This document shows, one piece after another, positions 1-64,000 of a stretch of 64,000 nt of DNA. This DNA comes from Thermoflexus sp. GTDB lineage: Bacteria; Chloroflexota; Anaerolineae; Aggregatilineales; Aggregatilineaceae. Made by a program: the position numbers and the translations under genes. Numbering within the stretch: position 1 is the stretch's first letter; every line of letters begins with the position of its first letter. The DNA lies in contig DYGX01000006.1 in NCBI GenBank assembly GCA_020724465.1, positions 1-64,000 on the forward strand. Reading direction: 5' to 3'. The notes under the pieces are model-generated. The model saw only the letters and a list, made by a program, of their open reading frames with translations. It did no database searches and had not been told where the DNA came from.

Positions 1-58
1 TTTCGTGAGGGCTGGAACTGGTATTTCTGCTCCGCCCTCCTGTCCGTTGTTAGTGTCG

Positions 59-161
59 CCCCCTCAGCCCTCGCACGCGGGGAGAACGGGAGCGCGCAGC
101 CCGTGAAAGCCCCTCTCCCCGCGACACTGTCGCAAGAGGGAGAGGGATTTGGGGTGAGGGC
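59..161. repeat. Dispersed composite intergenic repeat, copy 1
   Basis: The non-coding left edge carries a G/C-rich element made of a C-rich block (59-103) followed by a near-palindromic block (104-161). Its reverse complement closely matches 14230-14376, including a shared stretch TCGCGGGGAGAGGGGCTTTC. The two copies are therefore inverted relative to each other about 14 kb apart. No coding potential is evident. It could be a miniature mobile element or a structural intergenic repeat; that part is inference. Confidence 0.6.
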
Positions 162-186
162 CACCCCGTAAAGCTCATAACAGCCG

Positions 187-576
187 CTAGGCCGACTGGT
201 TGCGCAGACGTTCCTCGAAATTCTGCTGCAGCGCCAGATGCACCTGCTCGCCGGTAGACACGATCGCGGACAGAGCCGCTTCCAGCTCGGCGCCGAGGAT
301 GCCGCCGAACTCAGATAGCATCAGCGAAGCATAGCCGATCATCATCGTCAGCCCGCTGTTGATCTTATGCACGTGGATCGCCAGTGCCTCAGACGGCATC
401 GTCTGTCCCTCAAGCTGGCACCAGTCTTCCAGCCACTGCCGCGCTTTGACACTGCCTGCATAGATCATCTGGGCATAGGTGCTCTGTTCCTCGTTCAGAG
501 GTCCATAGCGCCCTTCAACCAGGGCGGCGGGCTGATCGAGGGCGAGCAGGCTTGCGCGTGCCTGTGCCAGATCCAT
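187..576 (-). CDS. Small HisKA-like (histidine-kinase dimerisation) protein without ATPase domain
   Basis: This encodes a 129-residue soluble protein of unknown role. Residues about 62-110 (HKINSGLTMMIGYASLMLSE and following) resemble the helical hairpin of histidine-kinase dimerisation domains, in which H-E-L-R-T-P-L is usual. An earlier stretch, GRYGPLNEEQ near residue 22, resembles the second helix of the same fold. There is no HATPase domain, so it cannot be a complete kinase. The ATG at 576 is preferred over an in-frame start at 639 because GGAG sits just upstream. It lies alone, downstream of nuoN and on the same strand. It could be a degenerate signalling adaptor; the function is not known. 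Confidence 0.55.
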   Translation of the reverse strand: MDLAQARASLLALDQPAALVEGRYGPLNEEQSTYAQMIYAGSVKARQWLEDWCQLEGQTMPSEALAIHVHKINSGLTMMIGYASLMLSEFGGILGAELEAALSAIVSTGEQVHLALQQNFEERLRNQSA

Positions 577-690
577 GGTTTTTCTCCATCCCCACGCGGC
601 GCTGTGATCGCTACTATAGTGGAGCCGCCGCCATCGCACAACTCGGCGCGGCGGTCCCGCTGGCGAATAGCCCTACCCGTCTAACAAACC

Positions 691-729
691 GCGCCCCTCT
701 GCCTGCATGTCGTACGGGCAGAAGGGCGC
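691..729 (-). terminator. Stem-loop after nuoN, possible operon terminator
   Basis: Arms 691-703 and 717-729 are complementary over 13 bp with one mismatch and a 13-nt loop. It starts 27 nt past the nuoN stop. There is no clear U-tract on the minus strand (only a weak T-rich patch), so termination is plausible rather than certain. Confidence 0.4.
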
Positions 730-755
730 AGCAGACGACGCGTGCGCGTCCCGAT

Positions 756-2276
756 TTAGAGCAGAATGTAGAGCGCGCGGGCCGCCTCGGTCGCCCAGTC
801 GACCAGCGGAGAAACCATGATCGTGCCGAAGAGCAGCACGCCCGCCGCCGCGATGCCCAACGCCCAGACATAGGGCGTATCGACCCGGACAGGCCGGCCA
901 TCCTCAGGGCCACGCTCCATGTACATCACCTTGACGACGATCAGATAGTAGTACAGCCCGATGATCACGTTGATGATACCGACCAGCGCCAGCCAGACCA
1001 TGTTGGCATCCACGGCGGCGCGGAACAGCAGGAACTTGCCCACGAACCCGGCCGCCGGTGGGATGCCCGCCAGGCTGAGCAGCGCCAGCGTCATCGCCAG
1101 CGCCAGCCACGGGCTGCGCCGGCTCAGGCCGGCGAAATCAGCGATCTGTTCGCTGCCGGTCGCGTTGGCAAAGAGGATCACCACGCCAAAGGCCAGTGCA
1201 TTGGTCAGCACGTACATGAACATGTAGAAGGTCACCGCTGCGGCGCCTTCCGCGCTTTTGTCAGTCGAGATCGCCGCCACGCCGATCAGGATGTAACCGG
1301 CGTGCGCGATGGTCGAATAGGCCAGCAGACGCTTGATATTCGTCTGCACCAGCGCCAGCACATTACCCAGCGTCATCGAGACGACCGACAGCACTGCCAC
1401 AAGCTGCACCCACAGCGCGCTGTAGTCCTTGACGCCTTCCAGCGCCCCCAACAGCCCTGCCGGCGGGAAGACCGCCAGGAAGAAACGCATCAGCAGGGCC
1501 ACGCTGCCCGCCTTGCTGGCCGTGCTCAGCAGCGTGGTGATCGGCGTGGGCGCGCCTTCGTAGACATCCGGCGTCCAGAAGTGGAAGGGCACCGCGCTGA
1601 TCTTGAACGCGAACCCGACCGCGACCAGCGCCAGCGAAACCGCCACCGCACCATCCGGCAGATCGCTGCGCCCCAGCACACCGCCGAGCCGGTAGATGTT
1701 CGTTTCGCCGGTAAAGCCGTAGAGCAAGCTGAGGCCGTAGAGCGTCAGCGCGGACGTAAACGCGCCGAACAGGAAGTATTTGAGGCCCGCCTCGCTGCTG
1801 CGCACGTCGCCGCGCAGATAGCCCACCAACAAATAGAGCGTGATCGACGTCATCTCCAGCGCGATGAACGCCATGATCAAATCGGCAGCCGCGCTCATCA
1901 GGCTGGCGCCGACCACCGCCACGATCAGCACGGCGTAGAAGTCGCCCCGGTGCTGCAGGCGCGGCACGCCCATCGTCACCAGGCAGCTCAGCGCGCCGCC
2001 CAGGATCACCATCGCCCGGAAGATCTGCGCGAGCTGGTCATGCCGGATCATCCCGCCCAGCAGCAACTGGTCGGAGACCTCGCCGGGCGGGGGTGCGAGC
2101 ACAAGCATCACGCCGATCACTGCCAGCAACCCGACGCCGGCCACGTAGCCCAGGTCGCGCTTGCGCGCGTCCGGCCAGACCACGTCCAGCGCCAGCAGGG
2201 CGACCGCCAGGATAGTCATCAGAATTTCCGGCAGAACAGCCAGAACGCTTGCCTGAACGTCAGTCGAGAAGTCCAA
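756..2276 (-). CDS. nuoN: NADH:quinone oxidoreductase subunit N
   Basis: A 506-residue polytopic membrane protein, one of the antiporter-like proton-pumping subunits of complex I (E. coli NuoN is about 485 residues). Family hallmarks visible are the glutamate helix ALEMTSITLYLLVGY, the segment VPFHFWTPDVYEGAPTPI, and the lysine-bearing NIKRLLAYSTIAHAGY. It begins one nucleotide after the upstream nuoM stop, so it is surely cotranscribed and probably translationally coupled. It is the last gene of the nuo operon, and the C-terminus ends in a hydrophobic helix as usual. The identification is secure. Confidence 0.95.
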   Translation of the reverse strand: MDFSTDVQASVLAVLPEILMTILAVALLALDVVWPDARKRDLGYVAGVGLLAVIGVMLVLAPPPGEVSDQLLLGGMIRHDQLAQIFRAMVILGGALSCLVTMGVPRLQHRGDFYAVLIVAVVGASLMSAAADLIMAFIALEMTSITLYLLVGYLRGDVRSSEAGLKYFLFGAFTSALTLYGLSLLYGFTGETNIYRLGGVLGRSDLPDGAVAVSLALVAVGFAFKISAVPFHFWTPDVYEGAPTPITTLLSTASKAGSVALLMRFFLAVFPPAGLLGALEGVKDYSALWVQLVAVLSVVSMTLGNVLALVQTNIKRLLAYSTIAHAGYILIGVAAISTDKSAEGAAAVTFYMFMYVLTNALAFGVVILFANATGSEQIADFAGLSRRSPWLALAMTLALLSLAGIPPAAGFVGKFLLFRAAVDANMVWLALVGIINVIIGLYYYLIVVKVMYMERGPEDGRPVRVDTPYVWALGIAAAGVLLFGTIMVSPLVDWATEAARALYILL

Positions 2277-2277
2277 C

Positions 2278-3885
2278 TTAACCTCCCAGCATCGAGACGA
2301 TCGGCTTGACGCCCGACTCGATCATCGGCGCCATGACCTTCGGATAGACGCCCAGCAGCACCAGCCAGAAGATCAGGATCCCCAGCGCGATCTTGTCGTA
2401 GACGGTGATGCGCGAGACCGCCGGGAAACGTTCTTCATCGAACTCGCCGAAGAAGACTTGTCCGACCACGCGCAGCACGTAGGCCGCCGTGATGATGATG
2501 CCCAGCGCGGCCACGATGGCGATCGCGCCGTAGTAGTTGAAGCTATCGGTCGGCCAGGTTGCGATCGGCTCTGTGACAGGGCCGTGCCACAGCCCGACGA
2601 AGATCGGGAACTCCGCCACAAAGCCGCTCAGCCCTGGCATGCCCATGCTGACGAAGCCGCCGACGATGAAGGCCACCGCCACCAGCGGCAGCTTTTGGAC
2701 GAACCCGCCCAGGCTGGGGATGTCGCGCGTGTGCGCCCGGTCGTAGACCATGCCGACGCAGGCGAAGAAGAGCGCCGTCATCACACCGTGGCTAAACATC
2801 TGCAGGCCCGCGCCGGTCATGCCGGTGACGTTCATCGTCGCGAAGCCCATGCTCACCAGCCCCATGTGGCTGACCGAGCTGAAGCCGATCACATATTTGA
2901 AGTCGCGCTGGCGCATGGCGATCAGCGCGCCGTAGACGACGTTGATCAGCGTCAGGAAGATGATCCAGGGCAGGTGCGCGCGCGCGCCATCCGGTAGAAG
3001 CTGGACGCCGACGCGCAGCGCCGCAAACGCGCCGAGCTTCATCAACACCCCCGCGTGGATCATCGAGACGGCCGTCGGCGCAGCGACGTGACCGTCCGGG
3101 CTCCAGTTGTGGAACGGCCAGACGCCCGCCAGCACGCCGAAGCCGATGAAGATGGCCGGGAACCACAGCCGGGCGGTCGAGACGCCCGTCCAGTCCGCGA
3201 AGGGCTGGTCGAAGACTCCCGCCTGCGCGGCGGCGTGCAGCGCGCGGAAGTCGAAGCTGTAGTCGCCGGTGCCGGTCGCCGCGCCCGCCTTGAAGTACAG
3301 CACCAGCAGGCCGACCAGCGCCACCACCGAGCCAACCAGGATGTAGAGCGTCAGCTTCATGGCGGCGTATTCGCGCGTCTTGGCCCACCCCCAGATGACG
3401 ATCAGGAAGTACATCGGGAAGATCGCCAGCTCGTAGAAGAAGAACAGCACGAACAGATCGACCGCCACGAAGACCCCGAACACGCCTGCCACCAGCAGCA
3501 GGAAGAACGCCATGAACTCGCGCGTGCGGTCTTCGATCCCCCACGAGATCAGCACGCCGGTGAAGCCCGCCAGCGCGGTCAGCAGCACCATCGGCGCGGC
3601 GATGCCATCGACGCCCAGGTGCCAGCTAATGCCGACCGACTCGATCCACTTGACGTGGTCCTCGAAGGCGAAGTAGACCTCGCCCTGTTCGGCGGCGGCA
3701 TTGGCCGCGTTGACGTCGTAGCCGAAGAACACGCCCAGCGCCAGCAGCAGCACGACGCCGGTTGTCACGGCAGCGATGATCCGCGCCGCGTCTTTTTGCT
3801 CTTTGGGGAGCAGCAGGATGACAACCGCGCCCAGCACCGGCACGAGCAGGATGCCTGTCAACACTCCGCTGAACGTAATCACCAT
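2278..3885 (-). CDS. nuoM: NADH:quinone oxidoreductase subunit M, second copy
   Basis: A 535-residue antiporter-like subunit of the complex I membrane arm. Motifs include FFFYELAIFPMYFL (the key glutamate of TM5), WPFHNWSPDGHVAAPT, and the discontinuous-helix segment around FKYVIGFSSVSHMG. It is one of two adjacent NuoM-type genes and is closer to ordinary NuoM length (E. coli about 509). It follows the other nuoM after 62 nt and precedes nuoN by 1 nt. Together with the partner gene and the long lateral helix of NuoL it suggests an enlarged proton-pumping arm. The paralogues are clearly divergent, so this is not a recent duplication. Confidence 0.93.
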   Translation of the reverse strand: MVITFSGVLTGILLVPVLGAVVILLLPKEQKDAARIIAAVTTGVVLLLALGVFFGYDVNAANAAAEQGEVYFAFEDHVKWIESVGISWHLGVDGIAAPMVLLTALAGFTGVLISWGIEDRTREFMAFFLLLVAGVFGVFVAVDLFVLFFFYELAIFPMYFLIVIWGWAKTREYAAMKLTLYILVGSVVALVGLLVLYFKAGAATGTGDYSFDFRALHAAAQAGVFDQPFADWTGVSTARLWFPAIFIGFGVLAGVWPFHNWSPDGHVAAPTAVSMIHAGVLMKLGAFAALRVGVQLLPDGARAHLPWIIFLTLINVVYGALIAMRQRDFKYVIGFSSVSHMGLVSMGFATMNVTGMTGAGLQMFSHGVMTALFFACVGMVYDRAHTRDIPSLGGFVQKLPLVAVAFIVGGFVSMGMPGLSGFVAEFPIFVGLWHGPVTEPIATWPTDSFNYYGAIAIVAALGIIITAAYVLRVVGQVFFGEFDEERFPAVSRITVYDKIALGILIFWLVLLGVYPKVMAPMIESGVKPIVSMLGG

Positions 3886-3947
3886 AGACTAAAGGCCTCC
3901 TCTAACCGCACGAGGGCCGGCCCTGCGCCCTCGCCGTGCCTGTGTCG

Positions 3948-5672
3948 TTAGCCGCCCAGAAAACGGACCACGCCATCATTAATCACATCCAGGATGAGGC
4001 GGGGATACAGCCCCAGGACCAGCATCAGCACCGCCAGCGGAGCCAGCGCCAGGATCTCGCGCCGGTCAATTTCCAGCCTGTGATGCGTCCGGTCGTACTC
4101 GGCCCACTCGGTGTTGTACGGGCCGTGCAGCACCTTCTGGATCGCCTTGAGCACGTAGATGCCGGTCACCAGCAGCCCTACCATGCTCAACAGCACATAG
4201 GGCATGTAGAACTCCACCGACCCGGCGACCACCAGATATTCGCCCACAAAGCCGTTCAGCCCCGGCAGGCCCAGCGAGGCCATGCTCACGAAAATGAGCA
4301 GCGCGCCGTAGATCGGGATGATGTCCCACAAACCGCCGAAGCGCCTCAGGTCCCGCGTGTGCGTCTTGCGATAGAGCGCGCCGACCAGCAGGAACATCCC
4401 CGCGCTGGACAGGCCGTGATTGAACATCTGGAGCACCGCGCCGTTGAGCGCGATGGTCGCTTCGTGCCGGTCCGCCTCGAAGCGTTCCTCGGTGTACAGC
4501 GTGTCCACCTTCTCGCGCGCCAGCCGCTGAGACCGCATCTCTTCCGAGGACAAGTCGATCCCGGCGGCGTTGGCGTGCAACACCCAATCGCTGTTGGCGC
4601 GCGCCCAGACGTTGCCGTACATCAGCGCGGCGACCGCCAGCCCCAGCACCACAAAGCCCATGTGGTTCACCGAGGAATAGGCCACCAGCCGTTTGAAGTC
4701 ATCCTGGCCCCAGGCCGCCAGCGCGCCCAGGATGATCCCAAGCACCGCCAGAAAGCCGAGGATGCTCGCCAGGTTATAGTCCATGCTGAACAGCGTGCGC
4801 TGCACCACCCACTCGCGCGGGAAGAGCGGGATCGCCAGCCGCAGGAACCCGTAGGCACCCAGCTTGAGCAGCACGCCCGCCAGCAGCATCGAGCCGGCGG
4901 TTGGGGCCTCGGTGTGCGCGTCTGGCAACCACGTGTGGAACGGCCAGGCCGGGATCTTGATCAGGAACGCGACCGCGAACCCCAGCAGCGCGTAGTATTT
5001 GGCGATGTCCACGTTCACACCCAGGATCGTGTTCGCCTGGCCGGTAAAGGCCGGCCACTCGCGCAGCATGACCGGGATGTCGAAGCTGCCCACCGACAGG
5101 CCGATCAACTGCGTGGCGAGCAGCAGGCCCAGCGACCCGGCCATGGTGTAGAGGAAGAACTTGTTCGCTGCGTAGCGTCGGTTCTCCCCGCCCCACAGGT
5201 AGATCAGGAAGTACATCGGGACAAGGCCGATCTCCCAGAACAGGAAGAAGATCACCATGTCCAGCGCCACGAACACGCCCAGCATCCCGGTTTCAAGAAA
5301 CAGGAACAGCGCCATATGCACCGGGACGCGATCGGTGATCTCAAATGAGATCAGGATCGCCAGCGGGACCAGCAGAGCGGTCAGCAGCACCATCGTCGCG
5401 CTCAGGCCATCCACGCCCACATGCCACGACGCGTTAAGCTGCGGGAACCACTCGACCTGGTACTCGTACGCCCATTCGTCCGGCCCCGGCGGGTTGGTCT
5501 GCACGTTCACGAAAACCACGATCGCCATCACCAGCACGACCAGGCTGACTCCCAGCGCCAGCCAGCGCGCAAGCTGCGCCTTGTGGCCCGGCAGCGCGAA
5601 GACGACGATCGCCCCCAGCAGCGGCAGCAGAGTCAGCGTCGTGAGAAAGTCTCCGGGAATGAAATCGAACAT
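3948..5672 (-). CDS. nuoM: NADH:quinone oxidoreductase subunit M, first copy, with hydrophilic insertion
   Basis: A 574-residue antiporter-like subunit. Typical elements are LFWEIGLVPMYFLIYLWGG (TM5 glutamate), PAWPFHTWLPDAHTEAPT, and DDFKRLVAYSSVNHMGFV. It is longer than usual because about 60 mostly charged residues (4443-4622) sit between the helix ending VAALMYG and the conserved LNGAVLQMFNHGLS, where other NuoM proteins have a short loop. It lies 18 nt downstream of nuoL. The assignment to NuoM is firm; the role of the insertion is unknown, and it could contact a neighbouring antiporter subunit or a peripheral partner. Confidence 0.93.
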   Translation of the reverse strand: MFDFIPGDFLTTLTLLPLLGAIVVFALPGHKAQLARWLALGVSLVVLVMAIVVFVNVQTNPPGPDEWAYEYQVEWFPQLNASWHVGVDGLSATMVLLTALLVPLAILISFEITDRVPVHMALFLFLETGMLGVFVALDMVIFFLFWEIGLVPMYFLIYLWGGENRRYAANKFFLYTMAGSLGLLLATQLIGLSVGSFDIPVMLREWPAFTGQANTILGVNVDIAKYYALLGFAVAFLIKIPAWPFHTWLPDAHTEAPTAGSMLLAGVLLKLGAYGFLRLAIPLFPREWVVQRTLFSMDYNLASILGFLAVLGIILGALAAWGQDDFKRLVAYSSVNHMGFVVLGLAVAALMYGNVWARANSDWVLHANAAGIDLSSEEMRSQRLAREKVDTLYTEERFEADRHEATIALNGAVLQMFNHGLSSAGMFLLVGALYRKTHTRDLRRFGGLWDIIPIYGALLIFVSMASLGLPGLNGFVGEYLVVAGSVEFYMPYVLLSMVGLLVTGIYVLKAIQKVLHGPYNTEWAEYDRTHHRLEIDRREILALAPLAVLMLVLGLYPRLILDVINDGVVRFLGG

Positions 5673-5690
5673 TGAGCTGCGCCTCCGCCC

Positions 5691-7964
5691 TTAGCGAACC
5701 TGGAGCAAGAACAGCGTGCCAATCGCCAGCAGCCCCAGCGTGACGAACAGCAAATATTGCTGGATTCGCCCGGTCTGCACCTGGCGGAACCAAGCGGCAA
5801 AGTCGCCGATGGCGCGCGGGATGCCATCCCCCACGCCGTCGATCACCACGGTATTGAAGCGTTTGAACGCCTCGCCGAGCCAGATGAACGTCTCGGCGAT
5901 CGTCTCCAGCACGCCGTCGATCGTCTCTTTGTCGATGGCCTGGATGACGATATGCGTGGCAAACCATTCCGCCGGCTGCACCAGATAGCGGCGATAGAGC
6001 AGGTCGATGTAGAAGCGGTTCTGCAGCGCGCGCCAGACGCCTGCGCCCAGCGCCCGCTCAGTCGGATCGACCGCGCCCTCGGCCAGCGGCCGCCGCCCGT
6101 ACACCCACCAGCCCAGGCCCAGACCGCCGAGCGCGATCACGATGCTGAGCAGAACCGGCAGGCCGTCCAGGTCGAACACCGGCGGGTGCTCCAATAGAGT
6201 CCCGCTCAAGAACTCGTGCAGCGGGTTATCGAGCGCGCCCAGCAGCGGGAAGTCCGTGTGGACGCCGATAAATCCGGCGAAGACGGCGAAGAAAGCCAGC
6301 ACGATGAGCGGGAACTCCATCTGGCGTGCGGCGACCTCGTCCTCGCGGCGAACCGGCTCGGTTTCCAGCCGGCGCGCCTTGCCCCAGCGCGTGTTCGCCC
6401 ACCAGTTGCGCAGCGAGCCAAGCCCCGCGTAGCGGGCCGCCGCGCTGCGCGGCGCCCCCCAGAATGTCAGGAACCACATCCGCGCGGTGTAGAACGCGGT
6501 CAGCAGCGCCGCCAGCACCAGCATCACCAGCACGAACAGCGCCAGCGGGAAGCCCTCGCCCGTCCCGTGCCAGGCCTCGGCAATGATCTCGTCCTTCGAC
6601 CAGAACCCGGCCGTGATCAGCGGGAAGCCCGCCAGCGAAAGCCCGCCGATCGCCATCGTGATGGCGGTCACCGGGATGCGATCCAGCAGCCCGCCCATGC
6701 GCCGCACGTCGTTGGGCGGCGCCACGTAGTCCATCACCAGCCCGTCCGGCTCCGGCACTTCCTCGTGCGGGTGGCCGTGTTCGTGGGCGTGGTGCTCGCC
6801 GTGCTCCATCGCATGAATGACCACGCCGGACGCCATGAACAACAGCGCCTTGAAAAACGCGTGATTGATCAGGTGGAACGCCGCCGCGACCCACGCGCCG
6901 ATCCCCAGCGCGGCCACCATATAGCCGAGCTGGCTGACCGTCGAATAGGCCAGGATGCGCTTGATGTCGTTCTGGCCGACGGCCAGCACCGCCGCGAACA
7001 ACGCGGTGAAGCCGCCCACCAGCCCCATCATCACCATCGGGGCGCTGAAATCGCCGTGGTGGAAGTCCGCCCCGGCAGAAAGCAGCGGGAACATGCGCAC
7101 CAGCATGTACACGCCGGCGGAAACCATCGTCGCGGCGTGGATCATCGCGCTGACGGGTGTCGGGCCTTCCATCGCGTCCGGCAGCCAGACATGCAGTGGG
7201 AACTGCGAGCTTTTGCCGATCGTGCCGATCACCAGCAGGATGCCGACCACCGCCGCCACGCTGCCGCCGAACAGCACCGCCGGCGACAGCTCCGGATCGC
7301 TCAGGTGGTGCAGCATCTCTTCGTTGTAGAGAATGTCGCGGAAGTTGAGCGTCCCCGCCTCGATGAACAGATAGCCGATGCCCACCAGCATCAGCACATC
7401 CGCCACACGCGTCGTCATAAACGCCTTGACGCCCGCCTGCATCGCGCTCTTCTTGTGGAACCAGAACCCGATCAGCAGATACGAGCAGAGGCCCATCACT
7501 TCCCAGCCGACAAACAGCATCAGCAGGTTGTCGGCTAGCACCAGCGTCAGCATCGCCCCGGCAAAGAGCGAGATGAAGGCAAAGAAGCGCGTGTTGTGCG
7601 GATCATCGCGCATGTAGCCGAGCGAGTAGATGAAAATGAGCAGGCACGTCAGCGGGACCATCAGCAGCATGTACGCCGTCAGCGGGTCCACCAGCACGCC
7701 CATTCGGAAGGTGGCAGTCCCCAGCGTCAGCCAGTCGATAGTGCTGCCGAAGACTTCCCTACCCAATTCGACATCGGAAGCCCAGACGACCTTGACGAAC
7801 TCGATCAGGCTGAGCACCCAGGCGATCACGATGCCGCTCAGGGCCACGATGTGGCTGAGGGTCCGGCTGCGCGAGGTGAACAGCACGATGATCAGAAAGC
7901 TGAGCAGCGGAAAGAACAGGATCAGCCAGGGCAGGTAGTCGGCGTCAAACCAGTTGATATCCAT
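5691..7964 (-). CDS. nuoL: NADH:quinone oxidoreductase subunit L with extended lateral helix
   Basis: A 757-residue distal pumping subunit of complex I (E. coli about 613). Conserved parts are GWEVMGLCSYLLIGFWF, SQFPLHVWLPDAMEGPTPVS, and NDIKRILAYSTVSQLGYM. Three extras explain the length: a His-rich loop (6759-6809), an Arg-rich loop after the WFLTFWGA helix, and a lengthened segment between the penultimate and last membrane helices. That segment (residues about 665-735) is about 71 residues, against roughly 40 in E. coli-type NuoL from memory. It contains two IDGV-starting repeats 26 residues apart. A longer lateral helix would be expected if it spans an additional NuoM. The gene is preceded by nuoK. 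Confidence 0.95.
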   Translation of the reverse strand: MDINWFDADYLPWLILFFPLLSFLIIVLFTSRSRTLSHIVALSGIVIAWVLSLIEFVKVVWASDVELGREVFGSTIDWLTLGTATFRMGVLVDPLTAYMLLMVPLTCLLIFIYSLGYMRDDPHNTRFFAFISLFAGAMLTLVLADNLLMLFVGWEVMGLCSYLLIGFWFHKKSAMQAGVKAFMTTRVADVLMLVGIGYLFIEAGTLNFRDILYNEEMLHHLSDPELSPAVLFGGSVAAVVGILLVIGTIGKSSQFPLHVWLPDAMEGPTPVSAMIHAATMVSAGVYMLVRMFPLLSAGADFHHGDFSAPMVMMGLVGGFTALFAAVLAVGQNDIKRILAYSTVSQLGYMVAALGIGAWVAAAFHLINHAFFKALLFMASGVVIHAMEHGEHHAHEHGHPHEEVPEPDGLVMDYVAPPNDVRRMGGLLDRIPVTAITMAIGGLSLAGFPLITAGFWSKDEIIAEAWHGTGEGFPLALFVLVMLVLAALLTAFYTARMWFLTFWGAPRSAAARYAGLGSLRNWWANTRWGKARRLETEPVRREDEVAARQMEFPLIVLAFFAVFAGFIGVHTDFPLLGALDNPLHEFLSGTLLEHPPVFDLDGLPVLLSIVIALGGLGLGWWVYGRRPLAEGAVDPTERALGAGVWRALQNRFYIDLLYRRYLVQPAEWFATHIVIQAIDKETIDGVLETIAETFIWLGEAFKRFNTVVIDGVGDGIPRAIGDFAAWFRQVQTGRIQQYLLFVTLGLLAIGTLFLLQVR

Positions 7965-7994
7965 AAGCGCTATCCCAAGTGTAGGCGTGGCCGA

Positions 7995-8303
7995 TCACCA
8001 CTTCAGCAGGTCGACGTCGTCGGCAACCACAGACCGGCGCTGGCGGTAGATGTTGATGATCAGCGCCAGACCGACGGCGACCTCGGCAGCCGCCACAACG
8101 AAAACAAACGCGGCGAAGACCTGCCCGCCCACCTGCGCGGGCTGGTTGTAGCGCCAGAACGCCACCAGGTTGATGTTCGCCGCGTTCAACATCAGTTCAA
8201 TGCTCATCAAGATCGCGATCGCGTTGCGGCGCGCCAGCACGCCGTACATCCCGATGCTGAACAGGCCCGCCGCAACCAGTAAATACATCCAGAGCGGAAC
8301 CAT
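7995..8303 (-). CDS. nuoK: NADH:quinone oxidoreductase subunit K
   Basis: A 102-residue, three-helix subunit of the complex I membrane arm, matching the usual length of about 100. The two membrane-embedded glutamates needed for proton transfer are present in [13 protein letters not shown] and [12 protein letters not shown]. It lies 6 nt after nuoJ and 30 nt before nuoL on the same strand, in the canonical J-K-L order. The short hydrophilic tail ending DDVDLLKW is unremarkable. Confidence 0.96.
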
Positions 8304-8309
8304 CGCTGT

Positions 8310-8885
8310 TTACTCCTGCGCCCCGGCCTGGGGAGCCTCGTCCTCGGCGCCGCGCGCCGGACGCACCAGCATCACCGCGCCGACCAGCGCCGCCATCAGC
8401 AAGACCGACGCCACCTCGAACGGCAGCATATACCCCTGGGGATCAACAAACGCCTCGCCCAGCCGCGCCATGCTATCCGCGGGCACGGGCGGCGGGTTCT
8501 TCTCGGTGAACACCGCGCTCCACCCTTCGACGCCCAGCTCGCTCATGAGCGGGGTCACGATCGACACCAGCAACGCGAAAAGCACCACCGCCACCACCAC
8601 GCCCGCGATCCACTGGCTGTTGGTCGGGCGAACCGCCGTCACCTGAGGGGTGAGCATAATGGCGAAGATGATCAAAATCGCGATCGCGCCGATGTAGACC
8701 ACCACCTGGATCCCGGCCAGGAAGGGCGCCGTCAGCAGTGCAAATAGCCCCGCCACCCCAAACAGGCTCAGCATCAGGAACAGGGCAGCGTGGAACAGGT
8801 TGCGCGTGGTGACGACCATCAGCGCCCCGCCCAGCGTGATCAGGCTAAACAGCAAGAAAACCAGAGATTCGACCGTTAGCTCCAC
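8310..8885 (-). CDS. nuoJ: NADH:quinone oxidoreductase subunit J
   Basis: A 191-residue polytopic subunit of complex I (E. coli about 184). The pi-bulge helix region is recognisable as QVVVYIGAIAILIIFAIML. The C-terminal half has the usual variable loop and a last hydrophobic helix, VASVLLMAALVGAVMLV. It starts 9 nt after nuoH stops and ends 6 nt before nuoK, consistent with tight cotranscription. Confidence 0.96.
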   Translation of the reverse strand: MELTVESLVFLLFSLITLGGALMVVTTRNLFHAALFLMLSLFGVAGLFALLTAPFLAGIQVVVYIGAIAILIIFAIMLTPQVTAVRPTNSQWIAGVVVAVVLFALLVSIVTPLMSELGVEGWSAVFTEKNPPPVPADSMARLGEAFVDPQGYMLPFEVASVLLMAALVGAVMLVRPARGAEDEAPQAGAQE

Positions 8886-8894
8886 GCGGACCTC

Positions 8895-10106
8895 CTAATC
8901 GCTTGCGCCCGCCGGCGCGGCATCCGCCACGGATCCAGGCTCGGACACCGGCTGTGCCGCGCGCCGCGCCGCGATGCGGGCGCGTTCGCGCCGTCCTTCC
9001 TCGCGCAGAAGCATGCCCACGCCCGCGATCATCAGAATGTTTGCTGCCAGCAGCACCAGCGAGGGCACCAGCGCGTCGCCAGCGCTGTTGATCGAGTCCG
9101 TGCCGGGCAGGATCTTCCACAGAAAGGCCACGACGATCAGGTTCACCAGGCTGAGCGGCACCAGGAATTTCCAGCCCAGATCCAGGATCTGGTCCACGCG
9201 CACGCGGGGCAGCGTCATGCGGATCCACATCACAGCAAAATAGCCAACGAAGCTTTTGAGCAGCAGATACACGAAACCGAGCGCCGGCACGTCTTCCGCA
9301 AAGGGGCCGCGCCAGCCGCCCAGGAACAGCACCGCGATCAGCAGACCCACCGTGAAAGCGTGCAGAAACTCGCCGACATAGAACAACCCAAACTTGAAGC
9401 CGGAATACTCGGTCTGGTACCCGGCCACCAACTCGGACTCTGCTTCGAGGATGTCAAACGGCGCCCGCCCCAGCTCGGCCATGCTGGCGATGATAAAGAT
9501 CAGCACGGTCAGCGGGGCGGCAATCAGGTACATCACGTGCTGGCTGCGCACGATGTCCTGCGTGCTCATCGACCCGGCCAGCACCACCGGGACCAGCATT
9601 GCCAGCGCCATCGGCACCTCGTAGCTGATCAACTGCGCGACCGCGCGAAACGCGCCGAGCAGCGCGAATTTGTTGTTGCTGCTCCAGCCCGCCATCAGGA
9701 TCGCGATCGAGCCGAGCGACCCGACGGCGAACAGGTACAGCACGCCAATGCTCAGGTCCACACCGATCAACGTCGGGGTGAACGGGATCACGACCCAGAT
9801 CAGCAGCACGGACATGACCGAGAGGATGGGCGCCAGGTTGAACACCCAGCGATCGACCCCCTGGTGCATGATGTCTTCTTTGAGGATGATCTTGATCGCG
9901 TCGGCCACGGTCTGTGCCAGCCCAAACGGGCCGGCGCGGTTCGGACCGAGGCGGTCCTGGAAGCGCGCGGCGACCTTGCGCTCGGCCCAGATGCAGAAGA
10001 AGGTCCACAGCAATCCGACCGTCGCCAGGGCAAACACGCCCAGCGTCTTGGCGATCAGCACGGCCAGACCGCGCGAGAGACCGATGTCAATCAGAGAATC
10101 TGTCAT
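8895..10106 (-). CDS. nuoH: NADH:quinone oxidoreductase subunit H
   Basis: A 403-residue subunit that helps form the quinone chamber of complex I. Signature stretches are AERKVAARFQDRLGPNRAGP near the N-terminus and the acidic loop APFDILEAESELVAGYQTEY. The ATG at 10106 is chosen over the in-frame start at 10148 because GGAG lies 8 nt upstream and the protein then begins at the first amphipathic helix. A 40-residue Arg/Ala-rich tail follows the last membrane helix. It comes directly after nuoA; the B, C, D and I genes that often lie between A and H are absent. Confidence 0.95.
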   Translation of the reverse strand: MTDSLIDIGLSRGLAVLIAKTLGVFALATVGLLWTFFCIWAERKVAARFQDRLGPNRAGPFGLAQTVADAIKIILKEDIMHQGVDRWVFNLAPILSVMSVLLIWVVIPFTPTLIGVDLSIGVLYLFAVGSLGSIAILMAGWSSNNKFALLGAFRAVAQLISYEVPMALAMLVPVVLAGSMSTQDIVRSQHVMYLIAAPLTVLIFIIASMAELGRAPFDILEAESELVAGYQTEYSGFKFGLFYVGEFLHAFTVGLLIAVLFLGGWRGPFAEDVPALGFVYLLLKSFVGYFAVMWIRMTLPRVRVDQILDLGWKFLVPLSLVNLIVVAFLWKILPGTDSINSAGDALVPSLVLLAANILMIAGVGMLLREEGRRERARIAARRAAQPVSEPGSVADAAPAGASD

Positions 10107-10190
10107 GCGCACATCTCCAGCGAGATCCCACTTGGGTGCGTCGGGCATGCAAAGGCCGGTAGGCCTTTGCGATCCTACCGGCCCGACCGG

Positions 10191-10553
10191 CTAGCTTGAC
10201 CACTCCAACGCCCGTTTGCGCCACGTATAGAGCAGCGCCACAACGAGCAGGACGATAAACACGACCACCTCGAACAGCGCGAACAGCCCCAGCTTGTTAT
10301 AGGCCAGCGCCCAGGGGAATAGGAACACAATCTCGACGTCAAACAGCAGGAACACCAGCGCGTAAATGTAATACTGAGCGCGGAACTGGACCCAGGTGTT
10401 CCCCGTCGTCTCGACGCCGCACTCGTAGACTTGCTGTTTGATCGGGTTGGGCCGCTTGGGGGCCAGGAACTTCGCGAGAATGATCGGGGTGGCGGGCAGC
10501 AGCCAGGCAAGCGCCAGGAACAACCCGACAAAAATCCATTCGTTGACTGTCAT
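10191..10553 (-). CDS. nuoA: NADH:quinone oxidoreductase subunit A
   Basis: A 120-residue, three-helix subunit of complex I and first gene of the operon. The quinone-site loop motif YECGVETTG, with its conserved cysteine, and the second-helix acidic motif LLFDVEIVFLFPWA are diagnostic. The ATG at 10553 is preferred because GGAGG precedes it by 12 nt; an upstream in-frame start at 10616 would add an unlikely Cys-rich peptide. An 84-nt gap separates it from nuoH. Peripheral-arm genes (nuoB, C, D, E, F, G, I) are not in this window and must lie elsewhere, or be replaced. Confidence 0.95.
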   Translation of the reverse strand: MTVNEWIFVGLFLALAWLLPATPIILAKFLAPKRPNPIKQQVYECGVETTGNTWVQFRAQYYIYALVFLLFDVEIVFLFPWALAYNKLGLFALFEVVVFIVLLVVALLYTWRKRALEWSS

Positions 10554-10625
10554 GAGCCGTACATCCTCCAGCCAGACCTGGACGGGTTCCGCGTAACAAT
10601 CACATGCAAGGGGCAACAGGTGATA

Positions 10626-10654
10626 AGTATATCAGCCGCCTATGGGGCGGGCAA
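10626..10654 (-). promoter_or_regulatory. Candidate sigma70-type promoter of the nuo operon
   Basis: On the minus strand, TTGCCC (10649-10654) is followed by a 17-nt spacer and TATACT (10626-10631). The expected transcript start is about 65 nt upstream of the nuoA ATG. The architecture matches the TTGCCG-17-TACACT promoter proposed for rsmH at 48373. Confidence 0.6.
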
Positions 10655-10751
10655 TGCATATCGCGCGCCACCGTGCGCCTCATTCTAGCATCTGCCGGCG
10701 GCGAACACAAAACCGGGCAGTGGGCTGGGCGGCTGGCGCGCCGCGCTGCGC

Positions 10752-10757
10752 TATAAT
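10752..10757 (+). promoter_or_regulatory. -10 element TATAAT before femX-like gene
   Basis: A perfect TATAAT lies 40 nt upstream of the ATG at 10798 in very GC-rich surroundings. No recognisable -35 is present 17 nt upstream. Confidence 0.5.
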
Positions 10758-10797
10758 CGGCGCCAGAGAACCAGGCACACCGAAAGCGACACCCGCC

Positions 10798-11823
10798 ATG
10801 ACCTATCGCACCGTCTCGCCCGAACCTGCCGCCTGGGATGCCTTTGTCGAGGGTCACCCCCGCGCGCACCTGCTCCAGCTTAGCGCCTGGGGCGCGCTGA
10901 AGACCGCCTTCGGCTGGCAGGCGGAGCGCGTGGCCCTGGCCCGCGAAGATGGATCGCTGGCTGCCGGCGTGCAGATCCTCTACCGCCCGTTGCCGCTGGG
11001 CCTGGGGCGGCTGGCCTACGTGCCCTACGGCCCGCTGGTCGATTGGGACGACGACGCGCAGGTGCGCGCCCTGACCGCCGCCGTCGACCGGGCGGCCCGG
11101 CGGCGCCGCGCCGCGCTGCTGAAGATCGAGCCGGGCTTCGGCCTCGACGGAGTCGACTTCACGCGCTGGGGCTTCCGCCTCAGCCCGCAAACCGTCCAGC
11201 CGCCGCGCACCTATCAAATCGACCTGTCCGGGGGCGAAGACGCGATTCTGGCGCGCATGAACCAGGGCACGCGCCGCAACATCCGCAAGAGCGAGCGCTA
11301 CGAGGTGGCGATCCGCGAGGGCACCCGCGCCGATGTGGACAGCTTCAACGCCCTGCTGCACGAAACCGGCGCGCGCGCCGCGTTTGGCGTCCACGCGCCG
11401 CGCTATTACGAGGTCGTCTACGACCGCTTCATTCCCCGCTATGGCGTGTTGCTGCTCGGCAGCTACGCCGGGCAGGACCTGGCGGGGGTCATGGTCTTTG
11501 CGCTGGCGAAGCAGGCGTGGTATCTGTACGGGGCCTCATCCGACCGCGAGCGGCATCGGATGGCGTCGTATGGCGTGCAGTGGGCGGGCATCCGCTGGGC
11601 GATGGCGCGCGGCGCGGCGTGTTACGACATGGTCGGCGTGCCGGACGAGGACACCGGCACGCTCGAAGCGCAGTTCGCCGCGCGCGACGACGGGCTGTGG
11701 GGCGTCTATCGCTTCAAACGCGGGTGGGGCGGCCAGGTCGTGCGCAGTGCCGGGGCGTGGGACCGCGTCTACAACCGACCGATCTACGCGCTCTACCGCT
11801 TTGCCGTCGCGCGGGCCGGCTGA
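10798..11823 (+). CDS. FemX/MurM-like peptidoglycan aminoacyltransferase, copy 1
   Basis: A 341-residue FemAB-superfamily protein with two GNAT-like folds. Family hallmarks are the N-terminal HLLQLSAWGALKTAFGW, the central QGTRRNIRKSERY with the substrate-binding RxxxRKS-like run, and WYLYGASSDRERHRM followed by YDMVGVPDED. Family members add amino acids from aminoacyl-tRNA to the lipid II stem peptide, or act on small-molecule amines. The ATG at 10798 gives the conserved N-terminus; an upstream in-frame start would overlap the -10 element. A second copy lies 2 kb downstream, and cell-wall genes occur later in the window. A role in peptidoglycan cross-bridges is likely but not proven. Confidence 0.8.
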   Translation: MTYRTVSPEPAAWDAFVEGHPRAHLLQLSAWGALKTAFGWQAERVALAREDGSLAAGVQILYRPLPLGLGRLAYVPYGPLVDWDDDAQVRALTAAVDRAARRRRAALLKIEPGFGLDGVDFTRWGFRLSPQTVQPPRTYQIDLSGGEDAILARMNQGTRRNIRKSERYEVAIREGTRADVDSFNALLHETGARAAFGVHAPRYYEVVYDRFIPRYGVLLLGSYAGQDLAGVMVFALAKQAWYLYGASSDRERHRMASYGVQWAGIRWAMARGAACYDMVGVPDEDTGTLEAQFAARDDGLWGVYRFKRGWGGQVVRSAGAWDRVYNRPIYALYRFAVARAG

Positions 11824-11845
11824 GCGCGAACAGGAGAGCACGGTT

Positions 11846-12352
11846 ATGAGCGTCATCCGAGTTCATCCCGGCCACCCGCTGTGGCTGGCGTTCGTCATCC
11901 ATCTGGGGCGCCACGACATGGCGCGCCACGCGCTCGACGACGACGGCGCCCCGCAGCCGAACCTGCACTATCTGGCGGCGGCGCTGGGCGACCAGGTCGT
12001 GGGCAATCTGTGCCTGCGCCACCAGCCCATCACCTTCCCGGCTGCCGACGAAGACGCCGGGCCGGTGCCGCTGCTCGGCCCCAGCGGTGAACCGGTCACC
12101 GAGCTGTTCGTGTGCACGTTCGCCGTCGATGCCGACTATCGCCGCCAGGGTCACGGGCGCGAGCTACAGATCGCCGGGCTGGCGCTGGCCCGCGATCTGG
12201 GCTGCTATCAGGTCCGCTCCTGGTCGTCGCGGGACAAGACCGCCAACTTCGCGCTGAAGATGAGCCTGGGCTTTGCCCTGCACCCGGCCGTCGAGGTCTT
12301 CGCACCCGATGGGCCGCCGATCAGCGGCGCTTACTTCGTGATGCGCGTCTGA
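11846..12352 (+). CDS. GNAT family N-acetyltransferase
   Basis: A 168-residue acetyltransferase-fold protein. The acetyl-CoA pyrophosphate-binding motif is visible as DYRRQGHGRELQIAGLALA, following the beta strand ELFVCTFAVDA. The C-terminal strand ISGAYFVMRV is typical of GNAT folds. The substrate is unknown. AGGAGA precedes the ATG, and the gene starts 22 nt after the femX-like gene, so the two are probably cotranscribed. Confidence 0.75.
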   Translation: MSVIRVHPGHPLWLAFVIHLGRHDMARHALDDDGAPQPNLHYLAAALGDQVVGNLCLRHQPITFPAADEDAGPVPLLGPSGEPVTELFVCTFAVDADYRRQGHGRELQIAGLALARDLGCYQVRSWSSRDKTANFALKMSLGFALHPAVEVFAPDGPPISGAYFVMRV

Positions 12353-12471
12353 TCATCCATCTGCTGACCCCGGCCATCTGGCCCGATCAGAAACCGCCAC
12401 CCGGCTCTTTCGGCCCCGCCCGCCTCGCTCTATGCTGAGCGCACCAAAGATAATGGCGTGGAGATGATGGG

Positions 12472-12759
12472 ATGACGCTGGTTGAACTTCTGATTCTGCT
12501 GCTGATTGCCGGAGCAGTCGGCATATTGGGCCAGATGGTCTCCGGGTTCTATCTGGGCGGTCTGCTGATCTCAATCCTGGTCGGCTTTTTTGGCGCGCTG
12601 ATCGGGATGCAGCTTGCCAACGCGCTGAACCTGCCGGAAGTGCTGGTGATCACCGTCGGCGACACGGCGTTCCCGATCGTGTGGTCGATCATCGGAGCGG
12701 CGATCTTCGCGCTGTTCGCCGGGCTGCTGCTGCCGCGCCGCCCGCCGCCGGTCGTCTGA
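12472..12759 (+). CDS. GlsB/YeaQ/YmgE family small membrane protein
   Basis: A 95-residue protein that is almost entirely hydrophobic, with three predicted membrane helices. The pattern SGFYLGGLLISILVGFFGAL followed by a C-terminal helix and PRRPPPVV matches the transglycosylase-associated (GlsB/YeaQ) family, which is often induced by general or envelope stress. A good GGAG ribosome-binding site precedes the ATG. It sits between two FemX-like genes and near the Pmp3-like gene, which together look like an envelope-stress neighbourhood. The molecular function of the family is unresolved. Confidence 0.75.
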   Translation: MTLVELLILLLIAGAVGILGQMVSGFYLGGLLISILVGFFGALIGMQLANALNLPEVLVITVGDTAFPIVWSIIGAAIFALFAGLLLPRRPPPVV

Positions 12760-12811
12760 CGCGGCAGCGCGCCGGGCATTCGACGCAGCCTGGCTGCATC
12801 GGGTACGATAG

Positions 12812-12833
12812 GGCCGCTGTTTTTGCAGCGGCC
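12812..12833 (+). terminator. Hairpin after the GlsB-like gene
   Basis: GGCCGCTG (12812-12819) pairs perfectly with CAGCGGCC (12826-12833) around a T-rich loop. Only a short T-rich tail follows, so it is a weak intrinsic terminator at best. Confidence 0.4.
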
Positions 12834-12873
12834 TGTTTGCGTGCAAAGCCGCTCACGCTGGAAAGTAGGCCCA

Positions 12874-13968
12874 ATGCGCATCTCCGAAAGCACCTCGTCC
12901 GCAGCCTGGAACGCCGCGCTGCGATCCCTGCCGGCGGCGCACGTGCTGCAAACCTGGGAATGGGGCGAGTTCAAGCGGCGCGAGACGGGCTGGCTGCCCG
13001 AGCGTCTGGTGTTCGACGACGGCGGGCAGCCGGTCGCCGCCGCCTCGGTCCTGACCCGGCGCGCTGGCCCCCTGTGCGTGATGTATGTGCCGAAAGGCCC
13101 GGCCCTCGACTATACGAACCCGGCACGCGTCGCCGCCGTGCTCGATTACCTCGAAGGGCTGGCCCGCCAGCGCCGCGCCATCTGGCTGAAGATCGACCCG
13201 GACGTGATCGCCGGGACCGGCATCCCCGGTGGCAGCGACCCCGCTCGCCCGCCGCACGACGACCCAACCGGCCAACACCTGATCGCCGAGTTGCAGCGGC
13301 GCGGGTGGCGCTTCAGCGCCTCGCAGGTCCAGTTCCGCAACACGATCACGCTCGACCTGACGCAGAGCGAGGACGAGCTGCTGGCCGACATGAGCCAGAG
13401 CACCCGCCGCAAGATCCGCCTGGGTCCCAAGCACGGCGTCACCGTGCGCCAGGCGTCCGGCACGGCCGATCTGGAGACGCTCTACCGCCTCTACACCATC
13501 ACCGGCGCGCGCCAGGGCTTCTTGATCCGCCCGCTGGACTACTACCGCGAGGCGTGGGCGCGCTTCATCGAGGCCGGGCTGGCGCAGGCGTTCCTCGCGG
13601 AATGGGAAGGCACCCCGCTGGCCGGGCTGGTCCTGTTCCACTTTGGCCCCAAGGCGTGGTATTTCTACGGCATGAGCAGCAACCAGGAGCGCCAGCGCAT
13701 GCCGACCTACCTGCTCCAGTGGGAAGCGATCCGCTGGGCGAAGGCGCGCGGCTACCCGACCTACGACTTCTGGGGCGCGCCGGACACATTCAGCGAGGAC
13801 GACCCGATGTGGGGAGTCTACCGCTTCAAAGACGGCTTCGGCGGGACGGTCGTGCGGCACATCGGCGCGTGGGATTACGTGCCCAACGCCGCCCTGTACA
13901 CCCTCTACGAGCGCCTCATGCCGCGCATCCTGGGCGTGCTGCGGCGGGCGGCGCGTCGCGGGGCTTGA
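12874..13968 (+). CDS. FemX/MurM-like peptidoglycan aminoacyltransferase, copy 2
   Basis: A 364-residue FemAB-superfamily protein paralogous to the product at 10798-11823. Shared landmarks are the N-terminal HVLQTWEWGEFKRRETGW, the middle SQSTRRKIRLGPKHGV, WYFYGMSSNQERQRM, and YDFWGAPDTFSEDDPMWG. The ATG at 12874 is chosen because the upstream in-frame extension (from 12823) lacks conservation and GGAAAGTAGG lies just before this start. It likely adds amino acids to the lipid II peptide. Two tandemly placed, divergent copies could add successive bridge residues, as in other bacteria with branched stems. Confidence 0.85.
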   Translation: MRISESTSSAAWNAALRSLPAAHVLQTWEWGEFKRRETGWLPERLVFDDGGQPVAAASVLTRRAGPLCVMYVPKGPALDYTNPARVAAVLDYLEGLARQRRAIWLKIDPDVIAGTGIPGGSDPARPPHDDPTGQHLIAELQRRGWRFSASQVQFRNTITLDLTQSEDELLADMSQSTRRKIRLGPKHGVTVRQASGTADLETLYRLYTITGARQGFLIRPLDYYREAWARFIEAGLAQAFLAEWEGTPLAGLVLFHFGPKAWYFYGMSSNQERQRMPTYLLQWEAIRWAKARGYPTYDFWGAPDTFSEDDPMWGVYRFKDGFGGTVVRHIGAWDYVPNAALYTLYERLMPRILGVLRRAARRGA

Positions 13969-14050
13969 CCGCCGCAACCGCCCCGCGCCGGCCTGCGTAT
14001 AGGGGGATGAAGGCTGGCTACCCGCGCCTTGCGCGAGAGGAGATTTCACG

Positions 14051-14218
14051 ATGGGTTGTATGCGAGCGCTCGTCTGCCTGCTGTTACCCCCGCTGGCCGT
14101 GATCGATCGCGGCTGCGGGACGGTGCTGATCGTCACCGCCCTGACGATCGCCGGCTGGGTGCCGGGCGTTCTGGCCGCGCTGATTCTGAATTACCTGGCC
14201 GAGAACGCGCGCCCCTAG
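14051..14218 (+). CDS. Pmp3/YqaE family proteolipid membrane protein (55 aa)
   Basis: A very small gene encoding 55 residues. The stretch LLPPLAVIDRGCG, then a hydrophobic helix, then GWVPGVLAALILN matches the two-helix Pmp3/YqaE family (LLPP-LAV ... GW-PG). Homologues modulate membrane potential in yeast and plants and are stress-induced in bacteria. AGGAG sits 10 nt upstream of the ATG. It lies 82 nt downstream of the second FemX-like gene, on the same strand. Family assignment is good; the role here is unknown. Confidence 0.8.
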   Translation: MGCMRALVCLLLPPLAVIDRGCGTVLIVTALTIAGWVPGVLAALILNYLAENARP

Positions 14219-14229
14219 ACGCCGCATTC

Positions 14230-14376
14230 CCCTCACCCCAAACCCCTCTCCCTCTGCGACTGCGTCGCGGGGCTGAGGGGCTTTAAGGCGCTACGCGCTC
14301 CCCCGCTCCCCGCATCGAGGGGGTTGAGGGGGAAACCTTGCCCTCTGCGGCTGCGTCGCGGGGAGAGGGGCTTTCA
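14230..14376. repeat. Dispersed composite intergenic repeat, copy 2
   Basis: A non-coding stretch between the Pmp3-like gene and the next gene (14219-14401). It contains two imperfect palindromic blocks (14230-14286 and 14341-14376) flanking a block rich in C and G runs (about 14287-14332). Its reverse complement aligns with 59-161, so it belongs to the same repeat family. No gene is visible inside. Confidence 0.6.
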
Positions 14377-14401
14377 GCCGCCGAACAGCGCATCACAGGC
14401 G

Positions 14402-14914
14402 CTAGACCGGGTGATGCATCCGCACGGTGCTGTGGTGCACAAACACCAGGGGCGCCTGCTGGATCATCCGGGCTTGCAGCTCGAACAACGGAAAGAGCGC
14501 GGCATCCGTCAGCACAATGAACTGCCCCTTGCTCGTCGCGATGAAATCGTGCGGACGGTCCTCGCTGCCCATGTGCAGCTTGCCTTGCAGCACATAGTGG
14601 GATGTGTAGACCGCCATCGGCTCGCCGCGCGGCATCAGGCCCGTCTCTTCCTGTGGCAACATCTCGTCGAAGGCGATGGCATGGCAAAGGTCTTTGCGCG
14701 CGTACAGCTCGGGGAGCGCCATGCTGGTCGCCGGGTTGCCGCGCTCCAGCCCGATCACGGATGCATCGTGCAGGGTCAGGATCGGTTTCAGCTCGTCGTT
14801 CAGAAAAGTCTGCAACAACCCGACGCTGCGCAGCGTGCAGCGGATCTCAAACCCCGGCAGCAGCACGGTCACCGGATTCTGCTTGGTCAGCGAATTCGGA
14901 TCGAAGTAACCCAT
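14402..14914 (-). CDS. Hypothetical protein, 170 aa
   Basis: I do not recognise this family. The protein is soluble, without signal peptide or membrane helix, and of mixed composition. It opens with MGYFDPNSLTKQNPVTVLLP and contains two beta-rich halves. GGAGAGG precedes the ATG at 14914. The gene runs against its neighbours on both sides and is flanked on its 3' side by a dispersed repeat, so it is probably a single-gene unit. Confidence 0.6.
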   Translation of the reverse strand: MGYFDPNSLTKQNPVTVLLPGFEIRCTLRSVGLLQTFLNDELKPILTLHDASVIGLERGNPATSMALPELYARKDLCHAIAFDEMLPQEETGLMPRGEPMAVYTSHYVLQGKLHMGSEDRPHDFIATSKGQFIVLTDAALFPLFELQARMIQQAPLVFVHHSTVRMHHPV

Positions 14915-15040
14915 CGGTTCCTCTCCTCAGCGGCGCCCAGCCAGCCGTGTCTCGCTCTAGGTTTGCCCTCATTGTAGTCAAATCCACCCACGCGGCGAAC
15001 CGGCGGACGGCCCGGCGCTTGGCGGCCACCCGGCGAACGC

Positions 15041-15046
15041 TATAAT
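15041..15046 (+). promoter_or_regulatory. -10 element TATAAT before small membrane protein gene
   Basis: A perfect TATAAT lies 63 nt upstream of the GTG at 15110. No clear -35 is seen in the preceding GC-rich DNA. It resembles the elements at 10752 and 46787. Confidence 0.45.
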
Positions 15047-15109
15047 GGGGATCGGTCCTCGTGCGCGAGCATCATACGGGCAACCGGCGCGGCAAAGGGA
15101 AATGCGAGC

Positions 15110-15493
15110 GTGTCCACCTCACTGGCTGTGTTGATCGCGGCCGTCGTTCTGACGGCTATTGCGTTGTTCTGGCGCGTGCTGCGCAAGGAACTCTACGAGG
15201 TGCGCAACCGGGGCGTCAACCAGGCGCTCGCCGTCTCGGTGGGGCGTGCGGGCCTGCGCACCGCCAACCTGGTGCTGAAATTCGGCCTGGTGCTGTACCT
15301 GCTGGCGACCTTCTACGCGTACTATCGCTTTCAACGGGTCTGTGCGCGCGACGCCTGGATGCGCGACGCCTACGAACGTGGCTCGCTGGTCGAGCACGTC
15401 ACCGACGCGCTGCGCTGGCCGCTCTACCTCGAAGATCCCCCGCCGTGCGCAGCCGCCCGGCCGACCCCGGTGCCAACCGGCCCTTCAAGCTAA
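15110..15493 (+). CDS. Hypothetical membrane-anchored protein, 127 aa
   Basis: This protein of unknown function starts with GTG, preceded by AAAGGGA. It has an N-terminal hydrophobic helix (residues about 4-22), a basic stretch (WRVLRKELYEVRNRG), and a second hydrophobic helix around residues 58-70. A Pro-rich tail follows. It converges with the alpha-2-macroglobulin gene, with 61 nt between the stops. No family is recognised. Confidence 0.55.
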   Translation: MSTSLAVLIAAVVLTAIALFWRVLRKELYEVRNRGVNQALAVSVGRAGLRTANLVLKFGLVLYLLATFYAYYRFQRVCARDAWMRDAYERGSLVEHVTDALRWPLYLEDPPPCAAARPTPVPTGPSS

Positions 15494-15554
15494 CCGGGCG
15501 CGACCCCGCCGAACAGAGCCGCGCCCCGGTCGCATCCAATGGCCGGATGCAGTG

Positions 15555-18500
15555 CTAGCCTTCCGTCCCGCCGGTGATCGTGAAGATCGACCCGGCGCTG
15601 CGCCCGTAGACGTCCGGGAAGTAGAACTCCTGCGCCGTGGCGGGGATGACGTTGTACTCGCCCGCCAGGCCGGGATAGATCACGTAGTTGAACTGGTAGG
15701 TGCCGCGCGGCAGGTAGGTGGCGTAGAGCACAACCTTCTCGTCGCGCATCTCGATGTTGGAGAACCACCACCAGCCCCAGCCCTGGCTCAGCGGGCGCTC
15801 GCGGCTCAGCTCCGGCTGCGTGCCGACCTGGCTGGTCGTCTCCAGCTCCGGGTTGACCGCATCCGCGCCCGCCGGGATCGGGTCCTCGACCACGACGTAG
15901 TGCAGGTCGTTGGGGGCGATGATGGTCAGCGTGACCTGGACCGGCTCGCCGACCGGTGCCTGGGTGATCGGCGTCGCGTCCGGGTCGTTCAGCAGGCTGT
16001 ACTTGCGCGACACGCTGATCCCGCGGTCCAGCGGCTCGACCTCGCTTACCGGCAGATAGGCGGTCAGGTGGGCGGTGTAGTACAGGTTGCCCGGCCCGGC
16101 GTCGCGGCTGATGACCAGACGATTCGCCTCGTCGGCCAGCAGCTCGGCCACCTGCACGCGCAGCAGCTCGGCCTCTTTGACGTTCTCCGGCGTGGCGGTG
16201 TTGTCGTCCAACGGCAGCGCCTCGTTGTTGAGCCGCACCGCGAAGGTGTAGTCCGGCTCAAGCTCGCCGGTCAGGACCATCCACTCGGTCAGCGCCATGA
16301 CCGCCCAGGCCGTCTCCTGCGTCGTCTCCCAGTGATCGGCCTGCCGCGCGACCATCAGCCAGCGGACGACACTGGGGATCATCTGGTTCTGCGGGTCGAT
16401 CTGCGCCAGCGCCATCAGGCCGAGCGCGGTCGTGCGCGTGTCGGTGTTCCAGTTCCACCAGTCGTGCGTGGCTTCTTCCCAGTGCGCGCCCGTCGCGCTG
16501 AGGATCAGGGCGCTGTTCAGGTCGTTGACCAGTTCCATCGCGCGCGGGTCGTCCGGCGCCAGGCGGTGGAAGGTCATCGCCAGGAACGCCTTGGCATACA
16601 GGCTGAGCGCCTCGCGCTCCTCGAACAGGCGCACGGTGCGCCCCAGGTCGCCCTCACCGGCATAGGCCAGCGCGTAGAGCAGGAACGCCTGCCGGTTGAG
16701 CCGCCACGTCGACTCCTGCGGCCCGACCGCGATCAGCGACCCGCGCACGAAGCCCTCGGCGCGCGACATGACCCCCGGCTCGATGGTGTACCCCGCAGCC
16801 CGCGCCTCGGCCAGCCCGATCAGCGCGTAGGCGGTCACCAGCGGGTCGGATTTATCCTGCGGGAACCAGCCCCACCCGCCATCGACCTTCTGCTGGGCGT
16901 AGAGCCGTTGCAGCGCGAAGTTGAGCTGCTCGGTCAGGTGACGTTCCAGCTCAGCGTCTTCGACCCCCAGCGCCGCCAGCGCGCGGTAGGTCACGGCGTT
17001 GGGCAGGAAGCGGCTGATGACCTGCTCGATGCACTCGTGCGGGAAGTGGCGCAGCCAGTCCAGGCCGTCGACCGTGGCCGCCGCCAGCGAGCGATCCAGC
17101 CGCACAACCAGCTCACCCTGCGTCACGTCGAAGCGGCGCGGCAGCGCAACGGCCTCGGTGCGGCTCCCCGCCTCGGGGCCGTAGAGCGTCCCGCCCGTGC
17201 CGACCGTCTCCGGCACTTCGTATTTGTAGACCGGCAGGGTGCGCGCGTCACCCTGGCCGAGCGGCGGGCGGCTGGCGTCGGTGACTTTGCCATCGCCCGC
17301 GCTGGCCGCGAAGATCGCGCTGATCGCCTCGACGTCCAGAACCTCGATCGGCCAGTCCACGCGGGCGCGCCCGCCCGCCGGAACGGTCACCGTCTGCGTG
17401 TTCTCGACGCCGTCCAGCAGCGCGAAGCCGGTCCCTTCCAGCGTCACCTCGGTTTCATAGGCGCGCTCGGTGTTGTTGTTGACGATCGCCGCCAGCGTCG
17501 CCCGGTCGCCCACCACGAAGAAGCGCGGCGTCACCGGGCGGATCAGCAGCGGCTTGGTGCTCAGCAGGTCGAAGGTCGTCTGCCCGACCAGCATCGGCCC
17601 GTCCTCGCCGGTGGTCACGGCGCGGGCGTCAAGCCGCCACGTCGTCAGGTTATCCGGCAGGGTGACCGAGACGGTCGCCTGCCCGTTGTCATCGGTGATC
17701 AGGTGGGGTGCCCACAGCGGCGTATCGACGAACTCCTGGCGCACGTCGAAGATGCCGCCCTCGCCATAGCCACCGCCGCCGCCCTTGATCGTGTCGATGA
17801 TGTGCTGCGTTGCCTGGTCCACACTGATCGTCAGCGGCGAGGACGTCCGCACTGAGATGCCGCGCTCGGAGTAGAAGAACGGCAGCAGGTTCGGGCTGTT
17901 CGGCTCGGCGATGGTCAGCACGGCCAGGTCGGTCAGGCTGACGCCGATCTCGGCGTTGGGAACCGGCGTGCCCTGCCAGTCGGTCGCGGTGAGGGTGTAC
18001 TCGACCGTGTCGCCCGGCCCGGCATACTCGCCCGCCGCCACATCGATGCTCGGCTCGACGGTCAGGTCCATCACCAGGCGCTCGGTCTCGACGGTGAGTT
18101 GTGTCAGGCCGAAGCGGAAGGCCGCGATCGGGTTCGTCTCGTCTACCCCCTTGACCAGCAGCACGCTCACGAACACATTGGGCGCGTAGTTCTCCTCGAT
18201 CGGCAGGCGGTAGATGGTGCTGTTCGTTTCCAGCAGCAGGACTTCCTGCGTCAGGATGTCGCCGCGCTCGACCGTGATCAGCGCGTAGGCCTCGCCCTGC
18301 CAGGGGCTGGGGATCAGCACCTCAGCCGTGTCGCCGACCGAGTAGCGATCTTTATCGGTGATGAGCTGGATGCGGTTGGAGTTCTCCTGGCGCCAGTTGA
18401 CGAAGTCCTCGCCGCTGACCCACAGGAAGGCGCTGGAGCGGATCGCATTGCCGCGCTCGTCTTCCGCCGTGGCATAGACCTTGTAGACGCCGCCATAGGG

Positions 18501-21500
18501 CGGGACGAACGTGATCTGCGCGCGCCCATCGTCGCCGGTGGTCAGCGTGCCGCTGGCGCCCTCGATCGGGACTTCCTCAACATCCCACGTCCAGGTGGTG
18601 CGGCCGAACTCGTCTTCTTCCTGCACCGAGAACCAGCGCCGCTCAACCACCTCATATGCGACTTCCTGCCCGGCGACCGGCTGGCTGTCCCAATCGACCG
18701 CCAGCACGTTGACGGCGTTCTCCTGCCCCGCGCGCCCGACGTATTCTTCCGGCTGCAGGCCGATATAGATCAGCCCCTGGTGGACGATCACCTGCGTGCG
18801 CGCGGCAACCATCTGATCGCTCTCGTCGATGACCTGCGCCTCGATGGTGTAGAGCTGGCTGGTGGTCTTCTCACCCAGGTCAGCCGTGATCTCGATCAGA
18901 TAGCGGCCCTGGGCGTCGGTGCGGCCCTCGCCCTCGTCCACCACCTCGCCAAACGGGCCGTAGTACTCCGGCGCGTAGAGGTCGTAGTTGCGATCCTCAA
19001 AGGACCAGTAGCCCGGCCCGTCGTAGGCGAAGGTGTAGTCCCGCGCCAGAACGCTGTAGCGCACCGTCGCGTTGGACACCGCGCCGCCGAAGAAGTAGCT
19101 CGCCTCGACCGCCACCTGGATCGTGTCGCCCGGCGCCACCTGATCCAGCGCCGGGGTCGCGCTCACCTGAAACTCCGGCGCGCGATATTCCGCCACGCTG
19201 AAGCTCAGGCCGAACTCCTCACGGGCATTGCTCGCCAGCGCCGCCGAGATGCGGTAGTAGCCGAGCGGCGCCTCGTCGTCCAGCACGAACTCGCCGCTGA
19301 ACGACCCCTGCGGCGTGACCGGCAGCACTTCGTCGTAGACGATCTCACCCCGGTCATCGTAGATCTGCACCGGGACGCTCTCGAACTCCGGCAGGCTGAA
19401 GCGCACATCGTCGCGGTTGCGCAGGATGCCCTTGAAGTAAACCGGCTGGCCGGGGCGGTAGATCGGGCGGTCGGTGTAAAGGTAGATTACGAAGTTCTCC
19501 GGCTGGTAGTCCGACATCAGGTCGAACTGCCACGGATTCATGCCGTCCGTCCACTCGCTCATGGCGAAGCCGAACACGCCGCCCGCATCCACCGAGGCAT
19601 AGAGCGTGGTGTACAGGTTTTCCAGATGCGGGATGGCGGCCCGCGCCAGCCCGGCCGGCCCGGTGACCGCCCGGCCGATCGGGGCGAAGTCCTGGTTGTA
19701 GAAGATCACCGGCACGCCGGGGACCGGCGCCCCGCTGTCCAGATCGGTGACCCACGCCAGGGCCGTATCCTGGCTGAACTTGAGCGCCAGATTGGCCGTG
19801 GCGACCAGCAGAATGTGCCGTGTCGCCTCACGATCGCGCCCTTCCAGCTCGGGCGACTGCGCTTCCAGGAAGTAGATGCCAGGGGCCAGCGCGGGCGGCG
19901 GCTCCGTCCGGGTCGCATTCGGATCGTCCGGGCGGCGCAGCAGCGGCACGAAGAAGTAATTTTCGAGCGTGCCCTCGGCAGCGTAGCCCTCGACGCCGTT
20001 GTCAAGCCGGACCTGCCACCAGAAGTAACCGCTTTCGCAGAACGGCCCGCCGATAATCTGGAACGTCTCGCCCGGCGCCACCTGCGCGATGGCGCGGGCG
20101 CTCAGGCTGGCGGCAGCACGCACGTTGAGCGGGCGCGGATCGTCCTCGCCCACCAGCGCCACATCCCCCACCTCGACCTGCGGCGGTGGCGCGCCCAGGC
20201 ACTCGATGTTGCCGATCCCGCTTGGCCCGCGCTCCGAGACGTAGAGCAGCTCGTAGCGGCGCTCGTCCTGCCCCGCGCGGACGTCAATCGACCAGCGGCG
20301 CAGCAGATCCCCGGCTTGCGGCCGGAAGCTCTGCCACAGGTCCCAGCTCTCCGGCCCGGTGAGCCGGGCCAGGTCGCGCAGCGACAGCCGCCACAACCCC
20401 AGGTCGATGCGCTTCACATTGCGGTGGGTGACGAACAGGCGCGTGGCTGGATTATAGGCGCTGTACAGCCCCACGCGGCCCGGCGTCTGGAAGGTCAGCT
20501 CCGGCGCATAGGGCGCGGTCGTGTAGCTGACGACCATCCCCTGCTCGATGGTGTTGCCGTAGGGGTCTTCCATGCCGGGCAGGATGGTGATGGTGTAGTC
20601 GGTGCTCGGCTCGGTGTCGAAGGCAAACGTGAAGCTGTTCTGGTATTCGGACCAGTACACGTCGAAGTCGCGCCACGGCTCCGGGTCGATCAGGACCTTG
20701 TCCTCGATCGTCTTCCAGTTCATCGGCCCGGCGAAGAAGAGCGTGAACCCGCCGTAGGGGTCGGCGTTCCGCTGCCCGTCGAAGGGCGAAGTCTCGACAA
20801 TGGCGGGCACGGGGACCGTGGTGAACGTGCTGGACGCGCTCTCGCGCAGGGCCGCGCCGGTGGCGCTGCGCGCCGCGGCGGCGTCGATCGTAACGCGGTA
20901 GGTCGTGCCCAGCGCGAGCCGCTCAGCCGGGCGGAAGGTCAGGCGGCGGCCGTCGTCGCTCCAGCGGAATGTCCCGGCCACCACCTGCGGTGCCTGGGCG
21001 CTGTCTTCCGGCGGGACGGTCTCCAGCCGGAAGGCCCCCTCGGTGGCGGCGGGGTCCATCGGTTGCGTGAAGCTGACTGTCACCGGGGCCTCGAGCCGGA
21101 CGCCGGTTGTCCCGTTGCTGGGAACGATCTCGACGACATCCGGTGGCAGCGTCGTGAACGTCCAGACGAAGTCCTCGGCCAGCACGCCGCCGGTCACATC
21201 TTCCAGTCCAGCCTCGACGGCCACGGTGTAGGTCGTGCCGCCGCGCAAGCCCTCGGCGGGGGTGAACAGGTAGATCGACGTGTTGATCCACTCGCCCTGC
21301 CCCTCGACCGGCGGGTCGAAGCGCAGCGGGTGGGGCAGCGCGGCCTGTTCCTCGACCGTCACCAGCGGCACGACCGGCCGGTTGAAGATGACCGTGATCG
21401 CGCTGTCGATATCGACCGACGCGGCGCCTGGCGCGGGCAGCACTTCGGCCACTTCCAGATAGCCGATGGTGCGCAGCGCCAGCGCGAACGGCTCCGCCAG

Positions 21501-21878
21501 GGCGACACCGGCTGCCGAGCGCGCGCCGGTGCCCAGGCGGAAGGTGTATTCGGTGGCGCGCTCGTAGCTTTCCGTGGGCGTGAAGGTCAGGGCGGTGTCG
21601 CCTGCCCAGCTCAGCGCGCCGTCAACCGCCGGCGAAACGCTGAACGCCCCCTCGACGGCAGCGCGATCCATCGGCTGGTCGAAATACAGCGTCACCGGCT
21701 CGTCCAGCCCCAGCTCCTCACCGACCAGCGGACTCGTCTCGACCACGCGCGGGGCCGGGGTATCTGCCTGCCGATCCGGCGCGCTCTGAGCCGCCGGCAG
21801 CCCAATCGCGAGCAGCAGCGCGGTGCCGATCGCCAGCGCAGCCAGCCCGCCTATCCGACGCATGTGTAAGCCTGCCAT
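15555..21878 (-). CDS. Large secreted alpha-2-macroglobulin family protein with SH3 domain
   Basis: A 2107-residue protein resembling bacterial alpha-2-macroglobulins, which trap proteases through a thioester. In order: a hydrophobic signal or anchor helix; four or more Ig-like (Big_5) domains with repeated FTT-strand boundaries (residues about 45-480); a bacterial SH3 domain near residues 585-660 (NVRAAASLSARAIAQVAPGE); macroglobulin domains including YLYTDRPIYRPGQPVYFKG; a bait-like region; and a thioester motif CIEQ at Cys1616 followed by an alpha-helical toroid. The ATG at 21878 has GGGAG upstream; an in-frame start at 22013 is less likely. No lipobox is visible and no pbpC homologue is adjacent, unlike the E. 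coli arrangement. Confidence 0.85.
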   Translation of the reverse strand: MAGLHMRRIGGLAALAIGTALLLAIGLPAAQSAPDRQADTPAPRVVETSPLVGEELGLDEPVTLYFDQPMDRAAVEGAFSVSPAVDGALSWAGDTALTFTPTESYERATEYTFRLGTGARSAAGVALAEPFALALRTIGYLEVAEVLPAPGAASVDIDSAITVIFNRPVVPLVTVEEQAALPHPLRFDPPVEGQGEWINTSIYLFTPAEGLRGGTTYTVAVEAGLEDVTGGVLAEDFVWTFTTLPPDVVEIVPSNGTTGVRLEAPVTVSFTQPMDPAATEGAFRLETVPPEDSAQAPQVVAGTFRWSDDGRRLTFRPAERLALGTTYRVTIDAAAARSATGAALRESASSTFTTVPVPAIVETSPFDGQRNADPYGGFTLFFAGPMNWKTIEDKVLIDPEPWRDFDVYWSEYQNSFTFAFDTEPSTDYTITILPGMEDPYGNTIEQGMVVSYTTAPYAPELTFQTPGRVGLYSAYNPATRLFVTHRNVKRIDLGLWRLSLRDLARLTGPESWDLWQSFRPQAGDLLRRWSIDVRAGQDERRYELLYVSERGPSGIGNIECLGAPPPQVEVGDVALVGEDDPRPLNVRAAASLSARAIAQVAPGETFQIIGGPFCESGYFWWQVRLDNGVEGYAAEGTLENYFFVPLLRRPDDPNATRTEPPPALAPGIYFLEAQSPELEGRDREATRHILLVATANLALKFSQDTALAWVTDLDSGAPVPGVPVIFYNQDFAPIGRAVTGPAGLARAAIPHLENLYTTLYASVDAGGVFGFAMSEWTDGMNPWQFDLMSDYQPENFVIYLYTDRPIYRPGQPVYFKGILRNRDDVRFSLPEFESVPVQIYDDRGEIVYDEVLPVTPQGSFSGEFVLDDEAPLGYYRISAALASNAREEFGLSFSVAEYRAPEFQVSATPALDQVAPGDTIQVAVEASYFFGGAVSNATVRYSVLARDYTFAYDGPGYWSFEDRNYDLYAPEYYGPFGEVVDEGEGRTDAQGRYLIEITADLGEKTTSQLYTIEAQVIDESDQMVAARTQVIVHQGLIYIGLQPEEYVGRAGQENAVNVLAVDWDSQPVAGQEVAYEVVERRWFSVQEEDEFGRTTWTWDVEEVPIEGASGTLTTGDDGRAQITFVPPYGGVYKVYATAEDERGNAIRSSAFLWVSGEDFVNWRQENSNRIQLITDKDRYSVGDTAEVLIPSPWQGEAYALITVERGDILTQEVLLLETNSTIYRLPIEENYAPNVFVSVLLVKGVDETNPIAAFRFGLTQLTVETERLVMDLTVEPSIDVAAGEYAGPGDTVEYTLTATDWQGTPVPNAEIGVSLTDLAVLTIAEPNSPNLLPFFYSERGISVRTSSPLTISVDQATQHIIDTIKGGGGGYGEGGIFDVRQEFVDTPLWAPHLITDDNGQATVSVTLPDNLTTWRLDARAVTTGEDGPMLVGQTTFDLLSTKPLLIRPVTPRFFVVGDRATLAAIVNNNTERAYETEVTLEGTGFALLDGVENTQTVTVPAGGRARVDWPIEVLDVEAISAIFAASAGDGKVTDASRPPLGQGDARTLPVYKYEVPETVGTGGTLYGPEAGSRTEAVALPRRFDVTQGELVVRLDRSLAAATVDGLDWLRHFPHECIEQVISRFLPNAVTYRALAALGVEDAELERHLTEQLNFALQRLYAQQKVDGGWGWFPQDKSDPLVTAYALIGLAEARAAGYTIEPGVMSRAEGFVRGSLIAVGPQESTWRLNRQAFLLYALAYAGEGDLGRTVRLFEEREALSLYAKAFLAMTFHRLAPDDPRAMELVNDLNSALILSATGAHWEEATHDWWNWNTDTRTTALGLMALAQIDPQNQMIPSVVRWLMVARQADHWETTQETAWAVMALTEWMVLTGELEPDYTFAVRLNNEALPLDDNTATPENVKEAELLRVQVAELLADEANRLVISRDAGPGNLYYTAHLTAYLPVSEVEPLDRGISVSRKYSLLNDPDATPITQAPVGEPVQVTLTIIAPNDLHYVVVEDPIPAGADAVNPELETTSQVGTQPELSRERPLSQGWGWWWFSNIEMRDEKVVLYATYLPRGTYQFNYVIYPGLAGEYNVIPATAQEFYFPDVYGRSAGSIFTITGGTEG

Positions 21879-22046
21879 GCCACACTCTCCCGAAAATGTC
21901 TCTCTGCGCGCGCGGCCTGCGGGCCGTCGCCTGCCCGGAAGAAAACGACTATCTCCTCGCCGGACCGTATCAGGTGCCGCCGGGGGAGATAGTCGCGTTG
22001 GGTTCGCTGGCACAGCACGAGCGCAGCAGCAGGGGGTACGGTCCGG

Positions 22047-23813
22047 TCAGCCGGCTTTGATGTAAACCTTCACTTCGCTCTCGGCCAGGCTATCCCTCAA
22101 CACACCGCCGCCAACTTCAACGTCGTAATCATGGGTATACTCGTGCCATGTCCCGTCGCCCGGCCAGTTGGGGATCTCAACCTCGCCCGCGAACTGGTCG
22201 AGCAGGTTAGCGACCACCACGACGATATTTCCCTCGTCGTTCCATCGCTTATATGCCATGATACACCGCTCCTGATCCAGATGCACGACGTCAAACGTGT
22301 CGGCCTGGAGCGCAGGGGTGGTTTTGCGCAGGTAGATCAAGCCGCGATACGTCCGCTGCAGGTCGGCGTTGCGCTCGTTTTGCAGCAGCGCCCAGTCAAT
22401 TGGCTGGCGCTCCTGCGTGCGGGGCGCGCTCTCGCCGAACTCCTGCCCCATCCACAGCATCGGCATCCCCGGCGCGGTCAGCAGAATCGCGGCGCCCATC
22501 TTCACACGCCGGAAAGCGGGATCGTCGATGATCCCGGCCTGGCCGAGCTGCCACATGATGCGGTCCTGGTCGTGGTTGTCGATGTAGTTCACCACATTCT
22601 GCGCGCTGGCGAACCCGTCGCGGCGCGGGTCGATCACGCTGACGAGCGCGTCGAGATTGTACGGCTGGCGGCCGTCCTGTTCGCGCCCGACGATGGTGCA
22701 CATGATCTGCTTCGAGAAATTCTCATGCCAGGCGGCATCCAGCGGGCCTTCCAGCCCGGTCACCGACGGGTCCTGCGGCACATGTTCGGCGATGGTGATG
22801 AACGGCTTGCTGCCGTTGAGGTGCTGGTAGATCGCCGCCTGGAGCCAGTTCAGAACATCGTAGTTCTTGATGATGGCCGTGGCGTCGAAGCGGATGCCGT
22901 CGATGTGGAAATGAGCGATCCAGTGCAGGATCGCGTCGAGCACGAACTGGCGCGCCGGCCAGCAGTCCAGCTCCGGGTCGTAGAATTCGTAATTGAACTT
23001 CGGCCCCCACTGGTGTTCGGGCGCGTCCGGACTCTCGCCATAGTACCAGTAGTTGTGGTCGATATGAGCCAGCGGCGTGCTCACTTCGGTGTGGTTGTAG
23101 ACGCCGTCCAGGATGACGCGGATCCCGCGCGCGTGGCATTCGTCCACCAGCCGGCACAGATCGTCCGGCGTGCCATACGACTTCTCGACGGCAAACAGAT
23201 AGCGCGGGTTGTAGCCCCAGCCGTGCTCGCCGGGGAACTCGCTGACCGGCATCAGTTCGATCGCGTTGATTCCCAGCTCGACAAGATAATCCAGCTTGTC
23301 GATCGTGTCCTGAAAGCGCCCCTTGGGGCCCGCCTGGTCGTCACCCGGGCCGCCGCTGAAGTCCTGCACGTGTAGTTCGTAGATCACCAGCTCCGGGTTG
23401 GATGGCAGGGGATGATCGTCGTGTTGCCACTGGTGCTCGGCGAGCACGCGGCGGCCGTTCTTGACGGTGATGCAGGTGTTCTCGTAGTCGTCCGAGACGA
23501 CCAGCGAGCGCGGATCCGCGATGGTCACCAACTCGCCCTCGGCAAAGTAGCTCTTGGACTTGACCTGAAACTTGTACTGATAGTCTCCGTCGGCCAGCGG
23601 CACACTGACCCGCCACCAGCCATCGTCGCCGCGCGTCATGGGGATCGGCTCCCAGCCGTTCCAATCGCCAACGAGCGCCACGTGCTCGTTATACGGCGCG
23701 AACAGCGCGAACTCGGCTTCTGCTGCCTGTTGATCGCTCATGGTGTAAACGATTTCCTTTCCGCGGTAAGGGTTCTGCTCCCGGTTGATGTCTGGCAGCG
23801 AAAACTCTGCCAT
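22047..23813 (-). CDS. GH13 alpha-glucan enzyme with N-terminal CBM48 (branching/amylase type)
   Basis: A 588-residue cytoplasmic glycoside hydrolase family 13 protein. An N-terminal beta-sandwich of the CBM48/E-set type (HVALVGDWNGWEPIPM) precedes a TIM barrel. Catalytic residues are in place: Asp310 in GIRFDATA, Glu343 in ITIAEHVP, and Asp415 in NYIDNHDQDR; VILDGVYNHT is conserved region I. A C-terminal beta domain ends at AEVKVYIKAG-like strands. The architecture suits a glycogen-branching enzyme or related maltooligosaccharide hydrolase. No other glycogen gene is nearby, so the exact reaction cannot be decided from context. Confidence 0.8.
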   Translation of the reverse strand: MAEFSLPDINREQNPYRGKEIVYTMSDQQAAEAEFALFAPYNEHVALVGDWNGWEPIPMTRGDDGWWRVSVPLADGDYQYKFQVKSKSYFAEGELVTIADPRSLVVSDDYENTCITVKNGRRVLAEHQWQHDDHPLPSNPELVIYELHVQDFSGGPGDDQAGPKGRFQDTIDKLDYLVELGINAIELMPVSEFPGEHGWGYNPRYLFAVEKSYGTPDDLCRLVDECHARGIRVILDGVYNHTEVSTPLAHIDHNYWYYGESPDAPEHQWGPKFNYEFYDPELDCWPARQFVLDAILHWIAHFHIDGIRFDATAIIKNYDVLNWLQAAIYQHLNGSKPFITIAEHVPQDPSVTGLEGPLDAAWHENFSKQIMCTIVGREQDGRQPYNLDALVSVIDPRRDGFASAQNVVNYIDNHDQDRIMWQLGQAGIIDDPAFRRVKMGAAILLTAPGMPMLWMGQEFGESAPRTQERQPIDWALLQNERNADLQRTYRGLIYLRKTTPALQADTFDVVHLDQERCIMAYKRWNDEGNIVVVVANLLDQFAGEVEIPNWPGDGTWHEYTHDYDVEVGGGVLRDSLAESEVKVYIKAG

Positions 23814-23950
23814 ACAGAGTCATAGCCGAATCCGGAAGCCGCGCCCATGCCAGCGGCAGGACGCCTTTCCTGCGCGGAAACGGAGCGGCGCTACTTCTCA
23901 TTGTAGGGGGTGCTACCGGCCCGCAGCGCGACGGCTGCGCTCCGCCTGCC

Positions 23951-24331
23951 CTACGCCTGATCGCCGGGAAGGCGGCTGCCGACGATCCGGTCGATCAGCG
24001 AGACCAGATCGCGCATGGTGACCGGTTTGACGCAGAAGTCGTAGGCGCCCAGCGCCAGGGCGCGCTCGCGGACGCGCCCGTTGCCGGAGATGACGATCAC
24101 GGGGATGTTGTGCAGGCGGGGGTCGTCGCGCACAAACTCCAGCAGGCGCGTGCCGGGCAGGTCGGGCAGGGCGATGTCGAGCACGATCGCGTCGATGGCG
24201 CGGTTGGTGAGCTGGAGCAGCGCGGGGATCGTTTCCGGAACCGAGATTACGGCGTGCCCGTGGCGCTCCAGCGCCGCCGCGTACAAGAAGCGCAGATCGG
24301 CGTCGTCCTCGACAACCAGTATAGTCGCCAT
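23951..24331 (-). CDS. Single-domain response regulator (receiver)
   Basis: A 126-residue CheY-like protein with only a receiver domain. The acidic pocket (VVEDD, Asp10), phosphoacceptor Asp52 in AIVLDIALPD, Ser82 in VISGN, and Lys102 in CVKP are all present, so it should be phosphorylatable. The start is the ATG at 24331; a longer in-frame reading frame upstream merely runs antiphase through the next two genes. No output domain and no cognate kinase are adjacent, and it lies 26 nt after the ElyC-like gene. Confidence 0.85.
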   Translation of the reverse strand: MATILVVEDDADLRFLYAAALERHGHAVISVPETIPALLQLTNRAIDAIVLDIALPDLPGTRLLEFVRDDPRLHNIPVIVISGNGRVRERALALGAYDFCVKPVTMRDLVSLIDRIVGSRLPGDQA

Positions 24332-24357
24332 GATCGGACAGGCTCCTCGCCGCGTGG

Positions 24358-24987
24358 CTAGCTGCCCAGCGCAGCGCAGACTCCATAATAGCCCAATGCC
24401 GCCATTTCGCGCAGCAGGGCGTGCAGAGACTCGGGCACCGCCGCCAGGCTGACAGCGCGCGGGGCCGGGCTGGTCCACACCGGCAGGCCGGCCTGGTGGA
24501 ACATCCACCGGGCGCGCAGCAGGTGAAAATCGTCGCTGACCACCACCACACGCTGCCAGCCGCGCTCGCGCACGATCTCGGCGGCGTGGCGCGCGTTTTG
24601 CTCGGTGTTCAGGCTGCTGTCCTCGACCGTGATCGCGCCGGGCGGAACCCCCGCCTGCCGCGCCAGGTCCGCGCACAGCCTGGCCTCGCTGCGCCCACCC
24701 GCAAGGCGATAGCCGCCGGAGCAGATCAGGTGCGGCGCGATCCCGGCCTGGAACAGCCGCGCCCCATGTTCGGCGCGGCGCTCGGTTCCGGCCTGGCCGC
24801 CGCCCAGGACGATGATCACATCGGCCTGCCGCGCCTGATCCACTGCCCCGTAGCCGACAATCACCGCCGCCAGCGCGCACGCGCCCCAGGCCGCCGCGAC
24901 GCTCAGCGCCAGCAGCAGCCGGACAGCCCGCCTGACGGATCGGCGCCGAAAGCGACGCGGCGTTTGTGGCAAGGCGGATCCGGGCAT
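24358..24987 (-). CDS. YdcF/ElyC-like DUF218 membrane protein
   Basis: A 209-residue protein with an N-terminal basic stretch and one membrane helix, followed by a DUF218 domain. Landmarks are ADVIIVLGGGQ, the SEARLCADLARQAGVP helix, and EDSSLNTEQNARHAAEI, and then VVVSDDFHLLRARW. Relatives such as ElyC affect envelope integrity and lipid carrier metabolism. The ATG at 24987 overlaps the stop of the upstream lipoprotein gene in TGATG, indicating translational coupling. An in-frame start at 25074 would overlap that gene heavily. Confidence 0.8.
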   Translation of the reverse strand: MPGSALPQTPRRFRRRSVRRAVRLLLALSVAAAWGACALAAVIVGYGAVDQARQADVIIVLGGGQAGTERRAEHGARLFQAGIAPHLICSGGYRLAGGRSEARLCADLARQAGVPPGAITVEDSSLNTEQNARHAAEIVRERGWQRVVVVSDDFHLLRARWMFHQAGLPVWTSPAPRAVSLAAVPESLHALLREMAALGYYGVCAALGS

Positions 24988-25517
24988 CAGAACGGAAAGG
25001 TATCCAGGAAGCGCCGCAGGGTATCCAGCCCGGCGGTCGTGCGCACGACGTACACCCAGCCGCCGTCGCTCCACACAGCCAGATAGCCGCCGTGCCGGTC
25101 GCGCGCGACGCCGTAGCCGTGCCGCGCCGGACCAGCGGAATCATCCAGCCGCGCGGCGATAACCGGCGCGCTGAGCGTGTAGCGCACGGTCGCCGCCGCG
25201 TCCTCGGCGGAGTCGAACAGGAACGTGCTGACCAGCACGCTACCCCCGTCGCCGCGATAGATCGCCGCGCTGCCGCCGTCGCCGGTCGCCAGCGGGCTGC
25301 CGCGCAGAGACTCGCGCACGAAGCCGCCGATTGCATCCGGCGCGGCGAATCTGCCCGGATCTGTCGTGGCGACCGGCTGCTGGCCGCCCGGCTGGGGACC
25401 AGGGTCGTTTTGGGTCGCCGGGCGGTCGGCCGCGCCCGCGCCGCGGCAGGCAGCCAGCAGCAGCGCCACGCCCACCAGCAACCCTGCCAGCGAACCCGGT
25501 TTCCGTCCGCGCACCAT
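24987..25517 (-). CDS. Hypothetical lipoprotein, 176 aa
   Basis: The N-terminus is a clear type II signal sequence with lipobox LLAAC at about residue 24. A disordered Pro/Gln/Gly-rich linker leads to a domain with repeated short strands (SAAIYRGDGGSVLVSTFLF, VYVVRTTAGL). I do not recognise the family. It is the first gene of a pair coupled to the ElyC-like gene by a TGATG overlap, so a shared envelope role is plausible. Confidence 0.7.
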   Translation of the reverse strand: MVRGRKPGSLAGLLVGVALLLAACRGAGAADRPATQNDPGPQPGGQQPVATTDPGRFAAPDAIGGFVRESLRGSPLATGDGGSAAIYRGDGGSVLVSTFLFDSAEDAAATVRYTLSAPVIAARLDDSAGPARHGYGVARDRHGGYLAVWSDGGWVYVVRTTAGLDTLRRFLDTFPF

Positions 25518-25610
25518 GCCGCGCCTTTCTCCCGAATGTCACGCCTGCACACGAGAGACACTTCTAGCACTGCCCCGCCTGGGGCGCAAGTCCGGCGCGG
25601 GCGCGCGGAC

Positions 25611-25648
25611 AAAAAAAGCGGAACTGCGCGCTGTGGCGGCAGTTCCGC
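25611..25648 (-). terminator. Rho-independent terminator of nrdR-nrdJ
   Basis: GCGGAACTGC (25618-25627) is perfectly complementary to GCAGTTCCGC (25639-25648), and on the minus strand the stem is followed by seven Ts (25611-25617). It begins 29 nt past the nrdJ stop. Confidence 0.9.
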
Positions 25649-25677
25649 GATCGCTCCTCAACCCGTGGGCCGGGCGA

Positions 25678-28179
25678 TCAGCACTCGCTGAAGCCGCAGC
25701 TATAGCACTTGCGGCAGCCTTCCTCGTTAACCAGCGTCGCCGCGCCGCACTCCGGGCACAGGTCGGCTGACTGCTGGAAGACCGGCAGGGCGAGCTGCCC
25801 CTCGCTGACAGCCGAGGGCGCTTCGACCGGGGTGCTTTCGTCGCTTTCGTCCAGATATTCCTGGAGCACCTGGGCGATCCCGTCCGGCAGGCTGAGCACG
25901 CGCTGTTGCCCGAACCCGATCGGGCGGCCACCGCCGATCCCGCTGAGCTGGCGAACGATCTCCTTGAGGCGGTTGCGCGGGCTGACGGTCGAGGACAGGC
26001 GCAGGATGTACGAGATCAGCCGGCCCATCGCCTCGGACACCGCCGCCGTCTCCGACCCCACCTTTGAGGTCATCAGAAAGACCTCGAAGGGGTGCCCTTT
26101 GCCCTCGCCGTTCTCGTTGACCGTCACATACGTCGTGCCGAGCGGCGTCTGAATGCGGTACGTCTTGCCGCTCAGATAGCGCGGGCGCGGTTTCTTTTCC
26201 TCGTTGAACAGCCGGGCCTGCTCGACCGGCTGCGTTGGCGCGGCCTGCTTCTTCTTGGCCGTCTCGGCGGTCTCCAGCACGACCTTCTCGCGGCTGCCGG
26301 TCACGTAGACGGTCAGGCCCTTGCAGCCGAGCCGCCACCCCAGCAGATACGCTTCGGCAACGTCATGTTCGGTCGCGTCGGCGGGGAAGTTGCACGTCTT
26401 GGAGATCGCGTTGTCTGTGAACGCCTGGAGCGCGGCCTGCATCCGCACGTGCTCGTCGACCGTCACATCGCTGCTGACCACAAACACGCGCCGGATTTCC
26501 TCAGGCACGTCCTCGATGTCGCGGCAGGTGCCCACCTGATTGACGCGCTGGACAATGCGACCGATCTGCTCGTCCGACAGGCCCGAGTTGCGCAGCGCGC
26601 GCTCGAACAGCGGGCTGGTGTACTGGAGCGTAAGCTGCCGCCCGCCATCGTTGACATGACGCATGTACGCCAGCGCGAAAACCGGCTCGCAGCCGTAGCC
26701 CTCGCACCCGGCGACGGTCGAGATCGTGCCGGTCGGCGCGATGGTCGTCTGGGCGCCGTTGCGGATGCCGTGCCGGCGGATACCGTCCACAATCGCCTGC
26801 CAGTCCAGCTCCGGGCGGCCCCAGTCCCGCTCGTAGGGCACGATCGGCCTGGGCGGTTGCCATTTGAGATCGTCAGGATCGTAAAGGCTGCCCTTGATGG
26901 CCGGGAAGGGGCCGCGCTCTTGAGCCAGCTCGATGCTGGTGCGCATGGCGTGATAGCGCACATACTCCATCACCTGGCTGGCGAATTCCTGACCTTCCGG
27001 CGAGCCGTAGCGCACGCCCAGCACATACATCATGTCTGCCAGGCCCATGATGCCCAGCCCGATCCGCCGCACGCGGTGCGCCGCCTGCTCAAGCTCCGGC
27101 ACGGCGGGCACGTATTTGTTGGCCGAAACCACATCTTCCAGGAAGCGGGTCGAGGTCTCGATGGACTCGCGCAGCTTCTCCCAATCCACCGTGCCTTCGG
27201 GGGTCAGGTGCTGGGCCAGATTGATGCTGCCCAGGCAGCAGTTCTCGTACGGACCCAAGAACTGCTCGCCGCACGGATTGGTCGATTCAAGCTCGTAGAG
27301 ATGCGGGACGGGGTTGTCGCGGTTGGCCGCGTCCAGAAACAGCACGCCCGGCTCGCCGTTGTGATGCGCCTGCCTGACGATCTTGGCGAACAAGTCGCGC
27401 GCGCGCACCGTCCGCCACACCGTGCCATCCTGCGGATTGATCAGCTCAAAATCGCTATCTTCTTCAACCGCCCGCATAAACGCGTCGGTGATGCCGACCG
27501 AAATATTGAAATTCGTGATCTGGTTCTCGTCCGTCTTGCAGGTGATGAATTCCTCAATATCCGGATGGTCCACACGCAGCACCGCCATATTCGCGCCGCG
27601 GCGGCTGCCGCCCTGGGCGATCTCGCCGAAAGCCTGGTCGTACACCCGCAGGAAACCGACCGGCCCGGTCGCCTTGCCGTTGGACGAGCGCACGATCGCC
27701 CCTTTGGGACGCAGCCGGCTGAAGGAAAAACCGTTGCCGCCGCCGGTCTGCTGGATCAACGCGGCGTGGCGCAGCGTCTCGAAAATGCCGGAGCCGGTGC
27801 GGCCCATGTCGTCGTCAATCGGCAGCACGAAACAGGCGGCAAGCTGACCCAACGGCGTCCCCGCCCCGGTGAAGGTCGGGCTGTTGGGGAAGAAGCGCAG
27901 CGTGGTGAGCAGATCGTAGAACTGGCGCGCGACCGGCTCGATCGGCTGCCCATAGTCCGCTTCAACTTTGGCGACGTGATAGGCGACGCGCCAGAACATT
28001 TCCTGCTCGGTCTCGACCGGCTCGCCGTCCTCGCCCCGGCGCAGGTAGCGCTTGCGCAGCACCGTGCGCGCGTTGTCACTGAGCGGGATCTCGCGATCGA
28101 GATCCGGCGGCAGCGGTATCTTGCGGAACCCGTTGGTACGCGGCTCGGCTCCACGTTGCTGTTGCCTCACATCTACCAT
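25678..28179 (-). CDS. nrdJ: Adenosylcobalamin-dependent (class II) ribonucleotide reductase
   Basis: An 833-residue enzyme reducing ribonucleotides to deoxyribonucleotides using B12. Active-site regions are visible: [36 protein letters not shown], and the finger-loop region. The C-terminus ends in a Cys-rich zinc-ribbon-like tail (CPECG ... [12 protein letters not shown]), which commonly carries the re-reducing cysteines in this subclass. The ATG at 28179 has AAGGAGAG just upstream; an in-frame start at 28230 lacks support. It follows nrdR by 153 nt on the same strand. As the only reductase in view, it would work with or without oxygen. Confidence 0.95.
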
Positions 28180-28230
28180 GACACTCTCCTTGCGCTGCTT
28201 GGAGGCGACCCCACTCAGGCCCCCTCGCAT

Positions 28231-28308
28231 CGATCACAACGAACCACACAACCGATCACAACCGTATAACGCAGACACGGGTCCTGCCTGCCCCCGGTTG
28301 CAGGACCC
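28231..28308 (-). promoter_or_regulatory. nrdR-nrdJ spacer: repeated GTTGTG motifs and a hairpin
   Basis: A 10-bp sequence CGATCACAAC occurs at 28231-28240 and 28253-28262, 22 bp apart, with a partial CACAAC copy between them at 28247-28252. On the coding (minus) strand this reads as three GTTGTG motifs. Just upstream of these, GGGTCCTGC (28279-28287) pairs perfectly with GCAGGACCC (28300-28308), without a U-tract. These could form an internal control point before nrdJ. I see no cobalamin-riboswitch B12 box. Confidence 0.4.
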
Positions 28309-28332
28309 TGATTTCCTGGCTCAATTGTGCGC

Positions 28333-28869
28333 TCAGGCGTTCTTGCGGGACGGCTGTCCGTCCGGGGTGCCACCGCTCTCCGGGGCGGCCGCAGCCGGGC
28401 GCGCCGGCTCCCCCTGATCGCCGGCGAGCAGGCTGTCGACCAGATCACGCACGCTGGTCATGCTGTCCAGCCCCAGATAGACGATGGCATAGCGGATATA
28501 GGCGATGGGGTCGATGCGCTTCAACCCCTCGATGATCATATCGCCGACGACGCGGCTCGAGACTTCATCGCGTCCCATGTTTTGCAGGTGGGTTTCGATG
28601 CTGTCGACCAGGTCGCTGATGGCCGAGGCGGGGATGGGCCGCTTGGCGCAGGCGATCTGCACCCCGCGAATCAGCTTCTCGCGGTCGAAGGCTTCGCGGT
28701 CGCCATTGCTCTTGATGAGCAGCGGTGTGGCGCGCATCACGCGCTCGTAGGTGTTGAAGCGGCGCCCGCAGACCTTGCACTCGCGTCGCCGCCGGATCCC
28801 GCCCTGTACATCCCGTGTGGTGTCTATCACGCGCGACTTGTTGTCAGCATCGCAATAAGGGCATTTCAT
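28333..28869 (-). CDS. nrdR: Transcriptional repressor NrdR
   Basis: A 178-residue repressor of ribonucleotide reductase genes. The N-terminal zinc ribbon uses Cys3, Cys6, Cys31 and Cys34 (MKCPYCDADN ... CKVCGRRFNTYERV). An ATP-cone follows (LLIKSNGDREAFDREKLIRG and the SIETHLQ helix), which binds ATP or dATP to control DNA binding. A disordered Pro/Ala-rich tail of about 25 residues follows the cone. It precedes nrdJ, and paired NrdR-box-like sites lie about 100-150 nt upstream of its start, suggesting autoregulation of the operon. Confidence 0.95.
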   Translation of the reverse strand: MKCPYCDADNKSRVIDTTRDVQGGIRRRRECKVCGRRFNTYERVMRATPLLIKSNGDREAFDREKLIRGVQIACAKRPIPASAISDLVDSIETHLQNMGRDEVSSRVVGDMIIEGLKRIDPIAYIRYAIVYLGLDSMTSVRDLVDSLLAGDQGEPARPAAAAPESGGTPDGQPSRKNA

Positions 28870-28970
28870 TGCAAGCTCTTTCTATCGTAACAAAAGGTCG
28901 CGCTCACTGGCGAGCCAGCAGCGCCGGCGTGCCAGACAGCCCGTTATCCCACCTGTTTTCACCCGCCAAC

Positions 28971-29017
28971 CCCCATATTTGGGATATTGTGCGAAATAAT
29001 ACCCCCATATATGGTGG
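28971..29017 (-). promoter_or_regulatory. Tandem NrdR boxes upstream of nrdR
   Basis: Two near-palindromes with AT-rich cores, CCCATATTTGGG (28972-28983) and CCATATATGG (29005-29014), are centred 32 bp apart, about three helical turns. This fits the paired NrdR-box arrangement known from other bacteria. On the minus strand a possible -10 (TATTAT, 28995-29000) lies between them. Confidence 0.65.
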
Positions 29018-29054
29018 TTAGAGGGGTTTTCACTGTAGCATGATCAACCGATCC

Positions 29055-29076
29055 GGTACATAGTACCAGGGTACTA
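29055..29076. promoter_or_regulatory. Overlapping inverted repeats in the ftsZ-nrdR spacer
   Basis: The 404-nt spacer 28870-29273 contains no gene. Besides the NrdR boxes it holds GGTAC-N3-GTACC (29055-29067) overlapping the 16-bp TAGTACC-AG-GGTACTA palindrome (29061-29076). This may be an operator for an unidentified regulator or part of the nrdR promoter region. The rest of the spacer is unremarkable. Confidence 0.4.
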
Positions 29077-29273
29077 GCGGGGCATTTTTTAAGGTTTCCG
29101 GCGGGGGTCTTGGCGCGGTTCAAAACGGCGCGCTGCCCCCGCCTAAGCCGGGCCGCTTGCACGGCAGCCCAGGCTGGGGGCAGCGCGGGTGGAGGGTGAT
29201 GCGGTTACCAGGCACGAGGCATGCGATCGCCGGCCTCCGTTCAGCGGGCCAGAGTCGCACGCGGCCTTCCAGC

Positions 29274-30491
29274 TCAGCGGTTGGCGCGGCGCAGGAAGGC
29301 TGGAATATCCAGATCGTCGGCGTCGTAGACGCGCGTCGTGAATTCCTCTTCGGGCTTGCGCGTCTGCGGCGGCACAGGCGGCTGCTCCTCGACGTCCACC
29401 TCGGGCGGCGCAAGCGGCGCCGCGGCGGGTTCCTGCGCCACCGGGCGCGGTGCCGGACGCTGCGTCTGCTGCGGCTGGCGCTGCTGGACGGGCACCCGCT
29501 CGCGGGCGCCGGTCGGGCGCCGCGTCGCCACGCGTGACTGCTCGAAGCCGGTCGCGATCACAGTAATGCGGATCTCGTCGCCCATATTCTCGTCGATCAC
29601 CGCGCCAAAGATCAGGTTGACGTCGGGATGCGCCGTCTCCTTGATAATGGCCGCCGCCTCGTTGACCTCGAACAGGCTCATGTTCGGGCCGCCGGTAACG
29701 TTGAACAGGATACCGCGTGCCCCGTCGATGGTCACGTCGAGCAGGCTGCTGCTGATCGCCTCTTCGGCGGCCACGCGGGCGCGGTCTTCGCCGCTGGCCC
29801 GGCCCACCGCCATCAGCGCCGCGCCGCCTTCCGACATGATGGTGCGCACGTCCGCGAAGTCCAGGTTGATCAGGCCGGGCACCGTGATCAGCTCGGAGAT
29901 GCCCTGAATACCCTGGCGCAGCACGTCGTCGGCCATGCCGAACGCGTCTTGCAGGCTGGCGCGCTTGTCGACGATCTGGAGCAGGCGATCGTTGGGGATG
30001 ACGATCAGCGTATCGACCTGGCTCTTCAGCGCCTCGATGCCCGCCTCGGCAGCCTGAATGCGCCGCGCGCCCTCGAAGGTAAAGGGGCGCGTCACCACGC
30101 CGATGGTCAGCGACCCCAGCTCTTTGGCGACCTGCGCGATCACGGGTGCGCCGCCGGTTCCGGTCCCGCCACCCATGCCGCAGGTGATGAAAACCATATC
30201 GGCGCCGCGCAGCACCTCATACAACTCGTCGGCGCTTTCCTCGGCGGCTTTGCGGCCGATCTCCGGATTGCCCCCCGCGCCCAGGCCGCGTGTCAGTTTG
30301 TCGCCGATGCGGACCCGCGTCTTGGCTTTGCTGAGCAGCAGCGCCTGCGAGTCCGTGTTGATGGCGATGAACTCGACACCGCCCAGGCCCTCTTCGATCA
30401 TGCGGTTGACGGCGTTGCCGCCGCCCCCACCGATCCCGACCACTTTAATGCTTGCGAAGTTCTCGCCGCCCATTGGCAGAGCCTCAGCCAT
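29274..30491 (-). CDS. ftsZ: Cell division protein FtsZ
   Basis: A 405-residue tubulin-like GTPase that forms the division ring. The G-box is [17 protein letters not shown], the N-terminal loop is [14 protein letters not shown], and the T7 loop [11 protein letters not shown] is intact. A Gln/Pro-rich linker leads to the conserved C-terminal peptide [14 protein letters not shown], which normally binds FtsA. AGGAGGGTGAGG precedes the ATG. It is the last of ftsQ-ftsA-ftsZ, with a 213-nt spacer after ftsA. Confidence 0.97.
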
Positions 30492-30516
30492 AACCTCACC
30501 CTCCTGAGAGATCCGA

Positions 30517-30639
30517 ACTATAAAAGTGGCGCTGGCCCACAGCCGCCTGGTAGGGCGTGGCTCCGCACCCGTCTGCGATCAATCCCTCTGTCCCTCGATA
30601 ATTGGAACAGATTTTACGATATTTTGCGGTACAGGGAAA
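30517..30639 (-). promoter_or_regulatory. Candidate ftsZ promoters in the ftsA-ftsZ spacer
   Basis: On the minus strand TTTCCC (30634-30639) with a 17-nt spacer and TAAAAT (30611-30616) forms a fair promoter. A second -10-like TATAGT lies at 30517-30522, close to the ftsZ ribosome-binding site, without a clear -35. Independent expression of ftsZ would fit the 213-nt gap. Confidence 0.35.
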
Positions 30640-30704
30640 TCAGGACAAAGCCCCCCGTTTTCGCGCACCCCGCATAGGCCTGCCGGCTGCTCGCGCCGTG
30701 CCGG

Positions 30705-31958
30705 CTAGGCGTCTTCATCCCCGGGCAGAAGTCGCCCCAGCGCCCGGCGCAGGAATCTCCCCAAGTTAGGCCCCGGCCGGCTCTTGCCGTTGGCCCCAAA
30801 CCCCTTGCGCCGGTCATCCTCAAGATCCATGATCAAGCCAAGCTTGAGCAATCCTACGCTGGTACTGTACGACGGGTTCTTCAGCGCTTCGGCCATGCCG
30901 GTGATGTGCTCCGGTTGGGCCACGCGCACCGGCATGCGCAGCACGTCCGCCGCCACCGTTTTGATCCCCGGCAGCAGGCTGCTCCCGCCGGTCAGCACGA
31001 TCCCGGCCTTCAACAGGCCGTCGTAGCCGCTGCGCTTAATCTCCTTGAGCACCAGCTCGAAGATCTCGGCCACGCGCGCGTTGACGATCAGGGCCAGGTC
31101 CGAGCGCTGCACTTTGCTGGGCAGTTCCTCGCCGAAGGGCTGGATGGGGAACGCTTCCAGCGGGCTGACCGCTTTCGGGTCCGCGTGCCCGTACTGCAGC
31201 TTGACCGCTTCGGCCAGCTCCGCCGGCAGGTGCAGGACGTGCGCGATATCGTTGGTAATGTGCTGGCCGCCCACCGCGATCACGGCGGTATGCCACACCG
31301 CGCCGTCCACAAACAGCGCCAGGTCGGTCGTGCCGCCGCCCACGTCGACGACCATCACCCCGGCCTCGCGCTCTTCCGGCGTCAGAACCACATCGCCCGA
31401 CGCCAGCGGGTTGAGGATGAAGCGATCGACGTACACCCCGGCGGACTCGACACATTTTTCCAGGTTGCGGATGTTCGCGGTGCCCGCCGTGATGATGTGG
31501 GCCTCAACTTCCAGCCGGAAGCCCAGCATCCCGAGCGGGCTGCGCAGGTTGGTCTGCCCGTCCAGCGTATAATTGCGCGGGATGACATGCAGCACCTCGC
31601 GCCCGTGCGGCAGCGGGACGGCGCGCGCCGCGTCCATCGCCCGATCGAGATCGACCAACTCCACGCCGCGCGTATTGGAGACACCCACGGCCCCCGTGCT
31701 GTTGATCGACTCGATGTGCCCCCCGGCGACCGACACAAACGCGCGCCCGATCTCGTACCCGCTGCTCCGCTCGGCCTTGTGCACCGATGACGAGATCGAC
31801 GCGCTGAGCGCGTTGACGTCCGTCACCATCCCTTTGCGCATGCCGTGTGACGGCTCGATGCCGACGCCGAGCACGTAGATATCCGTCTCGCGCACCTCGC
31901 CGACGATGGTACACACCTTGGTGGTGCCGATGTCGATCCCTACAACCAGTTCGCCCAT
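30705..31958 (-). CDS. ftsA: Cell division protein FtsA
   Basis: A 417-residue actin-like ATPase that tethers FtsZ to the membrane. Nucleotide-binding motifs are VVGIDIGTTKVCT (phosphate 1), VMVVDVGGGTTDLALF (phosphate 2), and VLTGGSSLLPG (adenosine). The C-terminus ends with an amphipathic basic helix (LGRFLRRALGRLL), as expected for a membrane-targeting sequence. The ATG at 31958 lies 8 nt past the ftsQ stop; a TTG at 31985 overlapping ftsQ is possible but less likely. Confidence 0.95.
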   Translation of the reverse strand: MGELVVGIDIGTTKVCTIVGEVRETDIYVLGVGIEPSHGMRKGMVTDVNALSASISSSVHKAERSSGYEIGRAFVSVAGGHIESINSTGAVGVSNTRGVELVDLDRAMDAARAVPLPHGREVLHVIPRNYTLDGQTNLRSPLGMLGFRLEVEAHIITAGTANIRNLEKCVESAGVYVDRFILNPLASGDVVLTPEEREAGVMVVDVGGGTTDLALFVDGAVWHTAVIAVGGQHITNDIAHVLHLPAELAEAVKLQYGHADPKAVSPLEAFPIQPFGEELPSKVQRSDLALIVNARVAEIFELVLKEIKRSGYDGLLKAGIVLTGGSSLLPGIKTVAADVLRMPVRVAQPEHITGMAEALKNPSYSTSVGLLKLGLIMDLEDDRRKGFGANGKSRPGPNLGRFLRRALGRLLPGDEDA

Positions 31959-31966
31959 TCTGCTAC

Positions 31967-32935
31967 TCAACCATTTTCGCGCCAAAGCACCGTATAGACC
32001 GGGCGATCAGGCTCGTTCATGTAGATGTCCCCAGGTTGGATGCCCTTGGCCTTGATGCTTTCGACCACTCGATAATACACCAGCAGCTTGGTATCGATCT
32101 CGTGGCCGTCGCCGAACCACACCGTCCACCCGCCACCGTCGCGGTAGCCCAACCCTTTGAGGGGATCGTAAACGAGCACGTCGATGTTGGGATGGCGCTG
32201 GCGAAGCTGCAGCGCCCCATCGACAATGGTCTGCGGCACGCGCGCTCCCACGTCCAGCGGTTCATCGACATTCGACGCCACGATGCGCAGCAGTTCCGGG
32301 CGATCCTCGCGCTGCGTCATGACAATCCCGTTCACATCCACCCACACGCGCACGCTCTGCTCCCAGATAAGCGCCGGCTCGCGCTCGGTGACGATGATCT
32401 GGACCATGTCCGGCGGCCAGCCGACATACACCTTCGCGTCGGCGATGTTGGCGACCCGCTCCAACCGCGCTTCGACCTCGTCCGGGTCGATCCAGAAGAT
32501 ATGCCGTTGGGCGACGTCGCTAAAGCGGAAGATTTCCTCGCGCGTGAGGTATTTTTCCCCCCCAATGGCCACCGAACTGACGTAGAATGCATCTGCCGTC
32601 AGGAACAAATACAGCACAACCGACAGGCCGGCGACAATCATGCCGGACACGGCGCGCCAGCCCAACAATTGTAGCGGGTTGAGCCGCACCCGGACCGGCG
32701 GCGTGACGCGGGCTGCCTGCGCTCGCTTCTTCTGTTCGCGCCGCGCCGCCCGCCGCTGCGCCAGCGTGGGCGCGCTGGCTGCTTCCAGGCGTGACAGTGG
32801 GGACATCCGCTGCGGCGCCGACTCTCCCATCTCGCCGCGCGCGATGCGCTGAGTGCGAGCCGATGGTCGGACGTGGCCTCGGGTACCGATCTCTTGACGC
32901 GCGCGCCGCTGTCGTGTCTTCAACGATGAAGCCAT
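31967..32935 (-). CDS. ftsQ: Cell division protein FtsQ/DivIB
   Basis: A 322-residue bitopic divisome protein. A long, strongly basic cytoplasmic N-terminus (about 90 residues, rich in Arg) precedes one membrane helix (AVSGMIVAGLSVVLYLFL). A POTRA domain follows (FYVSSVAIGGEKYLTREEIF) and then the FtsQ beta domain. The gene sits immediately before ftsA. The cytoplasmic extension is longer than in E. coli. Sequence identity of this family is low, so position supports the call. Confidence 0.88.
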   Translation of the reverse strand: MASSLKTRQRRARQEIGTRGHVRPSARTQRIARGEMGESAPQRMSPLSRLEAASAPTLAQRRAARREQKKRAQAARVTPPVRVRLNPLQLLGWRAVSGMIVAGLSVVLYLFLTADAFYVSSVAIGGEKYLTREEIFRFSDVAQRHIFWIDPDEVEARLERVANIADAKVYVGWPPDMVQIIVTEREPALIWEQSVRVWVDVNGIVMTQREDRPELLRIVASNVDEPLDVGARVPQTIVDGALQLRQRHPNIDVLVYDPLKGLGYRDGGGWTVWFGDGHEIDTKLLVYYRVVESIKAKGIQPGDIYMNEPDRPVYTVLWRENG

Positions 32936-33044
32936 GCCTGGATATGCCGTTTACGCTTAAGATATCAAAAAGACCCGCTCGATGAGTGTTCGATTCTTCC
33001 TCGATCGTAGCTACTATGACACCCGTTTCCCACAACGTAATCCC

Positions 33045-33074
33045 ACTATAATCCAACATCATTCCCTTGTCCAA
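33045..33074 (-). promoter_or_regulatory. Promoter of ftsQ-ftsA-ftsZ
   Basis: On the minus strand TTGGAC (33069-33074), an 18-nt spacer and TATAGT (33045-33050) form a good sigma70-type promoter about 110 nt upstream of the ftsQ ATG. It begins right after the terminator at 33078-33098. The 281-nt murB-ftsQ spacer holds no gene that I can support. Confidence 0.65.
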
Positions 33075-33077
33075 TGC

Positions 33078-33098
33078 AAAAAGGGCCGTAGAAGCCCT
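33078..33098 (-). terminator. Intrinsic terminator after murB
   Basis: On the minus strand AGGGC and GCCCT form a short stem around a 7-nt loop, followed by five Ts. It lies about 119 nt past the murB stop and directly abuts the ftsQ promoter. Confidence 0.6.
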
Positions 33099-33216
33099 CA
33101 AGTTAACGAAATTCACAAATCGTTCACGCTTGGCGCCGGACTTTCCAACGAGGCTCGGTCTCGGCTGTCTTACAATCGCGCTGGCAAGGCCCTGACCGGC
33201 GGCGCGGGCGCGGCGC

Positions 33217-34134
33217 TCAATCCCAGTCGCCCACCAGCTCGATCTCCAGCTCCAGCGTCACGCCGCTGGCCGCCGCGACACGCTCGCGCGCCAGCTCGAT
33301 CAGCGCCCGGTAGTCGGCGGCGGTTCCCCCGCCCAGGTTGATGAAGAAATTGGCATGCACAGGCGAGATCTGCACGCCGCCAATGGTCGTCCCTTTCAAC
33401 CCGGCTGCTTCGATCAGGCGGCCCGCGTAGTCACCGGGCGGATTCTTAAACATGCTCCCCAGCGACGCGCCGGGCGGCTGCGTGCGCTTGCGATGTGCCA
33501 CCAGTTCCTCGATGCGCGCGTTGAGCGCCGCCGGATCGTGGCCCGGCTCCAGCCGGAACGCCGCCGCCAGCACCACATAGCGCCCGTGCCGGCCCTTGAG
33601 CGCCGAGGCGCGATAGTCATACCGCATCTCGTCCGCCGTCCAGCGCACGACCGCGCGGTTCTGCGCGCTGTCGAGCAGGTCGGCATACATCAGCAGGTGC
33701 GCCACGTCGCCGCCGTGCGCCCCGGCGTTGTTGACCACCGCCCCGCCCACCGTGCCGGGCACGTTCGCCGCCCATTCCAGGCCGCACAGCCCGCGATTGG
33801 CGCTCTTACGCGCCAGCGTGGAGAAGCTCGCGCCGCTCTCTGCCCAGACCTGCCCGTCGTCGTCCAGCCGGACGGCGCGCGCGTGGTTGACGATCACCAG
33901 CCCGCGCACGCCCCGATCCGCGATCAGCACGTTCGCGCCGCCGCCCAACACGCGCCACGGCACCCCCGCCTCAACCGCCAGCACGACCGCGTCCGCCAGC
34001 TCGTCCGCCGAGCGCACCGTCACCAGCGCATCGGCAGGGCCGCCCAGCCGGGCGACAGTGTAGCGGGCCAGCGGCTCGTCGCGCCGCAACGCTTCGCCAA
34101 AGCGCGCCTCAAGAGAGGCAAACGGATCGCTCAT
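33217..34134 (-). CDS. murB: UDP-N-acetylenolpyruvoylglucosamine reductase
   Basis: A 305-residue FAD enzyme that makes UDP-MurNAc, the second committed step of peptidoglycan synthesis. FAD-binding parts are [15 protein letters not shown] and [20 protein letters not shown]. The active-site serine region reads [19 protein letters not shown], and the end carries [17 protein letters not shown]. It lacks the E. coli-type extra domain and so is a type II (B. subtilis-like) MurB. Its ATG overlaps the murC stop in ATGA, indicating coupling. Confidence 0.95.
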
Positions 34135-35621
34135 GTGCTCTGCTCCCCGGCTGCCAGACGCGCCAGCAGCCGCTCGCCGATGGTGGGCGCGTCGCCCGCC
34201 GAGAGGATGATGACCCAGTCTCCCGGCTGCACGCCCTGCGCCAGCGCGGCGACGGTCGTATCAAACTCGCCGCTGTAGCGCGCGTCCGCATGGCCCTGCG
34301 CGGCGATGCGCGCCGCCATACCGGGCGCGTCCAGCCCCGGCGCAGGCGCCTCGCGCACCGAATACACATCCGTCACCAGGACGTGATCGGCCGCGCCGAA
34401 TGCCCCGGCGAACTCGTCCGCCAGGGCGCGCATCCGCCCGAAGGTGTGCGGCTGCCAGACGGCCCACAGATCCCGGATCCCCGGCCGCTCGCGGAAGGCC
34501 GCCAGCGTCACGCGGATGGCGGTGGGGTGATGCCCGTAATCGCTGACCACCGTCACACCGCCCGCCACTCCCAGCACCTCGCCCCGGCGCCCGGTCCCTT
34601 GAAAGCTGGCAAAGGCCCGCCGCACCGCCTCGAAGGGCACGTCCAGATGCGCCGCGATGGCCAGCACGGCCAGCCCGTTGAGGACGTTGTGCCGCCCCGG
34701 CACGCTCAGGCTCAGCACCCCGGCCCGCTGCGCGCCCCGCCAGACGACGAAGCGCGTTCCCCCGGCCGCCAGCGGCTCCAGATCGGTCGCCGTCCAGTCG
34801 GCGGGCGCGTCGAGCGCGTAGGTGAGCGCCGGGCGCCCGGCGTCGCGGCGCGCCTCGGCCAGCGCCCGTGCGGCGGGATCGTCGGCGCAGGCGACCAGCA
34901 GCCCGTCCCTGTCCAGCCGGTCTGCAAAGCGGGCGAAGGCGTCGATCACGTCTGCCGGCGTGGGGAACATATCCGGATGGTCGTGCTCGATGTTGAGGAT
35001 GGTGGCGATGTGGGGGCGCAGGCCAAGAAACATATAGTCGTATTCGTCGGCCTCAATCACGAAATACGCGCTGGAGCCAATCCCCGCGTTGTCGCCGGTG
35101 TTGCGCATCACCCCGCCCACAATATAGCTCGGCGGCAGCCCGGCGGTCATCAGCGTGTGGACCATCAGCGCGGTGGTGGTCGTCTTGCCATGCGTCCCGG
35201 CGATGGCAATGCCCGTGTGCCCAGCCATCAGCTCGCCCAGCACATCGCGCCGCCGCAGCACAGGGATCCCCCGCGCCTGGGCCGCGGCGACTTCCGGGTT
35301 GCCGGACGTGGCAGCGGATGTCGCCACCACCAGATCGGCCCCGGCGATGTGACCCGCAGCGTGCCCCTCGTAGATCGTGGCCCCCGCCTCGCTCAGAGCA
35401 CGGGTGAAGGCGTTGGCACGCAGGTCCGACCCGCTGACGGTGTACCCCTGCTGAAGCAGCACTCGCGCGATGGCGGACATGCCGAACCCGCCCACACCGA
35501 CGATGTGGATATGCTGGCCAGGCCGCAGCACGGCAGCGCCGGGCGAGGGATGCGCGGCATCCGGGTCTGGCGACGAATCAGGCAAGGGCTTTGGGACCAA
35601 GGGCTTAGACAATGGCAACAA
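34131..35621 (-). CDS. murC: UDP-N-acetylmuramate--L-alanine ligase
   Basis: A 496-residue Mur ligase adding the first amino acid of the stem peptide. An N-terminal Rossmann motif HIVGVGGFGMSAIARVL, the P-loop GIAGTHGKTTTTALM, and a C-terminal domain with VSDYGHHPTAI are typical. About 35 Pro/Ser-rich residues precede the fold; the start shown is a TTG at 35621 overlapping the upstream gene by 17 nt, and a later start is possible. It is coupled to murB downstream. Confidence 0.93.
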   Translation of the reverse strand: MLPLSKPLVPKPLPDSSPDPDAAHPSPGAAVLRPGQHIHIVGVGGFGMSAIARVLLQQGYTVSGSDLRANAFTRALSEAGATIYEGHAAGHIAGADLVVATSAATSGNPEVAAAQARGIPVLRRRDVLGELMAGHTGIAIAGTHGKTTTTALMVHTLMTAGLPPSYIVGGVMRNTGDNAGIGSSAYFVIEADEYDYMFLGLRPHIATILNIEHDHPDMFPTPADVIDAFARFADRLDRDGLLVACADDPAARALAEARRDAGRPALTYALDAPADWTATDLEPLAAGGTRFVVWRGAQRAGVLSLSVPGRHNVLNGLAVLAIAAHLDVPFEAVRRAFASFQGTGRRGEVLGVAGGVTVVSDYGHHPTAIRVTLAAFRERPGIRDLWAVWQPHTFGRMRALADEFAGAFGAADHVLVTDVYSVREAPAPGLDAPGMAARIAAQGHADARYSGEFDTTVAALAQGVQPGDWVIILSAGDAPTIGERLLARLAAGEQST

Positions 35622-36138
35622 TGACGAAGATAAACAGTCCGATCATCAACAGCGAGAGCAGCCCGCCGTCGGCGCCTAACATCCAGCTCAACGGCAGGAT
35701 CCGGACCATCTCGGCGCTGGCCGACCCCGGCGGGACCGGCGTGATATACGGGCTGAGGGGATATTCCAGATTATCCATGTACCACCACAGCGAGCCGATC
35801 AGCAGGTAGCCGTTGATGGCGCCGACGATGGCACCGAGAAGGCCGTCCTGCAGGCTTTCGCGGGCGTTGCGCACCACGCCGCCGCGAGCCAGGCGTTCGG
35901 GCGGGGTCTGGTAGGCGAAGAAGGCGAGCGTCAGCAGAATCGTTGCCTGGAGATAGAATTTCGGCTCCTGGCGGCCATCGGTCAGCGGGTCAATGACCAG
36001 CGCCTCAAACTGCTTGAGCGTGAACAGAGCGAGCACGATCCCCGCCGTGGCGATCAGTTCCTTCGTCCAGCCGCGCATATAGCCAATCACGGCGAACGCG
36101 AAGATCATCATCCACAGAAAGCTCGAAAGTTGGATCAT
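35605..36138 (-). CDS. CvpA-like membrane protein
   Basis: A 177-residue protein with about four hydrophobic helices. The N-terminal FAVIGYMRGWTKELIATAGI resembles the CvpA (colicin V production) family start, in which a short loop with GxxRG follows the first helix. A central loop (TPPERLARGGVVRNARESLQ) leads to another helix with a Gly-rich face (LLGAIVGAINGYLLIG). It lies inside the murG-murC operon and overlaps murC by 17 nt, so a link to wall synthesis or division is suggested. The function is unknown. Confidence 0.65.
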   Translation of the reverse strand: MIQLSSFLWMMIFAFAVIGYMRGWTKELIATAGIVLALFTLKQFEALVIDPLTDGRQEPKFYLQATILLTLAFFAYQTPPERLARGGVVRNARESLQDGLLGAIVGAINGYLLIGSLWWYMDNLEYPLSPYITPVPPGSASAEMVRILPLSWMLGADGGLLSLLMIGLFIFVIVAIV

Positions 36139-36249
36139 GAGACCTGCCCCCTCGCCGGGTGGCTGCCGGGTGGCGCGTCAGCCGCGCCTGCCATCGCCCG
36201 CTCTGTGACGGTGCACCTCTTGCCGGATCGATCACGGACTATTCGCTTA

Positions 36250-36279
36250 TTAGTATCGCCGAACTTAGCGCCAGCGCAA
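36250..36279 (-). promoter_or_regulatory. Possible internal promoter before the cvpA-like gene
   Basis: On the minus strand TTGCGC (36274-36279), an 18-nt spacer and TACTAA (36250-36255) lie in the 150-nt gap between murG and the cvpA-like gene. The match is moderate. Confidence 0.35.
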
Positions 36280-36288
36280 AGACCAGAC

Positions 36289-37404
36289 TCAACCTGCCGC
36301 ATGACCGGCAGTGCGCGCCAGCAGCCGCGCGATGTTCTCCGCGCCGTTCGGCTGGCGCAGGGCTTCTGAGGCGCGGCGCATCGCGCTCAGGCGCTCCTCA
36401 TCGGCCAGCAGCGCGCGCACCGTCGGCAGCAGATCGGTCGCCAGCCGCTCGTCGTCCAGCCGGATCGCCGCGCCGCGCTCCACCAGATAGTCCGCATTCA
36501 CCTTCTGGTAGCGCCAGGCGTGCGGATAGGGCACCAGGATCGCGGGCAGCCCAAGCTGCGGATATTCGGCCAGCGTGGCCGCCCCGGCGCGGCTGATGAC
36601 CAGGTCCGCCGCGGCGAACGCCTGACCGATATCCGGCAAGAACGGAAAGATGTGGTAATGCTCGCGCTCCGCCGGGCTGAGCTGCGCGTGCGCTGCCTCG
36701 ACCTGCGGCCAGTCGAGCTGGCCCGAAATGTGCAGGATCTGCGTGCCGTCCGCCAGCAGTTGGGGCGCGATGGCGCTGACGGTGGTGTTGATGCTGCGCG
36801 ATCCCCGGCTGCCGCCGAACACCAGCAGCGTCCGCCGCCGGGGGTCGAGCCGCAGCGCCTCAAGCGCGGTCGCGCGGTCGGCCTGCAGGATTTCGGGACG
36901 CAACGGGTAGCCGGTCACCTCGACGCGCCGGCCCGGATAGAAAGCCGCCGTGGCGTCGGTCGTCGCGGCGATCACCCGCGCAAAGCGGCGCCCGATCACC
37001 TTGAGCATCAGCCCCGGCTCAATATCGGGCACGTAGATCACGATAGGCCGCCGCAGTAGCCAGCACGCCAGCGCCATCGGCACGCCGACCCAGCCGCCGG
37101 TCAGGAACAGCACCTCGGGCCGCAGGCGCAGCGCCAGCGCCAGCGACTGCAGCACGCCCGCCGCGATCTTGACCGCGCTGATCGCCTGGCCGATCCGGGG
37201 AATGCCGTGCACCGGCCCGGCCAGCACCTCGTCGTAGCGGTCGAAGGTGACGTCCGATCGCTCGACCAGGCCGCGCGCCATATCGCCGCGCGCGCCAACA
37301 AAGAACAGCTTTGCCTGCGGATAGAGCCTACGAACCGCCCCGGCGACGGCCAACGCGGGGTACACGCCGCCGCCGGTTCCCCCGGCCGAGATCATGATCC
37401 TCAC
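36289..37404 (-). CDS. murG: UDP-GlcNAc:undecaprenyl-PP-MurNAc-pentapeptide GlcNAc transferase
   Basis: A 371-residue peripheral membrane GT28 enzyme making lipid II from lipid I. The N-terminal loop is ISAGGTGGGVYPALAVAGAV and the C-terminal donor site has LVFGGSRGSRSINTTV and ISRAGAATLAEYPQLGLPAI. The loop reads GGTGGG where most MurG proteins have GGTGGH, so the usual histidine is replaced by glycine. The GTG at 37404 has GGAG 8 nt upstream and gives the normal N-terminus. It overlaps the 3' end of ftsW by 77 nt. Confidence 0.92.
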   Translation of the reverse strand: MRIMISAGGTGGGVYPALAVAGAVRRLYPQAKLFFVGARGDMARGLVERSDVTFDRYDEVLAGPVHGIPRIGQAISAVKIAAGVLQSLALALRLRPEVLFLTGGWVGVPMALACWLLRRPIVIYVPDIEPGLMLKVIGRRFARVIAATTDATAAFYPGRRVEVTGYPLRPEILQADRATALEALRLDPRRRTLLVFGGSRGSRSINTTVSAIAPQLLADGTQILHISGQLDWPQVEAAHAQLSPAEREHYHIFPFLPDIGQAFAAADLVISRAGAATLAEYPQLGLPAILVPYPHAWRYQKVNADYLVERGAAIRLDDERLATDLLPTVRALLADEERLSAMRRASEALRQPNGAENIARLLARTAGHAAG

Positions 37405-38701
37405 GTGCGTTTCTCCATTCCGCATTGGGTGGCGCCAGGCGCGGCGTCTGGTTGCGGACGGGGCGCGCCGCCCGGCCAATCGAGCGCGACACGCTGAGAA
37501 CCACCCCCACCCCGGACATCGCCGCGACCAGCGACGACCCGCCATAACTGATGAAGGGAAGCGGCACCCCGGTCGGCGGGATGAGCGCCGTCATCACCGC
37601 GATATTCAGCAGCGCGTCGTAGGCGATCCAGCACGTCACACCGGCTGCCAGCAGGCCGCCGAACGCGTCCGGCGCGAAGCGCGCGATGGTAAACCCGCGG
37701 TAGATCAGCGTCACGAACAGCGCCAGCACCAGAAACGTCCCCAGCAGGCCCAGTTCCTCGCCGATGATCGCAAAGATGCTGTCCGTGTGCGGGAACGGCA
37801 GCGTGTTGGCGAATTTCTGCTTACCCTCCCCCAGTCCGACGCCGGTCAGCCCACCGTTGAGGAAAGCCGTCACGGCCTGCTGAACGTGGTCGCTGGCCTG
37901 CGTCAGGTCTTCGACGGCTGCCAGATAGGCGTCCAGGCGCTGGCTGGCGTATTCCAGCCGCGTGAGCAACTGGTAGCCCGCCACGCCCATCACCCCGCCA
38001 ATCGCCAGCAGTTGGAACCAGTCGGCTCCGGCGATGAAGAACATGCTCAGCGCCGTTGCCAGGATGCTCGCGGCGGTGCTGAGGTCCGGCTGGAGAATGA
38101 TCAGAAAGGCGATTGCGCCCACCACGACGGTGAACGGCAGCAGCCCATAGGTGATCTTGCGTAGCTTCTGGCGCTTGGACGCCAGCCAGGCCGCCATGTA
38201 GATCACGACCGTGAACTTCGCCAGCTCGCCCGGCTGAAACGAGCCGCGCAGCAGCGCGCGCTGCGCTTCGAAACGCGTCTCGCCAAAGCGCAGCACCGCG
38301 ATCAGCAGCACGCCGACCAGCAGCATCATCCACACCGCCGCGCGCCGCCAGATGTGATAGTCCAGCCGCGCAAACAGCACGAGCAGCAGCAGCCCGATCC
38401 CCATCGAGCGAAGCTGCCGCACGAAGAAATACGTCGTGTTGCTGCTGTCTCCGGTCGCCTGATAGCTGACATCGATCGAGGCGCTGTAGACCATCAGCAG
38501 GCCAATGGCACACAGCACGCCCACCACCAGCGCCAGATACAGGTCGAACCCCGCCGCGCTGTAGATGCGGCGGCGCTCGTCGGCGCGCCGCTCATCGACA
38601 GGCGGAGAAGGAGGCCGGCGAAACGGCACGCGCAGGGCGTCCGCGTAATTGAACTCGCCGTCGTCATCGATGTATTGCGGGTCGTCTGCCAGTTCGCTCA
38701 T
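37328..38701 (-). CDS. ftsW: Lipid II polymerase FtsW/RodA family
   Basis: A 457-residue SEDS-family glycosyltransferase with about ten membrane helices, which polymerises septal peptidoglycan with FtsI. Hallmarks are VYSASIDVSYQ, QPGELAKFTVVIYMAAWLA, FPHTDSIFAIIGEELGLLG, and IPPTGVPLPFISYGGSSLV. A charged cytoplasmic N-terminus of about 50 residues precedes helix 1. The last 25 residues are Arg-rich and read through the 5' end of murG in another frame. Its location in the division cluster favours FtsW over RodA. Confidence 0.93.
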   Translation of the reverse strand: MSELADDPQYIDDDGEFNYADALRVPFRRPPSPPVDERRADERRRIYSAAGFDLYLALVVGVLCAIGLLMVYSASIDVSYQATGDSSNTTYFFVRQLRSMGIGLLLLVLFARLDYHIWRRAAVWMMLLVGVLLIAVLRFGETRFEAQRALLRGSFQPGELAKFTVVIYMAAWLASKRQKLRKITYGLLPFTVVVGAIAFLIILQPDLSTAASILATALSMFFIAGADWFQLLAIGGVMGVAGYQLLTRLEYASQRLDAYLAAVEDLTQASDHVQQAVTAFLNGGLTGVGLGEGKQKFANTLPFPHTDSIFAIIGEELGLLGTFLVLALFVTLIYRGFTIARFAPDAFGGLLAAGVTCWIAYDALLNIAVMTALIPPTGVPLPFISYGGSSLVAAMSGVGVVLSVSRSIGRAARPVRNQTPRLAPPNAEWRNAREDHDLGRGNRRRRVPRVGRRRGGS

Positions 38702-38778
38702 CGTGCTCTGCGGATCGTTCGCTCCACGCTGGATTGTGCTGTCTTTGCCATTACCTTACCGCATCGCGTGCCGCCCCG

Positions 38779-38808
38779 CCAATCCGCCGTGCAAGCGCGG
38801 CGGATTGG
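38779..38808. promoter_or_regulatory. Inverted repeat upstream of the cytochrome promoter
   Basis: CCAATCCGCCG (38779-38789) is perfectly complementary to CGGCGGATTGG (38798-38808) around an 8-nt loop. It ends 11 nt before the -35 at 38820 in the divergent ftsW-cytochrome spacer. It has no U-tract on either strand, so an operator or an RNA stem is more likely than a terminator. Confidence 0.45.
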
Positions 38809-38819
38809 ATTATCAATGG

Positions 38820-38848
38820 TTGACTAATTATTATTATTACTATATATT
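38820..38848 (+). promoter_or_regulatory. Strong sigma70-type promoter of the cytochrome gene
   Basis: TTGACT (38820-38825), a 17-nt spacer consisting almost only of A and T, and TATATT (38843-38848) lie 42 nt upstream of the ATG at 38890. The AT-rich island (about 38820-38860) stands out sharply in this GC-rich region. Confidence 0.75.
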
Positions 38849-38889
38849 TTATTCTATTGGTGACCACTTTTATGCTTGGGAGACTTTCA

Positions 38890-39810
38890 ATGAAGTCACA
38901 TCGAAGCCTGCTGGTCTGGATCGCCCTGCTCAGTCTGCTTCTCGGTCCCACCCTCGCGCTCGCCCAGGATGACGACGAGGAGTGGGAGACATATCTTTCT
39001 GGCGACGAACTCCTGACCTTCTCCTACCCGGCGGAGTGGCTTGTGCTCGACTACGCCGAAGAGGAAGAAGAGATGGGCCCGCCCTTCCCGTTTGTGACCC
39101 TCGCCCCAGATCAAGAGACGCTCGACCGGCTCGAGATGGACGAGGACTTTCTCGAAGGCCAGCACGCGATGGCCGTCGTGATTCTGCCCGCTCCGTTCTT
39201 CACCATGATGATGCCTGAGGCATTACCGGAAGAACCGACTGCGGAGGATTACGCGTCGCAAGTGGCGCTGATGTTCTTTGGAAACTTTGAGGAAGCGCCC
39301 GCCGAAGGGGCAGAAGAAGACCCGCTGGGCGGGCTGACGCTGGGCGAACCGGAAGAGGTCGAGCTGGGCGAGGACGTGACGGGCAGCCTCGTCACCCTGC
39401 TATCCGACACGGATGAGGGCGTCGTGATCGCCCGCCTGCTGGACGACGACCTGATAGCCGTCGTCGTCGCGGCCGGCTACCCCGGCGAGTTCTCCGATGA
39501 CCTGCGCCAGATCGCGCTCGACGTCGCGGCGAGCGTCGAATACACCGGCACAGCGGACGCGATGATGGAAGCGCTCCTGGCCGTGCCCGAATTCGAACTT
39601 GAAGAGTCCGACGTTGACCCCGCCACGCTGGACGGAAACGCCCTGATCGACGAGCGCTGCACCGTGTGCCACACCCGCGACCGCATCGACCAGCAGGATA
39701 AGGACGAAGCCGGCTGGACCGCGACGGTAGATCGCATGATCGGCTACGGCGCGGACCTGGACTCCGCCGAGCGCCAGGCGGTCATCAACTATCTGGTCGA
39801 GACGCACTGA
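38890..39810 (+). CDS. Secreted protein with C-terminal monohaem cytochrome c domain
   Basis: A 306-residue exported protein. A cleavable signal peptide (MKSHRSLLVWIALLSLLLG, then A-L-A-Q) is followed by a strongly acidic domain that starts LLTFSYPAEWLV and ends DVAASVEYTG. The last 60 residues form a small cytochrome c with haem motif CTVCH (Cys257, Cys260, His261), a Met in TVDRMIGYGADL as probable distal ligand, and a final helix ERQAVINYLVETH. GGGAG precedes the ATG. The first domain resembles that of the WD40 protein at 46876. A low-potential electron carrier or sensor role is inferred; a terminator follows. Confidence 0.75.
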   Translation: MKSHRSLLVWIALLSLLLGPTLALAQDDDEEWETYLSGDELLTFSYPAEWLVLDYAEEEEEMGPPFPFVTLAPDQETLDRLEMDEDFLEGQHAMAVVILPAPFFTMMMPEALPEEPTAEDYASQVALMFFGNFEEAPAEGAEEDPLGGLTLGEPEEVELGEDVTGSLVTLLSDTDEGVVIARLLDDDLIAVVVAAGYPGEFSDDLRQIALDVAASVEYTGTADAMMEALLAVPEFELEESDVDPATLDGNALIDERCTVCHTRDRIDQQDKDEAGWTATVDRMIGYGADLDSAERQAVINYLVETH

Positions 39811-39837
39811 CGCGTTGCTCGATGCGCGGAGCATCAC

Positions 39838-39865
39838 GCCCCCGGCAGCCAACCGGGGGCTTTTT
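39838..39865 (+). terminator. Rho-independent terminator after the cytochrome gene
   Basis: GCCCCCGG (39838-39845) and CCGGGGGC (39853-39860) form a perfect 8-bp stem with a 7-nt loop, followed by five Ts. It lies 28 nt past the stop. Confidence 0.9.
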
Positions 39866-39867
39866 GA

Positions 39868-40044
39868 TCACCGGGTGCGGCGCAGCACGGCGATCATCAC
39901 CGCCATCCAGCCGATCAGGATTAGCGAGCGCGCGTTGAGGCCCAGCCCCGGCAGCGCCAGCACGCCCAGCGCGATCACCACCGTCAGCGCCAGCATAGCG
40001 GCGAGCGCCCGCCGCGCCTGCGGATCGGGTGGCGGGCCGCTCAT
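39868..40044 (-). CDS. Small two-helix membrane protein, 58 aa
   Basis: A short gene encoding a basic N-terminus (MSGPPPDPQARR) and two hydrophobic helices (LTVVIALGVLALPGLGL and LILIGWMAVMIAV), ending RRTR. Its ATG overlaps the stop of the DUF1349 gene in ATGA, supporting real translation by coupling. No family is recognised. It is the last gene of the murD transcription unit and abuts the convergent terminator. Confidence 0.5.
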   Translation of the reverse strand: MSGPPPDPQARRALAAMLALTVVIALGVLALPGLGLNARSLILIGWMAVMIAVLRRTR

Positions 40045-40577
40045 GGCGCCGTCACGCTGAAGTCTTCGAACACGGCGGTGAAGCCGCCCCCGATTGGCGA
40101 AGCGACCATCAGCCCCACGTCAACCGACGGTCGATCGGTGAAGTACGCCTGGCGCAACATCTGGTAGTGCGTGCCGTCCAGCGCGTAATAGACCGAGCAG
40201 GTCACGCCCTCGCGCACTACCCGCAGCCAGAAGGCTTCCGGCGCCCCGGCCAGCGGCACGATCGACCAGTCCGAATAGGTGCGCGTCACGACTACGCTTG
40301 CGTTCTGCCGCCCATCGGCGAACTCCACGCCGCACTTCAGCCAGTTCGCCTCGTCCACGCGCAGCATCAAGCCCGCCTGGTCGTAGAGGTCCTGATAGGC
40401 GCCGCGAAACCGGACCGACACGGTGAAATCTCCGCTCACCGGGCGGTAGTAGAAGTGGCCGCTGTCGCGCACGCCGCCGTCGTGTGTCACGCGCCAGAAA
40501 TCCGTCTGGGGAGCCGATCGCACCGTGATCCGCCCGTCTTCCACCGAGAACTCCGCCGGTTCGTTCAGCCATTGCAT
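40041..40577 (-). CDS. DUF1349-family beta-sandwich protein
   Basis: A 178-residue protein with a concanavalin-like jelly-roll pattern typical of DUF1349: FYYRPVSGDFTVSVRFRG, YDQAGLMLRVDEANWLK, SVVVTRTYSDWSI, and FWLRVVREG. No signal peptide is seen. The ATG at 40577 has AGGAG upstream, inside the end of murD; a longer frame to 40772 is a murD shadow. It follows murD by 8 nt, so is cotranscribed. Relatives are found near carbohydrate enzymes; the function here is unknown. Confidence 0.75.
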   Translation of the reverse strand: MQWLNEPAEFSVEDGRITVRSAPQTDFWRVTHDGGVRDSGHFYYRPVSGDFTVSVRFRGAYQDLYDQAGLMLRVDEANWLKCGVEFADGRQNASVVVTRTYSDWSIVPLAGAPEAFWLRVVREGVTCSVYYALDGTHYQMLRQAYFTDRPSVDVGLMVASPIGGGFTAVFEDFSVTAP

Positions 40578-40584
40578 GTCCGTC

Positions 40585-42000
40585 TCACTCCTGGTACGCC
40601 GGATCATCGTTTGCCAAAGCGCGCACCAGCGCGCGGAAATGGGCGCCCCGCTCCGCAAAATCCGTATACGCGTCGTAGGACGTCCCGCCGGGGCTGAGCA
40701 GCACGACATCGCCGGGGCGGGCAGTCCGCCGCGCCAATGCAACCGCTTCGTCCAGCGTGGCCGCCTGCTCAACGGTTTGCAGCCGGGAAGACTCTGCCGC
40801 GCTGGCGCGGCGCATCAACGCGGCGATCTGCGGGGCGAACTCGCCAAAGGCGATCACCGCCCGGCAGCGTTCGGCGGCCAGCGCGGCCAGCGGCTCCCAG
40901 GGCAGGCGCTTGTCGCGACCGCCCGCCAGCAGCACGACCGGCTCATCGTAGCTGTGCAGCGCCGCGATCACGCGCTCCGGGGCGGTGGCGATGCTGTCGT
41001 TCACCCACGTCACGCCGTCGATCACGGCCACCGTCTCCAGCCGGTGCTCGACGCCCGTGAAGCTCTCGATCGCGGCGCGCATGGCCTCGACCGGGATCTG
41101 CGCCGCGCCCGCGACCGCGCAGGCGGCCAGCGTGTTGAGCACGTTGTGCGTCCCGCGCAGCCGGATCGCGTTTCGGGGGCAGATCGGGATCGGTTCGCCG
41201 TCCAGCGCCAGAACGAGCATCGCGCCGTCGAGGTAGGCGCCCGGCACGCGCTCGCGCAGCGCGAAGTAAGCGACCCGGCCGGGCGCATCCGCGCTCATGC
41301 GGCGCGCGTTGGGATCGTCCCAGCCAAAGATCGCACAGTCGGCTGGGCGCTGGTGGCGGTAGATGTTGGCTTTGGCGGCGATGTACGCGTCCATCGTGCC
41401 GTGGCGGTCCAGGTGGTTGGGCGTGACGTTGAGCACAGCGGCGACCGCCGGGCTGACGGTCATCAGCTCCAACTGGAAGCTGCTTAGTTCCATCACGACG
41501 CGGTCCCCCGGCGCGATGGCGGGCAGGCTGTCGAGCAGCACGTCGCCGATGTTGCCGCCGACGTGCGTCACCCGGCCCTCGGCGCGCGCCATCGCCCCAA
41601 CCAGCGCCGTGGTCGTGGTCTTCCCGGCGCTGCCGGTAATGCCGATCACCGGCGCGGGGCAGCGTTCCAGAAACAACTGGGCGTCGTTGGTCACGCGGAT
41701 GCCGCGCCGTCGCGCTTCCTGCACGATCGGCAGCGTCGGCGGCACGCCCCCGCTGAGGCACAGCACGTCGCAGTCGTCGAGCAGGTTCAGCGGATGGCCG
41801 CCCAGCACAAACGCGACCGGCTGCCCGGCGAACGACGCGACATCGGCGGCCAGCGCGTCGGCGCTGCGGCTGTCCGAGAGCGTGACGCGCGCGCCCACCG
41901 TGGGCAGCCAGCGGGCCAGCGCCTTGCCCTGGCGCGCCATCCCCAGCACGACGACATGCCGCCCGGCCAGCGCATCCCGGGCGCCCTCAGCGCGGGGCAA
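40585..42000 (-). CDS. murD: UDP-N-acetylmuramoylalanine--D-glutamate ligase
   Basis: A 471-residue cytoplasmic Mur ligase adding D-glutamate to the stem peptide. Visible features are VVVLGMARQGKALARWL near the N-terminus, the P-loop IGITGSAGKTTTTAL, NVTPNHLDRHGTMDAYI, and LLAGGRDKRLPWEPL and VLLSPGGTSYDAYTDF near the end. The start is a TTG at 42000, close behind the upstream stop; a slightly later start is possible. It is separated from the murC/murB arm by the cytochrome gene. Confidence 0.93.
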   Translation of the reverse strand: MPRAEGARDALAGRHVVVLGMARQGKALARWLPTVGARVTLSDSRSADALAADVASFAGQPVAFVLGGHPLNLLDDCDVLCLSGGVPPTLPIVQEARRRGIRVTNDAQLFLERCPAPVIGITGSAGKTTTTALVGAMARAEGRVTHVGGNIGDVLLDSLPAIAPGDRVVMELSSFQLELMTVSPAVAAVLNVTPNHLDRHGTMDAYIAAKANIYRHQRPADCAIFGWDDPNARRMSADAPGRVAYFALRERVPGAYLDGAMLVLALDGEPIPICPRNAIRLRGTHNVLNTLAACAVAGAAQIPVEAMRAAIESFTGVEHRLETVAVIDGVTWVNDSIATAPERVIAALHSYDEPVVLLAGGRDKRLPWEPLAALAAERCRAVIAFGEFAPQIAALMRRASAAESSRLQTVEQAATLDEAVALARRTARPGDVVLLSPGGTSYDAYTDFAERGAHFRALVRALANDDPAYQE

Positions 42001-42014
42001 AGCAGATTGCTGGC

Positions 42015-43013
42015 TCAGCGCGCCACCTCGATCGTGCCGCCTTCACGGGCAGAGCGATAGAGCGCGTCGATCACGCGCATGTTCTTGACCGCGTCTTCCG
42101 CCGGGAAGCGCGGCGGTGCTTCGCCCGTCACGGCGCGGTTGAAGTCCTCGACCATCAGCGCGTAGGAATTGGCCGGGTCAAGCTGCACCGTCTCGATCAT
42201 CATCCGGTCGTCGCCATAGCGGACGATTTCGCTGGACCGCTCGCCGAGGGGGTTGTAGGCGCGGTTGGCGTAGAGCGATCCCAGCGAGCCGACGACCTCG
42301 TAATAGCGACGCAGCGGCAGGCTGAACCCGCAGTTGATGTGCGCCAGCACGCCGTTCGGAAATTCCAGCGTGGCGACCATCCGGTCATCGACGCCGCGAT
42401 CGGTCCAGTGCGCCTGGGCGGTGACCGCCAGCGGCTCGTCCTGAACCATGAAGCGCGCCAGCGATACCGGATAGCAGCCCACATCGTACAGCGAGCCACC
42501 CCCCAGCGCCGGATCCAGGCGGATGTCGTCTTCCCGCGCGATCAGGAAGCTGAAACCGGCGTCAATAAAGCGGACCTCGCCGATCGTGCCATCCTCGATC
42601 AGCTCGCGCACGGCGTGCGCCTGGGGATGATGCCGCCACTGAAAGGTTTCGGCCAGCACGCGCCCGGCCGCGGCAAAGGCGGCGACCATCTCCTCGGCTT
42701 CGGCAGCGTTGAGCGCGATCGGCTTCTCGCACAGCACGTGCTTGCCCGCCTGCGCCGCCTTGATCGCCCATTCCTTGTGCATGTTGTTGGGCAGCGGGAT
42801 GTAAATCGCGTCAATGTCCGGATCGTCCAGCAGCGCCTCGTAGCTGCCGTAGCTGACCGGGATGCCGTGCTGCTGGGCATACATGCGGGCACGCTCCGCG
42901 TCGCGGCTGGCGATCGCCACCACCTCGGTGTCGCGCGCCTGCCGGAAGGCCGGGATCATCGTCTTTTCCCCGTGCCGCGCCGTGCTCAGAATCCCCCATC
43001 GGACTGTGCTCAT
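42015..43013 (-). CDS. Gfo/Idh/MocA family oxidoreductase
   Basis: A 332-residue NAD(P)-dependent sugar-type dehydrogenase. An N-terminal Rossmann fold starts VRWGILSTARHGEKTMIPAF. The catalytic-lysine motif reads LCEKPIALNAAEAEEM, and a C-terminal alpha/beta domain carries the usual DVGCYPVSLARF segment. The substrate is probably a sugar or inositol derivative; it cannot be assigned. It precedes murD by 14 nt, so it is in the same operon, which is unusual for this family. Confidence 0.85.
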   Translation of the reverse strand: MSTVRWGILSTARHGEKTMIPAFRQARDTEVVAIASRDAERARMYAQQHGIPVSYGSYEALLDDPDIDAIYIPLPNNMHKEWAIKAAQAGKHVLCEKPIALNAAEAEEMVAAFAAAGRVLAETFQWRHHPQAHAVRELIEDGTIGEVRFIDAGFSFLIAREDDIRLDPALGGGSLYDVGCYPVSLARFMVQDEPLAVTAQAHWTDRGVDDRMVATLEFPNGVLAHINCGFSLPLRRYYEVVGSLGSLYANRAYNPLGERSSEIVRYGDDRMMIETVQLDPANSYALMVEDFNRAVTGEAPPRFPAEDAVKNMRVIDALYRSAREGGTIEVAR

Positions 43014-43046
43014 CGTTCGCTCCTTCTTGATCGCATCGAACCCGCA

Positions 43047-44594
43047 TCACGGTTGCATCGGCGGCAGGTTGTAGCACGCATCGGGAAAGGTGACCAGATC
43101 GGCACGCACCCACCCGCTCAAGGTCGCCAGCCGCCACCAGGTGTAGCCGTCTGGGCCGGTCGCCCAGCCTTCGGCGACATACGTCTCGTTTTGATCGAGC
43201 GTGCCGAGCAGATCGTAGCGGACATCCGGCCCGGCGCGCACGTTGACCGCCTCGTAGCGCGGTGTCAGCACGCAGTCGCCCTGCGCCGCCGCCGGAGCCG
43301 GCCCGGCCCAGTCCGGAACGCCCGAATCGAGCGCGTCTTGCAGCGCGGCGGTCGTCGGCGTGAGGACCGGCGCGAGGCCGTAATCGACCATCACATCTGC
43401 GTCGCCCGGCACGCCCCACAGCCCGACATACGCCGCGCTGCCCGCCGCCAGCGTCCGCCCGTCCGGGCTGAAGGCCAGCGCGTGAACCCGGTCGGCGGGC
43501 AACAGCACGGCCAGCTCGCGCCCGCTGGCCGCATCCCACAGGCGCACGGTGTCGTCGTTGATATCCGCCCCCGCCGAGGCCAGCACGCGCCCGTCCGGGC
43601 TGTAGGTCAGGTCCGTGATGGTGCCGCTGTGCCCGGCAAGCTGCGCCACCGGCGCCCGCCCTGCCACATCCCACACGCGGATGACGCTGCCGGCGGCGCT
43701 GGCAAGCTGCGCGCCATCCGCGCGAAAGGCCACCGCGTCTACGTTGGCGGGGTGCTCCAGCACGGCCAGGGACGTCCCGCCCGGCACCTTCCACAGGCGG
43801 ACCGTGTCGTCCTCGCTCGCCGAGGCTAGCACCGAGCCATCGCTGTTGAACGCCAGATCGGTCACGTACGAGGTGTGGCCGGTCAAGGTCCCCAGCCGCG
43901 CGCCGGTGCCTGTGTCCCACAGATAGACGTTGCCGTCATCGCTGGCGGCGGCCAGCACGCTCCCGCGCGGGCTGAACGTGACGCTGTTCACCGCGCCGGT
44001 CGGCCCCACCAGGGGAGACAGCTCGCTGCCCGTCGCCACGTCAAAGACGCGCACAACATTATCCTGCCCGGCCACCGCCAGCAGCACGCTGTCGGCGCGA
44101 AACGCCAGGCTGTCAACCCGGTTGCTGGCGCTGCGGAAGCTGGCATGCTCGGTGGCCGTCTGCGCGTCCCAGATTCGCACCCCGCCATCCTGGCCGCCAG
44201 CCGCGATCCAGCGCCCGTCCGCGCTGTAGGCCACCGCGCTCACCGGGCTGCTCAGGCCAGACAGCGCGCTCAGCGGCCGGAGCGCAGACGCGCTGGCCGG
44301 CTCGATCGGCACGCTGCCGGCGCGCGGCGCTTCGGCCACCAGCGCCGGCGTCGGTTCTGGCGTGGCTGTGGGCGGGGCCGGGGTCGGGAAGACTGGCGCG
44401 TCCGCCGTCGCGGTCGAGCCAAAGCCGTACGGCTCGATAATGTATTGCACCTCAGGGTTCAGAATGTACGTGTCCAACGCCCAATAGCCGAACCCCAGCA
44501 GCGGGATCAGCAGCAACACCAGCACGCTCAGCAGCCGCCAGTTGATCGCGCTGACTTCCTTCTCGCCTGTCGTGACTTTCTGCTTACGCCTCAT
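43047..44594 (-). CDS. Membrane-anchored WD40 propeller with C-terminal SH3 domain
   Basis: A 515-residue protein with a cytoplasmic N-terminus, one membrane helix (LLSVLVLLLIPLLGFGYWAL) and a Pro/Thr-rich linker. About seven WD40 repeats follow (for example SPVSAVAYSADGRWIAAGG and YVTDLAFNSDGSVLASASED, each closed by RIWD or RLWK). The last 70 residues are a bacterial SH3 domain (VNVRAGPDVRYDLLGTLDQN, then TWWRLATLSGWVRADLV). The propeller should be extracytoplasmic and is probably a protein-binding or wall-binding scaffold. It lies between uvrC and the oxidoreductase gene on the same strand. Confidence 0.8.
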   Translation of the reverse strand: MRRKQKVTTGEKEVSAINWRLLSVLVLLLIPLLGFGYWALDTYILNPEVQYIIEPYGFGSTATADAPVFPTPAPPTATPEPTPALVAEAPRAGSVPIEPASASALRPLSALSGLSSPVSAVAYSADGRWIAAGGQDGGVRIWDAQTATEHASFRSASNRVDSLAFRADSVLLAVAGQDNVVRVFDVATGSELSPLVGPTGAVNSVTFSPRGSVLAAASDDGNVYLWDTGTGARLGTLTGHTSYVTDLAFNSDGSVLASASEDDTVRLWKVPGGTSLAVLEHPANVDAVAFRADGAQLASAAGSVIRVWDVAGRAPVAQLAGHSGTITDLTYSPDGRVLASAGADINDDTVRLWDAASGRELAVLLPADRVHALAFSPDGRTLAAGSAAYVGLWGVPGDADVMVDYGLAPVLTPTTAALQDALDSGVPDWAGPAPAAAQGDCVLTPRYEAVNVRAGPDVRYDLLGTLDQNETYVAEGWATGPDGYTWWRLATLSGWVRADLVTFPDACYNLPPMQP

Positions 44595-44647
44595 CGTCCA
44601 ATCTCACCGCTCTGCGCGGCGCCGTGCTGGCGTGCCCCGGATGTCGC

Positions 44648-46540
44648 TTAGCCGCCCAGCGCGGCCTTGATGTTCTCCGCGATATCGCGCGTAATGCCCG
44701 GCACCGCGGTCAGTTCCTCGATGCTGGCCGTGCGAATCGCCTCGATATCCCGGTCGAACGCCTTGAGCAGCGCCTTGCGCCGCGCCGGGCCGATGCCCGG
44801 CACGTTTTCGAGCTGGCTCGCCAGGCCGGTCTTACGACGGCGCACGCGGTGGCTGGTGATCGCAAAGCGGTGCGCTTCGTCGCGCACGCGCTGCACCAGG
44901 AACAGCCCCTCGCTGCGGCGCGGCAGGATGACCGGCTTTTCGCGGCCCGGCAGGTAGATCTCCTCAAACTGCTTGGCGAGCGCGCACACCGGCACGCGCC
45001 CGAACAGTCCCGCCGCCTGGAGCACTTCAACCGCGACGTTGAGCTGCCCCTTGCCGCCGTCCACAATCAGCAGATCGGGCAGCAGGCGCCAGGTTTCGGC
45101 TTGGTCTTTTTTGCCCGGCGCGCTGACCGCCGGCTCTTCCAGCGCCTCGCGCCAGCGCCGGAAGCGACGGGTCAGCGCCTCGCGCATCGACTGGTAATCG
45201 TCCGAGCCGGCGTGCGCCACCGTCTGGATATTGAAGCGGCGATACTCGCTCTTGCGCGGGACGCCCTGCACAAACACCACCCGGCTGGCGACAATCGCGG
45301 TGCCCTGCGTGGTGCTGATATCGTAGCACTCGATCCGGTTGGGCGGGTTCGGCAGGCCGAGCGCCTCTTGCAGCTCGCGCAGCGCGGTTTCCTGCTTGAC
45401 CGTGTCGCTGGCCCACTGCGAGCGCAGAATGCCCAGCTTTTCGACAGCGGTCTGCGCGGCAAGCTGCACCAGCTCGCGCTTGTTGCCGCGTTGGGGCACG
45501 GTCAGCTTGACCTTGCGCCCGCCGCGCCGGTCGCGCAGCCACTGCTCGATGATGCGCGCCTCTTCGATCTGCTCCGGCACGATCACCTCGCGCGGGATGT
45601 CGGTCGCGTCCTGGTAGAACTGCATCAGGAAGTTGCTGATGATCTCGCCGGCGGCTTCGTCTTCAGTGCCTTCCAGCGCGAAATACTCGCTGCCGACCAG
45701 CCGCCCGTTGCGGATCAGGAACATCTGCACGACCGCGTCGCTGCCTTCCTGCGCGAACGCGATCACATCCTGGTCGGCGTCCAGGTCGGCCACCAGCCGC
45801 TGGCGGGCCGAGATCTGCGCCACAACCCGCATCCGGTCGCGCAGGAGCGCCGCGCGCTCAAAATCCAGCGCCTCGGATGCCGCTTCCATCTGCTGGCGCA
45901 GGTCGTCCAGCACGCTCTCGGCATGGCCGGAGAGCACGCGCATCAGCCCGTTGATGTTCTCCCAATACTCTTCTTGCGTCTGCGCGCCGATGCAGGGCGC
46001 GCCGCACAGTTTGATATCGTAATACAGGCAGGCGCGCGCGTCCCGCCCGGTGATCTCGCGGTCGCAGGTCAGGTAGGGGAAGGCGCGGCGCAGCACGTCC
46101 AGCGTCTCGCGCACACCCCCCGCCGACGTGAACGGGCCAAAATAGCGATGCCCGTCGTGGCGATCCATGCGCCGCGTCATCTCAACCGTCGGGAACGGGT
46201 CGCCGGTCGTCACGCGGATGTAGGGGTAGCGTTTGTCGTCTTTGAGCAGGATGTTATAGCGCGGCTTGTGAACCCGGATCAGCTCCGCCTCGGTGATCAG
46301 GGCTTTCAGCTCGTCGCCCGTGAGGATAAACTGAATATCCGACGTGTCCTGGCGGATGCGCTGTACTTTGCTGTCGAAATTCGACGGCTGGAAGTAGCTG
46401 CGCACCCGGCTGCGCAGGTTCTTGGCCTTGCCCACGTAAATGATCCGGCCGTTGGGGTCGATCATCTGATAGACGCCCGGCCCGGTCGGCAGGTTGCTCA
46501 GAATTTCCTGGATGTGGGGATGCGGTGTGTAATGGGCCAT
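44648..46540 (-). CDS. uvrC: UvrABC system subunit C (excinuclease)
   Basis: A 630-residue endonuclease making both incisions in nucleotide excision repair. The GIY-YIG-like N-terminal nuclease is seen in LPTGPGVYQMIDPNG and IIYVGKAKNLRSRV. A UVR motif follows around DDLRQQMEAASEALDFERAA, then the RNase H-like C-terminal nuclease (LLIVDGGKGQLNVAVEVL) and a terminal helix-hairpin-helix (ENVPGIGPARRKALLKAF). The ATG at 46540 fits the family start; an in-frame TTG at 46561 is possible, and neither has a strong ribosome-binding site. Confidence 0.95.
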   Translation of the reverse strand: MAHYTPHPHIQEILSNLPTGPGVYQMIDPNGRIIYVGKAKNLRSRVRSYFQPSNFDSKVQRIRQDTSDIQFILTGDELKALITEAELIRVHKPRYNILLKDDKRYPYIRVTTGDPFPTVEMTRRMDRHDGHRYFGPFTSAGGVRETLDVLRRAFPYLTCDREITGRDARACLYYDIKLCGAPCIGAQTQEEYWENINGLMRVLSGHAESVLDDLRQQMEAASEALDFERAALLRDRMRVVAQISARQRLVADLDADQDVIAFAQEGSDAVVQMFLIRNGRLVGSEYFALEGTEDEAAGEIISNFLMQFYQDATDIPREVIVPEQIEEARIIEQWLRDRRGGRKVKLTVPQRGNKRELVQLAAQTAVEKLGILRSQWASDTVKQETALRELQEALGLPNPPNRIECYDISTTQGTAIVASRVVFVQGVPRKSEYRRFNIQTVAHAGSDDYQSMREALTRRFRRWREALEEPAVSAPGKKDQAETWRLLPDLLIVDGGKGQLNVAVEVLQAAGLFGRVPVCALAKQFEEIYLPGREKPVILPRRSEGLFLVQRVRDEAHRFAITSHRVRRRKTGLASQLENVPGIGPARRKALLKAFDRDIEAIRTASIEELTAVPGITRDIAENIKAALGG

Positions 46541-46561
46541 CGGTCGCGTTGTCTTGCTCAA

Positions 46562-46875
46562 GCACCAGAATCAACCAGCAGCGATCGCGTGCTCCGGGCA
46601 GGGTTGCCTGGAGCGAACTGCATTCTAAGTTTACCGCACGATCGCGCCGCGCGCGCACCCCAATCATAGCACAAACGTTCTAGTTCTCATAGGGGCAGTT
46701 ATAGACAGCCCGTGAGGTCGGGTTGTTGCCCGGCAGCCGGCCGGTGGGCAGCGCGGGCGCGACGGGCGCGCCGCGCCAAGCGGGTATATAATGGCTGCAA
46801 CGCTTGCGCGCGGCCTTTTTGCCCCACCCTTTTCTTCTACCCATCCGCGCTGACTATCCCTGAAGGAGACACCCG
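46562..46875. other. Divergent uvrC / WD40 intergenic region
   Basis: A 314-nt spacer without a gene. On the plus strand TATAAT (46787-46792) is a good -10 for the WD40 gene, with no obvious -35. On the minus strand TATGAT (46663-46668) is a possible uvrC -10. A short direct repeat of GTTC occurs near 46678-46687, but I do not see a convincing LexA palindrome. Confidence 0.45.
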
Positions 46876-48315
46876 ATGATCCGAACCCGAAGCTTTTGCC
46901 TGGGCGTGTTGGTGCTGGCCCTGCTGCTCGTGGCGCCGCTAACCGCCCTTGCTCAAGATCCCCTGACCGAGCAGTATGTTTCGCCCAACGGCAGTCTGAC
47001 CCTGTCCTATCCCGCAGGTTGGGCACTGGAAGAAGACTCCGGCCTGGTTGCCCTCACCAACGACCCAAACGCCTTTGATGCGGACAGTCTGCCGCCCGGC
47101 GCGGTCGGGATCATCGTGATCGAGCCGTCAGTCGTAGGCTTCCTGGTCTCCGGCTCGCCAAACCTGAGCATGGCGGACATCCTCGCTACCCTGGCCTACG
47201 ATCTCAGCGGCGGCGAACTCGCGCTCGATTCGTTCGCGCCAGAGCCGGTCACCATCAATGACAAGCCGGCCCTGCGGCTGGACTTCACCTTTTCGATGAG
47301 CAGCGCCGTGCTGCTGGCGCTCAATCCGAACGCCGATGACACGGTGATCATGGTGGCGCTGGCCAGCCCTGGCGGTCTGGATGCCTTTGAGGAGACCATC
47401 CTGGCAATCGCCGCCAGCGTGGAGTACACCGCGCCCTGGCACGCCATGTTCCAGGGGCACACCGACTGGGTCAACGGCGTGGCCTTCAGCCCGGACGGCA
47501 CGCGCCTGGCCTCAGCCAGCGATGACTACACCGTGCGGGTGTGGGATGTTGCCAGCGGGGATGTGCTCTTTGCGCCTGAGCATCCCGCTTACGTCAACGC
47601 GGTGGCCTTCAGCCCGGACGGCAGCCTGCTGGTCAGCGGCAGCAACGACGGGATCGTGCGCGTCTGGGATGCCGGGAGCGGTGAACTGATCGCCGAGCTG
47701 AGCGGGCACGAGGATTATGTCAACAGCGTGGCCTTCAGCCCGGACGGCAGCCTGATCGCGTCCGGCGGGGACGACAGCACCGTCCGCGTGTGGGCGCTCG
47801 ATGGCACCTGGCAGGAAGCGTTTGTCGCCGAGGGGCACACCGACTGGGTCCAGTCCGTCGCCTTCAGCCCGGACGGCACCCTGTTGGCTTCGGCCAGCGA
47901 CGATGGCAAGGTGATCGTGTGGGATGTCGCCAGCCAGGGCGAGGCGCGCGCGCTGGAGCACCCGGACTATGTCAACGCCGTCGCCTTCAGCCCCGATGGC
48001 AGCCTGATCGTATCCGGCAGCGACGACGGGATCGTCCGTGTTTGGGACGCGGCGACCGGCGAGCTGATCGCCGAGCTGAGCGGGCATGACGACTATGTCA
48101 ACGCCGTGGCCTTCAGCCCCGACGGCACGCTGATCGCATCCGGGTCGGACGACAGCTCGGTCCGCCTGTGGGTCTTCGACGGCACCTGGCAGGAAAAGAC
48201 GGTCCTGCTTGGCCACGCGGACTGGGTCAACGGTGTCGCCTTCAGCCCGGACGGGCTGCTGCTCGCGTCCGGCTCGGACGACGGCACCGTGATCCTGTGG
48301 GACGTGGCGCCCTAG
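46876..48315 (+). CDS. Secreted WD40 propeller protein with PsbP-like N-terminal domain
   Basis: A 479-residue exported protein with a signal peptide ending LTALAQ. Residues about 30-190 form a domain opening with GSLTLSYPAGWAL and closing with AIAASVEYTAPW, like the one in the cytochrome at 38890. Seven WD40 blades follow (residues about 194-479). At DNA level they are a higher-order repeat: the unit GH-T/A-DW occurs at 47455, 47833 and 48211, exactly 378 bp (126 residues, three blades) apart. AAGGAG precedes the ATG. The recent internal expansion suggests a selectable binding surface; the ligand is unknown. Confidence 0.8.
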   Translation: MIRTRSFCLGVLVLALLLVAPLTALAQDPLTEQYVSPNGSLTLSYPAGWALEEDSGLVALTNDPNAFDADSLPPGAVGIIVIEPSVVGFLVSGSPNLSMADILATLAYDLSGGELALDSFAPEPVTINDKPALRLDFTFSMSSAVLLALNPNADDTVIMVALASPGGLDAFEETILAIAASVEYTAPWHAMFQGHTDWVNGVAFSPDGTRLASASDDYTVRVWDVASGDVLFAPEHPAYVNAVAFSPDGSLLVSGSNDGIVRVWDAGSGELIAELSGHEDYVNSVAFSPDGSLIASGGDDSTVRVWALDGTWQEAFVAEGHTDWVQSVAFSPDGTLLASASDDGKVIVWDVASQGEARALEHPDYVNAVAFSPDGSLIVSGSDDGIVRVWDAATGELIAELSGHDDYVNAVAFSPDGTLIASGSDDSSVRLWVFDGTWQEKTVLLGHADWVNGVAFSPDGLLLASGSDDGTVILWDVAP

Positions 48316-48329
48316 CGCTGCGTACTTCC

Positions 48330-48354
48330 GGGGGCGATCGGCATGATCGCCCCC
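48330..48354 (+). terminator. Perfect GC-rich hairpin between the WD40 gene and rsmH
   Basis: GGGGGCGATC (48330-48339) pairs with GATCGCCCCC (48345-48354) around 5 nt, 15 nt past the stop. There is no T-tract, so it is either a weak terminator or a stabilising 3' stem. Confidence 0.55.
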
Positions 48355-48372
48355 GCTGCTATCCTCGCACGC

Positions 48373-48401
48373 TTGCCGGCGCTCGCCGCCTCGTTTACAC
48401 T
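48373..48401 (+). promoter_or_regulatory. Promoter of rsmH-ftsL-ftsI-mraY
   Basis: TTGCCG (48373-48378), a 17-nt spacer and TACACT (48396-48401) lie 32 nt upstream of the GTG of rsmH. It follows the hairpin after the WD40 gene, consistent with the start of a new transcription unit. Confidence 0.55.
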
Positions 48402-48432
48402 CTCCCTGCCGTCCAACTGGCAGGAGCGCCCT

Positions 48433-49386
48433 GTGACCACACCCGACCGTCCACACATTCCCGTTCTGCTCGATGCCGTGCTGGATCTGCTGCGCGTCGC
48501 GGAGCTGCCCGCCGGCTGCTTTGTGGACGGCACGGTGGGCGCGGGCGGGCACGCCGCCGCGATCCTGGAAACCGCGCCCCAGGCCCGCCTGCTGGGGCTG
48601 GATCGTGACCCGGCGGCGCTGGCTCTGGCGCGCCAGCGGCTCGCCCCCTTCGGCGAGCGAGCGACGCTGCTCCACGCCAGCTATGAGGATATGTCCGCGG
48701 CCGTCGCCGGGTGGTTGGGCGACGGCGCAGCCGGGGTCGACGGCATCCTGCTCGATCTAGGCGTCTCATCGATGCAGCTTGACACCCCGGAGCGCGGCTT
48801 CGCTTTCATGCAAGACGGCCCGCTCGACATGCGCTTCGACCCGACATCCGACGGTCCGACCGCCGCCGAGCTGGTCAACCACCTGGACGCCGACGAGCTG
48901 GCGGACATCCTCTACCGCTACGGTGAGGAACGCCACAGCCGCCGCATCGCGCAGGCCATCGTCGCGGCCAGGCCGCTGCACACCACGCGCGCCCTGGCGG
49001 AGGTCGTCGCGCGCGCGCGGCGCGGCCCGCGCGAGAAGATTCACCCGGCCACGCGCACCTTTCAGGCCCTGCGGATCGCCGTCAACGACGAGCTGGGCGC
49101 GGTCGAGCGCGCCCTGCCCCGCGCCATCGACTTGCTGCGCCCCGGCGGGCGGCTAGCCGTCATCAGCTTCCACAGCCTGGAAGATCGCATCGTCAAGCAG
49201 ACCTTTAAGCGCGAGGCGACCGATTGCCTCTGCCCGCCGCGCCAGCCGGTCTGCACCTGCGGCCACCGCGCGCGCGTCGCGCTGATCACGCGCAAGCCGG
49301 TTGAGGCGAGCGAGGCCGAGATCGCGCTCAACCCACGCAGCCGCAGCGCCAGGCTGCGCGTGGTCGAGCGGCTGGCGGATGCGTGA
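48433..49386 (+). CDS. rsmH: 16S rRNA (cytosine1402-N4)-methyltransferase
   Basis: A 317-residue SAM-dependent methyltransferase (MraW) modifying 16S rRNA C1402, usually the first gene of the division cluster. The SAM motif is [17 protein letters not shown], followed by [18 protein letters not shown] and the C-terminal [14 protein letters not shown]. The GTG at 48433 has AGGAG 7 nt upstream and gives the expected start [10 protein letters not shown]; an ATG 90 nt earlier would add an unsupported leader. It precedes ftsL by 118 nt. Confidence 0.95.
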
Positions 49387-49504
49387 GCCGGTTTTGCAAA
49401 TACTCAATCCGATATATGATCGAGAGTGAGACGCGACGAGCCTGGTTGTTATCGGATCGCCGTGAGAGAGTATGGTTTGACGGGCGGATACGCGAGTTGT
49501 AGCC

Positions 49505-49984
49505 ATGGGTAGTGATGAGCGGCAGTCGTGGATTCAGCATACGTTCCAGCCGCCAGGCCGCGATCAACGCCAGTTGGTCGCCACCCTGTCGCTGATCGTC
49601 ATTGTGGCGATCCTGATCGGCGCGCTGTACCTGATCCAGACCACCACTACCACCACCACCGCGCGCCAGCTTCAGGAAATGAGCAATTATCGGGCGCGGC
49701 TGGAGCGCGAAAACGAGCGGCTGCGCGCCGAAATCGCCCAGCTTGAAAGCCTGCCGCGCCTGATGACACGCGCCGCCGAGCTGGGCTTCCGCCCGGCCAC
49801 CGACGACGATATCGACTACATTGTGGTCGAAGGCTATCGCTACAACCGCCCGCAGGCCACCCCCACGCCAACGCCGCTCCCCGCGCCGCCCACGCAGGTG
49901 TATGACGAGACGCTGAGCGGGTGGTTCGCCAAGCAGTGGGACGCGCTGCGCCGGCAGTTCGACGAGTGGCAGAACGAAGGTTAG
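49505..49984 (+). CDS. ftsL: FtsL/DivIC-like cell division protein
   Basis: A 159-residue bitopic protein. A soluble N-terminus, a membrane helix (VATLSLIVIVAILIGALYLI), a run of seven threonines, and a coiled coil (ARLERENERLRAEIAQLESL) match the FtsL/DivIC topology. A Pro-rich segment and a charged tail (AKQWDALRRQFDEW) follow, longer than typical FtsL. Its position between rsmH and ftsI is the canonical ftsL place. Sequence alone could not separate FtsL from DivIC. Confidence 0.8.
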   Translation: MGSDERQSWIQHTFQPPGRDQRQLVATLSLIVIVAILIGALYLIQTTTTTTTARQLQEMSNYRARLERENERLRAEIAQLESLPRLMTRAAELGFRPATDDDIDYIVVEGYRYNRPQATPTPTPLPAPPTQVYDETLSGWFAKQWDALRRQFDEWQNEG

Positions 49985-49998
49985 GGTAGGGGTTCGCG

Positions 49999-51780
49999 AT
50001 GGGTCGTGACGAAGGATTTCACCGCCGCCTGACCGTGATCACCGGGTTCATGCTGCTGATCAGCGCCGTGCTGATCGCGCGCCTGCTGTCGTTCCAGTTT
50101 CGCATGGACCCGGCCGTTAAGAGCCGGCTGGAAAGCCAGGCGCAGAACCGCTACAGCCAGACGGTCGAGGTCTATCCCAACCGCGGCCAGATCTACGACC
50201 GCAACGGGAATCTGCTGGCCGTCAACTCGTTCGAATACCGCATCGGCATCAGCCCCAACCAGGTCGTCAACCGCGCCGAAACGGCGCGCAAGCTGGCACC
50301 GCTGATCGACGTGCCAGAAGATGAGATCTACCGCAAACTCCAACCGGGGCCGGACGGCAAGCTGTCCACCTACGTGCTGCTCAAGCCGGTGGTCGGCTTC
50401 GAGGCGGGCCAGGCGATCATGGACCTGGAGCTGCCCGGCATGGTCATCGAGCCGCTGCCCACGCGCATCTACCCCGAAGGTGAGCTGACGGCCCAACTGG
50501 TCGGCATCTTTCGCGATTCGGATGCGTCGCGCACGCGGCGCGGCTATTGGGGGGTCGAGGGCTTCTACCAGACGCTGCTCGCCGGCCAGAGCAAGAAAGT
50601 CACCACCAGCGCCATCCCGGTGCTGCAAGAAGCGGCCAGCATCACGCGCGTGCGCGACGGGATCGACCTGGTGCTGACCATCGACCGCGACCTGCAATTC
50701 CTGGCGCAGGAGATCCTCAACTGGGCCGTCCAGCGCGAGCAGGCCACCGGCGGCACGATCCTGATCATGAACCCGCGCACCGGCGAGATTCTGGCGATCG
50801 CGAACTACCCGATGTTCGATCCCAACAGCCTGACGCCGGAGAACATCCAGCGCGCGCGCAACCCGGCCATTGCGGACGTCTACGAGCCGGGGTCGGTCTT
50901 CAAGATCATCACGATGGCGATGGCGCTGCAGGCCGGGACGCACGACGAGACGTGGTCCTACAACGACCCCGGCTGTTTCAACCCCGGCGGCACGCGCATC
51001 TGCAACTGGGACGGCGCCGCGCACGGCAACCAGACCTTTATCGATGTCTTTGTCAACTCGTGGAACACCGGCACGTCTACCATCTTCATGCAGATGGCGC
51101 AGCAGTTGGGCGGACCCTACGCCGTCTACGACATGCTCAAAGAGTTCGGGATCGGCAGCCCGACCGGTGTGGATCTCGAAGGTGAAGCGGCGGGCATCCT
51201 GCCCGAACCGGGCGACCTGGACTGGAACGAGGCGCAGTTCTTCACCACTAGCTTCGGGCAGGGCGTGGCGGTGACGCCGCTGCAAATGCTGACCGCCGCC
51301 AACGCCATTGCCAACGACGGCCTGATCATGCAACCGCATATCGTCAAGAAGCGCATCGACGGCAACGAGGTGATCGAGACGCGCCCGGCGGCCACCCACC
51401 GCCCCATCAGCGTCGAGGTGGCCCACCGCGCGCGCGACATCATGGTCCGCATCGTGGAAGACCCGGCCAGCCTGGACAAGTACGAGTTCACGCGCTTCAA
51501 GGTGGCGGGCAAGACGGGCACCGCCCAAATCCCGATTCCCGGCGGTTACGATCCGTCCGGCTCGATCGCGTCGTTCGTCGGGTTCCTGCCAGCGGACGAT
51601 CCGGTCGTCTCGGTGCTGGTCAAGCTCGATCGCCCGATCAACTACTGGGGCAGCCAGGCCGCCGCGCCCGTCTTCCAGGAACTGGTTGAGCGGTTGGTGG
51701 TGCTGATGGAAATCCCAAGCGACCAGGAACGCTATCAGCTCATCGCGCAGGGCGGCGATCCGTTCAGCCGCGAATATTGA
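49999..51780 (+). CDS. ftsI: Penicillin-binding protein, septal transpeptidase FtsI/PBP2-3 family
   Basis: A 593-residue class B penicillin-binding protein that cross-links septal peptidoglycan with FtsW. A short N-terminus and one membrane helix precede a dimerisation/pedestal domain (YPNRGQIYDRNGNLLAVNSF). The transpeptidase carries Ser299 in SVFK, SWN at 354-356 (SxN), and Lys505 in KTGTAQ. No PASTA domains are present at the C-terminus. It starts 14 nt after ftsL. The position in the cluster favours FtsI over an elongation PBP. Confidence 0.93.
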   Translation: MGRDEGFHRRLTVITGFMLLISAVLIARLLSFQFRMDPAVKSRLESQAQNRYSQTVEVYPNRGQIYDRNGNLLAVNSFEYRIGISPNQVVNRAETARKLAPLIDVPEDEIYRKLQPGPDGKLSTYVLLKPVVGFEAGQAIMDLELPGMVIEPLPTRIYPEGELTAQLVGIFRDSDASRTRRGYWGVEGFYQTLLAGQSKKVTTSAIPVLQEAASITRVRDGIDLVLTIDRDLQFLAQEILNWAVQREQATGGTILIMNPRTGEILAIANYPMFDPNSLTPENIQRARNPAIADVYEPGSVFKIITMAMALQAGTHDETWSYNDPGCFNPGGTRICNWDGAAHGNQTFIDVFVNSWNTGTSTIFMQMAQQLGGPYAVYDMLKEFGIGSPTGVDLEGEAAGILPEPGDLDWNEAQFFTTSFGQGVAVTPLQMLTAANAIANDGLIMQPHIVKKRIDGNEVIETRPAATHRPISVEVAHRARDIMVRIVEDPASLDKYEFTRFKVAGKTGTAQIPIPGGYDPSGSIASFVGFLPADDPVVSVLVKLDRPINYWGSQAAAPVFQELVERLVVLMEIPSDQERYQLIAQGGDPFSREY

Positions 51781-51821
51781 GCGCGGCTGCTCAGCCAAGC
51801 CGGAAGAGAGATAGGCCCGTT

Positions 51822-52271
51822 ATGACGGCTCACGATACACCGACCTCGTCAACTCCGAACGCTCAGGTTGATCTTCAGAACGCGTACATCCTAGTCGTGG
51901 CCGACAACGTCCCAAGCTTCGTCTTGATCGCCCGGCTGCTGGCGCAGATCGGCGTGAGCCACTGCGAGTGGAAAACCAGCGGCTGGCAGGTCGTCCAGTT
52001 TGCGGACACGCTGCCGTCCCTCGATCTGATCCTGCTGGACATCCGCCTGCCCTACGAAGACGGCTATCAGGCGCTGCGCAAGATCCGCGCCCATCCCAGG
52101 CTGGCCGAGACGCGCGTGGTCGCCCTGTCGGACGACGCCAGCGCGGACGAGGTGCGGCGCGCGCGCGAGGCGGGCTTCAGCGGCTTCCTGAGCCAGCCGC
52201 CCGACCCGGAGCGCTTCCCCGACCAGATCCGGCGCCTGCTGGCGGGCGATCCGGTGTGGGAGTGGCACTAG
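51822..52271 (+). CDS. Degenerate receiver-domain protein
   Basis: A 149-residue protein with a CheY-like fold. The phosphoacceptor-position Asp73 is present in LILLDIRLPYEDGY. The acidic pocket, however, reads VVADN instead of V-x-D-D, and the usual lysine after strand 5 is replaced (GFLSQPPDPE, where K-P is typical). It may therefore bind partners without ordinary phosphorylation. It sits between ftsI and mraY, a place usually taken by murE and murF, and is cotranscribed with them. A division-linked signalling adaptor is a plausible but untested role. Confidence 0.75.
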   Translation: MTAHDTPTSSTPNAQVDLQNAYILVVADNVPSFVLIARLLAQIGVSHCEWKTSGWQVVQFADTLPSLDLILLDIRLPYEDGYQALRKIRAHPRLAETRVVALSDDASADEVRRAREAGFSGFLSQPPDPERFPDQIRRLLAGDPVWEWH

Positions 52272-52369
52272 GCGCGGCGCGTCTTTCCGGCGTCCGGTAG
52301 CCAGCCGGCGCGTTGTGACGTACAATCTCCCGTCGGCAAGCCCGTCCGTTCGCACAGGATAGCTGCAGC

Positions 52370-53386
52370 ATGACCCCTGAACTGCCATTTGCGCTCACCC
52401 TGGGCGCGATCACGTTTCTGCTGACCGCCATTTGGGGCAGCCCGTTCGTCGAGGTTCTGCGCCGCCTGCGGGCCGGCAAGCAGATCCGCGAAACCGGCCC
52501 TGCCACGCACCAGCTCAAGACCGGCACGCCGACGATGGGCGGCATCCTGATCCTGGTGCCGGTTGTGCTCATCACGCTGGGGCTGAACCTGGCCCGCGTG
52601 ATCCAGTCGGGCGTGACCGGCTCGAGCATCTTGCTGCCGCTGGCGGTGCTGATCGGCTTCGGGATTCTGGGCGGCATCGACGACATCGAGGGCATTCGCA
52701 GCATCCGCGAGCGCGGCGAGGGCATCCGGGCGCGGACCAAGTTCGCCGGGCAGATCCTGCTCTCGCTGGCTGCCGCCGGAGTGATGGCGTTTGTCGGCGG
52801 CGGGTTTCAAAACGCCAACGGCGTGTTTGTCCCGCTCGTCCCCACCTTCATCGAGCTGCCGCCGGTGCTGTGGATCGCCGCCGCCGTGATCATCATCACC
52901 GGCATGAGCAACGCGGTCAACTTCACCGACGGGCTGGACGGGTTGTCCGGCATCATCACGGCCAGCGCGTTTGCCGCCTACGGCGTGATCGCCCACCTGC
53001 AAGGGCAAACCTATCTGGTGCAGTTCTGCTTCATCATGGTGGGCGCGTGCTTCGGCTTCTTGTGGTACAACGCGCACCCGGCGCAGTTGTTTATGGGTGA
53101 CGTCGGCTCGCTGGCGTTGGGCGCGGCGCTGGGCACCGTCGCGCTGATGACCGGGCAGTGGTTGCTGCTGCCGCTGGTGGCGATCATCCCTGTGGCGGAA
53201 ATCGTGACGGTCGTGCTCCAGGTGTCGTACTTCCGCCTGACCCACGGCCAGCGGCTCTTTCGTATGACGCCCCTGCACCACCACTTCGAGCTGGGCGGGT
53301 GGAGCGAGACGCAGGTCGTCCAGCGTTTCTGGCTGGTCGGCATCCTGTCGGCCATGCTCGGCGTGTCGCTGGCGCTGCTGCGCTGA
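52370..53386 (+). CDS. mraY: Phospho-N-acetylmuramoyl-pentapeptide transferase
   Basis: A 338-residue polytopic enzyme making lipid I from UDP-MurNAc-pentapeptide and undecaprenyl phosphate. Hallmarks are HQLKTGTPTMGGILIL, the aspartate pair in GGIDDIEGI, NAVNFTDGLDGLSG, FMGDVGSLALGAALG, and the C-terminal MTPLHHHFELGGWSE. The usual length is about 320-360 residues. It starts 98 nt after the degenerate receiver gene and precedes the kinase by 49 nt. Confidence 0.96.
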   Translation: MTPELPFALTLGAITFLLTAIWGSPFVEVLRRLRAGKQIRETGPATHQLKTGTPTMGGILILVPVVLITLGLNLARVIQSGVTGSSILLPLAVLIGFGILGGIDDIEGIRSIRERGEGIRARTKFAGQILLSLAAAGVMAFVGGGFQNANGVFVPLVPTFIELPPVLWIAAAVIIITGMSNAVNFTDGLDGLSGIITASAFAAYGVIAHLQGQTYLVQFCFIMVGACFGFLWYNAHPAQLFMGDVGSLALGAALGTVALMTGQWLLLPLVAIIPVAEIVTVVLQVSYFRLTHGQRLFRMTPLHHHFELGGWSETQVVQRFWLVGILSAMLGVSLALLR

Positions 53387-53435
53387 GGCAGAGACATCCC
53401 GTGCCACCCCACGGCGGATCAAAGGCAGGCAGCTC

Positions 53436-54326
53436 GTGGACGAGCAGCTCATCGGGCAGGTAATCGACGGGTACGTCATTGGACCGCTGATCGCTGCCGG
53501 GGGAATGGGCCGCATCTACCAGGCGCTCCGCGAGCGCGACCGCCGGATTGCCGCGATCAAAGTCCTGATGCCGGAATACGCGCTCGACGAGAGCTTCCGC
53601 ATCCGCTTCTGGCGCGAAGCCGAGCTGATGAGCACGCTCCGCCACCCGCATATCATTCCCGTCTACCACTACGGCGAGTGGTCCGGCTATCTGTACATCA
53701 TCATGAAACTGGTGCGGGGTCCCTCGCTGGAGCGCGTGCTGCAATTTCGCACCTTCACGCCGCTCAGCGCGTGGGCGATCGTCCGCCCGGTGACTGAGGC
53801 GCTGGGCTTCGGGCACCGGCAGCAAGTGCTGCACCGCGATCTCAAGACGGCCAACATCCTGCTGGACGCGGACCAGGGAAGCCGGCCGCATGTTTACCTC
53901 AGCGACTTTGGGCTGGGCAAGCGCCCCGGCTTCGACCGGACTCTGACGGCGGACGGGATCTCGGTCGGCACGCCGGAATATATGGCGCCCGAGGTCGCGA
54001 TGGGGGGCCAGGCCGACCCGCGCGCCGACCTTTATTCGATGGGCGTGATGATCTACGAGATGCTGTTGGGGCGGTTGCCGTTCCAGGGGCAAAGCGCGCA
54101 GATGATCGCGCTGGCGCATGTCGATGACCCCGTGCCGCGCCCGCGCCTGCTGCGGCGAGACTTCCCGCGCAGCCTCGAAACCCTGCTGTTGCGCGGCCTG
54201 GAAAAACGGCCGGATGCGCGCTTCCAGACGGCCGATGAGCTGCGCCAGGCCTATTTCGAGGCGCTCAGCACCCTGGACGAGGCTGCCCGCCGCCAGTGCT
54301 ACTGGGTCGAGCAGCCTCGCGCCTAG
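53436..54326 (+). CDS. Soluble serine/threonine protein kinase
   Basis: A 296-residue Hanks-type kinase. The P-loop is IAAGGMGRIYQA, the ATP-anchoring Lys42 lies in AAIKVL, and the catalytic loop HRDLKTANILL has Asp135. LSDFGLGK follows (DFG), then GTPEYMAPEV with the activation-loop end, and YSMGVMIYEMLLGRLPF. It consists of the kinase domain only, without a membrane helix or PASTA repeats, unlike the PknB/PrkC-type kinases that often regulate division. The start is a GTG at 53436. It is last in the rsmH-mraY run. Confidence 0.9.
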   Translation: MDEQLIGQVIDGYVIGPLIAAGGMGRIYQALRERDRRIAAIKVLMPEYALDESFRIRFWREAELMSTLRHPHIIPVYHYGEWSGYLYIIMKLVRGPSLERVLQFRTFTPLSAWAIVRPVTEALGFGHRQQVLHRDLKTANILLDADQGSRPHVYLSDFGLGKRPGFDRTLTADGISVGTPEYMAPEVAMGGQADPRADLYSMGVMIYEMLLGRLPFQGQSAQMIALAHVDDPVPRPRLLRRDFPRSLETLLLRGLEKRPDARFQTADELRQAYFEALSTLDEAARRQCYWVEQPRA

Positions 54327-54336
54327 CGCCGCGCGT

Positions 54337-54885
54337 TCAGGCGATTTGTTTCTCCATGTGCACGCCTGGGACCAGCCTGCCATCGACCATCGGCACGTCA
54401 ATCTGTTCCAACTGCTGGTAGCCGAACTTCTGATACAGCGGCACCCCGTTGAGGGTCGCCAGCAGTTCCAGCCGGCGGAACTGCGCCAGCCGCGCGCCAA
54501 CCTCAGCCGTCTCGACCAGCTTGCTGGCGATCCCGCGCCGCGCCCATTCCGGCGCCACATACACCAGCCGCAGCCGGGCTGCGTCGCGCGCCGGATCCAG
54601 CCGGGGCTGCTCGCCCCCGTGCCCGGCGCCATGCATCGCCGGGCGCATGCTCCACCCACCGGCGCCAATGATCCGGTTATTGACCTCGGCCACGAAGTAC
54701 GTTCCGTCCGCAATGATCTGGCGGTCGACGTTGATCGAGTTGCGGACAAGACTCTCGACCTGTTCGGGTGTGTACACCCCCGCGCACAAGATCCGGATAG
54801 AACGCTCGATCAGATGGGCGATTGCAGGAACGTCATCCATCTCGGCGCGCCGGATGCGAAGGGGAAAGACAATGAGATCGGCCAT
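54337..54885 (-). CDS. GNAT family N-acetyltransferase
   Basis: A 182-residue acetyltransferase. The opening IRRAEMDDVPAIAHLIERSI and the strand YFVAEVNNRIIGAGGWSM are typical. The acetyl-CoA motif is YVAPEWARRGIASKLVETAE, and the end has LLATLNGVPLYQKFGYQQLE. The substrate is unknown. It converges with the kinase gene (10 nt between the stops) and is followed on its 5' side by two more GNAT genes on the same strand. Confidence 0.8.
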   Translation of the reverse strand: MADLIVFPLRIRRAEMDDVPAIAHLIERSIRILCAGVYTPEQVESLVRNSINVDRQIIADGTYFVAEVNNRIIGAGGWSMRPAMHGAGHGGEQPRLDPARDAARLRLVYVAPEWARRGIASKLVETAEVGARLAQFRRLELLATLNGVPLYQKFGYQQLEQIDVPMVDGRLVPGVHMEKQIA

Positions 54886-55021
54886 GACGTTTTCTCCTGA
54901 GCTGTCGTGTTATGGCTCAGGATACCCGCCAAGCGCCGAGAAAGCGCCGAGGGCAGCGGTCCCATCGCAAAGGCGGCTGAGGGGTTGTTGTGAACCTGGC
55001 AGACCGGACTGAGCGTCGCCG

Positions 55022-55573
55022 TCAGCGCCGCCTGTCGGAGCGGCTCAGCGACCAGGCGAGCATCCCGCTTTCGGTCGTGCCCGCGCGCCGCATGCCGATC
55101 TTCTCCAACACGCGGATTGAGGGCGCGTTGGACGGCAGGCAGGTCGCGATCACACGCTCGATCCCCGGCTGGGCGAACGCCCAGTCGATCAACGTGCGCG
55201 CCGCTTCGCTGGCATAGCCTTGATTGCGATACGCCGGGATGATGCTGTATCCGATATCGACGGTATCGCTGCCTTCCGTACGCCCTTTGAAGCCCACATC
55301 GCCGATCACCACGCGATCGGCGGCGTGCACCACCAGCCACATCCCCCATCCCAGCATGGCGGGATCGCCGGCCAGCATCTGGATGTAGAAGGGCACAAAA
55401 CCGCGCAGCCCCGGCAGGGGCCAGTCGTCGGGGATCGTCACGCCAAGCTGAGCCTCGACGCGCGCGCGATCCAGCACGATGCTGCGTGCCAGAGACAGCG
55501 AGCAGGCGATCAGGAGCAGGCGCGGACTGGAGAGCGTCAGCGCATCCGGCGGGTCATTTTCAGTCGTCGTCAC
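55022..55573 (-). CDS. GNAT acetyltransferase, RimJ/RimL-like
   Basis: A 183-residue protein of the RimJ/RimL type. SPRLLLIACSLSLARSIVLD opens the fold. GDVGFKGRTEGSDTVDIGYS, followed by the acetyl-CoA motif SEAARTLIDWAFAQPGIERV and the end LEKIGMRRAGTTESGML, is characteristic of N-terminal alanine or small-molecule acetyltransferases. The substrate is unknown. It lies between two other GNAT genes. Confidence 0.8.
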   Translation of the reverse strand: MTTTENDPPDALTLSSPRLLLIACSLSLARSIVLDRARVEAQLGVTIPDDWPLPGLRGFVPFYIQMLAGDPAMLGWGMWLVVHAADRVVIGDVGFKGRTEGSDTVDIGYSIIPAYRNQGYASEAARTLIDWAFAQPGIERVIATCLPSNAPSIRVLEKIGMRRAGTTESGMLAWSLSRSDRRR

Positions 55574-55661
55574 GATTCAGCGCCTCCGCGCAGCCCGGCA
55601 CACGGTTCCGGCCCTAGTTTCGGACGATTCGCGTGCCGGCGCAAACGCGCCTCAGGCGCCC

Positions 55662-56612
55662 TCAGACCGGGTTGCCGGTCCAGGGAAGCTGGCGGCCGTC
55701 GCGCCACCAGATCGCGCTCTCGCCGCACTCAACCGCCGTGAAGCCCAGGCGCTCGTACAGCGCCCGCGCCGGGTTGAGCGTGGTGACCGCCAACCCGCAC
55801 TGCGCCGCACCTTGCTCGCGGCAGATCGCCAGCGAGCGCGTCATCAGCAACCGCGCCAGCCCGCGACGGCGATGAGCGGGGTGAACGAGCAGGTCGGCCA
55901 CGTACGGCATCCCGCGCGCCACGACCACCGCGATATACCCGGCGACCGTGTCGTCCGGCGCGAGCACAACCAGGCTGGCCGCGTCGTTCCAGGCATCCAG
56001 ACCCGGATACGTCCCGGCACGCAGCGCGCGCAGCACCTCGCCGATCCGGTCGCTCTGCCCTTCCGGCACCGCGACCGCGTCAATCGACCCTGCCTGCCCC
56101 ATCCGGGCGGTGACCTCGACGGCAGGCTGGTGCGCGTCGCTCCACGTCTCCACGCGGTAGCCGGGGGGCGCGGCAGCGGGCGGGACCGGCTGATCCAGCG
56201 GGCGGATCATCAGGCAGCGCTCGAAGAAGGCGAACGAGCGCCGCGCCAGGGCCGCCCGGATCGACGCCGGGGCGCCGCGCATGAACACCTCGATCGCCTG
56301 CAGCGCCGGCGCTAGCTGGATGGTCCGCAGCACCCGCTCGACCAGCGCCTCAGCCGCAGCGGCGGGCGTGTCCGGCGCCAGGGTCAGCGCCTCAATCTGG
56401 ACTTGCGTGCCTGCGTCCCGCGCGCGCCACAGCGCGATCCCGCGCCAGGCTCCGCCCGCGTCCAGCAGGGCGACGGCACTCACGGCGCCCGTGGCGACGT
56501 CCGCCCGCCAGCGGTTCAGCCGGGCATCCGGTTCGGGGTGATCGTCCAGCACGTCGCGCAGCAGCGCGGCGCCGGAATCGTCCAGCGCATGCACAACCGC
56601 CAGTCGCAGCAT
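55662..56612 (-). CDS. GNAT acetyltransferase, two-domain
   Basis: A 316-residue protein with a degenerate N-terminal GNAT-like half and a clear C-terminal GNAT domain (VADLLVHPAHRRRGLARLLM, then LNPARALYERLGFTAVE). The ATG at 56612 is chosen because AGGAAGAG lies upstream; an in-frame start at 56684 has no support. The arrangement resembles two-domain MshD-like or other tandem GNAT proteins, but the substrate cannot be inferred. Confidence 0.75.
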   Translation of the reverse strand: MLRLAVVHALDDSGAALLRDVLDDHPEPDARLNRWRADVATGAVSAVALLDAGGAWRGIALWRARDAGTQVQIEALTLAPDTPAAAAEALVERVLRTIQLAPALQAIEVFMRGAPASIRAALARRSFAFFERCLMIRPLDQPVPPAAAPPGYRVETWSDAHQPAVEVTARMGQAGSIDAVAVPEGQSDRIGEVLRALRAGTYPGLDAWNDAASLVVLAPDDTVAGYIAVVVARGMPYVADLLVHPAHRRRGLARLLMTRSLAICREQGAAQCGLAVTTLNPARALYERLGFTAVECGESAIWWRDGRQLPWTGNPV

Positions 56613-56723
56613 GGGATCTCTTCCTCGAGAAGCAGCCGCCCAGCCAATCCGTTCCGCGCGCCAGGCGCGCAGCGGGCAAGGCACGGCCAGGGATCAGGAT
56701 CATCCGCCGGGGCAAGAACGGGT

Positions 56724-57173
56724 TTATGTCTCGTCGGGCATCTCGAAGGACTGCAGCACGCTCAGCACGTAGAGGAAGGTGTCGAGCTGTTCCTCGGTGA
56801 TGCGCTCGCCGATCAGCGCGTGCAAGCGATCGGCGGCCCGTTCGACGCGAGGACGCATCTCCTTACCCAGCTCGGTCAGGAAGACGCGCACGCTGCGCCG
56901 GTCGTGAGGATCGATCGCCCGCGAAACCAGCCCTTTTTCTTCCATCCGGTCGAGCAGCGCCGTCATCGACGATGGATGGCGGCAGACTGCCTGCGCCAGA
57001 TGCGAGGCCGTCGCGCCATCCTCGGCGTACAGCGCCCGCAGCGCGTACCACTCCAGCACGCTCAGCCCGATCGGCGCGATCAGGCGCTGGTAGACATGTT
57101 CCAGGCGGCGATACGCTTCCTCAAGATTGGTCGCGACACACCCGTCAAAACGGAGATGGCTCATTTCGTCCAT
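56724..57173 (-). CDS. MarR family transcriptional regulator
   Basis: A 149-residue winged-helix repressor-type protein. The N-terminal helices are followed by LSVLEWYALRALYAEDGATA, the recognition helix region SHLAQAVCRHPSSMTALLDR, the wing MEEKGLVSRAIDPHDRRSVRV, and C-terminal dimerisation helices. The ATG at 57173 has no ribosome-binding site, and a promoter -10 lies only 6 nt upstream, so the mRNA is probably leaderless. Its likely targets are itself or the adjacent GNAT genes. Confidence 0.88.
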   Translation of the reverse strand: MDEMSHLRFDGCVATNLEEAYRRLEHVYQRLIAPIGLSVLEWYALRALYAEDGATASHLAQAVCRHPSSMTALLDRMEEKGLVSRAIDPHDRRSVRVFLTELGKEMRPRVERAADRLHALIGERITEEQLDTFLYVLSVLQSFEMPDET

Positions 57174-57179
57174 ACTCGC

Positions 57180-57209
57180 ATTGTACTGCGAAAAACCATC
57201 GCGTCACAA
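57180..57209 (-). promoter_or_regulatory. MarR promoter, apparently leaderless, with overlapping palindrome
   Basis: On the minus strand TTGTGA (57204-57209), an 18-nt spacer and TACAAT (57180-57185) end 6 nt before the ATG. An inverted repeat CGCA-N6-TGCG (57177-57190) overlaps the -10 and may be the autoregulatory operator. Confidence 0.5.
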
Positions 57210-57223
57210 CCGGATGGCGGCGG

Positions 57224-60200
57224 CTAGGCGCCGCTCGCTTCCGGGTCAGCCAGATAGCGCCGCAGCACGATCTCAATCTGCCGGCGCTTGTCGGTCATGA
57301 AGTCCAGAATCGCCGGAAAAGCGACCGGGACCAGTTGGAGCCGGTCGCCATCCAGCGGGCGGACAAAGCAATACAGCTCCAGCTCTTTGGCGGTGCGCTC
57401 GAGCTGTTCGGGCGGCACGTGCGGCAGGCCCGCCTCGTGCAGCAGCGCCTCGATCTCCGCCAGCGCCAGCTCGCGCCGTCCTTCCGGCCAGACCATCGTC
57501 ACCAGCCGCGCCAGCGCGTTCATCTGGCCCCAGATCGTCTGCACGATCTCTTCCTGCAAAGACCGGCGCGAGGTCGCGCGGTCCAGATGCTCGACGGTCA
57601 ACAGGTTGGCGCCGGCAGGGTGCGCGTCCAGCTCCTCGACCATCGCCTGGCAGATCATCTGCACGATGTTCGGGTGCCCTGCCGAGATCTCGTAGATGCG
57701 ATCGACGATGCGCTCCGGTTGCTCCAGCCAGATGTTGAGCATCTCGAACGGATCCGCGACCAGGTGATAGACCACGCGGTGCGGGAGCGGCTGAAGCCGC
57801 ATCGCCTGCGCGAAGTTGAACAGCGCCGAGTACGGGTTGGCGGTGGCCTGCATCAGCCACTTTTCGCCGCTGAAGACGAACTGGCAGCGCTTTTCGTTGG
57901 ACAGCGAGCGGAACGTGCGGAACAGCGTCTCGTGGTTGTCCGGCTTGCGGTCGAACTCCAGCAGGCTGTCGATCTCGTCGAACAGAAAGACAAGCTGCTG
58001 GCCGGGGTGCCGGTCGTGCAGCGCGCTGACCACATCCTCGAACTGCACCGGCAACGCCTCGGGGTCGACCGGCACCTGCCAGCGGCGGTTGATCAGCCAG
58101 AAGAACGTGCGGTAGCTCGTCGCGCCGTGGCAGTCGAGGTAATACGGCACAGTGTCCGACTCGCGTGGCTTGAACAGCCGGTAGATGCATTGCAGCGTCG
58201 AGGTCTTGCCGATGCGCCGCCCGCCGATCAGCGCCACGCTGTGCGAGCGTAGCTTGCTGCGCACCTCGTTGATCTCGCGCTCGCGGCCAAAGAACATATG
58301 CTCCGGCACCGGTCCGCGCGTGTAGAACGGCGAGAGCGTCGCCAGCCGGACTTGCGCCAGCACCCGGTCGCTAAGGGCCACAATCGGCATCCGCGCCGTG
58401 ACGATGCGCCGCATGTCCGCCTCGTTCAGCATCACGACGGTGAAGTTCGCGCGGCGCAGGGCTTCGGTCGCCTGATCGAGATCGGCGCGGCCCGCCCCAT
58501 TGACCACGAAGACGAACTGCTCTTCCAGCGGCAGCGACGCGACGGCGCGGTACAGATCATCGCTCAGAGCCGCCGCCGGCCGGTCGCCAAACACAAACAG
58601 CATCGGGCAGGTGGGCGGCGGCAACTTGAGCTGAAGCGGCGGCAGCTTGAACACCACAAGCTGCACGTCCGGCGGCAGATGCGGCACCACGGCGGCATCC
58701 CGCACGCCAAGCGCGTCACCCAGCAGGCGGATCAAGGCGTGCAGCGCGGGCGCGGTTGCGTCCGGCCCGCGTGCCGACGCGGCCAGCAGCCGGTCCCACA
58801 GCGCGCCGATCTCGCGCCGGGCCGGGACCTGCACCAGATCGGCCATGGTCGAGTCCCAGCGCCGGTCGATGTGCAGCGGCGCGCCTTCCGCCGTCGCGCG
58901 CTCGTAGGCCCGGCGGTAGCGGCCACGCAGGGCCGGCAGGCTCTCGGCGGACAGCCCGTGCAGGATGCGGATGGCGACCACCCCGTCTGGGTCCGGCGAC
59001 GGGATGGTCACCCGCGCAACACCCGCCGGCGGCAGGCGCATCGGGTGATGCGTGCGCGGGGCGACGCGCACGATCTCAAAGGGCATCGGAGCGGAATGCC
59101 GGTCGTCTGCCGCCGGGACCAGCGCGGGCGTCGCCGCGGTGAGCAGGCCGTGCAGCGCCGGAGCGAAGGTGCGGGCCACCGCACCATCATCCAGCACGGC
59201 GGACAGATCGGGAACGGTCAGATGCGGCGCCACCGCACGCCGCGCCGCTGTGTCGATCGTCTCCAGAAAGCGCGTGATGCGGCGTTCCGGCGGCACGTCA
59301 TCACGCTCCCACGCGCCGTAGACCAGCGCCAGCAGATCGCGCGCGGGTTGCGCCACCAGTTCCCGCGTGCTGCTTTCGGCAGCGTCCAGCCAGGCCGGGG
59401 TCACCACTGCCCCGGCGGGAAAGCGCGGCGCCTTGCCCGTGGCGGCGTCCAGTGCGGCGCGGCACGCTGCTGCCTCGGCGGCCAGGCGCGCGCGGACCTC
59501 GTCGACCTGCGCCAGCGCCTGGCGGACATGCTCGCGCGAGGCACCGACGCGGGCGCGCAGATCGTGCGCGGCGTCCAGCCGGGCCAGCGCCAGCGCGCGG
59601 TCGAAGGCGGCCTTGCAGGCCGCCCGCCCCGCGTCTTCCAGATCGGCCAGCGCGTCCTTGCGCCCGCCGATCAGCCGCCCCGTTTTGGCGTCGTAGATGC
59701 CCGCCGCTTCGATCAAAGCGCCGCGCCGCAGTTGGACGGCGGCCTCGGCCTCGGCCAGATAGCGCTGCAGATCGTCCAGCAGCGCGGTCAGCAACCCGTC
59801 CAGCTCGTCCAGCGCGCCCAACACCCAGATCAGCCCCAACCCGCGCCCGTAGGCCAGATCGGCCGGGCTGGCCTGCAGCACGCCGTACAGCTCGCCCAGA
59901 CCGGCAGCCAGCGCCGCACCGACCCGGTCGCGCAGCGTATCCGCGCCATCTCCCGTCCCGGCCAGGTCGGGCGCGCCGTCGCCGCCGCTGTCGCGTTCCA
60001 GCCGCCGCCACTCCGCCTGGACCAGCCCGACCATTCGGGCCGGCTCGCCCCGGCTGGCGCGGCTTTCGAGCACGCGGATCAGCCCGGCAGCGCTCAGGTC
60101 GAACTGCCACTGGCGCACCCGGTCCGCAATCTCTGCGATCGCTTCAATCGTCAGGCGCAGCAACGTGTGCCGGGCGGCTTCGGCCATTTGCAGCGCCCAC

Positions 60201-61330
60201 CCGCTCGTCGGCGTGTCCGCGTGAGTGGCTTTGAGCGCGTCCAGCGCCACCTGAGCCAGACGCGCCGCGACGACGGTTTGGGCCGCGCTGGACGGCACGG
60301 CGAGCTTGCTGACGCCAAATGTACTGTAGCCGTGAAAGCGATCCGCGCTCCCGTCATGCGCGACCGGTTGGGGCAGCCGCGCGCTCGCGGCAGGCGATCC
60401 CAAACCGGACGCGATCCAGGTCAGGACGCACTCTGCCAGCGGGGCGTCGGGCGGGTCGGAAGACAGGCTGGCCGCGTCGTCCGCCAGCAGGATCATGTCC
60501 AGCGCCGGGCGCCCGCGCCGCTCGGTCAGGGTGTGGCCGGTGGTCGGCAGGTCGGACGGGTAGGCATCGGGCTGCAGGGTGTAGGCGTCGATCTCGCGCA
60601 GGGCGGCATAAGCGTTCGCCATCGCCAGCGTGCGAGCCGCTTCGCTGTCACTGGCCGGGTCGCGCAGCGAGAACACACCCAGCGTGGTCGAGGCCTTGCG
60701 CGCCGGGAGCATCCGCAGCCGCGTGGCGATGTCGAACAGCATCCCGCTGCCTTCCGGCTCGGCCAGCGAGCCGATCAGGTAGACGCGCCGCACCAGCCCG
60801 CGCGCCTGACGCGGCCCGGCATTGTCCAGCCAGGTGACCAGCCGCCACAGCGTCTCGTTCACCAGTGCCGCGTTCTCGAACAACAGCAGGCGGCTGAAGG
60901 CGCGCACACGCGTCGGGTCGTCTAACAACTCGCGGCTGCGCGGCGAGCGCGGCCACCAGCGGGCCAGGCCCAGCCCCGCATAGCGCCCAGGGACCTCGCT
61001 CCAGGGCAGCGGATCGATGCTCAGCAGCAGGCGGGCGTCGCGCGGCAGGGGAACGTCGTCGCGCTGGGCCCGGCGGCGGGCGATGGCGAGCAGGCGGACC
61101 TGGTCGCGCAGCACCGGTGGAGGAAGCGTGGCGCTCAGCATCGCGTGCAGGCGTCCCACCGCCCGCAGTCCGACCTGCCCCAGCCCGATGATCAGCGCCG
61201 CCTCGCGCAGCGGGCCGGTCAGCGGGCGCGCACGGCTCCCTAGCTCTCCCAGCGCGGCGAGCTCACATTCGGGCGGCGGCGGATCGGATGTCATAGGCCG
61301 TTCCAGGGTCGCAGAAGGCGTCGAGGACAT
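57224..61330 (-). CDS. Tubulin-like (Tubulin_2 type) domain fused to AAA ATPase
   Basis: A 1368-residue cytoplasmic protein. The N-terminus opens with ALIIGLGQVGLRAVGRLHAM. A glycine-rich loop at residues 187-197 (GSLAEPEGSGM) resembles the G-box of bacterial tubulin-like proteins. A long helical, partly coiled-coil middle follows, then LHGLSAESLPALRGRYRRAY with a histidine segment typical of that family. After a linker (LSPFYTRGPVPEHMFFGRE), the C-terminal ATPase has Walker A GGRRIGKTST (Lys1042), Walker B LVFLFDEID (Asp1118, Glu1119) and a winged-helix-like end. The start at 61330 is uncertain because ribosome-binding signals are weak; the divergent partners are FHA and PP2C genes. A cytoskeletal or signalling ATPase is inferred. 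Confidence 0.65.
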   Translation of the reverse strand: MSSTPSATLERPMTSDPPPPECELAALGELGSRARPLTGPLREAALIIGLGQVGLRAVGRLHAMLSATLPPPVLRDQVRLLAIARRRAQRDDVPLPRDARLLLSIDPLPWSEVPGRYAGLGLARWWPRSPRSRELLDDPTRVRAFSRLLLFENAALVNETLWRLVTWLDNAGPRQARGLVRRVYLIGSLAEPEGSGMLFDIATRLRMLPARKASTTLGVFSLRDPASDSEAARTLAMANAYAALREIDAYTLQPDAYPSDLPTTGHTLTERRGRPALDMILLADDAASLSSDPPDAPLAECVLTWIASGLGSPAASARLPQPVAHDGSADRFHGYSTFGVSKLAVPSSAAQTVVAARLAQVALDALKATHADTPTSGWALQMAEAARHTLLRLTIEAIAEIADRVRQWQFDLSAAGLIRVLESRASRGEPARMVGLVQAEWRRLERDSGGDGAPDLAGTGDGADTLRDRVGAALAAGLGELYGVLQASPADLAYGRGLGLIWVLGALDELDGLLTALLDDLQRYLAEAEAAVQLRRGALIEAAGIYDAKTGRLIGGRKDALADLEDAGRAACKAAFDRALALARLDAAHDLRARVGASREHVRQALAQVDEVRARLAAEAAACRAALDAATGKAPRFPAGAVVTPAWLDAAESSTRELVAQPARDLLALVYGAWERDDVPPERRITRFLETIDTAARRAVAPHLTVPDLSAVLDDGAVARTFAPALHGLLTAATPALVPAADDRHSAPMPFEIVRVAPRTHHPMRLPPAGVARVTIPSPDPDGVVAIRILHGLSAESLPALRGRYRRAYERATAEGAPLHIDRRWDSTMADLVQVPARREIGALWDRLLAASARGPDATAPALHALIRLLGDALGVRDAAVVPHLPPDVQLVVFKLPPLQLKLPPPTCPMLFVFGDRPAAALSDDLYRAVASLPLEEQFVFVVNGAGRADLDQATEALRRANFTVVMLNEADMRRIVTARMPIVALSDRVLAQVRLATLSPFYTRGPVPEHMFFGREREINEVRSKLRSHSVALIGGRRIGKTSTLQCIYRLFKPRESDTVPYYLDCHGATSYRTFFWLINRRWQVPVDPEALPVQFEDVVSALHDRHPGQQLVFLFDEIDSLLEFDRKPDNHETLFRTFRSLSNEKRCQFVFSGEKWLMQATANPYSALFNFAQAMRLQPLPHRVVYHLVADPFEMLNIWLEQPERIVDRIYEISAGHPNIVQMICQAMVEELDAHPAGANLLTVEHLDRATSRRSLQEEIVQTIWGQMNALARLVTMVWPEGRRELALAEIEALLHEAGLPHVPPEQLERTAKELELYCFVRPLDGDRLQLVPVAFPAILDFMTDKRRQIEIVLRRYLADPEASGA

Positions 61331-61553
61331 GTCACATTCGCCGCAGTTCTGCCGCAGCGGGCGTCGGCGCGTTGGCACATGTGTCCGGCGTGTCCATCGT
61401 CTTGCCACCTGTAGCGTATTCGTCCGGACCGCTCTTTACTATACATCAACTTTTCGCAACGGGCCGGGGCGCCTCACGCGGGGTATTCCTGCTTTTGGTA
61501 GGACCGTGGTACAATTCGGAGCGAAGACCACACCGGAGGTTTCACGCGCGATC

Positions 61554-62147
61554 ATGTCTCAAGGTGGCGGCTTTTGCGACCGGCACGGCCCCTATGATGC
61601 GCCGCATCGGTCCTGCCCATTCTGCGCCCTCGAAGCCGAGCAGCGCCGCGCCTATGGCCCGCCCGGCAAGACGGTGCCCAGCCGCGCCACCTCGCCGGAG
61701 ACCGCCGGTCAGGCGCTGCCGGAGCCGCCCCCGCCGCCGAACCCCACCGAAGTGATGCCCCGCAAGGCCGTTCCGCCAGACCCCGCCGCCGCTCAGCCCG
61801 CGGCAGCCGCGCCGGACGAGCCGCCCGCGCCGCTGGCCTGGCTGGTGGTGCGCGCCCCGCGCGAACGCCGGGGAGAGCTGCTGGCAATCGCGCCCAACCA
61901 GACGATTGGCCGCGAAGCGGATGTGCGCTGGGACGACCCGCGCCTCTCGCGCGTGCATGCCCGCTTCACGCTGGAGCCGCCCGAGGATGCGCCCGACGCG
62001 CCGCCCATCTTCTATCTGTGGCCCTTTGCCCCCACCAACCCGGTCTTCATCAACGGGCGGGCCATTCGCGGCGCCACCCCCTTGCGCGAGAATGATGAGA
62101 TCCAGCTCGGCAACACTCTGTTTGTGTTCAAAGTGCTGACAGACTGA
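61554..62147 (+). CDS. FHA domain protein with N-terminal zinc ribbon
   Basis: A 197-residue protein. Cys8, His11, Cys21 and Cys24 form a small zinc-ribbon-like start. A Pro/Ala-rich linker of about 60 residues leads to an FHA domain with TIGREADVRWDDPRLSRVHA (the GR and SxxH phosphothreonine-binding signature) and FINGRAIRGATPL. It should bind a phosphothreonine peptide. CCGGAGG lies 15 nt upstream of the ATG. Eight nucleotides separate it from the PP2C gene, and it is divergent from the tubulin-like/AAA gene. Confidence 0.85.
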   Translation: MSQGGGFCDRHGPYDAPHRSCPFCALEAEQRRAYGPPGKTVPSRATSPETAGQALPEPPPPPNPTEVMPRKAVPPDPAAAQPAAAAPDEPPAPLAWLVVRAPRERRGELLAIAPNQTIGREADVRWDDPRLSRVHARFTLEPPEDAPDAPPIFYLWPFAPTNPVFINGRAIRGATPLRENDEIQLGNTLFVFKVLTD

Positions 62148-62154
62148 GGATGCC

Positions 62155-64000
62155 ATGAGTCACGCGCCGTCAACCCCGCTTCACGCGCTGGTCGCCATGA
62201 AAACCGACATCGGGCGCAAGCGCAAGCAGAACCAGGACGCCATCGGCCACGCCACCCCGCCTGACCGGGAAACGACCGACCGCCTGGGGCAGCTTTTCGT
62301 GCTGGCCGATGGGGTCGGCGGGCTGTCGGGGGGTGACGTCGCCAGCCAGTACGCGGTCAGCACCATCATCAGCAGCTATTACGAGCAGGAAGAGGGCGAG
62401 CCGCCCGAGCGCCTGGCGCGAGCCATCGCCGAAGCCAACAGCCTGATCTTCTCCGAAGGGCAAAGCCAGGAAAAGCCAACCATCATGGCGACGACCGTCG
62501 TGGCGGCGGTGCTGCGCGGTGACGAGCTAGTCATCGGCAGCGTGGGCGACAGCCCGGCCTACCTGATGCGCGACGCCGACGTGCGCCAGCTGACGCTCGA
62601 CCACACCGTTGAGGTGCTGGAGCGCGAGAGCGGCGCTGCCGGCGAAGGGGGCGAACCCGGCCAGCGCAAGCTCGCCCGCGCCCTCGGCAGCCTGCCGTCG
62701 GTCAAGGTCGATATCATCTCCGGGCGCGTCCGCCCCGGCGACCATGTCGTGCTGTGCAGCGACGGCCTGACGCGCTATCTCTCGCCGCGCGAGATCGAGC
62801 AGACCGTCGCCACACTGCCCCCCAACCGCGCCGTCGACCTGCTGATCGAAACGGCCAACGAGCGCGGCGGCGCGGACAACATCTCGGTCATCGTGCTGCG
62901 TCTGGTCGCGGCGGAGCCGGCAGACGAGCCCGCCGCCGCGCCACTGGTGGACGAGAGCGCCGCGCCGGAACACCTGCCCGAGCCGCCGCCCGCGATTGCG
63001 CCGCGCCGCGACCAGATCCCCGACGGCACGCCCGAAGCGGACGAGCCGCCAGCGCAGAGCGCCTGGTCGGTGCTCTTGGACATCGCCCGCGGCAACGCGC
63101 TCATCTCGGCAGTTGGCCTGGCGGCGCTGCTCGTGGTTTTCGTCGGGTTCATGCTGCTGCTTGTGAACGTGGGCGGCGGCGGCCCGGCCCCCACGCCGAC
63201 CGTCGACCCGGCTGCCATGACCGGCGAGGCTGCAACCGCCGCGGCGTACCTGGCCGCCACGCGCCAGGCAGACGCGCAGGCGACGCAGGCCATGCTCGAG
63301 CTGACCGAAACCGCCCAGTTGGCGACCATCGCCGTCCTGACGCTGACACCGCCGCCCAACAGTGGGCCGCAGCTTGTCACCGGGATGTGGTTCAAGGTGC
63401 TGGGCACCGAGCCTATCCCGGCCTTCGAGCGGGCCGCCATCGATGCCGACGCCGCCACCGAACTGACGCCCGGCGACAACTATCGCGTCTCGGCAGTGGA
63501 CGTCAACGCGATCAACGGCTTCTGGTACTTTGTCGTGGACAACCTGGGACAAGAGACGCGTTGGGTCAACGGCCCCAGCCTGCACCAGCGCATCGTTGTG
63601 GTGGACGAGGGCGGCAACCCGCTGCCCGACGACCAGCAGCCGCCCGATCTGCCGCCCGGCGTGGTGACGCCCACCCGGCCGGCGCCGGCCCTGATCCCGC
63701 TGCCGACCGGAGTCTCCGACACGCCCGGCGCGCAAACTCCGACACCTGCCGCCGCGCCAACCCTGCCGATCATCGCCTACGGCGTCGAGAGCTGGCAGGA
63801 CGGCGTTGCCGTCGTCACCACGCTCGATCTGCAGCTATGCGAGACGCCGGTCGTCACCACCTGCGCCGCCGGACCGGTGAGCGCGGGCGAGCGCGGCGTG
63901 ATCACCGACGGGCCAACGGCATCGGGCGAGCATTGGTGGTGGAAGGTGGAGTTCGCAGACGGGCGGAGCGGCTGGATCGCACAGGTGCTGCTCAGGTCCG
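62155..64000 (+). CDS. Membrane PP2C-type protein phosphatase with extracellular SH3-like region (partial)
   Basis: The open frame runs past the window edge (615 codons visible). The N-terminal PP2C domain has metal-binding Asp28 (KQNQDAIG), Asp52 (LADGVGGLSGGD), GSVGDSPAYL, LCSDGLTRYL, and GGADNISVIVL. A Pro/Ala-rich linker is followed by one membrane helix (ISAVGLAALLVVFVGFMLLL). Outside lie Thr/Pro-rich and alanine-rich stretches, then strands with RWVNGPSLHQRI and WWWKVEFADGRSGW that resemble SH3 repeats. It probably reverses Ser/Thr phosphorylation and senses the exterior. It is cotranscribed with the FHA gene. Confidence 0.85.
   Translation, partial: MSHAPSTPLHALVAMKTDIGRKRKQNQDAIGHATPPDRETTDRLGQLFVLADGVGGLSGGDVASQYAVSTIISSYYEQEEGEPPERLARAIAEANSLIFSEGQSQEKPTIMATTVVAAVLRGDELVIGSVGDSPAYLMRDADVRQLTLDHTVEVLERESGAAGEGGEPGQRKLARALGSLPSVKVDIISGRVRPGDHVVLCSDGLTRYLSPREIEQTVATLPPNRAVDLLIETANERGGADNISVIVLRLVAAEPADEPAAAPLVDESAAPEHLPEPPPAIAPRRDQIPDGTPEADEPPAQSAWSVLLDIARGNALISAVGLAALLVVFVGFMLLLVNVGGGGPAPTPTVDPAAMTGEAATAAAYLAATRQADAQATQAMLELTETAQLATIAVLTLTPPPNSGPQLVTGMWFKVLGTEPIPAFERAAIDADAATELTPGDNYRVSAVDVNAINGFWYFVVDNLGQETRWVNGPSLHQRIVVVDEGGNPLPDDQQPPDLPPGVVTPTRPAPALIPLPTGVSDTPGAQTPTPAAAPTLPIIAYGVESWQDGVAVVTTLDLQLCETPVVTTCAAGPVSAGERGVITDGPTASGEHWWWKVEFADGRSGWIAQVLLRS

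What the first reader, a model, noticed from the sequence alone, without database searches (positions are those of the whole stretch)
5760..5972. NuoL lateral helix lengthened by a 26-residue internal repeat
Between the last two membrane helices, NuoL has about 71 residues instead of roughly 40 in common NuoL proteins. IDGV-starting segments occur at residues 682 and 708, exactly 26 apart, with similar I...I/F..W spacing. The lateral helix braces the antiporter subunits, so a repeat-length extension fits one additional NuoM in the arm. This links the nuoM duplication next door to a structural adaptation.
Basis: partly seen in the sequence, partly recalled or inferred. Interest (0 to 1): 0.7.

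Follow-up and report, generated by a model that had tools for sequence, protein, structure and literature searches.

The report
Four-pump complex I, longer bracing helix
This is a bacterial respiratory complex I with one extra pump-like subunit and a bracing helix lengthened by one 26-residue unit, a design already published as "2M complex I"; the comparison also shows that the lengthened helix exists without the extra subunit, and that the extra subunit lacks a lysine known to be needed for proton pumping in E. coli.

Summary
NuoL (5691-7964, minus strand, 757 aa) has 88 residues between two conserved anchors where ordinary NuoL has 60-62. The extra length carries an internal repeat of offset 26 (IDGV at 682 and 708), and AlphaFold2 models it inside one helix (650-730). 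The operon is nuoA-H-J-K-L-M1-M2-N.

This is the published 2M complex I (Chadwick et al. 2018, read only through papers citing it), including the insertion of about 26 residues and its proposed purpose. I sampled operons in Chloroflexota, Nitrospirota and others. All 41 LMMN operons have the long helix; 68 LMN operons have the short one and 14 LMN operons a long one. M1 and M2 are not a local duplicate: they are 41% identical and lie in different deep clades.

Seen in passing and perhaps new: M2 lacks the TM7 lysine (E. coli NuoM K234) in 41 of 41 2M operons, while M1 keeps it in 41 of 41. That makes the assumed fifth pumped proton testable. No paper I could search mentions it, but the original paper was not available.

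The parts
5691..7964 (-). nuoL, 757 aa, with lengthened lateral helix
   Evidence: NCBIfam NF005141 and TIGR01974 above cut-off; alignment
5775..6017 (-). predicted continuous lateral helix, NuoL residues 650-730
   Evidence: AlphaFold2 monomer model, DSSP; low confidence in its C-terminal part
5844..5921 (-). repeat copy A, residues 682-707 (IDGVLETIAETF...)
   Evidence: self-comparison, offset 26
5766..5843 (-). repeat copy B, residues 708-733 (IDGVGDGIPRAI...)
   Evidence: self-comparison, offset 26
3948..5672 (-). nuoM1, 574 aa (L-proximal NuoM); TM7 Lys K239 present, codon 4956-4958 AAG
   Evidence: TIGR01972
2278..3885 (-). nuoM2, 535 aa (N-proximal NuoM); TM7 position is Leu252, codon 3130-3132 CTG
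   Evidence: TIGR01972
756..2276 (-). nuoN, 506 aa
   Evidence: TIGR01770
7995..8303 (-). nuoK
   Evidence: NF004322
8310..8885 (-). nuoJ
   Evidence: NuoJ models are the only strong matches, below their cut-offs
8895..10148 (-). nuoH
   Evidence: NF004741 above cut-off
10191..10616 (-). nuoA
   Evidence: best match NF005839, below cut-off

Best explanation
The locus is the membrane-arm operon of a Chloroflexota-type 2M complex I. The arm is inferred to hold four antiporter-like subunits in the order N-M2-M1-L. NuoL's lateral helix, which lies along the arm and whose last transmembrane helix anchors its far end, is longer by one 26-residue unit, about 39 angstroms at 1.5 angstroms per residue. 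That is roughly the width of one added antiporter-like subunit (established knowledge, not measured here), so the helix still reaches the proximal end. Shown here: gene order, insert length, internal repeat, helical prediction, and the association with LMMN operons. Inferred: assembly into one complex and the bracing role. Whether the added NuoM pumps an extra proton is open, because M2 lacks the TM7 lysine.
For: All 41 LMMN operons have the long helix (86-90 residues) and none the short one; LMN operons are 68 short and 14 long (Fisher p about 6e-21 in a non-random sample). The insert is modelled inside one helix on an otherwise standard NuoL fold (best Z 45). A second, fused NuoCD-like frame (651 aa) lies on another contig, C2, as described for Chloroflexi 2M operons (PMC7117926). 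E. coli work shows the helix matters: truncation removes activity, and a 6-7 residue insert between L and M cuts pumping (PMC3274701).
Against: Fourteen LMN operons also carry a long helix, so length alone does not imply a fourth subunit. The model is a monomer with low confidence along the helix. No assembled complex or proton stoichiometry was examined. The operon sample was chosen partly by similarity to the window, not at random.
Confidence: 0.87

Rival explanations
1. The long helix is an older, independent feature of one NuoL lineage. The second NuoM was recruited later into arms that already tolerated a longer helix.
For: Four Chloroflexota LMN operons have long repeat-bearing NuoL, an M1-type NuoM and their own NuoN clade (98*), and G011 is basal in the NuoL tree (99*). 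L162 in Chloroflexota shows a clear 26-residue duplication with one NuoM. Further cases: L077, L088, L098, L176, L177.
Against: In the NuoL tree, long-helix LMN members also branch next to 2M members (95*), so loss of M2 fits as well. All LMMN operons have long helices, so the two are clearly tied.
Confidence: 0.35
2. Long-helix LMN complexes are reductions of 2M complexes that lost M2, with the long helix as a relic.
For: Their sole NuoM is M1-type in the four Chloroflexota cases, and G184 groups with Anaerolineae 2M in the NuoL tree.
Against: Their NuoN proteins form one separate clade (98*), which does not look like several recent losses. L162, L088 and L098 lie outside the Chloroflexota 2M clades.
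Confidence: 0.35
3. The insert is unrelated to subunit number, for example a lineage-specific helix variant with some other contact.
For: C53-type NuoLs (L009, L131, L150, L151) have an insert of about 28 residues without the repeat in LMN operons, also modelled mostly as helix (650-702, then 710-763).
Against: It does not explain 41 of 41 LMMN operons with a 26-28 residue excess and none short.
Confidence: 0.08

Closest known systems
2M complex I (Chadwick et al. 2018, ISME J 12:2668; described in PMC7117926, PMC6606698, PMC9040806)
   Same: Second NuoM between NuoL and NuoN; NuoL lengthened by an insertion in the amphipathic helix; in Chloroflexi, order nuoL-M1-M2-N with nuoBCDI elsewhere and a fused nuoCD.
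   Different: No difference in kind found. The loss of the M2 TM7 lysine and the internal 26-residue repeat are not mentioned in the citing papers read; the original paper was not available.
Complex_I_3 of Ca. Manganitrophaceae (PMC9040806)
   Same: A 26-residue insert in the lateral helix linked to extra antiporter subunits; NuoL inserts were also found in their other complex I copies, as in my long-helix LMN cases.
   Different: There the distal subunits are two MrpD-like proteins, giving five in all; here NuoL is kept and there are four.
Canonical 14-subunit complex I (E. coli, T. thermophilus)
   Same: Same subunit families and NuoL fold.
   Different: One NuoM and a lateral helix shorter by about 26 residues.

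Membership tests
2M complex I | Two NuoM genes between nuoL and nuoN | tested here: met
   L 5694-7964, M1 3951-5672, M2 2281-3885, N 759-2276, all minus strand
2M complex I | Insertion of about 26 residues in the NuoL lateral helix | tested here: met
   88 versus 60-62 residues between anchors; modelled as helix 650-730
2M complex I | Chloroflexi arrangement: nuoLM1M2N, peripheral-arm genes elsewhere, fused nuoCD | tested here: met
   Gene order in the window; NuoD-family match in a 651-aa frame on contig C2, not near the window operon. nuoB and nuoI positions not checked
2M complex I | Both NuoMs assemble in one complex | not testable with these tools
   needs purification or a structure
2M complex I | One extra proton pumped per cycle | not testable with these tools
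   hypothesis in the literature; M2 lacks the TM7 Lys, which weakens it
canonical complex I | Single NuoM and short lateral helix | tested here: not met

The most novel reading that the evidence does not exclude
The added, N-proximal NuoM (M2) is not a standard proton pump. It is a separate NuoM type that has lost the TM7 gating lysine and serves as a spacer or charge relay, or pumps by another route. On this reading 2M complexes would not simply move a fifth proton per cycle, and the long helix marks arm length rather than pump number.
Probability: 0.3. Interest if true: 0.7.

Novelty: new member of a known kind. Interest (0 to 1): 0.36.

Why it matters
The architecture itself is known, so this locus mainly adds a clear Chloroflexota example. 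What matters more is what the comparison exposed. The long helix is found in all LMMN operons sampled but also in complexes with one NuoM. And the NuoM that is assumed to add a pumped proton lacks, in every 2M complex sampled, a lysine whose mutation abolishes function in E. coli. Energy budgets built on five protons per cycle should be checked by experiment.

Tried and rejected
Local tandem duplication of nuoM: rejected, M1 and M2 are 40.7% identical and in different supported clades. DNA-level recent repeat in nuoL: rejected, the copies are 39/78 identical. A spare NuoM elsewhere rescuing the long-helix LMN cases: not found in G088, G011, G128, G303; G154 has three further antiporter-like genes with only weak similarity to Nuo subunits. 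L077, L088 and G184 have other partial clusters and stay undecided. The original Chadwick paper was not held. A multi-subunit model could not be made; only single chains can be predicted. TM8 Lys loss in four M2 proteins (L107, L108, L109, L111) looks like a one-residue shift of the lysine, so I do not count it as a loss. Whether long-helix LMN complexes precede or follow M2 could not be settled: the NuoL and NuoN trees differ.

Full report
Observation. The ORF at 5691-7964 (minus) is NuoL, 757 aa. IDGV is at 682 and 708, spacing 26. Measured between FY(651) and YL(738), this NuoL has 88 residues, against 60-62 in ordinary NuoL. The repeat at offset 26 is reached by 2 of 5000 shuffles at that offset, but by 273 of 5000 when any offset may win, so one sequence alone is weak evidence. 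Across 32 long-helix NuoLs, 26 have their best offset (of 20-32) at 26, and several LMN relatives show 12-14 identities. The repeat is therefore real but old (DNA identity 39/78).

Structure. AlphaFold2 on 42 aligned NuoLs gives mean pLDDT 82, with one helix from 650 to 730 and then the last membrane helix 734-756. Confidence along the helix is only 51-78, as expected for a helix modelled without its partners. The rest matches solved NuoL chains (best Z 45).

Surroundings. The operon reads A-H-J-K-L-M1-M2-N on the minus strand. The genome has a second complex I on contig C53 with one L, one M and one N. NuoD-family matches lie on C53, on C2 (a 651-aa frame, compatible with fused NuoCD) and on C10; NuoF-family matches lie on C25 and C53.

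Known system. Papers in the library describe 2M complex I of Chadwick et al. 2018: an extra NuoM, a lengthened NuoL, and in Chloroflexi the order nuoL-M1-M2-N with nuoBCDI apart and a fused nuoCD (PMC7117926; PMC6606698). The original paper was not available.

Co-occurrence test. I read operons from 63 loci of GTDB genomes, 60 regions of Chloroflexota genomes and 16 regions of a Nitrospirota set. LMMN operons: 41 long, 0 short. LMN operons: 68 short, 14 long. The sample was chosen partly by similarity to the window and contains near relatives, so the Fisher value is only descriptive. Of the 14 long LMN cases, ten carry the ID repeat (L110, L119, L120, L121, L077, L088, L098, L162, L176, L177). 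Four are of the C53 type (L009, L131, L150, L151), whose insert has no repeat but is also modelled mostly as helix, 650-702 and 710-763. PF00361 scans of whole genomes found only the expected L, M and N genes, without a spare complex-I NuoM, in G088, G011, G128 and G303. G154 has one LMN set plus three genes of weak similarity. The strict claim that a long helix implies two NuoMs is therefore false; the converse held in every operon sampled.

Ancestry. In the NuoM tree all M2 proteins form one clade (98*), whose nearest relatives are NuoMs of some Chloroflexota LMN complexes. M1 proteins form another clade together with the NuoM of four long-helix LMN complexes (100* for the joint group). M1 and M2 of the window are 40.7% identical. 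Nitrospira M2 falls with Chloroflexota M2 and three M2-like sole NuoMs in a 22-row set (100*). The NuoL tree without the helix columns unites 2M and four long-helix LMN NuoLs (99*). The NuoN tree puts those four LMN NuoNs in their own clade (98*). Whether the long helix preceded M2 or outlived its loss is undecided.

Lysine. The TM7 lysine (E. coli NuoM K234) is K in all M1 (33 Chloroflexota, 8 Nitrospira) and absent in all M2 (L 31, T 2, I 8). An alignment-free motif count gives the same for the first 29, and L and N of these operons keep it wherever the motif is found. TM5 Glu and TM12 Glu are kept in M2. In E. coli, mutations of K234 cause loss of function (PMC3046159). HycC of formate hydrogenlyase naturally has Leu there (PMC5061711). 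Three LMN complexes have only an M2-like NuoM with Leu (L087, L129, L141), which argues against calling it simply dead. My reading: M2 is a distinct NuoM type whose pumping is unproven.

Verdict. The finding is correct anatomy and a published idea. It is ordinary as a 2M complex I. The exceptions and the M2 lysine are the parts worth following.

Noticed in passing
window 3130-3132 (M2 Leu252) versus 4956-4958 (M1 Lys239): The N-proximal NuoM lacks the TM7 lysine in 41 of 41 2M operons of Chloroflexota and Nitrospirota; the other NuoM keeps it in all 41.
   Followed up: yes
L087, L129, L141: Complexes with one NuoM in which that sole NuoM is M2-like and also lacks the TM7 lysine.
   Followed up: partly
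L009:11699-13993 (G000 contig C53), L131, L150, L151: A second type of long-helix NuoL in LMN operons of Anaerolineae, with an FWHD-type insert of about 28 residues and no repeat.
   Followed up: partly
L162 (G154): A fresh-looking 26-residue duplication in NuoL (YVIDGLVNG.../YVVDGLVNG...) in a 1 Mb Chloroflexota genome with a single complex-I NuoM.
   Followed up: partly
window 10642-11823 (+) and 12823-13968 (+): Two related ORFs next to the nuo operon that resemble FemAB-like aminoacyltransferases by eye; not tested.
   Followed up: no
L107, L108, L109, L111 (M2): TM8 lysine appears moved by one residue (GVLKATGAY instead of GVLMKLGAF).
   Followed up: no

Follow-up and report, generated by a model that had tools for sequence, protein, structure and literature searches.

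A tubulin-like/STAND-like ATPase fusion and its kinase-bearing partner ATPase in one family of Chloroflexota

The closest described tubulin-like proteins are the FtsZ-like 1 (FtsZl1) proteins, which constitute the Pfam Tubulin_2 family (Makarova and Koonin 2010, PMC2875224). The locus studied here lies in the window, the whole stretch of 64,000 nucleotides of Thermoflexus sp. DNA (contig DYGX01000006.1) that was analysed. It encodes a fusion protein which, like FtsZl1 (PMC2875224), has an N-terminal FtsZ/tubulin fold passing the Pfam cut-off, followed by a long coiled or helical region. Kinases, as found here, are also among the known FtsZl1 neighbours, and are fused in Planctomycetes (PMC2875224). 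Unlike FtsZl1, the fusion has a degenerate T4 loop and an extra C-terminal STAND-like ATPase, and its partner is an ATPase-kinase, whereas the FtsZl1 partners are vWA and GTPase genes; no vWA, GTPase or OmpA context was recognised among the fusion neighbours examined.

The ATPase half resembles the nSTAND1/MNS clade of STAND NTPases from bacterial conflict systems (PMC7159879, PMC8195603), with a P-loop ATPase and Walker motifs; the GHP motif and the winged-helix-like tail may be further shared traits. As another likeness, homologues of the fusion are equipped with EAD7, TIR-like, CHAT, kinase or FHA domains. In contrast to STAND NTPases, two separate ATPases, termed A and B, form a pair, a variable head lies N-terminal to the ATPase, and the head is tubulin-like. 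Another pair of neighbouring genes, the STAND family that PMC8195603 calls 'Npun2340/2341', may be related. The GAP1-N2 double-GTPase systems (PMC7159879) likewise place tubulin and a coiled coil in a proposed NTP-dependent switch, with a kinase and PP2C in one theme. Unlike in those systems, the tubulin of the fusion is joined to an AAA+/STAND ATPase, and no TRAFAC (DO-)GTPase or GAP1 was recognised in the gene set and neighbours examined.

Plant NLR sensor-helper pairs also combine two NTPases, one sensing and the other executing, and the sensor often bears an unusual integrated domain. We draw on these pairs by analogy only: A and B are bacterial with a kinase output, the likeness consists in the two NTPases, and homology is claimed no further than the ATPase fold.

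The fusion protein and its degenerate T4 loop

The fusion gene and its features, in window coordinates, are:
57224..61330, minus strand: tubulin-like/ATPase fusion (the "A" protein), 1368 aa (ORF, Pfam and orthologue alignment)
60242..61195, minus strand: Tubulin_2 domain, residues 46-363 (Pfam 65.7 bits, cut-off 27)
60740..60769, minus strand: degenerate T4 (GTP-signature) loop SLAEPEGSGM, residues 188-197 (E191 and E193 invariant in the aligned orthologues)
59135..60205, minus strand: long helical region, residues 376-732 (predicted structure, pLDDT mostly >85 in the long helices)
58358..58678, minus strand: ~100-aa alpha/beta module N-terminal to the ATPase, residues 885-991 (hhalign)
57635..58303, minus strand: AAA+/STAND-like ATPase core with GHP motif and winged-helix-like C-terminus, residues 1010-1232 (Pfam, Foldseek)
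58199..58225, minus strand: Walker A, GGRRIGKTS (K1042/T1043 invariant in orthologues)
57974..57988, minus strand: Walker B, FLFDE (D1118/E1119 invariant in orthologues)

The ORF spans 57224-61408 on the minus strand; the ATG at 61330 gives 1368 aa, and the best orthologue alignment places initiation near Met13. Ten full-length orthologues from separate assemblies (40-94% identity), which exclude an assembly artefact or a chance ORF, are fairly conserved, single-copy and not diversifying, and all ten match Tubulin_2. The first-pass annotation had described a glycine-rich tubulin-like N-terminal half, followed by a long helical stretch and, at the C-terminus, an AAA ATPase with intact Walker motifs, and had proposed a Tubulin_2 profile search and structure prediction as checks. 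Both checks agreed with it: the profile match exceeded the cut-off, the AlphaFold model of the head adopted the FtsZ/tubulin/CetZ fold (CetZ 3zid, Z 16.6, 3.4 Å over 227 residues; FtsZ, Z about 16; TubZ by Foldseek, E 1.2e-3), and residues 376-732 were helical in the model.

At the C-terminus, AAA_22 matched residues 1031-1159 (45.8 bits, cut-off 27), GHPN is invariant among the orthologues together with the catalytic residues, and a helical/winged tail follows the ATPase core in the model. Foldseek matched this ATPase to Orc/Cdc6, archaeal ATPase_2, a resistosome and Avs, thus finding both STAND and Orc/Cdc6 folds with a model of modest confidence (pLDDT 74, pTM 0.36). The nSTAND1 profile scored 24.7 bits on the fusion protein of the window, under the curated cut-off of 27.1, and we therefore name the ATPase STAND-like instead of filing it as nSTAND1. 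Homologous A proteins reach 29-31 bits, and 27 of 28 match at E<=0.001. The alpha/beta module is common to the fusion, propeller-headed A proteins and short A proteins (hhalign E 4e-7 and 5e-6).

The "glycine-rich" description applies to the T1 loop, where GLGQVG (GLGxxG) is retained, and breaks down at T4. The GTP signature loop GGGTG(S/T)G is not present in the fusion: the GGT of T4 is replaced by E[AP]E, EAEGSG standing where GGTGSG is canonical, and the pattern across the orthologues is SL[AGS]E[AP]E[GS]S, the canonical Chloroflexota Tubulin_2 relatives having GGTGSG or GGTGAG. Since the GGT is lost and two glutamates are invariant, classical GTPase or polymer activity of the head, and with it the GTP-driven cytoskeletal system that the first-pass annotation had envisaged, is unlikely on sequence grounds. 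The head may well have lost GTP binding and, given the degenerate signature, would be a Tubulin_2 homologue that forms a derived offshoot of the family, not a bona fide GTPase member.

This architecture is conserved in one family and occurs in a few MAGs outside it, so that the fusion, first singled out as a novelty, is not a one-off. No published Tubulin_2-AAA fusion was found in the open-access literature. A 400-genome sample of the phylum contained no tubulin-fused ATPase elsewhere, only canonical Tubulin_2 partial matches.

The kinase-ATPase partner and the FHA-PP2C operon

The genes considered as partners are:
Contig 71439-73385, beyond the window, plus strand: partner "B", AAA_35 ATPase with Ser/Thr kinase (profile search)
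61554..62147, plus strand: FHA1, 197 aa, a Cys/His cluster (probable zinc-binding N-terminus) and an FHA domain (FHA 43.4 bits)
62155..64000 in the window, ending at contig 64005, plus strand: membrane PP2C phosphatase, 616 aa (PP2C_2 61.8 bits)
Contig 64063-64776, outside the window, minus strand: FHA2, TM/zinc-ribbon, after PP2C (FHA 69.9 bits)

The true partner of the fusion is the AAA_35-kinase B; FHA/PP2C are not specific to it. The kinase domain of B (Pkinase, 190 bits) has its catalytic motifs intact, with HRDVKPSN, DFG and the lysine (VAIKQ); the AAA_35 score of the window genome's own B protein is just below the curated cut-off. At E<=1e-120 the kinase-ATPase was found in 11 of 61 relatives, which are exactly the 11 genomes with the tubulin fusion (ten by homology search, and G012 via fragment L046, whose genome gave a kinase contig and score identical to those of G012). 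Fusion and B are adjacent in seven loci and apart, yet both kept, in four genomes (G000, G001, G007 and G008), the distance in the window's own genus being 10 kb. The exception is L048, a possibly incomplete MAG outside the relatives, which has the fusion but no detectable B ATPase. Its downstream gene was considered as a kinase; with all three frames read, it is phosphoglycerate-dehydrogenase-like by eye and no kinase.

As first described, the fusion faces the FHA and membrane PP2C genes, and C8, H11, C21, C24 and the FHA residues of FHA1 are invariant in four orthologues. The operon is family-wide, however: six relatives (G003, G006, G009, G014, G015 and G017) have it but lack the fusion, in four (G007, G008, G013 and G005) it lies distant from the fusion, and in only five of the 11 fusion genomes (G000, G001, G004, G010 and G011) does it adjoin the fusion. 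The family-wide search thus ruled out FHA/PP2C as specific partners; the coupling to phosphorylation that the first-pass annotation proposed survives as a Ser/Thr link through the B kinase, outside the window. The genomes with the operon alone or apart would also fit a neutral, biologically meaningless arrangement beside an unrelated gene, which is quite conceivable, if somewhat doubtful. Against it speak the divergent orientation in the five adjoining cases and the steady partnership with a kinase, which makes a nearby phospho-reader and eraser sensible, as well as a Planctomycetota relative with kinase and FHA fused onto the A ATPase itself.

A wider set of A/B ATPase pairs

The fusion and B ATPases are members of a wider "A" and "B" pair in the class. 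The two genes abut or overlap at 18 of 28 non-tubulin loci, and the A gene has no B neighbour at the other 10. In the tree, the A and B ATPases split into two clades (100/100) with matching subgroups, and the tubulin-headed A proteins are monophyletic (100/99); A-B distances correlate with r 0.95 (25 pairs). The heads of A vary among beta-propeller (19 of the 28 non-tubulin proteins), EAD7, kinase-FHA and tubulin, and the tails of B among kinase, TIR-like, CHAT and transmembrane-like, that is, by modular swaps. The ~1300-aa class homologues were rejected as tubulin-headed, their heads being BNR/Sortilin beta-propellers. The EAD7, TIR-like and CHAT domains of these homologous pairs lend substance to the conflict-type flavour noted at first.

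A proposed two-ATPase switch and its alternatives

The joint inheritance of the fusion and the kinase-ATPase suggests a two-part switch rather than a cytoskeletal filament, and we consider it moderately probable that the head, probably a pseudo-tubulin, provides input or scaffolding while the kinase provides the output. The fusion would be the A half, its STAND-like ATPase working with B, and the head would probably serve in binding or sensing, its target perhaps being FtsZ or another protein of the tubulin fold. Engagement of the head would trigger ATP-dependent co-assembly of A and B, bringing the kinase domains together and turning phosphorylation on; the family-wide FHA proteins could read the marks and the membrane PP2C erase them. 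Linked to an ATPase of the switch type known from immune sensors and to a kinase of its own, a tubulin fold apparently stripped of its GTP signature would then have a use that is maybe neither filament nor GTPase.

A division or cell-wall checkpoint, with contact between head and FtsZ and housekeeping control of division by the kinase/PP2C/FHA set, finds some support in the family-wide FHA1-PP2C operon and in the gene content of the window:
29274-30491: ftsZ
30705-31985: ftsA
48343-54326: mraW-PBP-mraY-kinase cluster
This is rather unlikely: the window's genus is the only one in which the locus is seen to lie near the wall cluster, and the near-complete relatives G003, G006, G009 and G014, which must divide, lack the fusion. 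The FtsZ/tubulin fold, the retained T1 GLGxxG and the long coiled helices, similar to those of FtsZl1 proteins (PMC2875224), would accord with an actively polymerising GTPase whose polymer is remodelled by the AAA domain and coupled to phosphorylation by FHA/PP2C. The change of the T4 GGT to EAE with two invariant glutamates, the lack of a specific FHA/PP2C link and the non-tubulin heads on the same ATPase scaffold in relatives make such a system highly improbable. A dedicated anti-phage or programmed-death system, with the head or the A-B complex sensing an invader and the kinase as toxic effector, is favoured by the sister pairs with CHAT, TIR-like and EAD7 domains, by a SIR2-nSTAND1 protein at one locus, and by a published proposal that places tubulin domains in conflict systems centred on GTPases and has kinase and PP2C in a different theme (PMC7159879). 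We regard it as fairly improbable: no PADLOC model matches the fusion (B gives only generic kinase matches), the tubulin-locus neighbours examined included no further recognised defence gene, and the orthologues show the conserved, non-diversifying pattern described above.

Within the two-ATPase switch, a bolder and distinctly speculative idea is that the dead tubulin acts as an integrated decoy or sensor in a bacterial analogue of sensor-helper NLRs, monitoring FtsZ or invader-encoded tubulins, so that engagement makes the paired ATPases assemble and the kinase fire; the locus would then belong to a hitherto undescribed A/B switch family whose sensors and effectors can be exchanged. Should the pairing be confirmed, two-NTPase sensing logic would extend to bacteria, and the A/B pair with its interchangeable heads and tails offers a simple, testable framework for many uncharacterised Chloroflexota proteins.

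Joint vertical inheritance among related genomes would likewise be expected to give co-occurrence and matching trees. Some propeller-headed homologues are preceded by ~1180-aa genes, which encode DNA polymerase III alpha. The tails of the f46 and f15 B proteins were considered as TIR-like; hhalign found no relation to the TIR-like tail of L093/L094, and by eye they contain hydrophobic, TM-like stretches.

The fusion protein and its predicted fold

The window covers the first 64 kb of contig C17 (261 kb; genome size 4.4 Mb), on which the fusion gene, its neighbours and its partner are arranged as follows.

Features of the fusion locus
57224-61408, minus strand: tubulin/ATPase fusion ORF; ATG at 61330, giving 1368 a.a.
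61554-62147, strand opposite to the fusion and upstream of it: FHA protein (FHA1)
62155-64005, strand opposite to the fusion and upstream of it: membrane PP2C phosphatase, final codons beyond the window
Contig 64063-64776, just beyond the window: second FHA protein (FHA2), carrying a TM segment plus zinc ribbon
Contig 71439-73385: ATPase-kinase (B), AAA_35-type ATPase and Ser/Thr kinase

The first-pass annotation had described a tubulin-like N-terminal half and a C-terminal AAA ATPase, both of which were confirmed. Two Pfam matches exceeded their cut-offs, Tubulin_2 (residues 46-363) and AAA_22 (residues 1031-1159), and the ATPase was also matched, less strongly, by ATPase_2 and nSTAND1. For AlphaFold, the window protein was aligned with orthologues retrieved from related loci. 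The model of the N-terminal 775 residues (pLDDT 77), in which long helices follow the tubulin-like domain, matched CetZ, FtsZ, tubulin and TubZ, the top hit having a Z of 16.6 and 3.4 Å over 227 residues. The C-terminal 604 residues (pLDDT 74, pTM 0.36) resembled Orc/Cdc6, archaeal ATPase_2, the plant resistosome, CED-4 and Avs proteins; these matches place the ATPase broadly in the AAA+/STAND neighbourhood rather than in one particular clade.

We then consider the GTP-binding loops. Canonical Tubulin_2 proteins of the same family and phylum carry SSLCGGTGAG, GSMAGGTGAG or SLCGGTGSG at T4, and the window fusion carries SLAEPEGSGM. All 10 aligned orthologues read SL-x-E-x-E with both Glu residues invariant, as they still are once L048 joins the alignment, and the GLGxxG of T1 is retained in the fusion. 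Ordinary GTP binding is unlikely, judging from sequence, because two acidic side chains would occupy the expected phosphate site; the Glu conservation implies a preserved structural role. Separately, several Tubulin_2 paralogues lie in a large cluster (L031-L033 on G012 contig 317; L030/L035 in G005). One of them, L020, also has a degenerate T4 (SLDEVVGSALLLD) and the others are canonical (GGTG), a mixture that suggests active/inactive pairs.

Neighbours and partner of the fusion

The FHA/PP2C neighbourhood noted in the first-pass annotation is real, adjoining the fusion in five genomes (G000, G001, G004, G010 and G011), but it is not specific, because FHA1 and full-length PP2C occur in nearly every family member, including the fusion-less G003, G006, G009, G014, G015 and G017, and lie on a different contig from the fusion in G005, G007, G008 and G013. 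In their annotations, relatives of the window's genome bear the labels Anaerolineae, Ardenticatenia or Chloroflexi; MAGs make up most of the genomes used, and genes in the relatives were called by a simple in-house ORF chooser.

The true partner of the fusion is the ATPase-kinase, which in most relatives is the next gene downstream and encodes ~640 a.a. with an N-terminal AAA_35-type ATPase and a C-terminal Ser/Thr kinase. It is present in 11 of the 61 relatives searched, 10 of which also yielded the fusion by profile, although these genomes are related and the counts are not independent events. The eleventh, G012, has the fusion as the fragment L046, assigned to it because the genome of L046 gives an identical kinase contig, position and score. 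The two genes are separated yet both retained in G000, G001, G007 and G008. The B ATPase was undetected in the MAG behind L048, though the fusion is present there (L048:9968-14050), sharing a 4-base overlap with a phosphoglycerate-dehydrogenase-like gene.

Division genes also lie on the same contig: ftsZ (PF00091, 176.9 bits at 29967-30452) and ftsA at window 29274-31985 (minus strand), 27 kb from the fusion, and a cell-wall/division cluster of mraW, class-B PBP, mraY-like transferase and Ser/Thr kinase genes at 48343-54326 (plus strand), ~3-9 kb away, which is also found in the same-genus MAG L022.

A modular A/B pair across the class

A class-wide search of 396 genomes with an orthologue profile found the C-terminal (A-type) ATPase in 46, mostly with different N-termini. 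Sortilin/BNR propellers occur in 19 of 28 such A proteins, EAD7 in one and kinase plus FHA in one (L051, Planctomycetota); several are short. A ~100-a.a. module immediately N-terminal to the ATPase is common to all three architectures compared. In 18/28 A loci a B-type ATPase gene comes next, and in most cases the two genes abut or overlap by only a few bases. AAA_35 was matched by each of the 17 B proteins that were scanned; their tails include kinase (L051), CHAT (L092) and TIR-like CAP12/PCTIR (L093, L094), those of the f46 and f15 proteins contain hydrophobic, probably transmembrane, stretches, and one B carries an internal EAD7. A tree built from 70 ATPase domains separates A from B as two clades (100/100) with matching subgroups, and the tubulin-headed A proteins form a single clade. 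The correlation between A and B distances is r 0.95, a value that could also arise from joint inheritance by itself.

At L051:1197-6432, one chain comprising kinase, FHA and A-type ATPase precedes a B-type ATPase-kinase fusion. The pair at L102:432-11426 is flanked by kinase-FHA, kinase-PD40, SIR2-nSTAND1-HEAT and double-FHA proteins. In several families, dnaE (DNA polymerase III alpha) directly adjoins A-type ATPase genes (L089, L098, L103, L104; probably also L095-L097 and L099).

Proposed switch and published relatives

Since A heads vary among recognition-type domains and B tails among effector-type domains, the tubulin-like domain would act as input or scaffold, with the kinase as output, a signalling direction read from this head/tail grammar. 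Most likely, A and B would co-assemble ATP-dependently in a complex, activating the kinase, in response to a putative ligand; FHA would be a general reader and PP2C a general eraser.

Makarova and Koonin describe FtsZl1 with coiled-coil and helical regions in vWA/kinase/GTPase contexts and fused to a kinase in Planctomycetes (PMC2875224), and Kaur et al. assign tubulin domains to GTPase-centred conflict systems, with active kinase plus PP2C as a separate theme (PMC7159879). In the fusion, a STAND-like switch is attached to a divergent relative of Tubulin_2; the portions of both papers that we searched mention neither a tubulin-STAND fusion nor the A/B pair. The STAND family named 'Npun2340/2341' (PMC8195603), whose label suggests two adjacent genes, may be a relative. 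In a cyanobacterium (L052:7086-11152), a gene for a 957-a.a. nSTAND1-like ATPase overlaps one for a 424-a.a. protein with an HTH-like tail, an arrangement that may be a remote form of the A/B pair.
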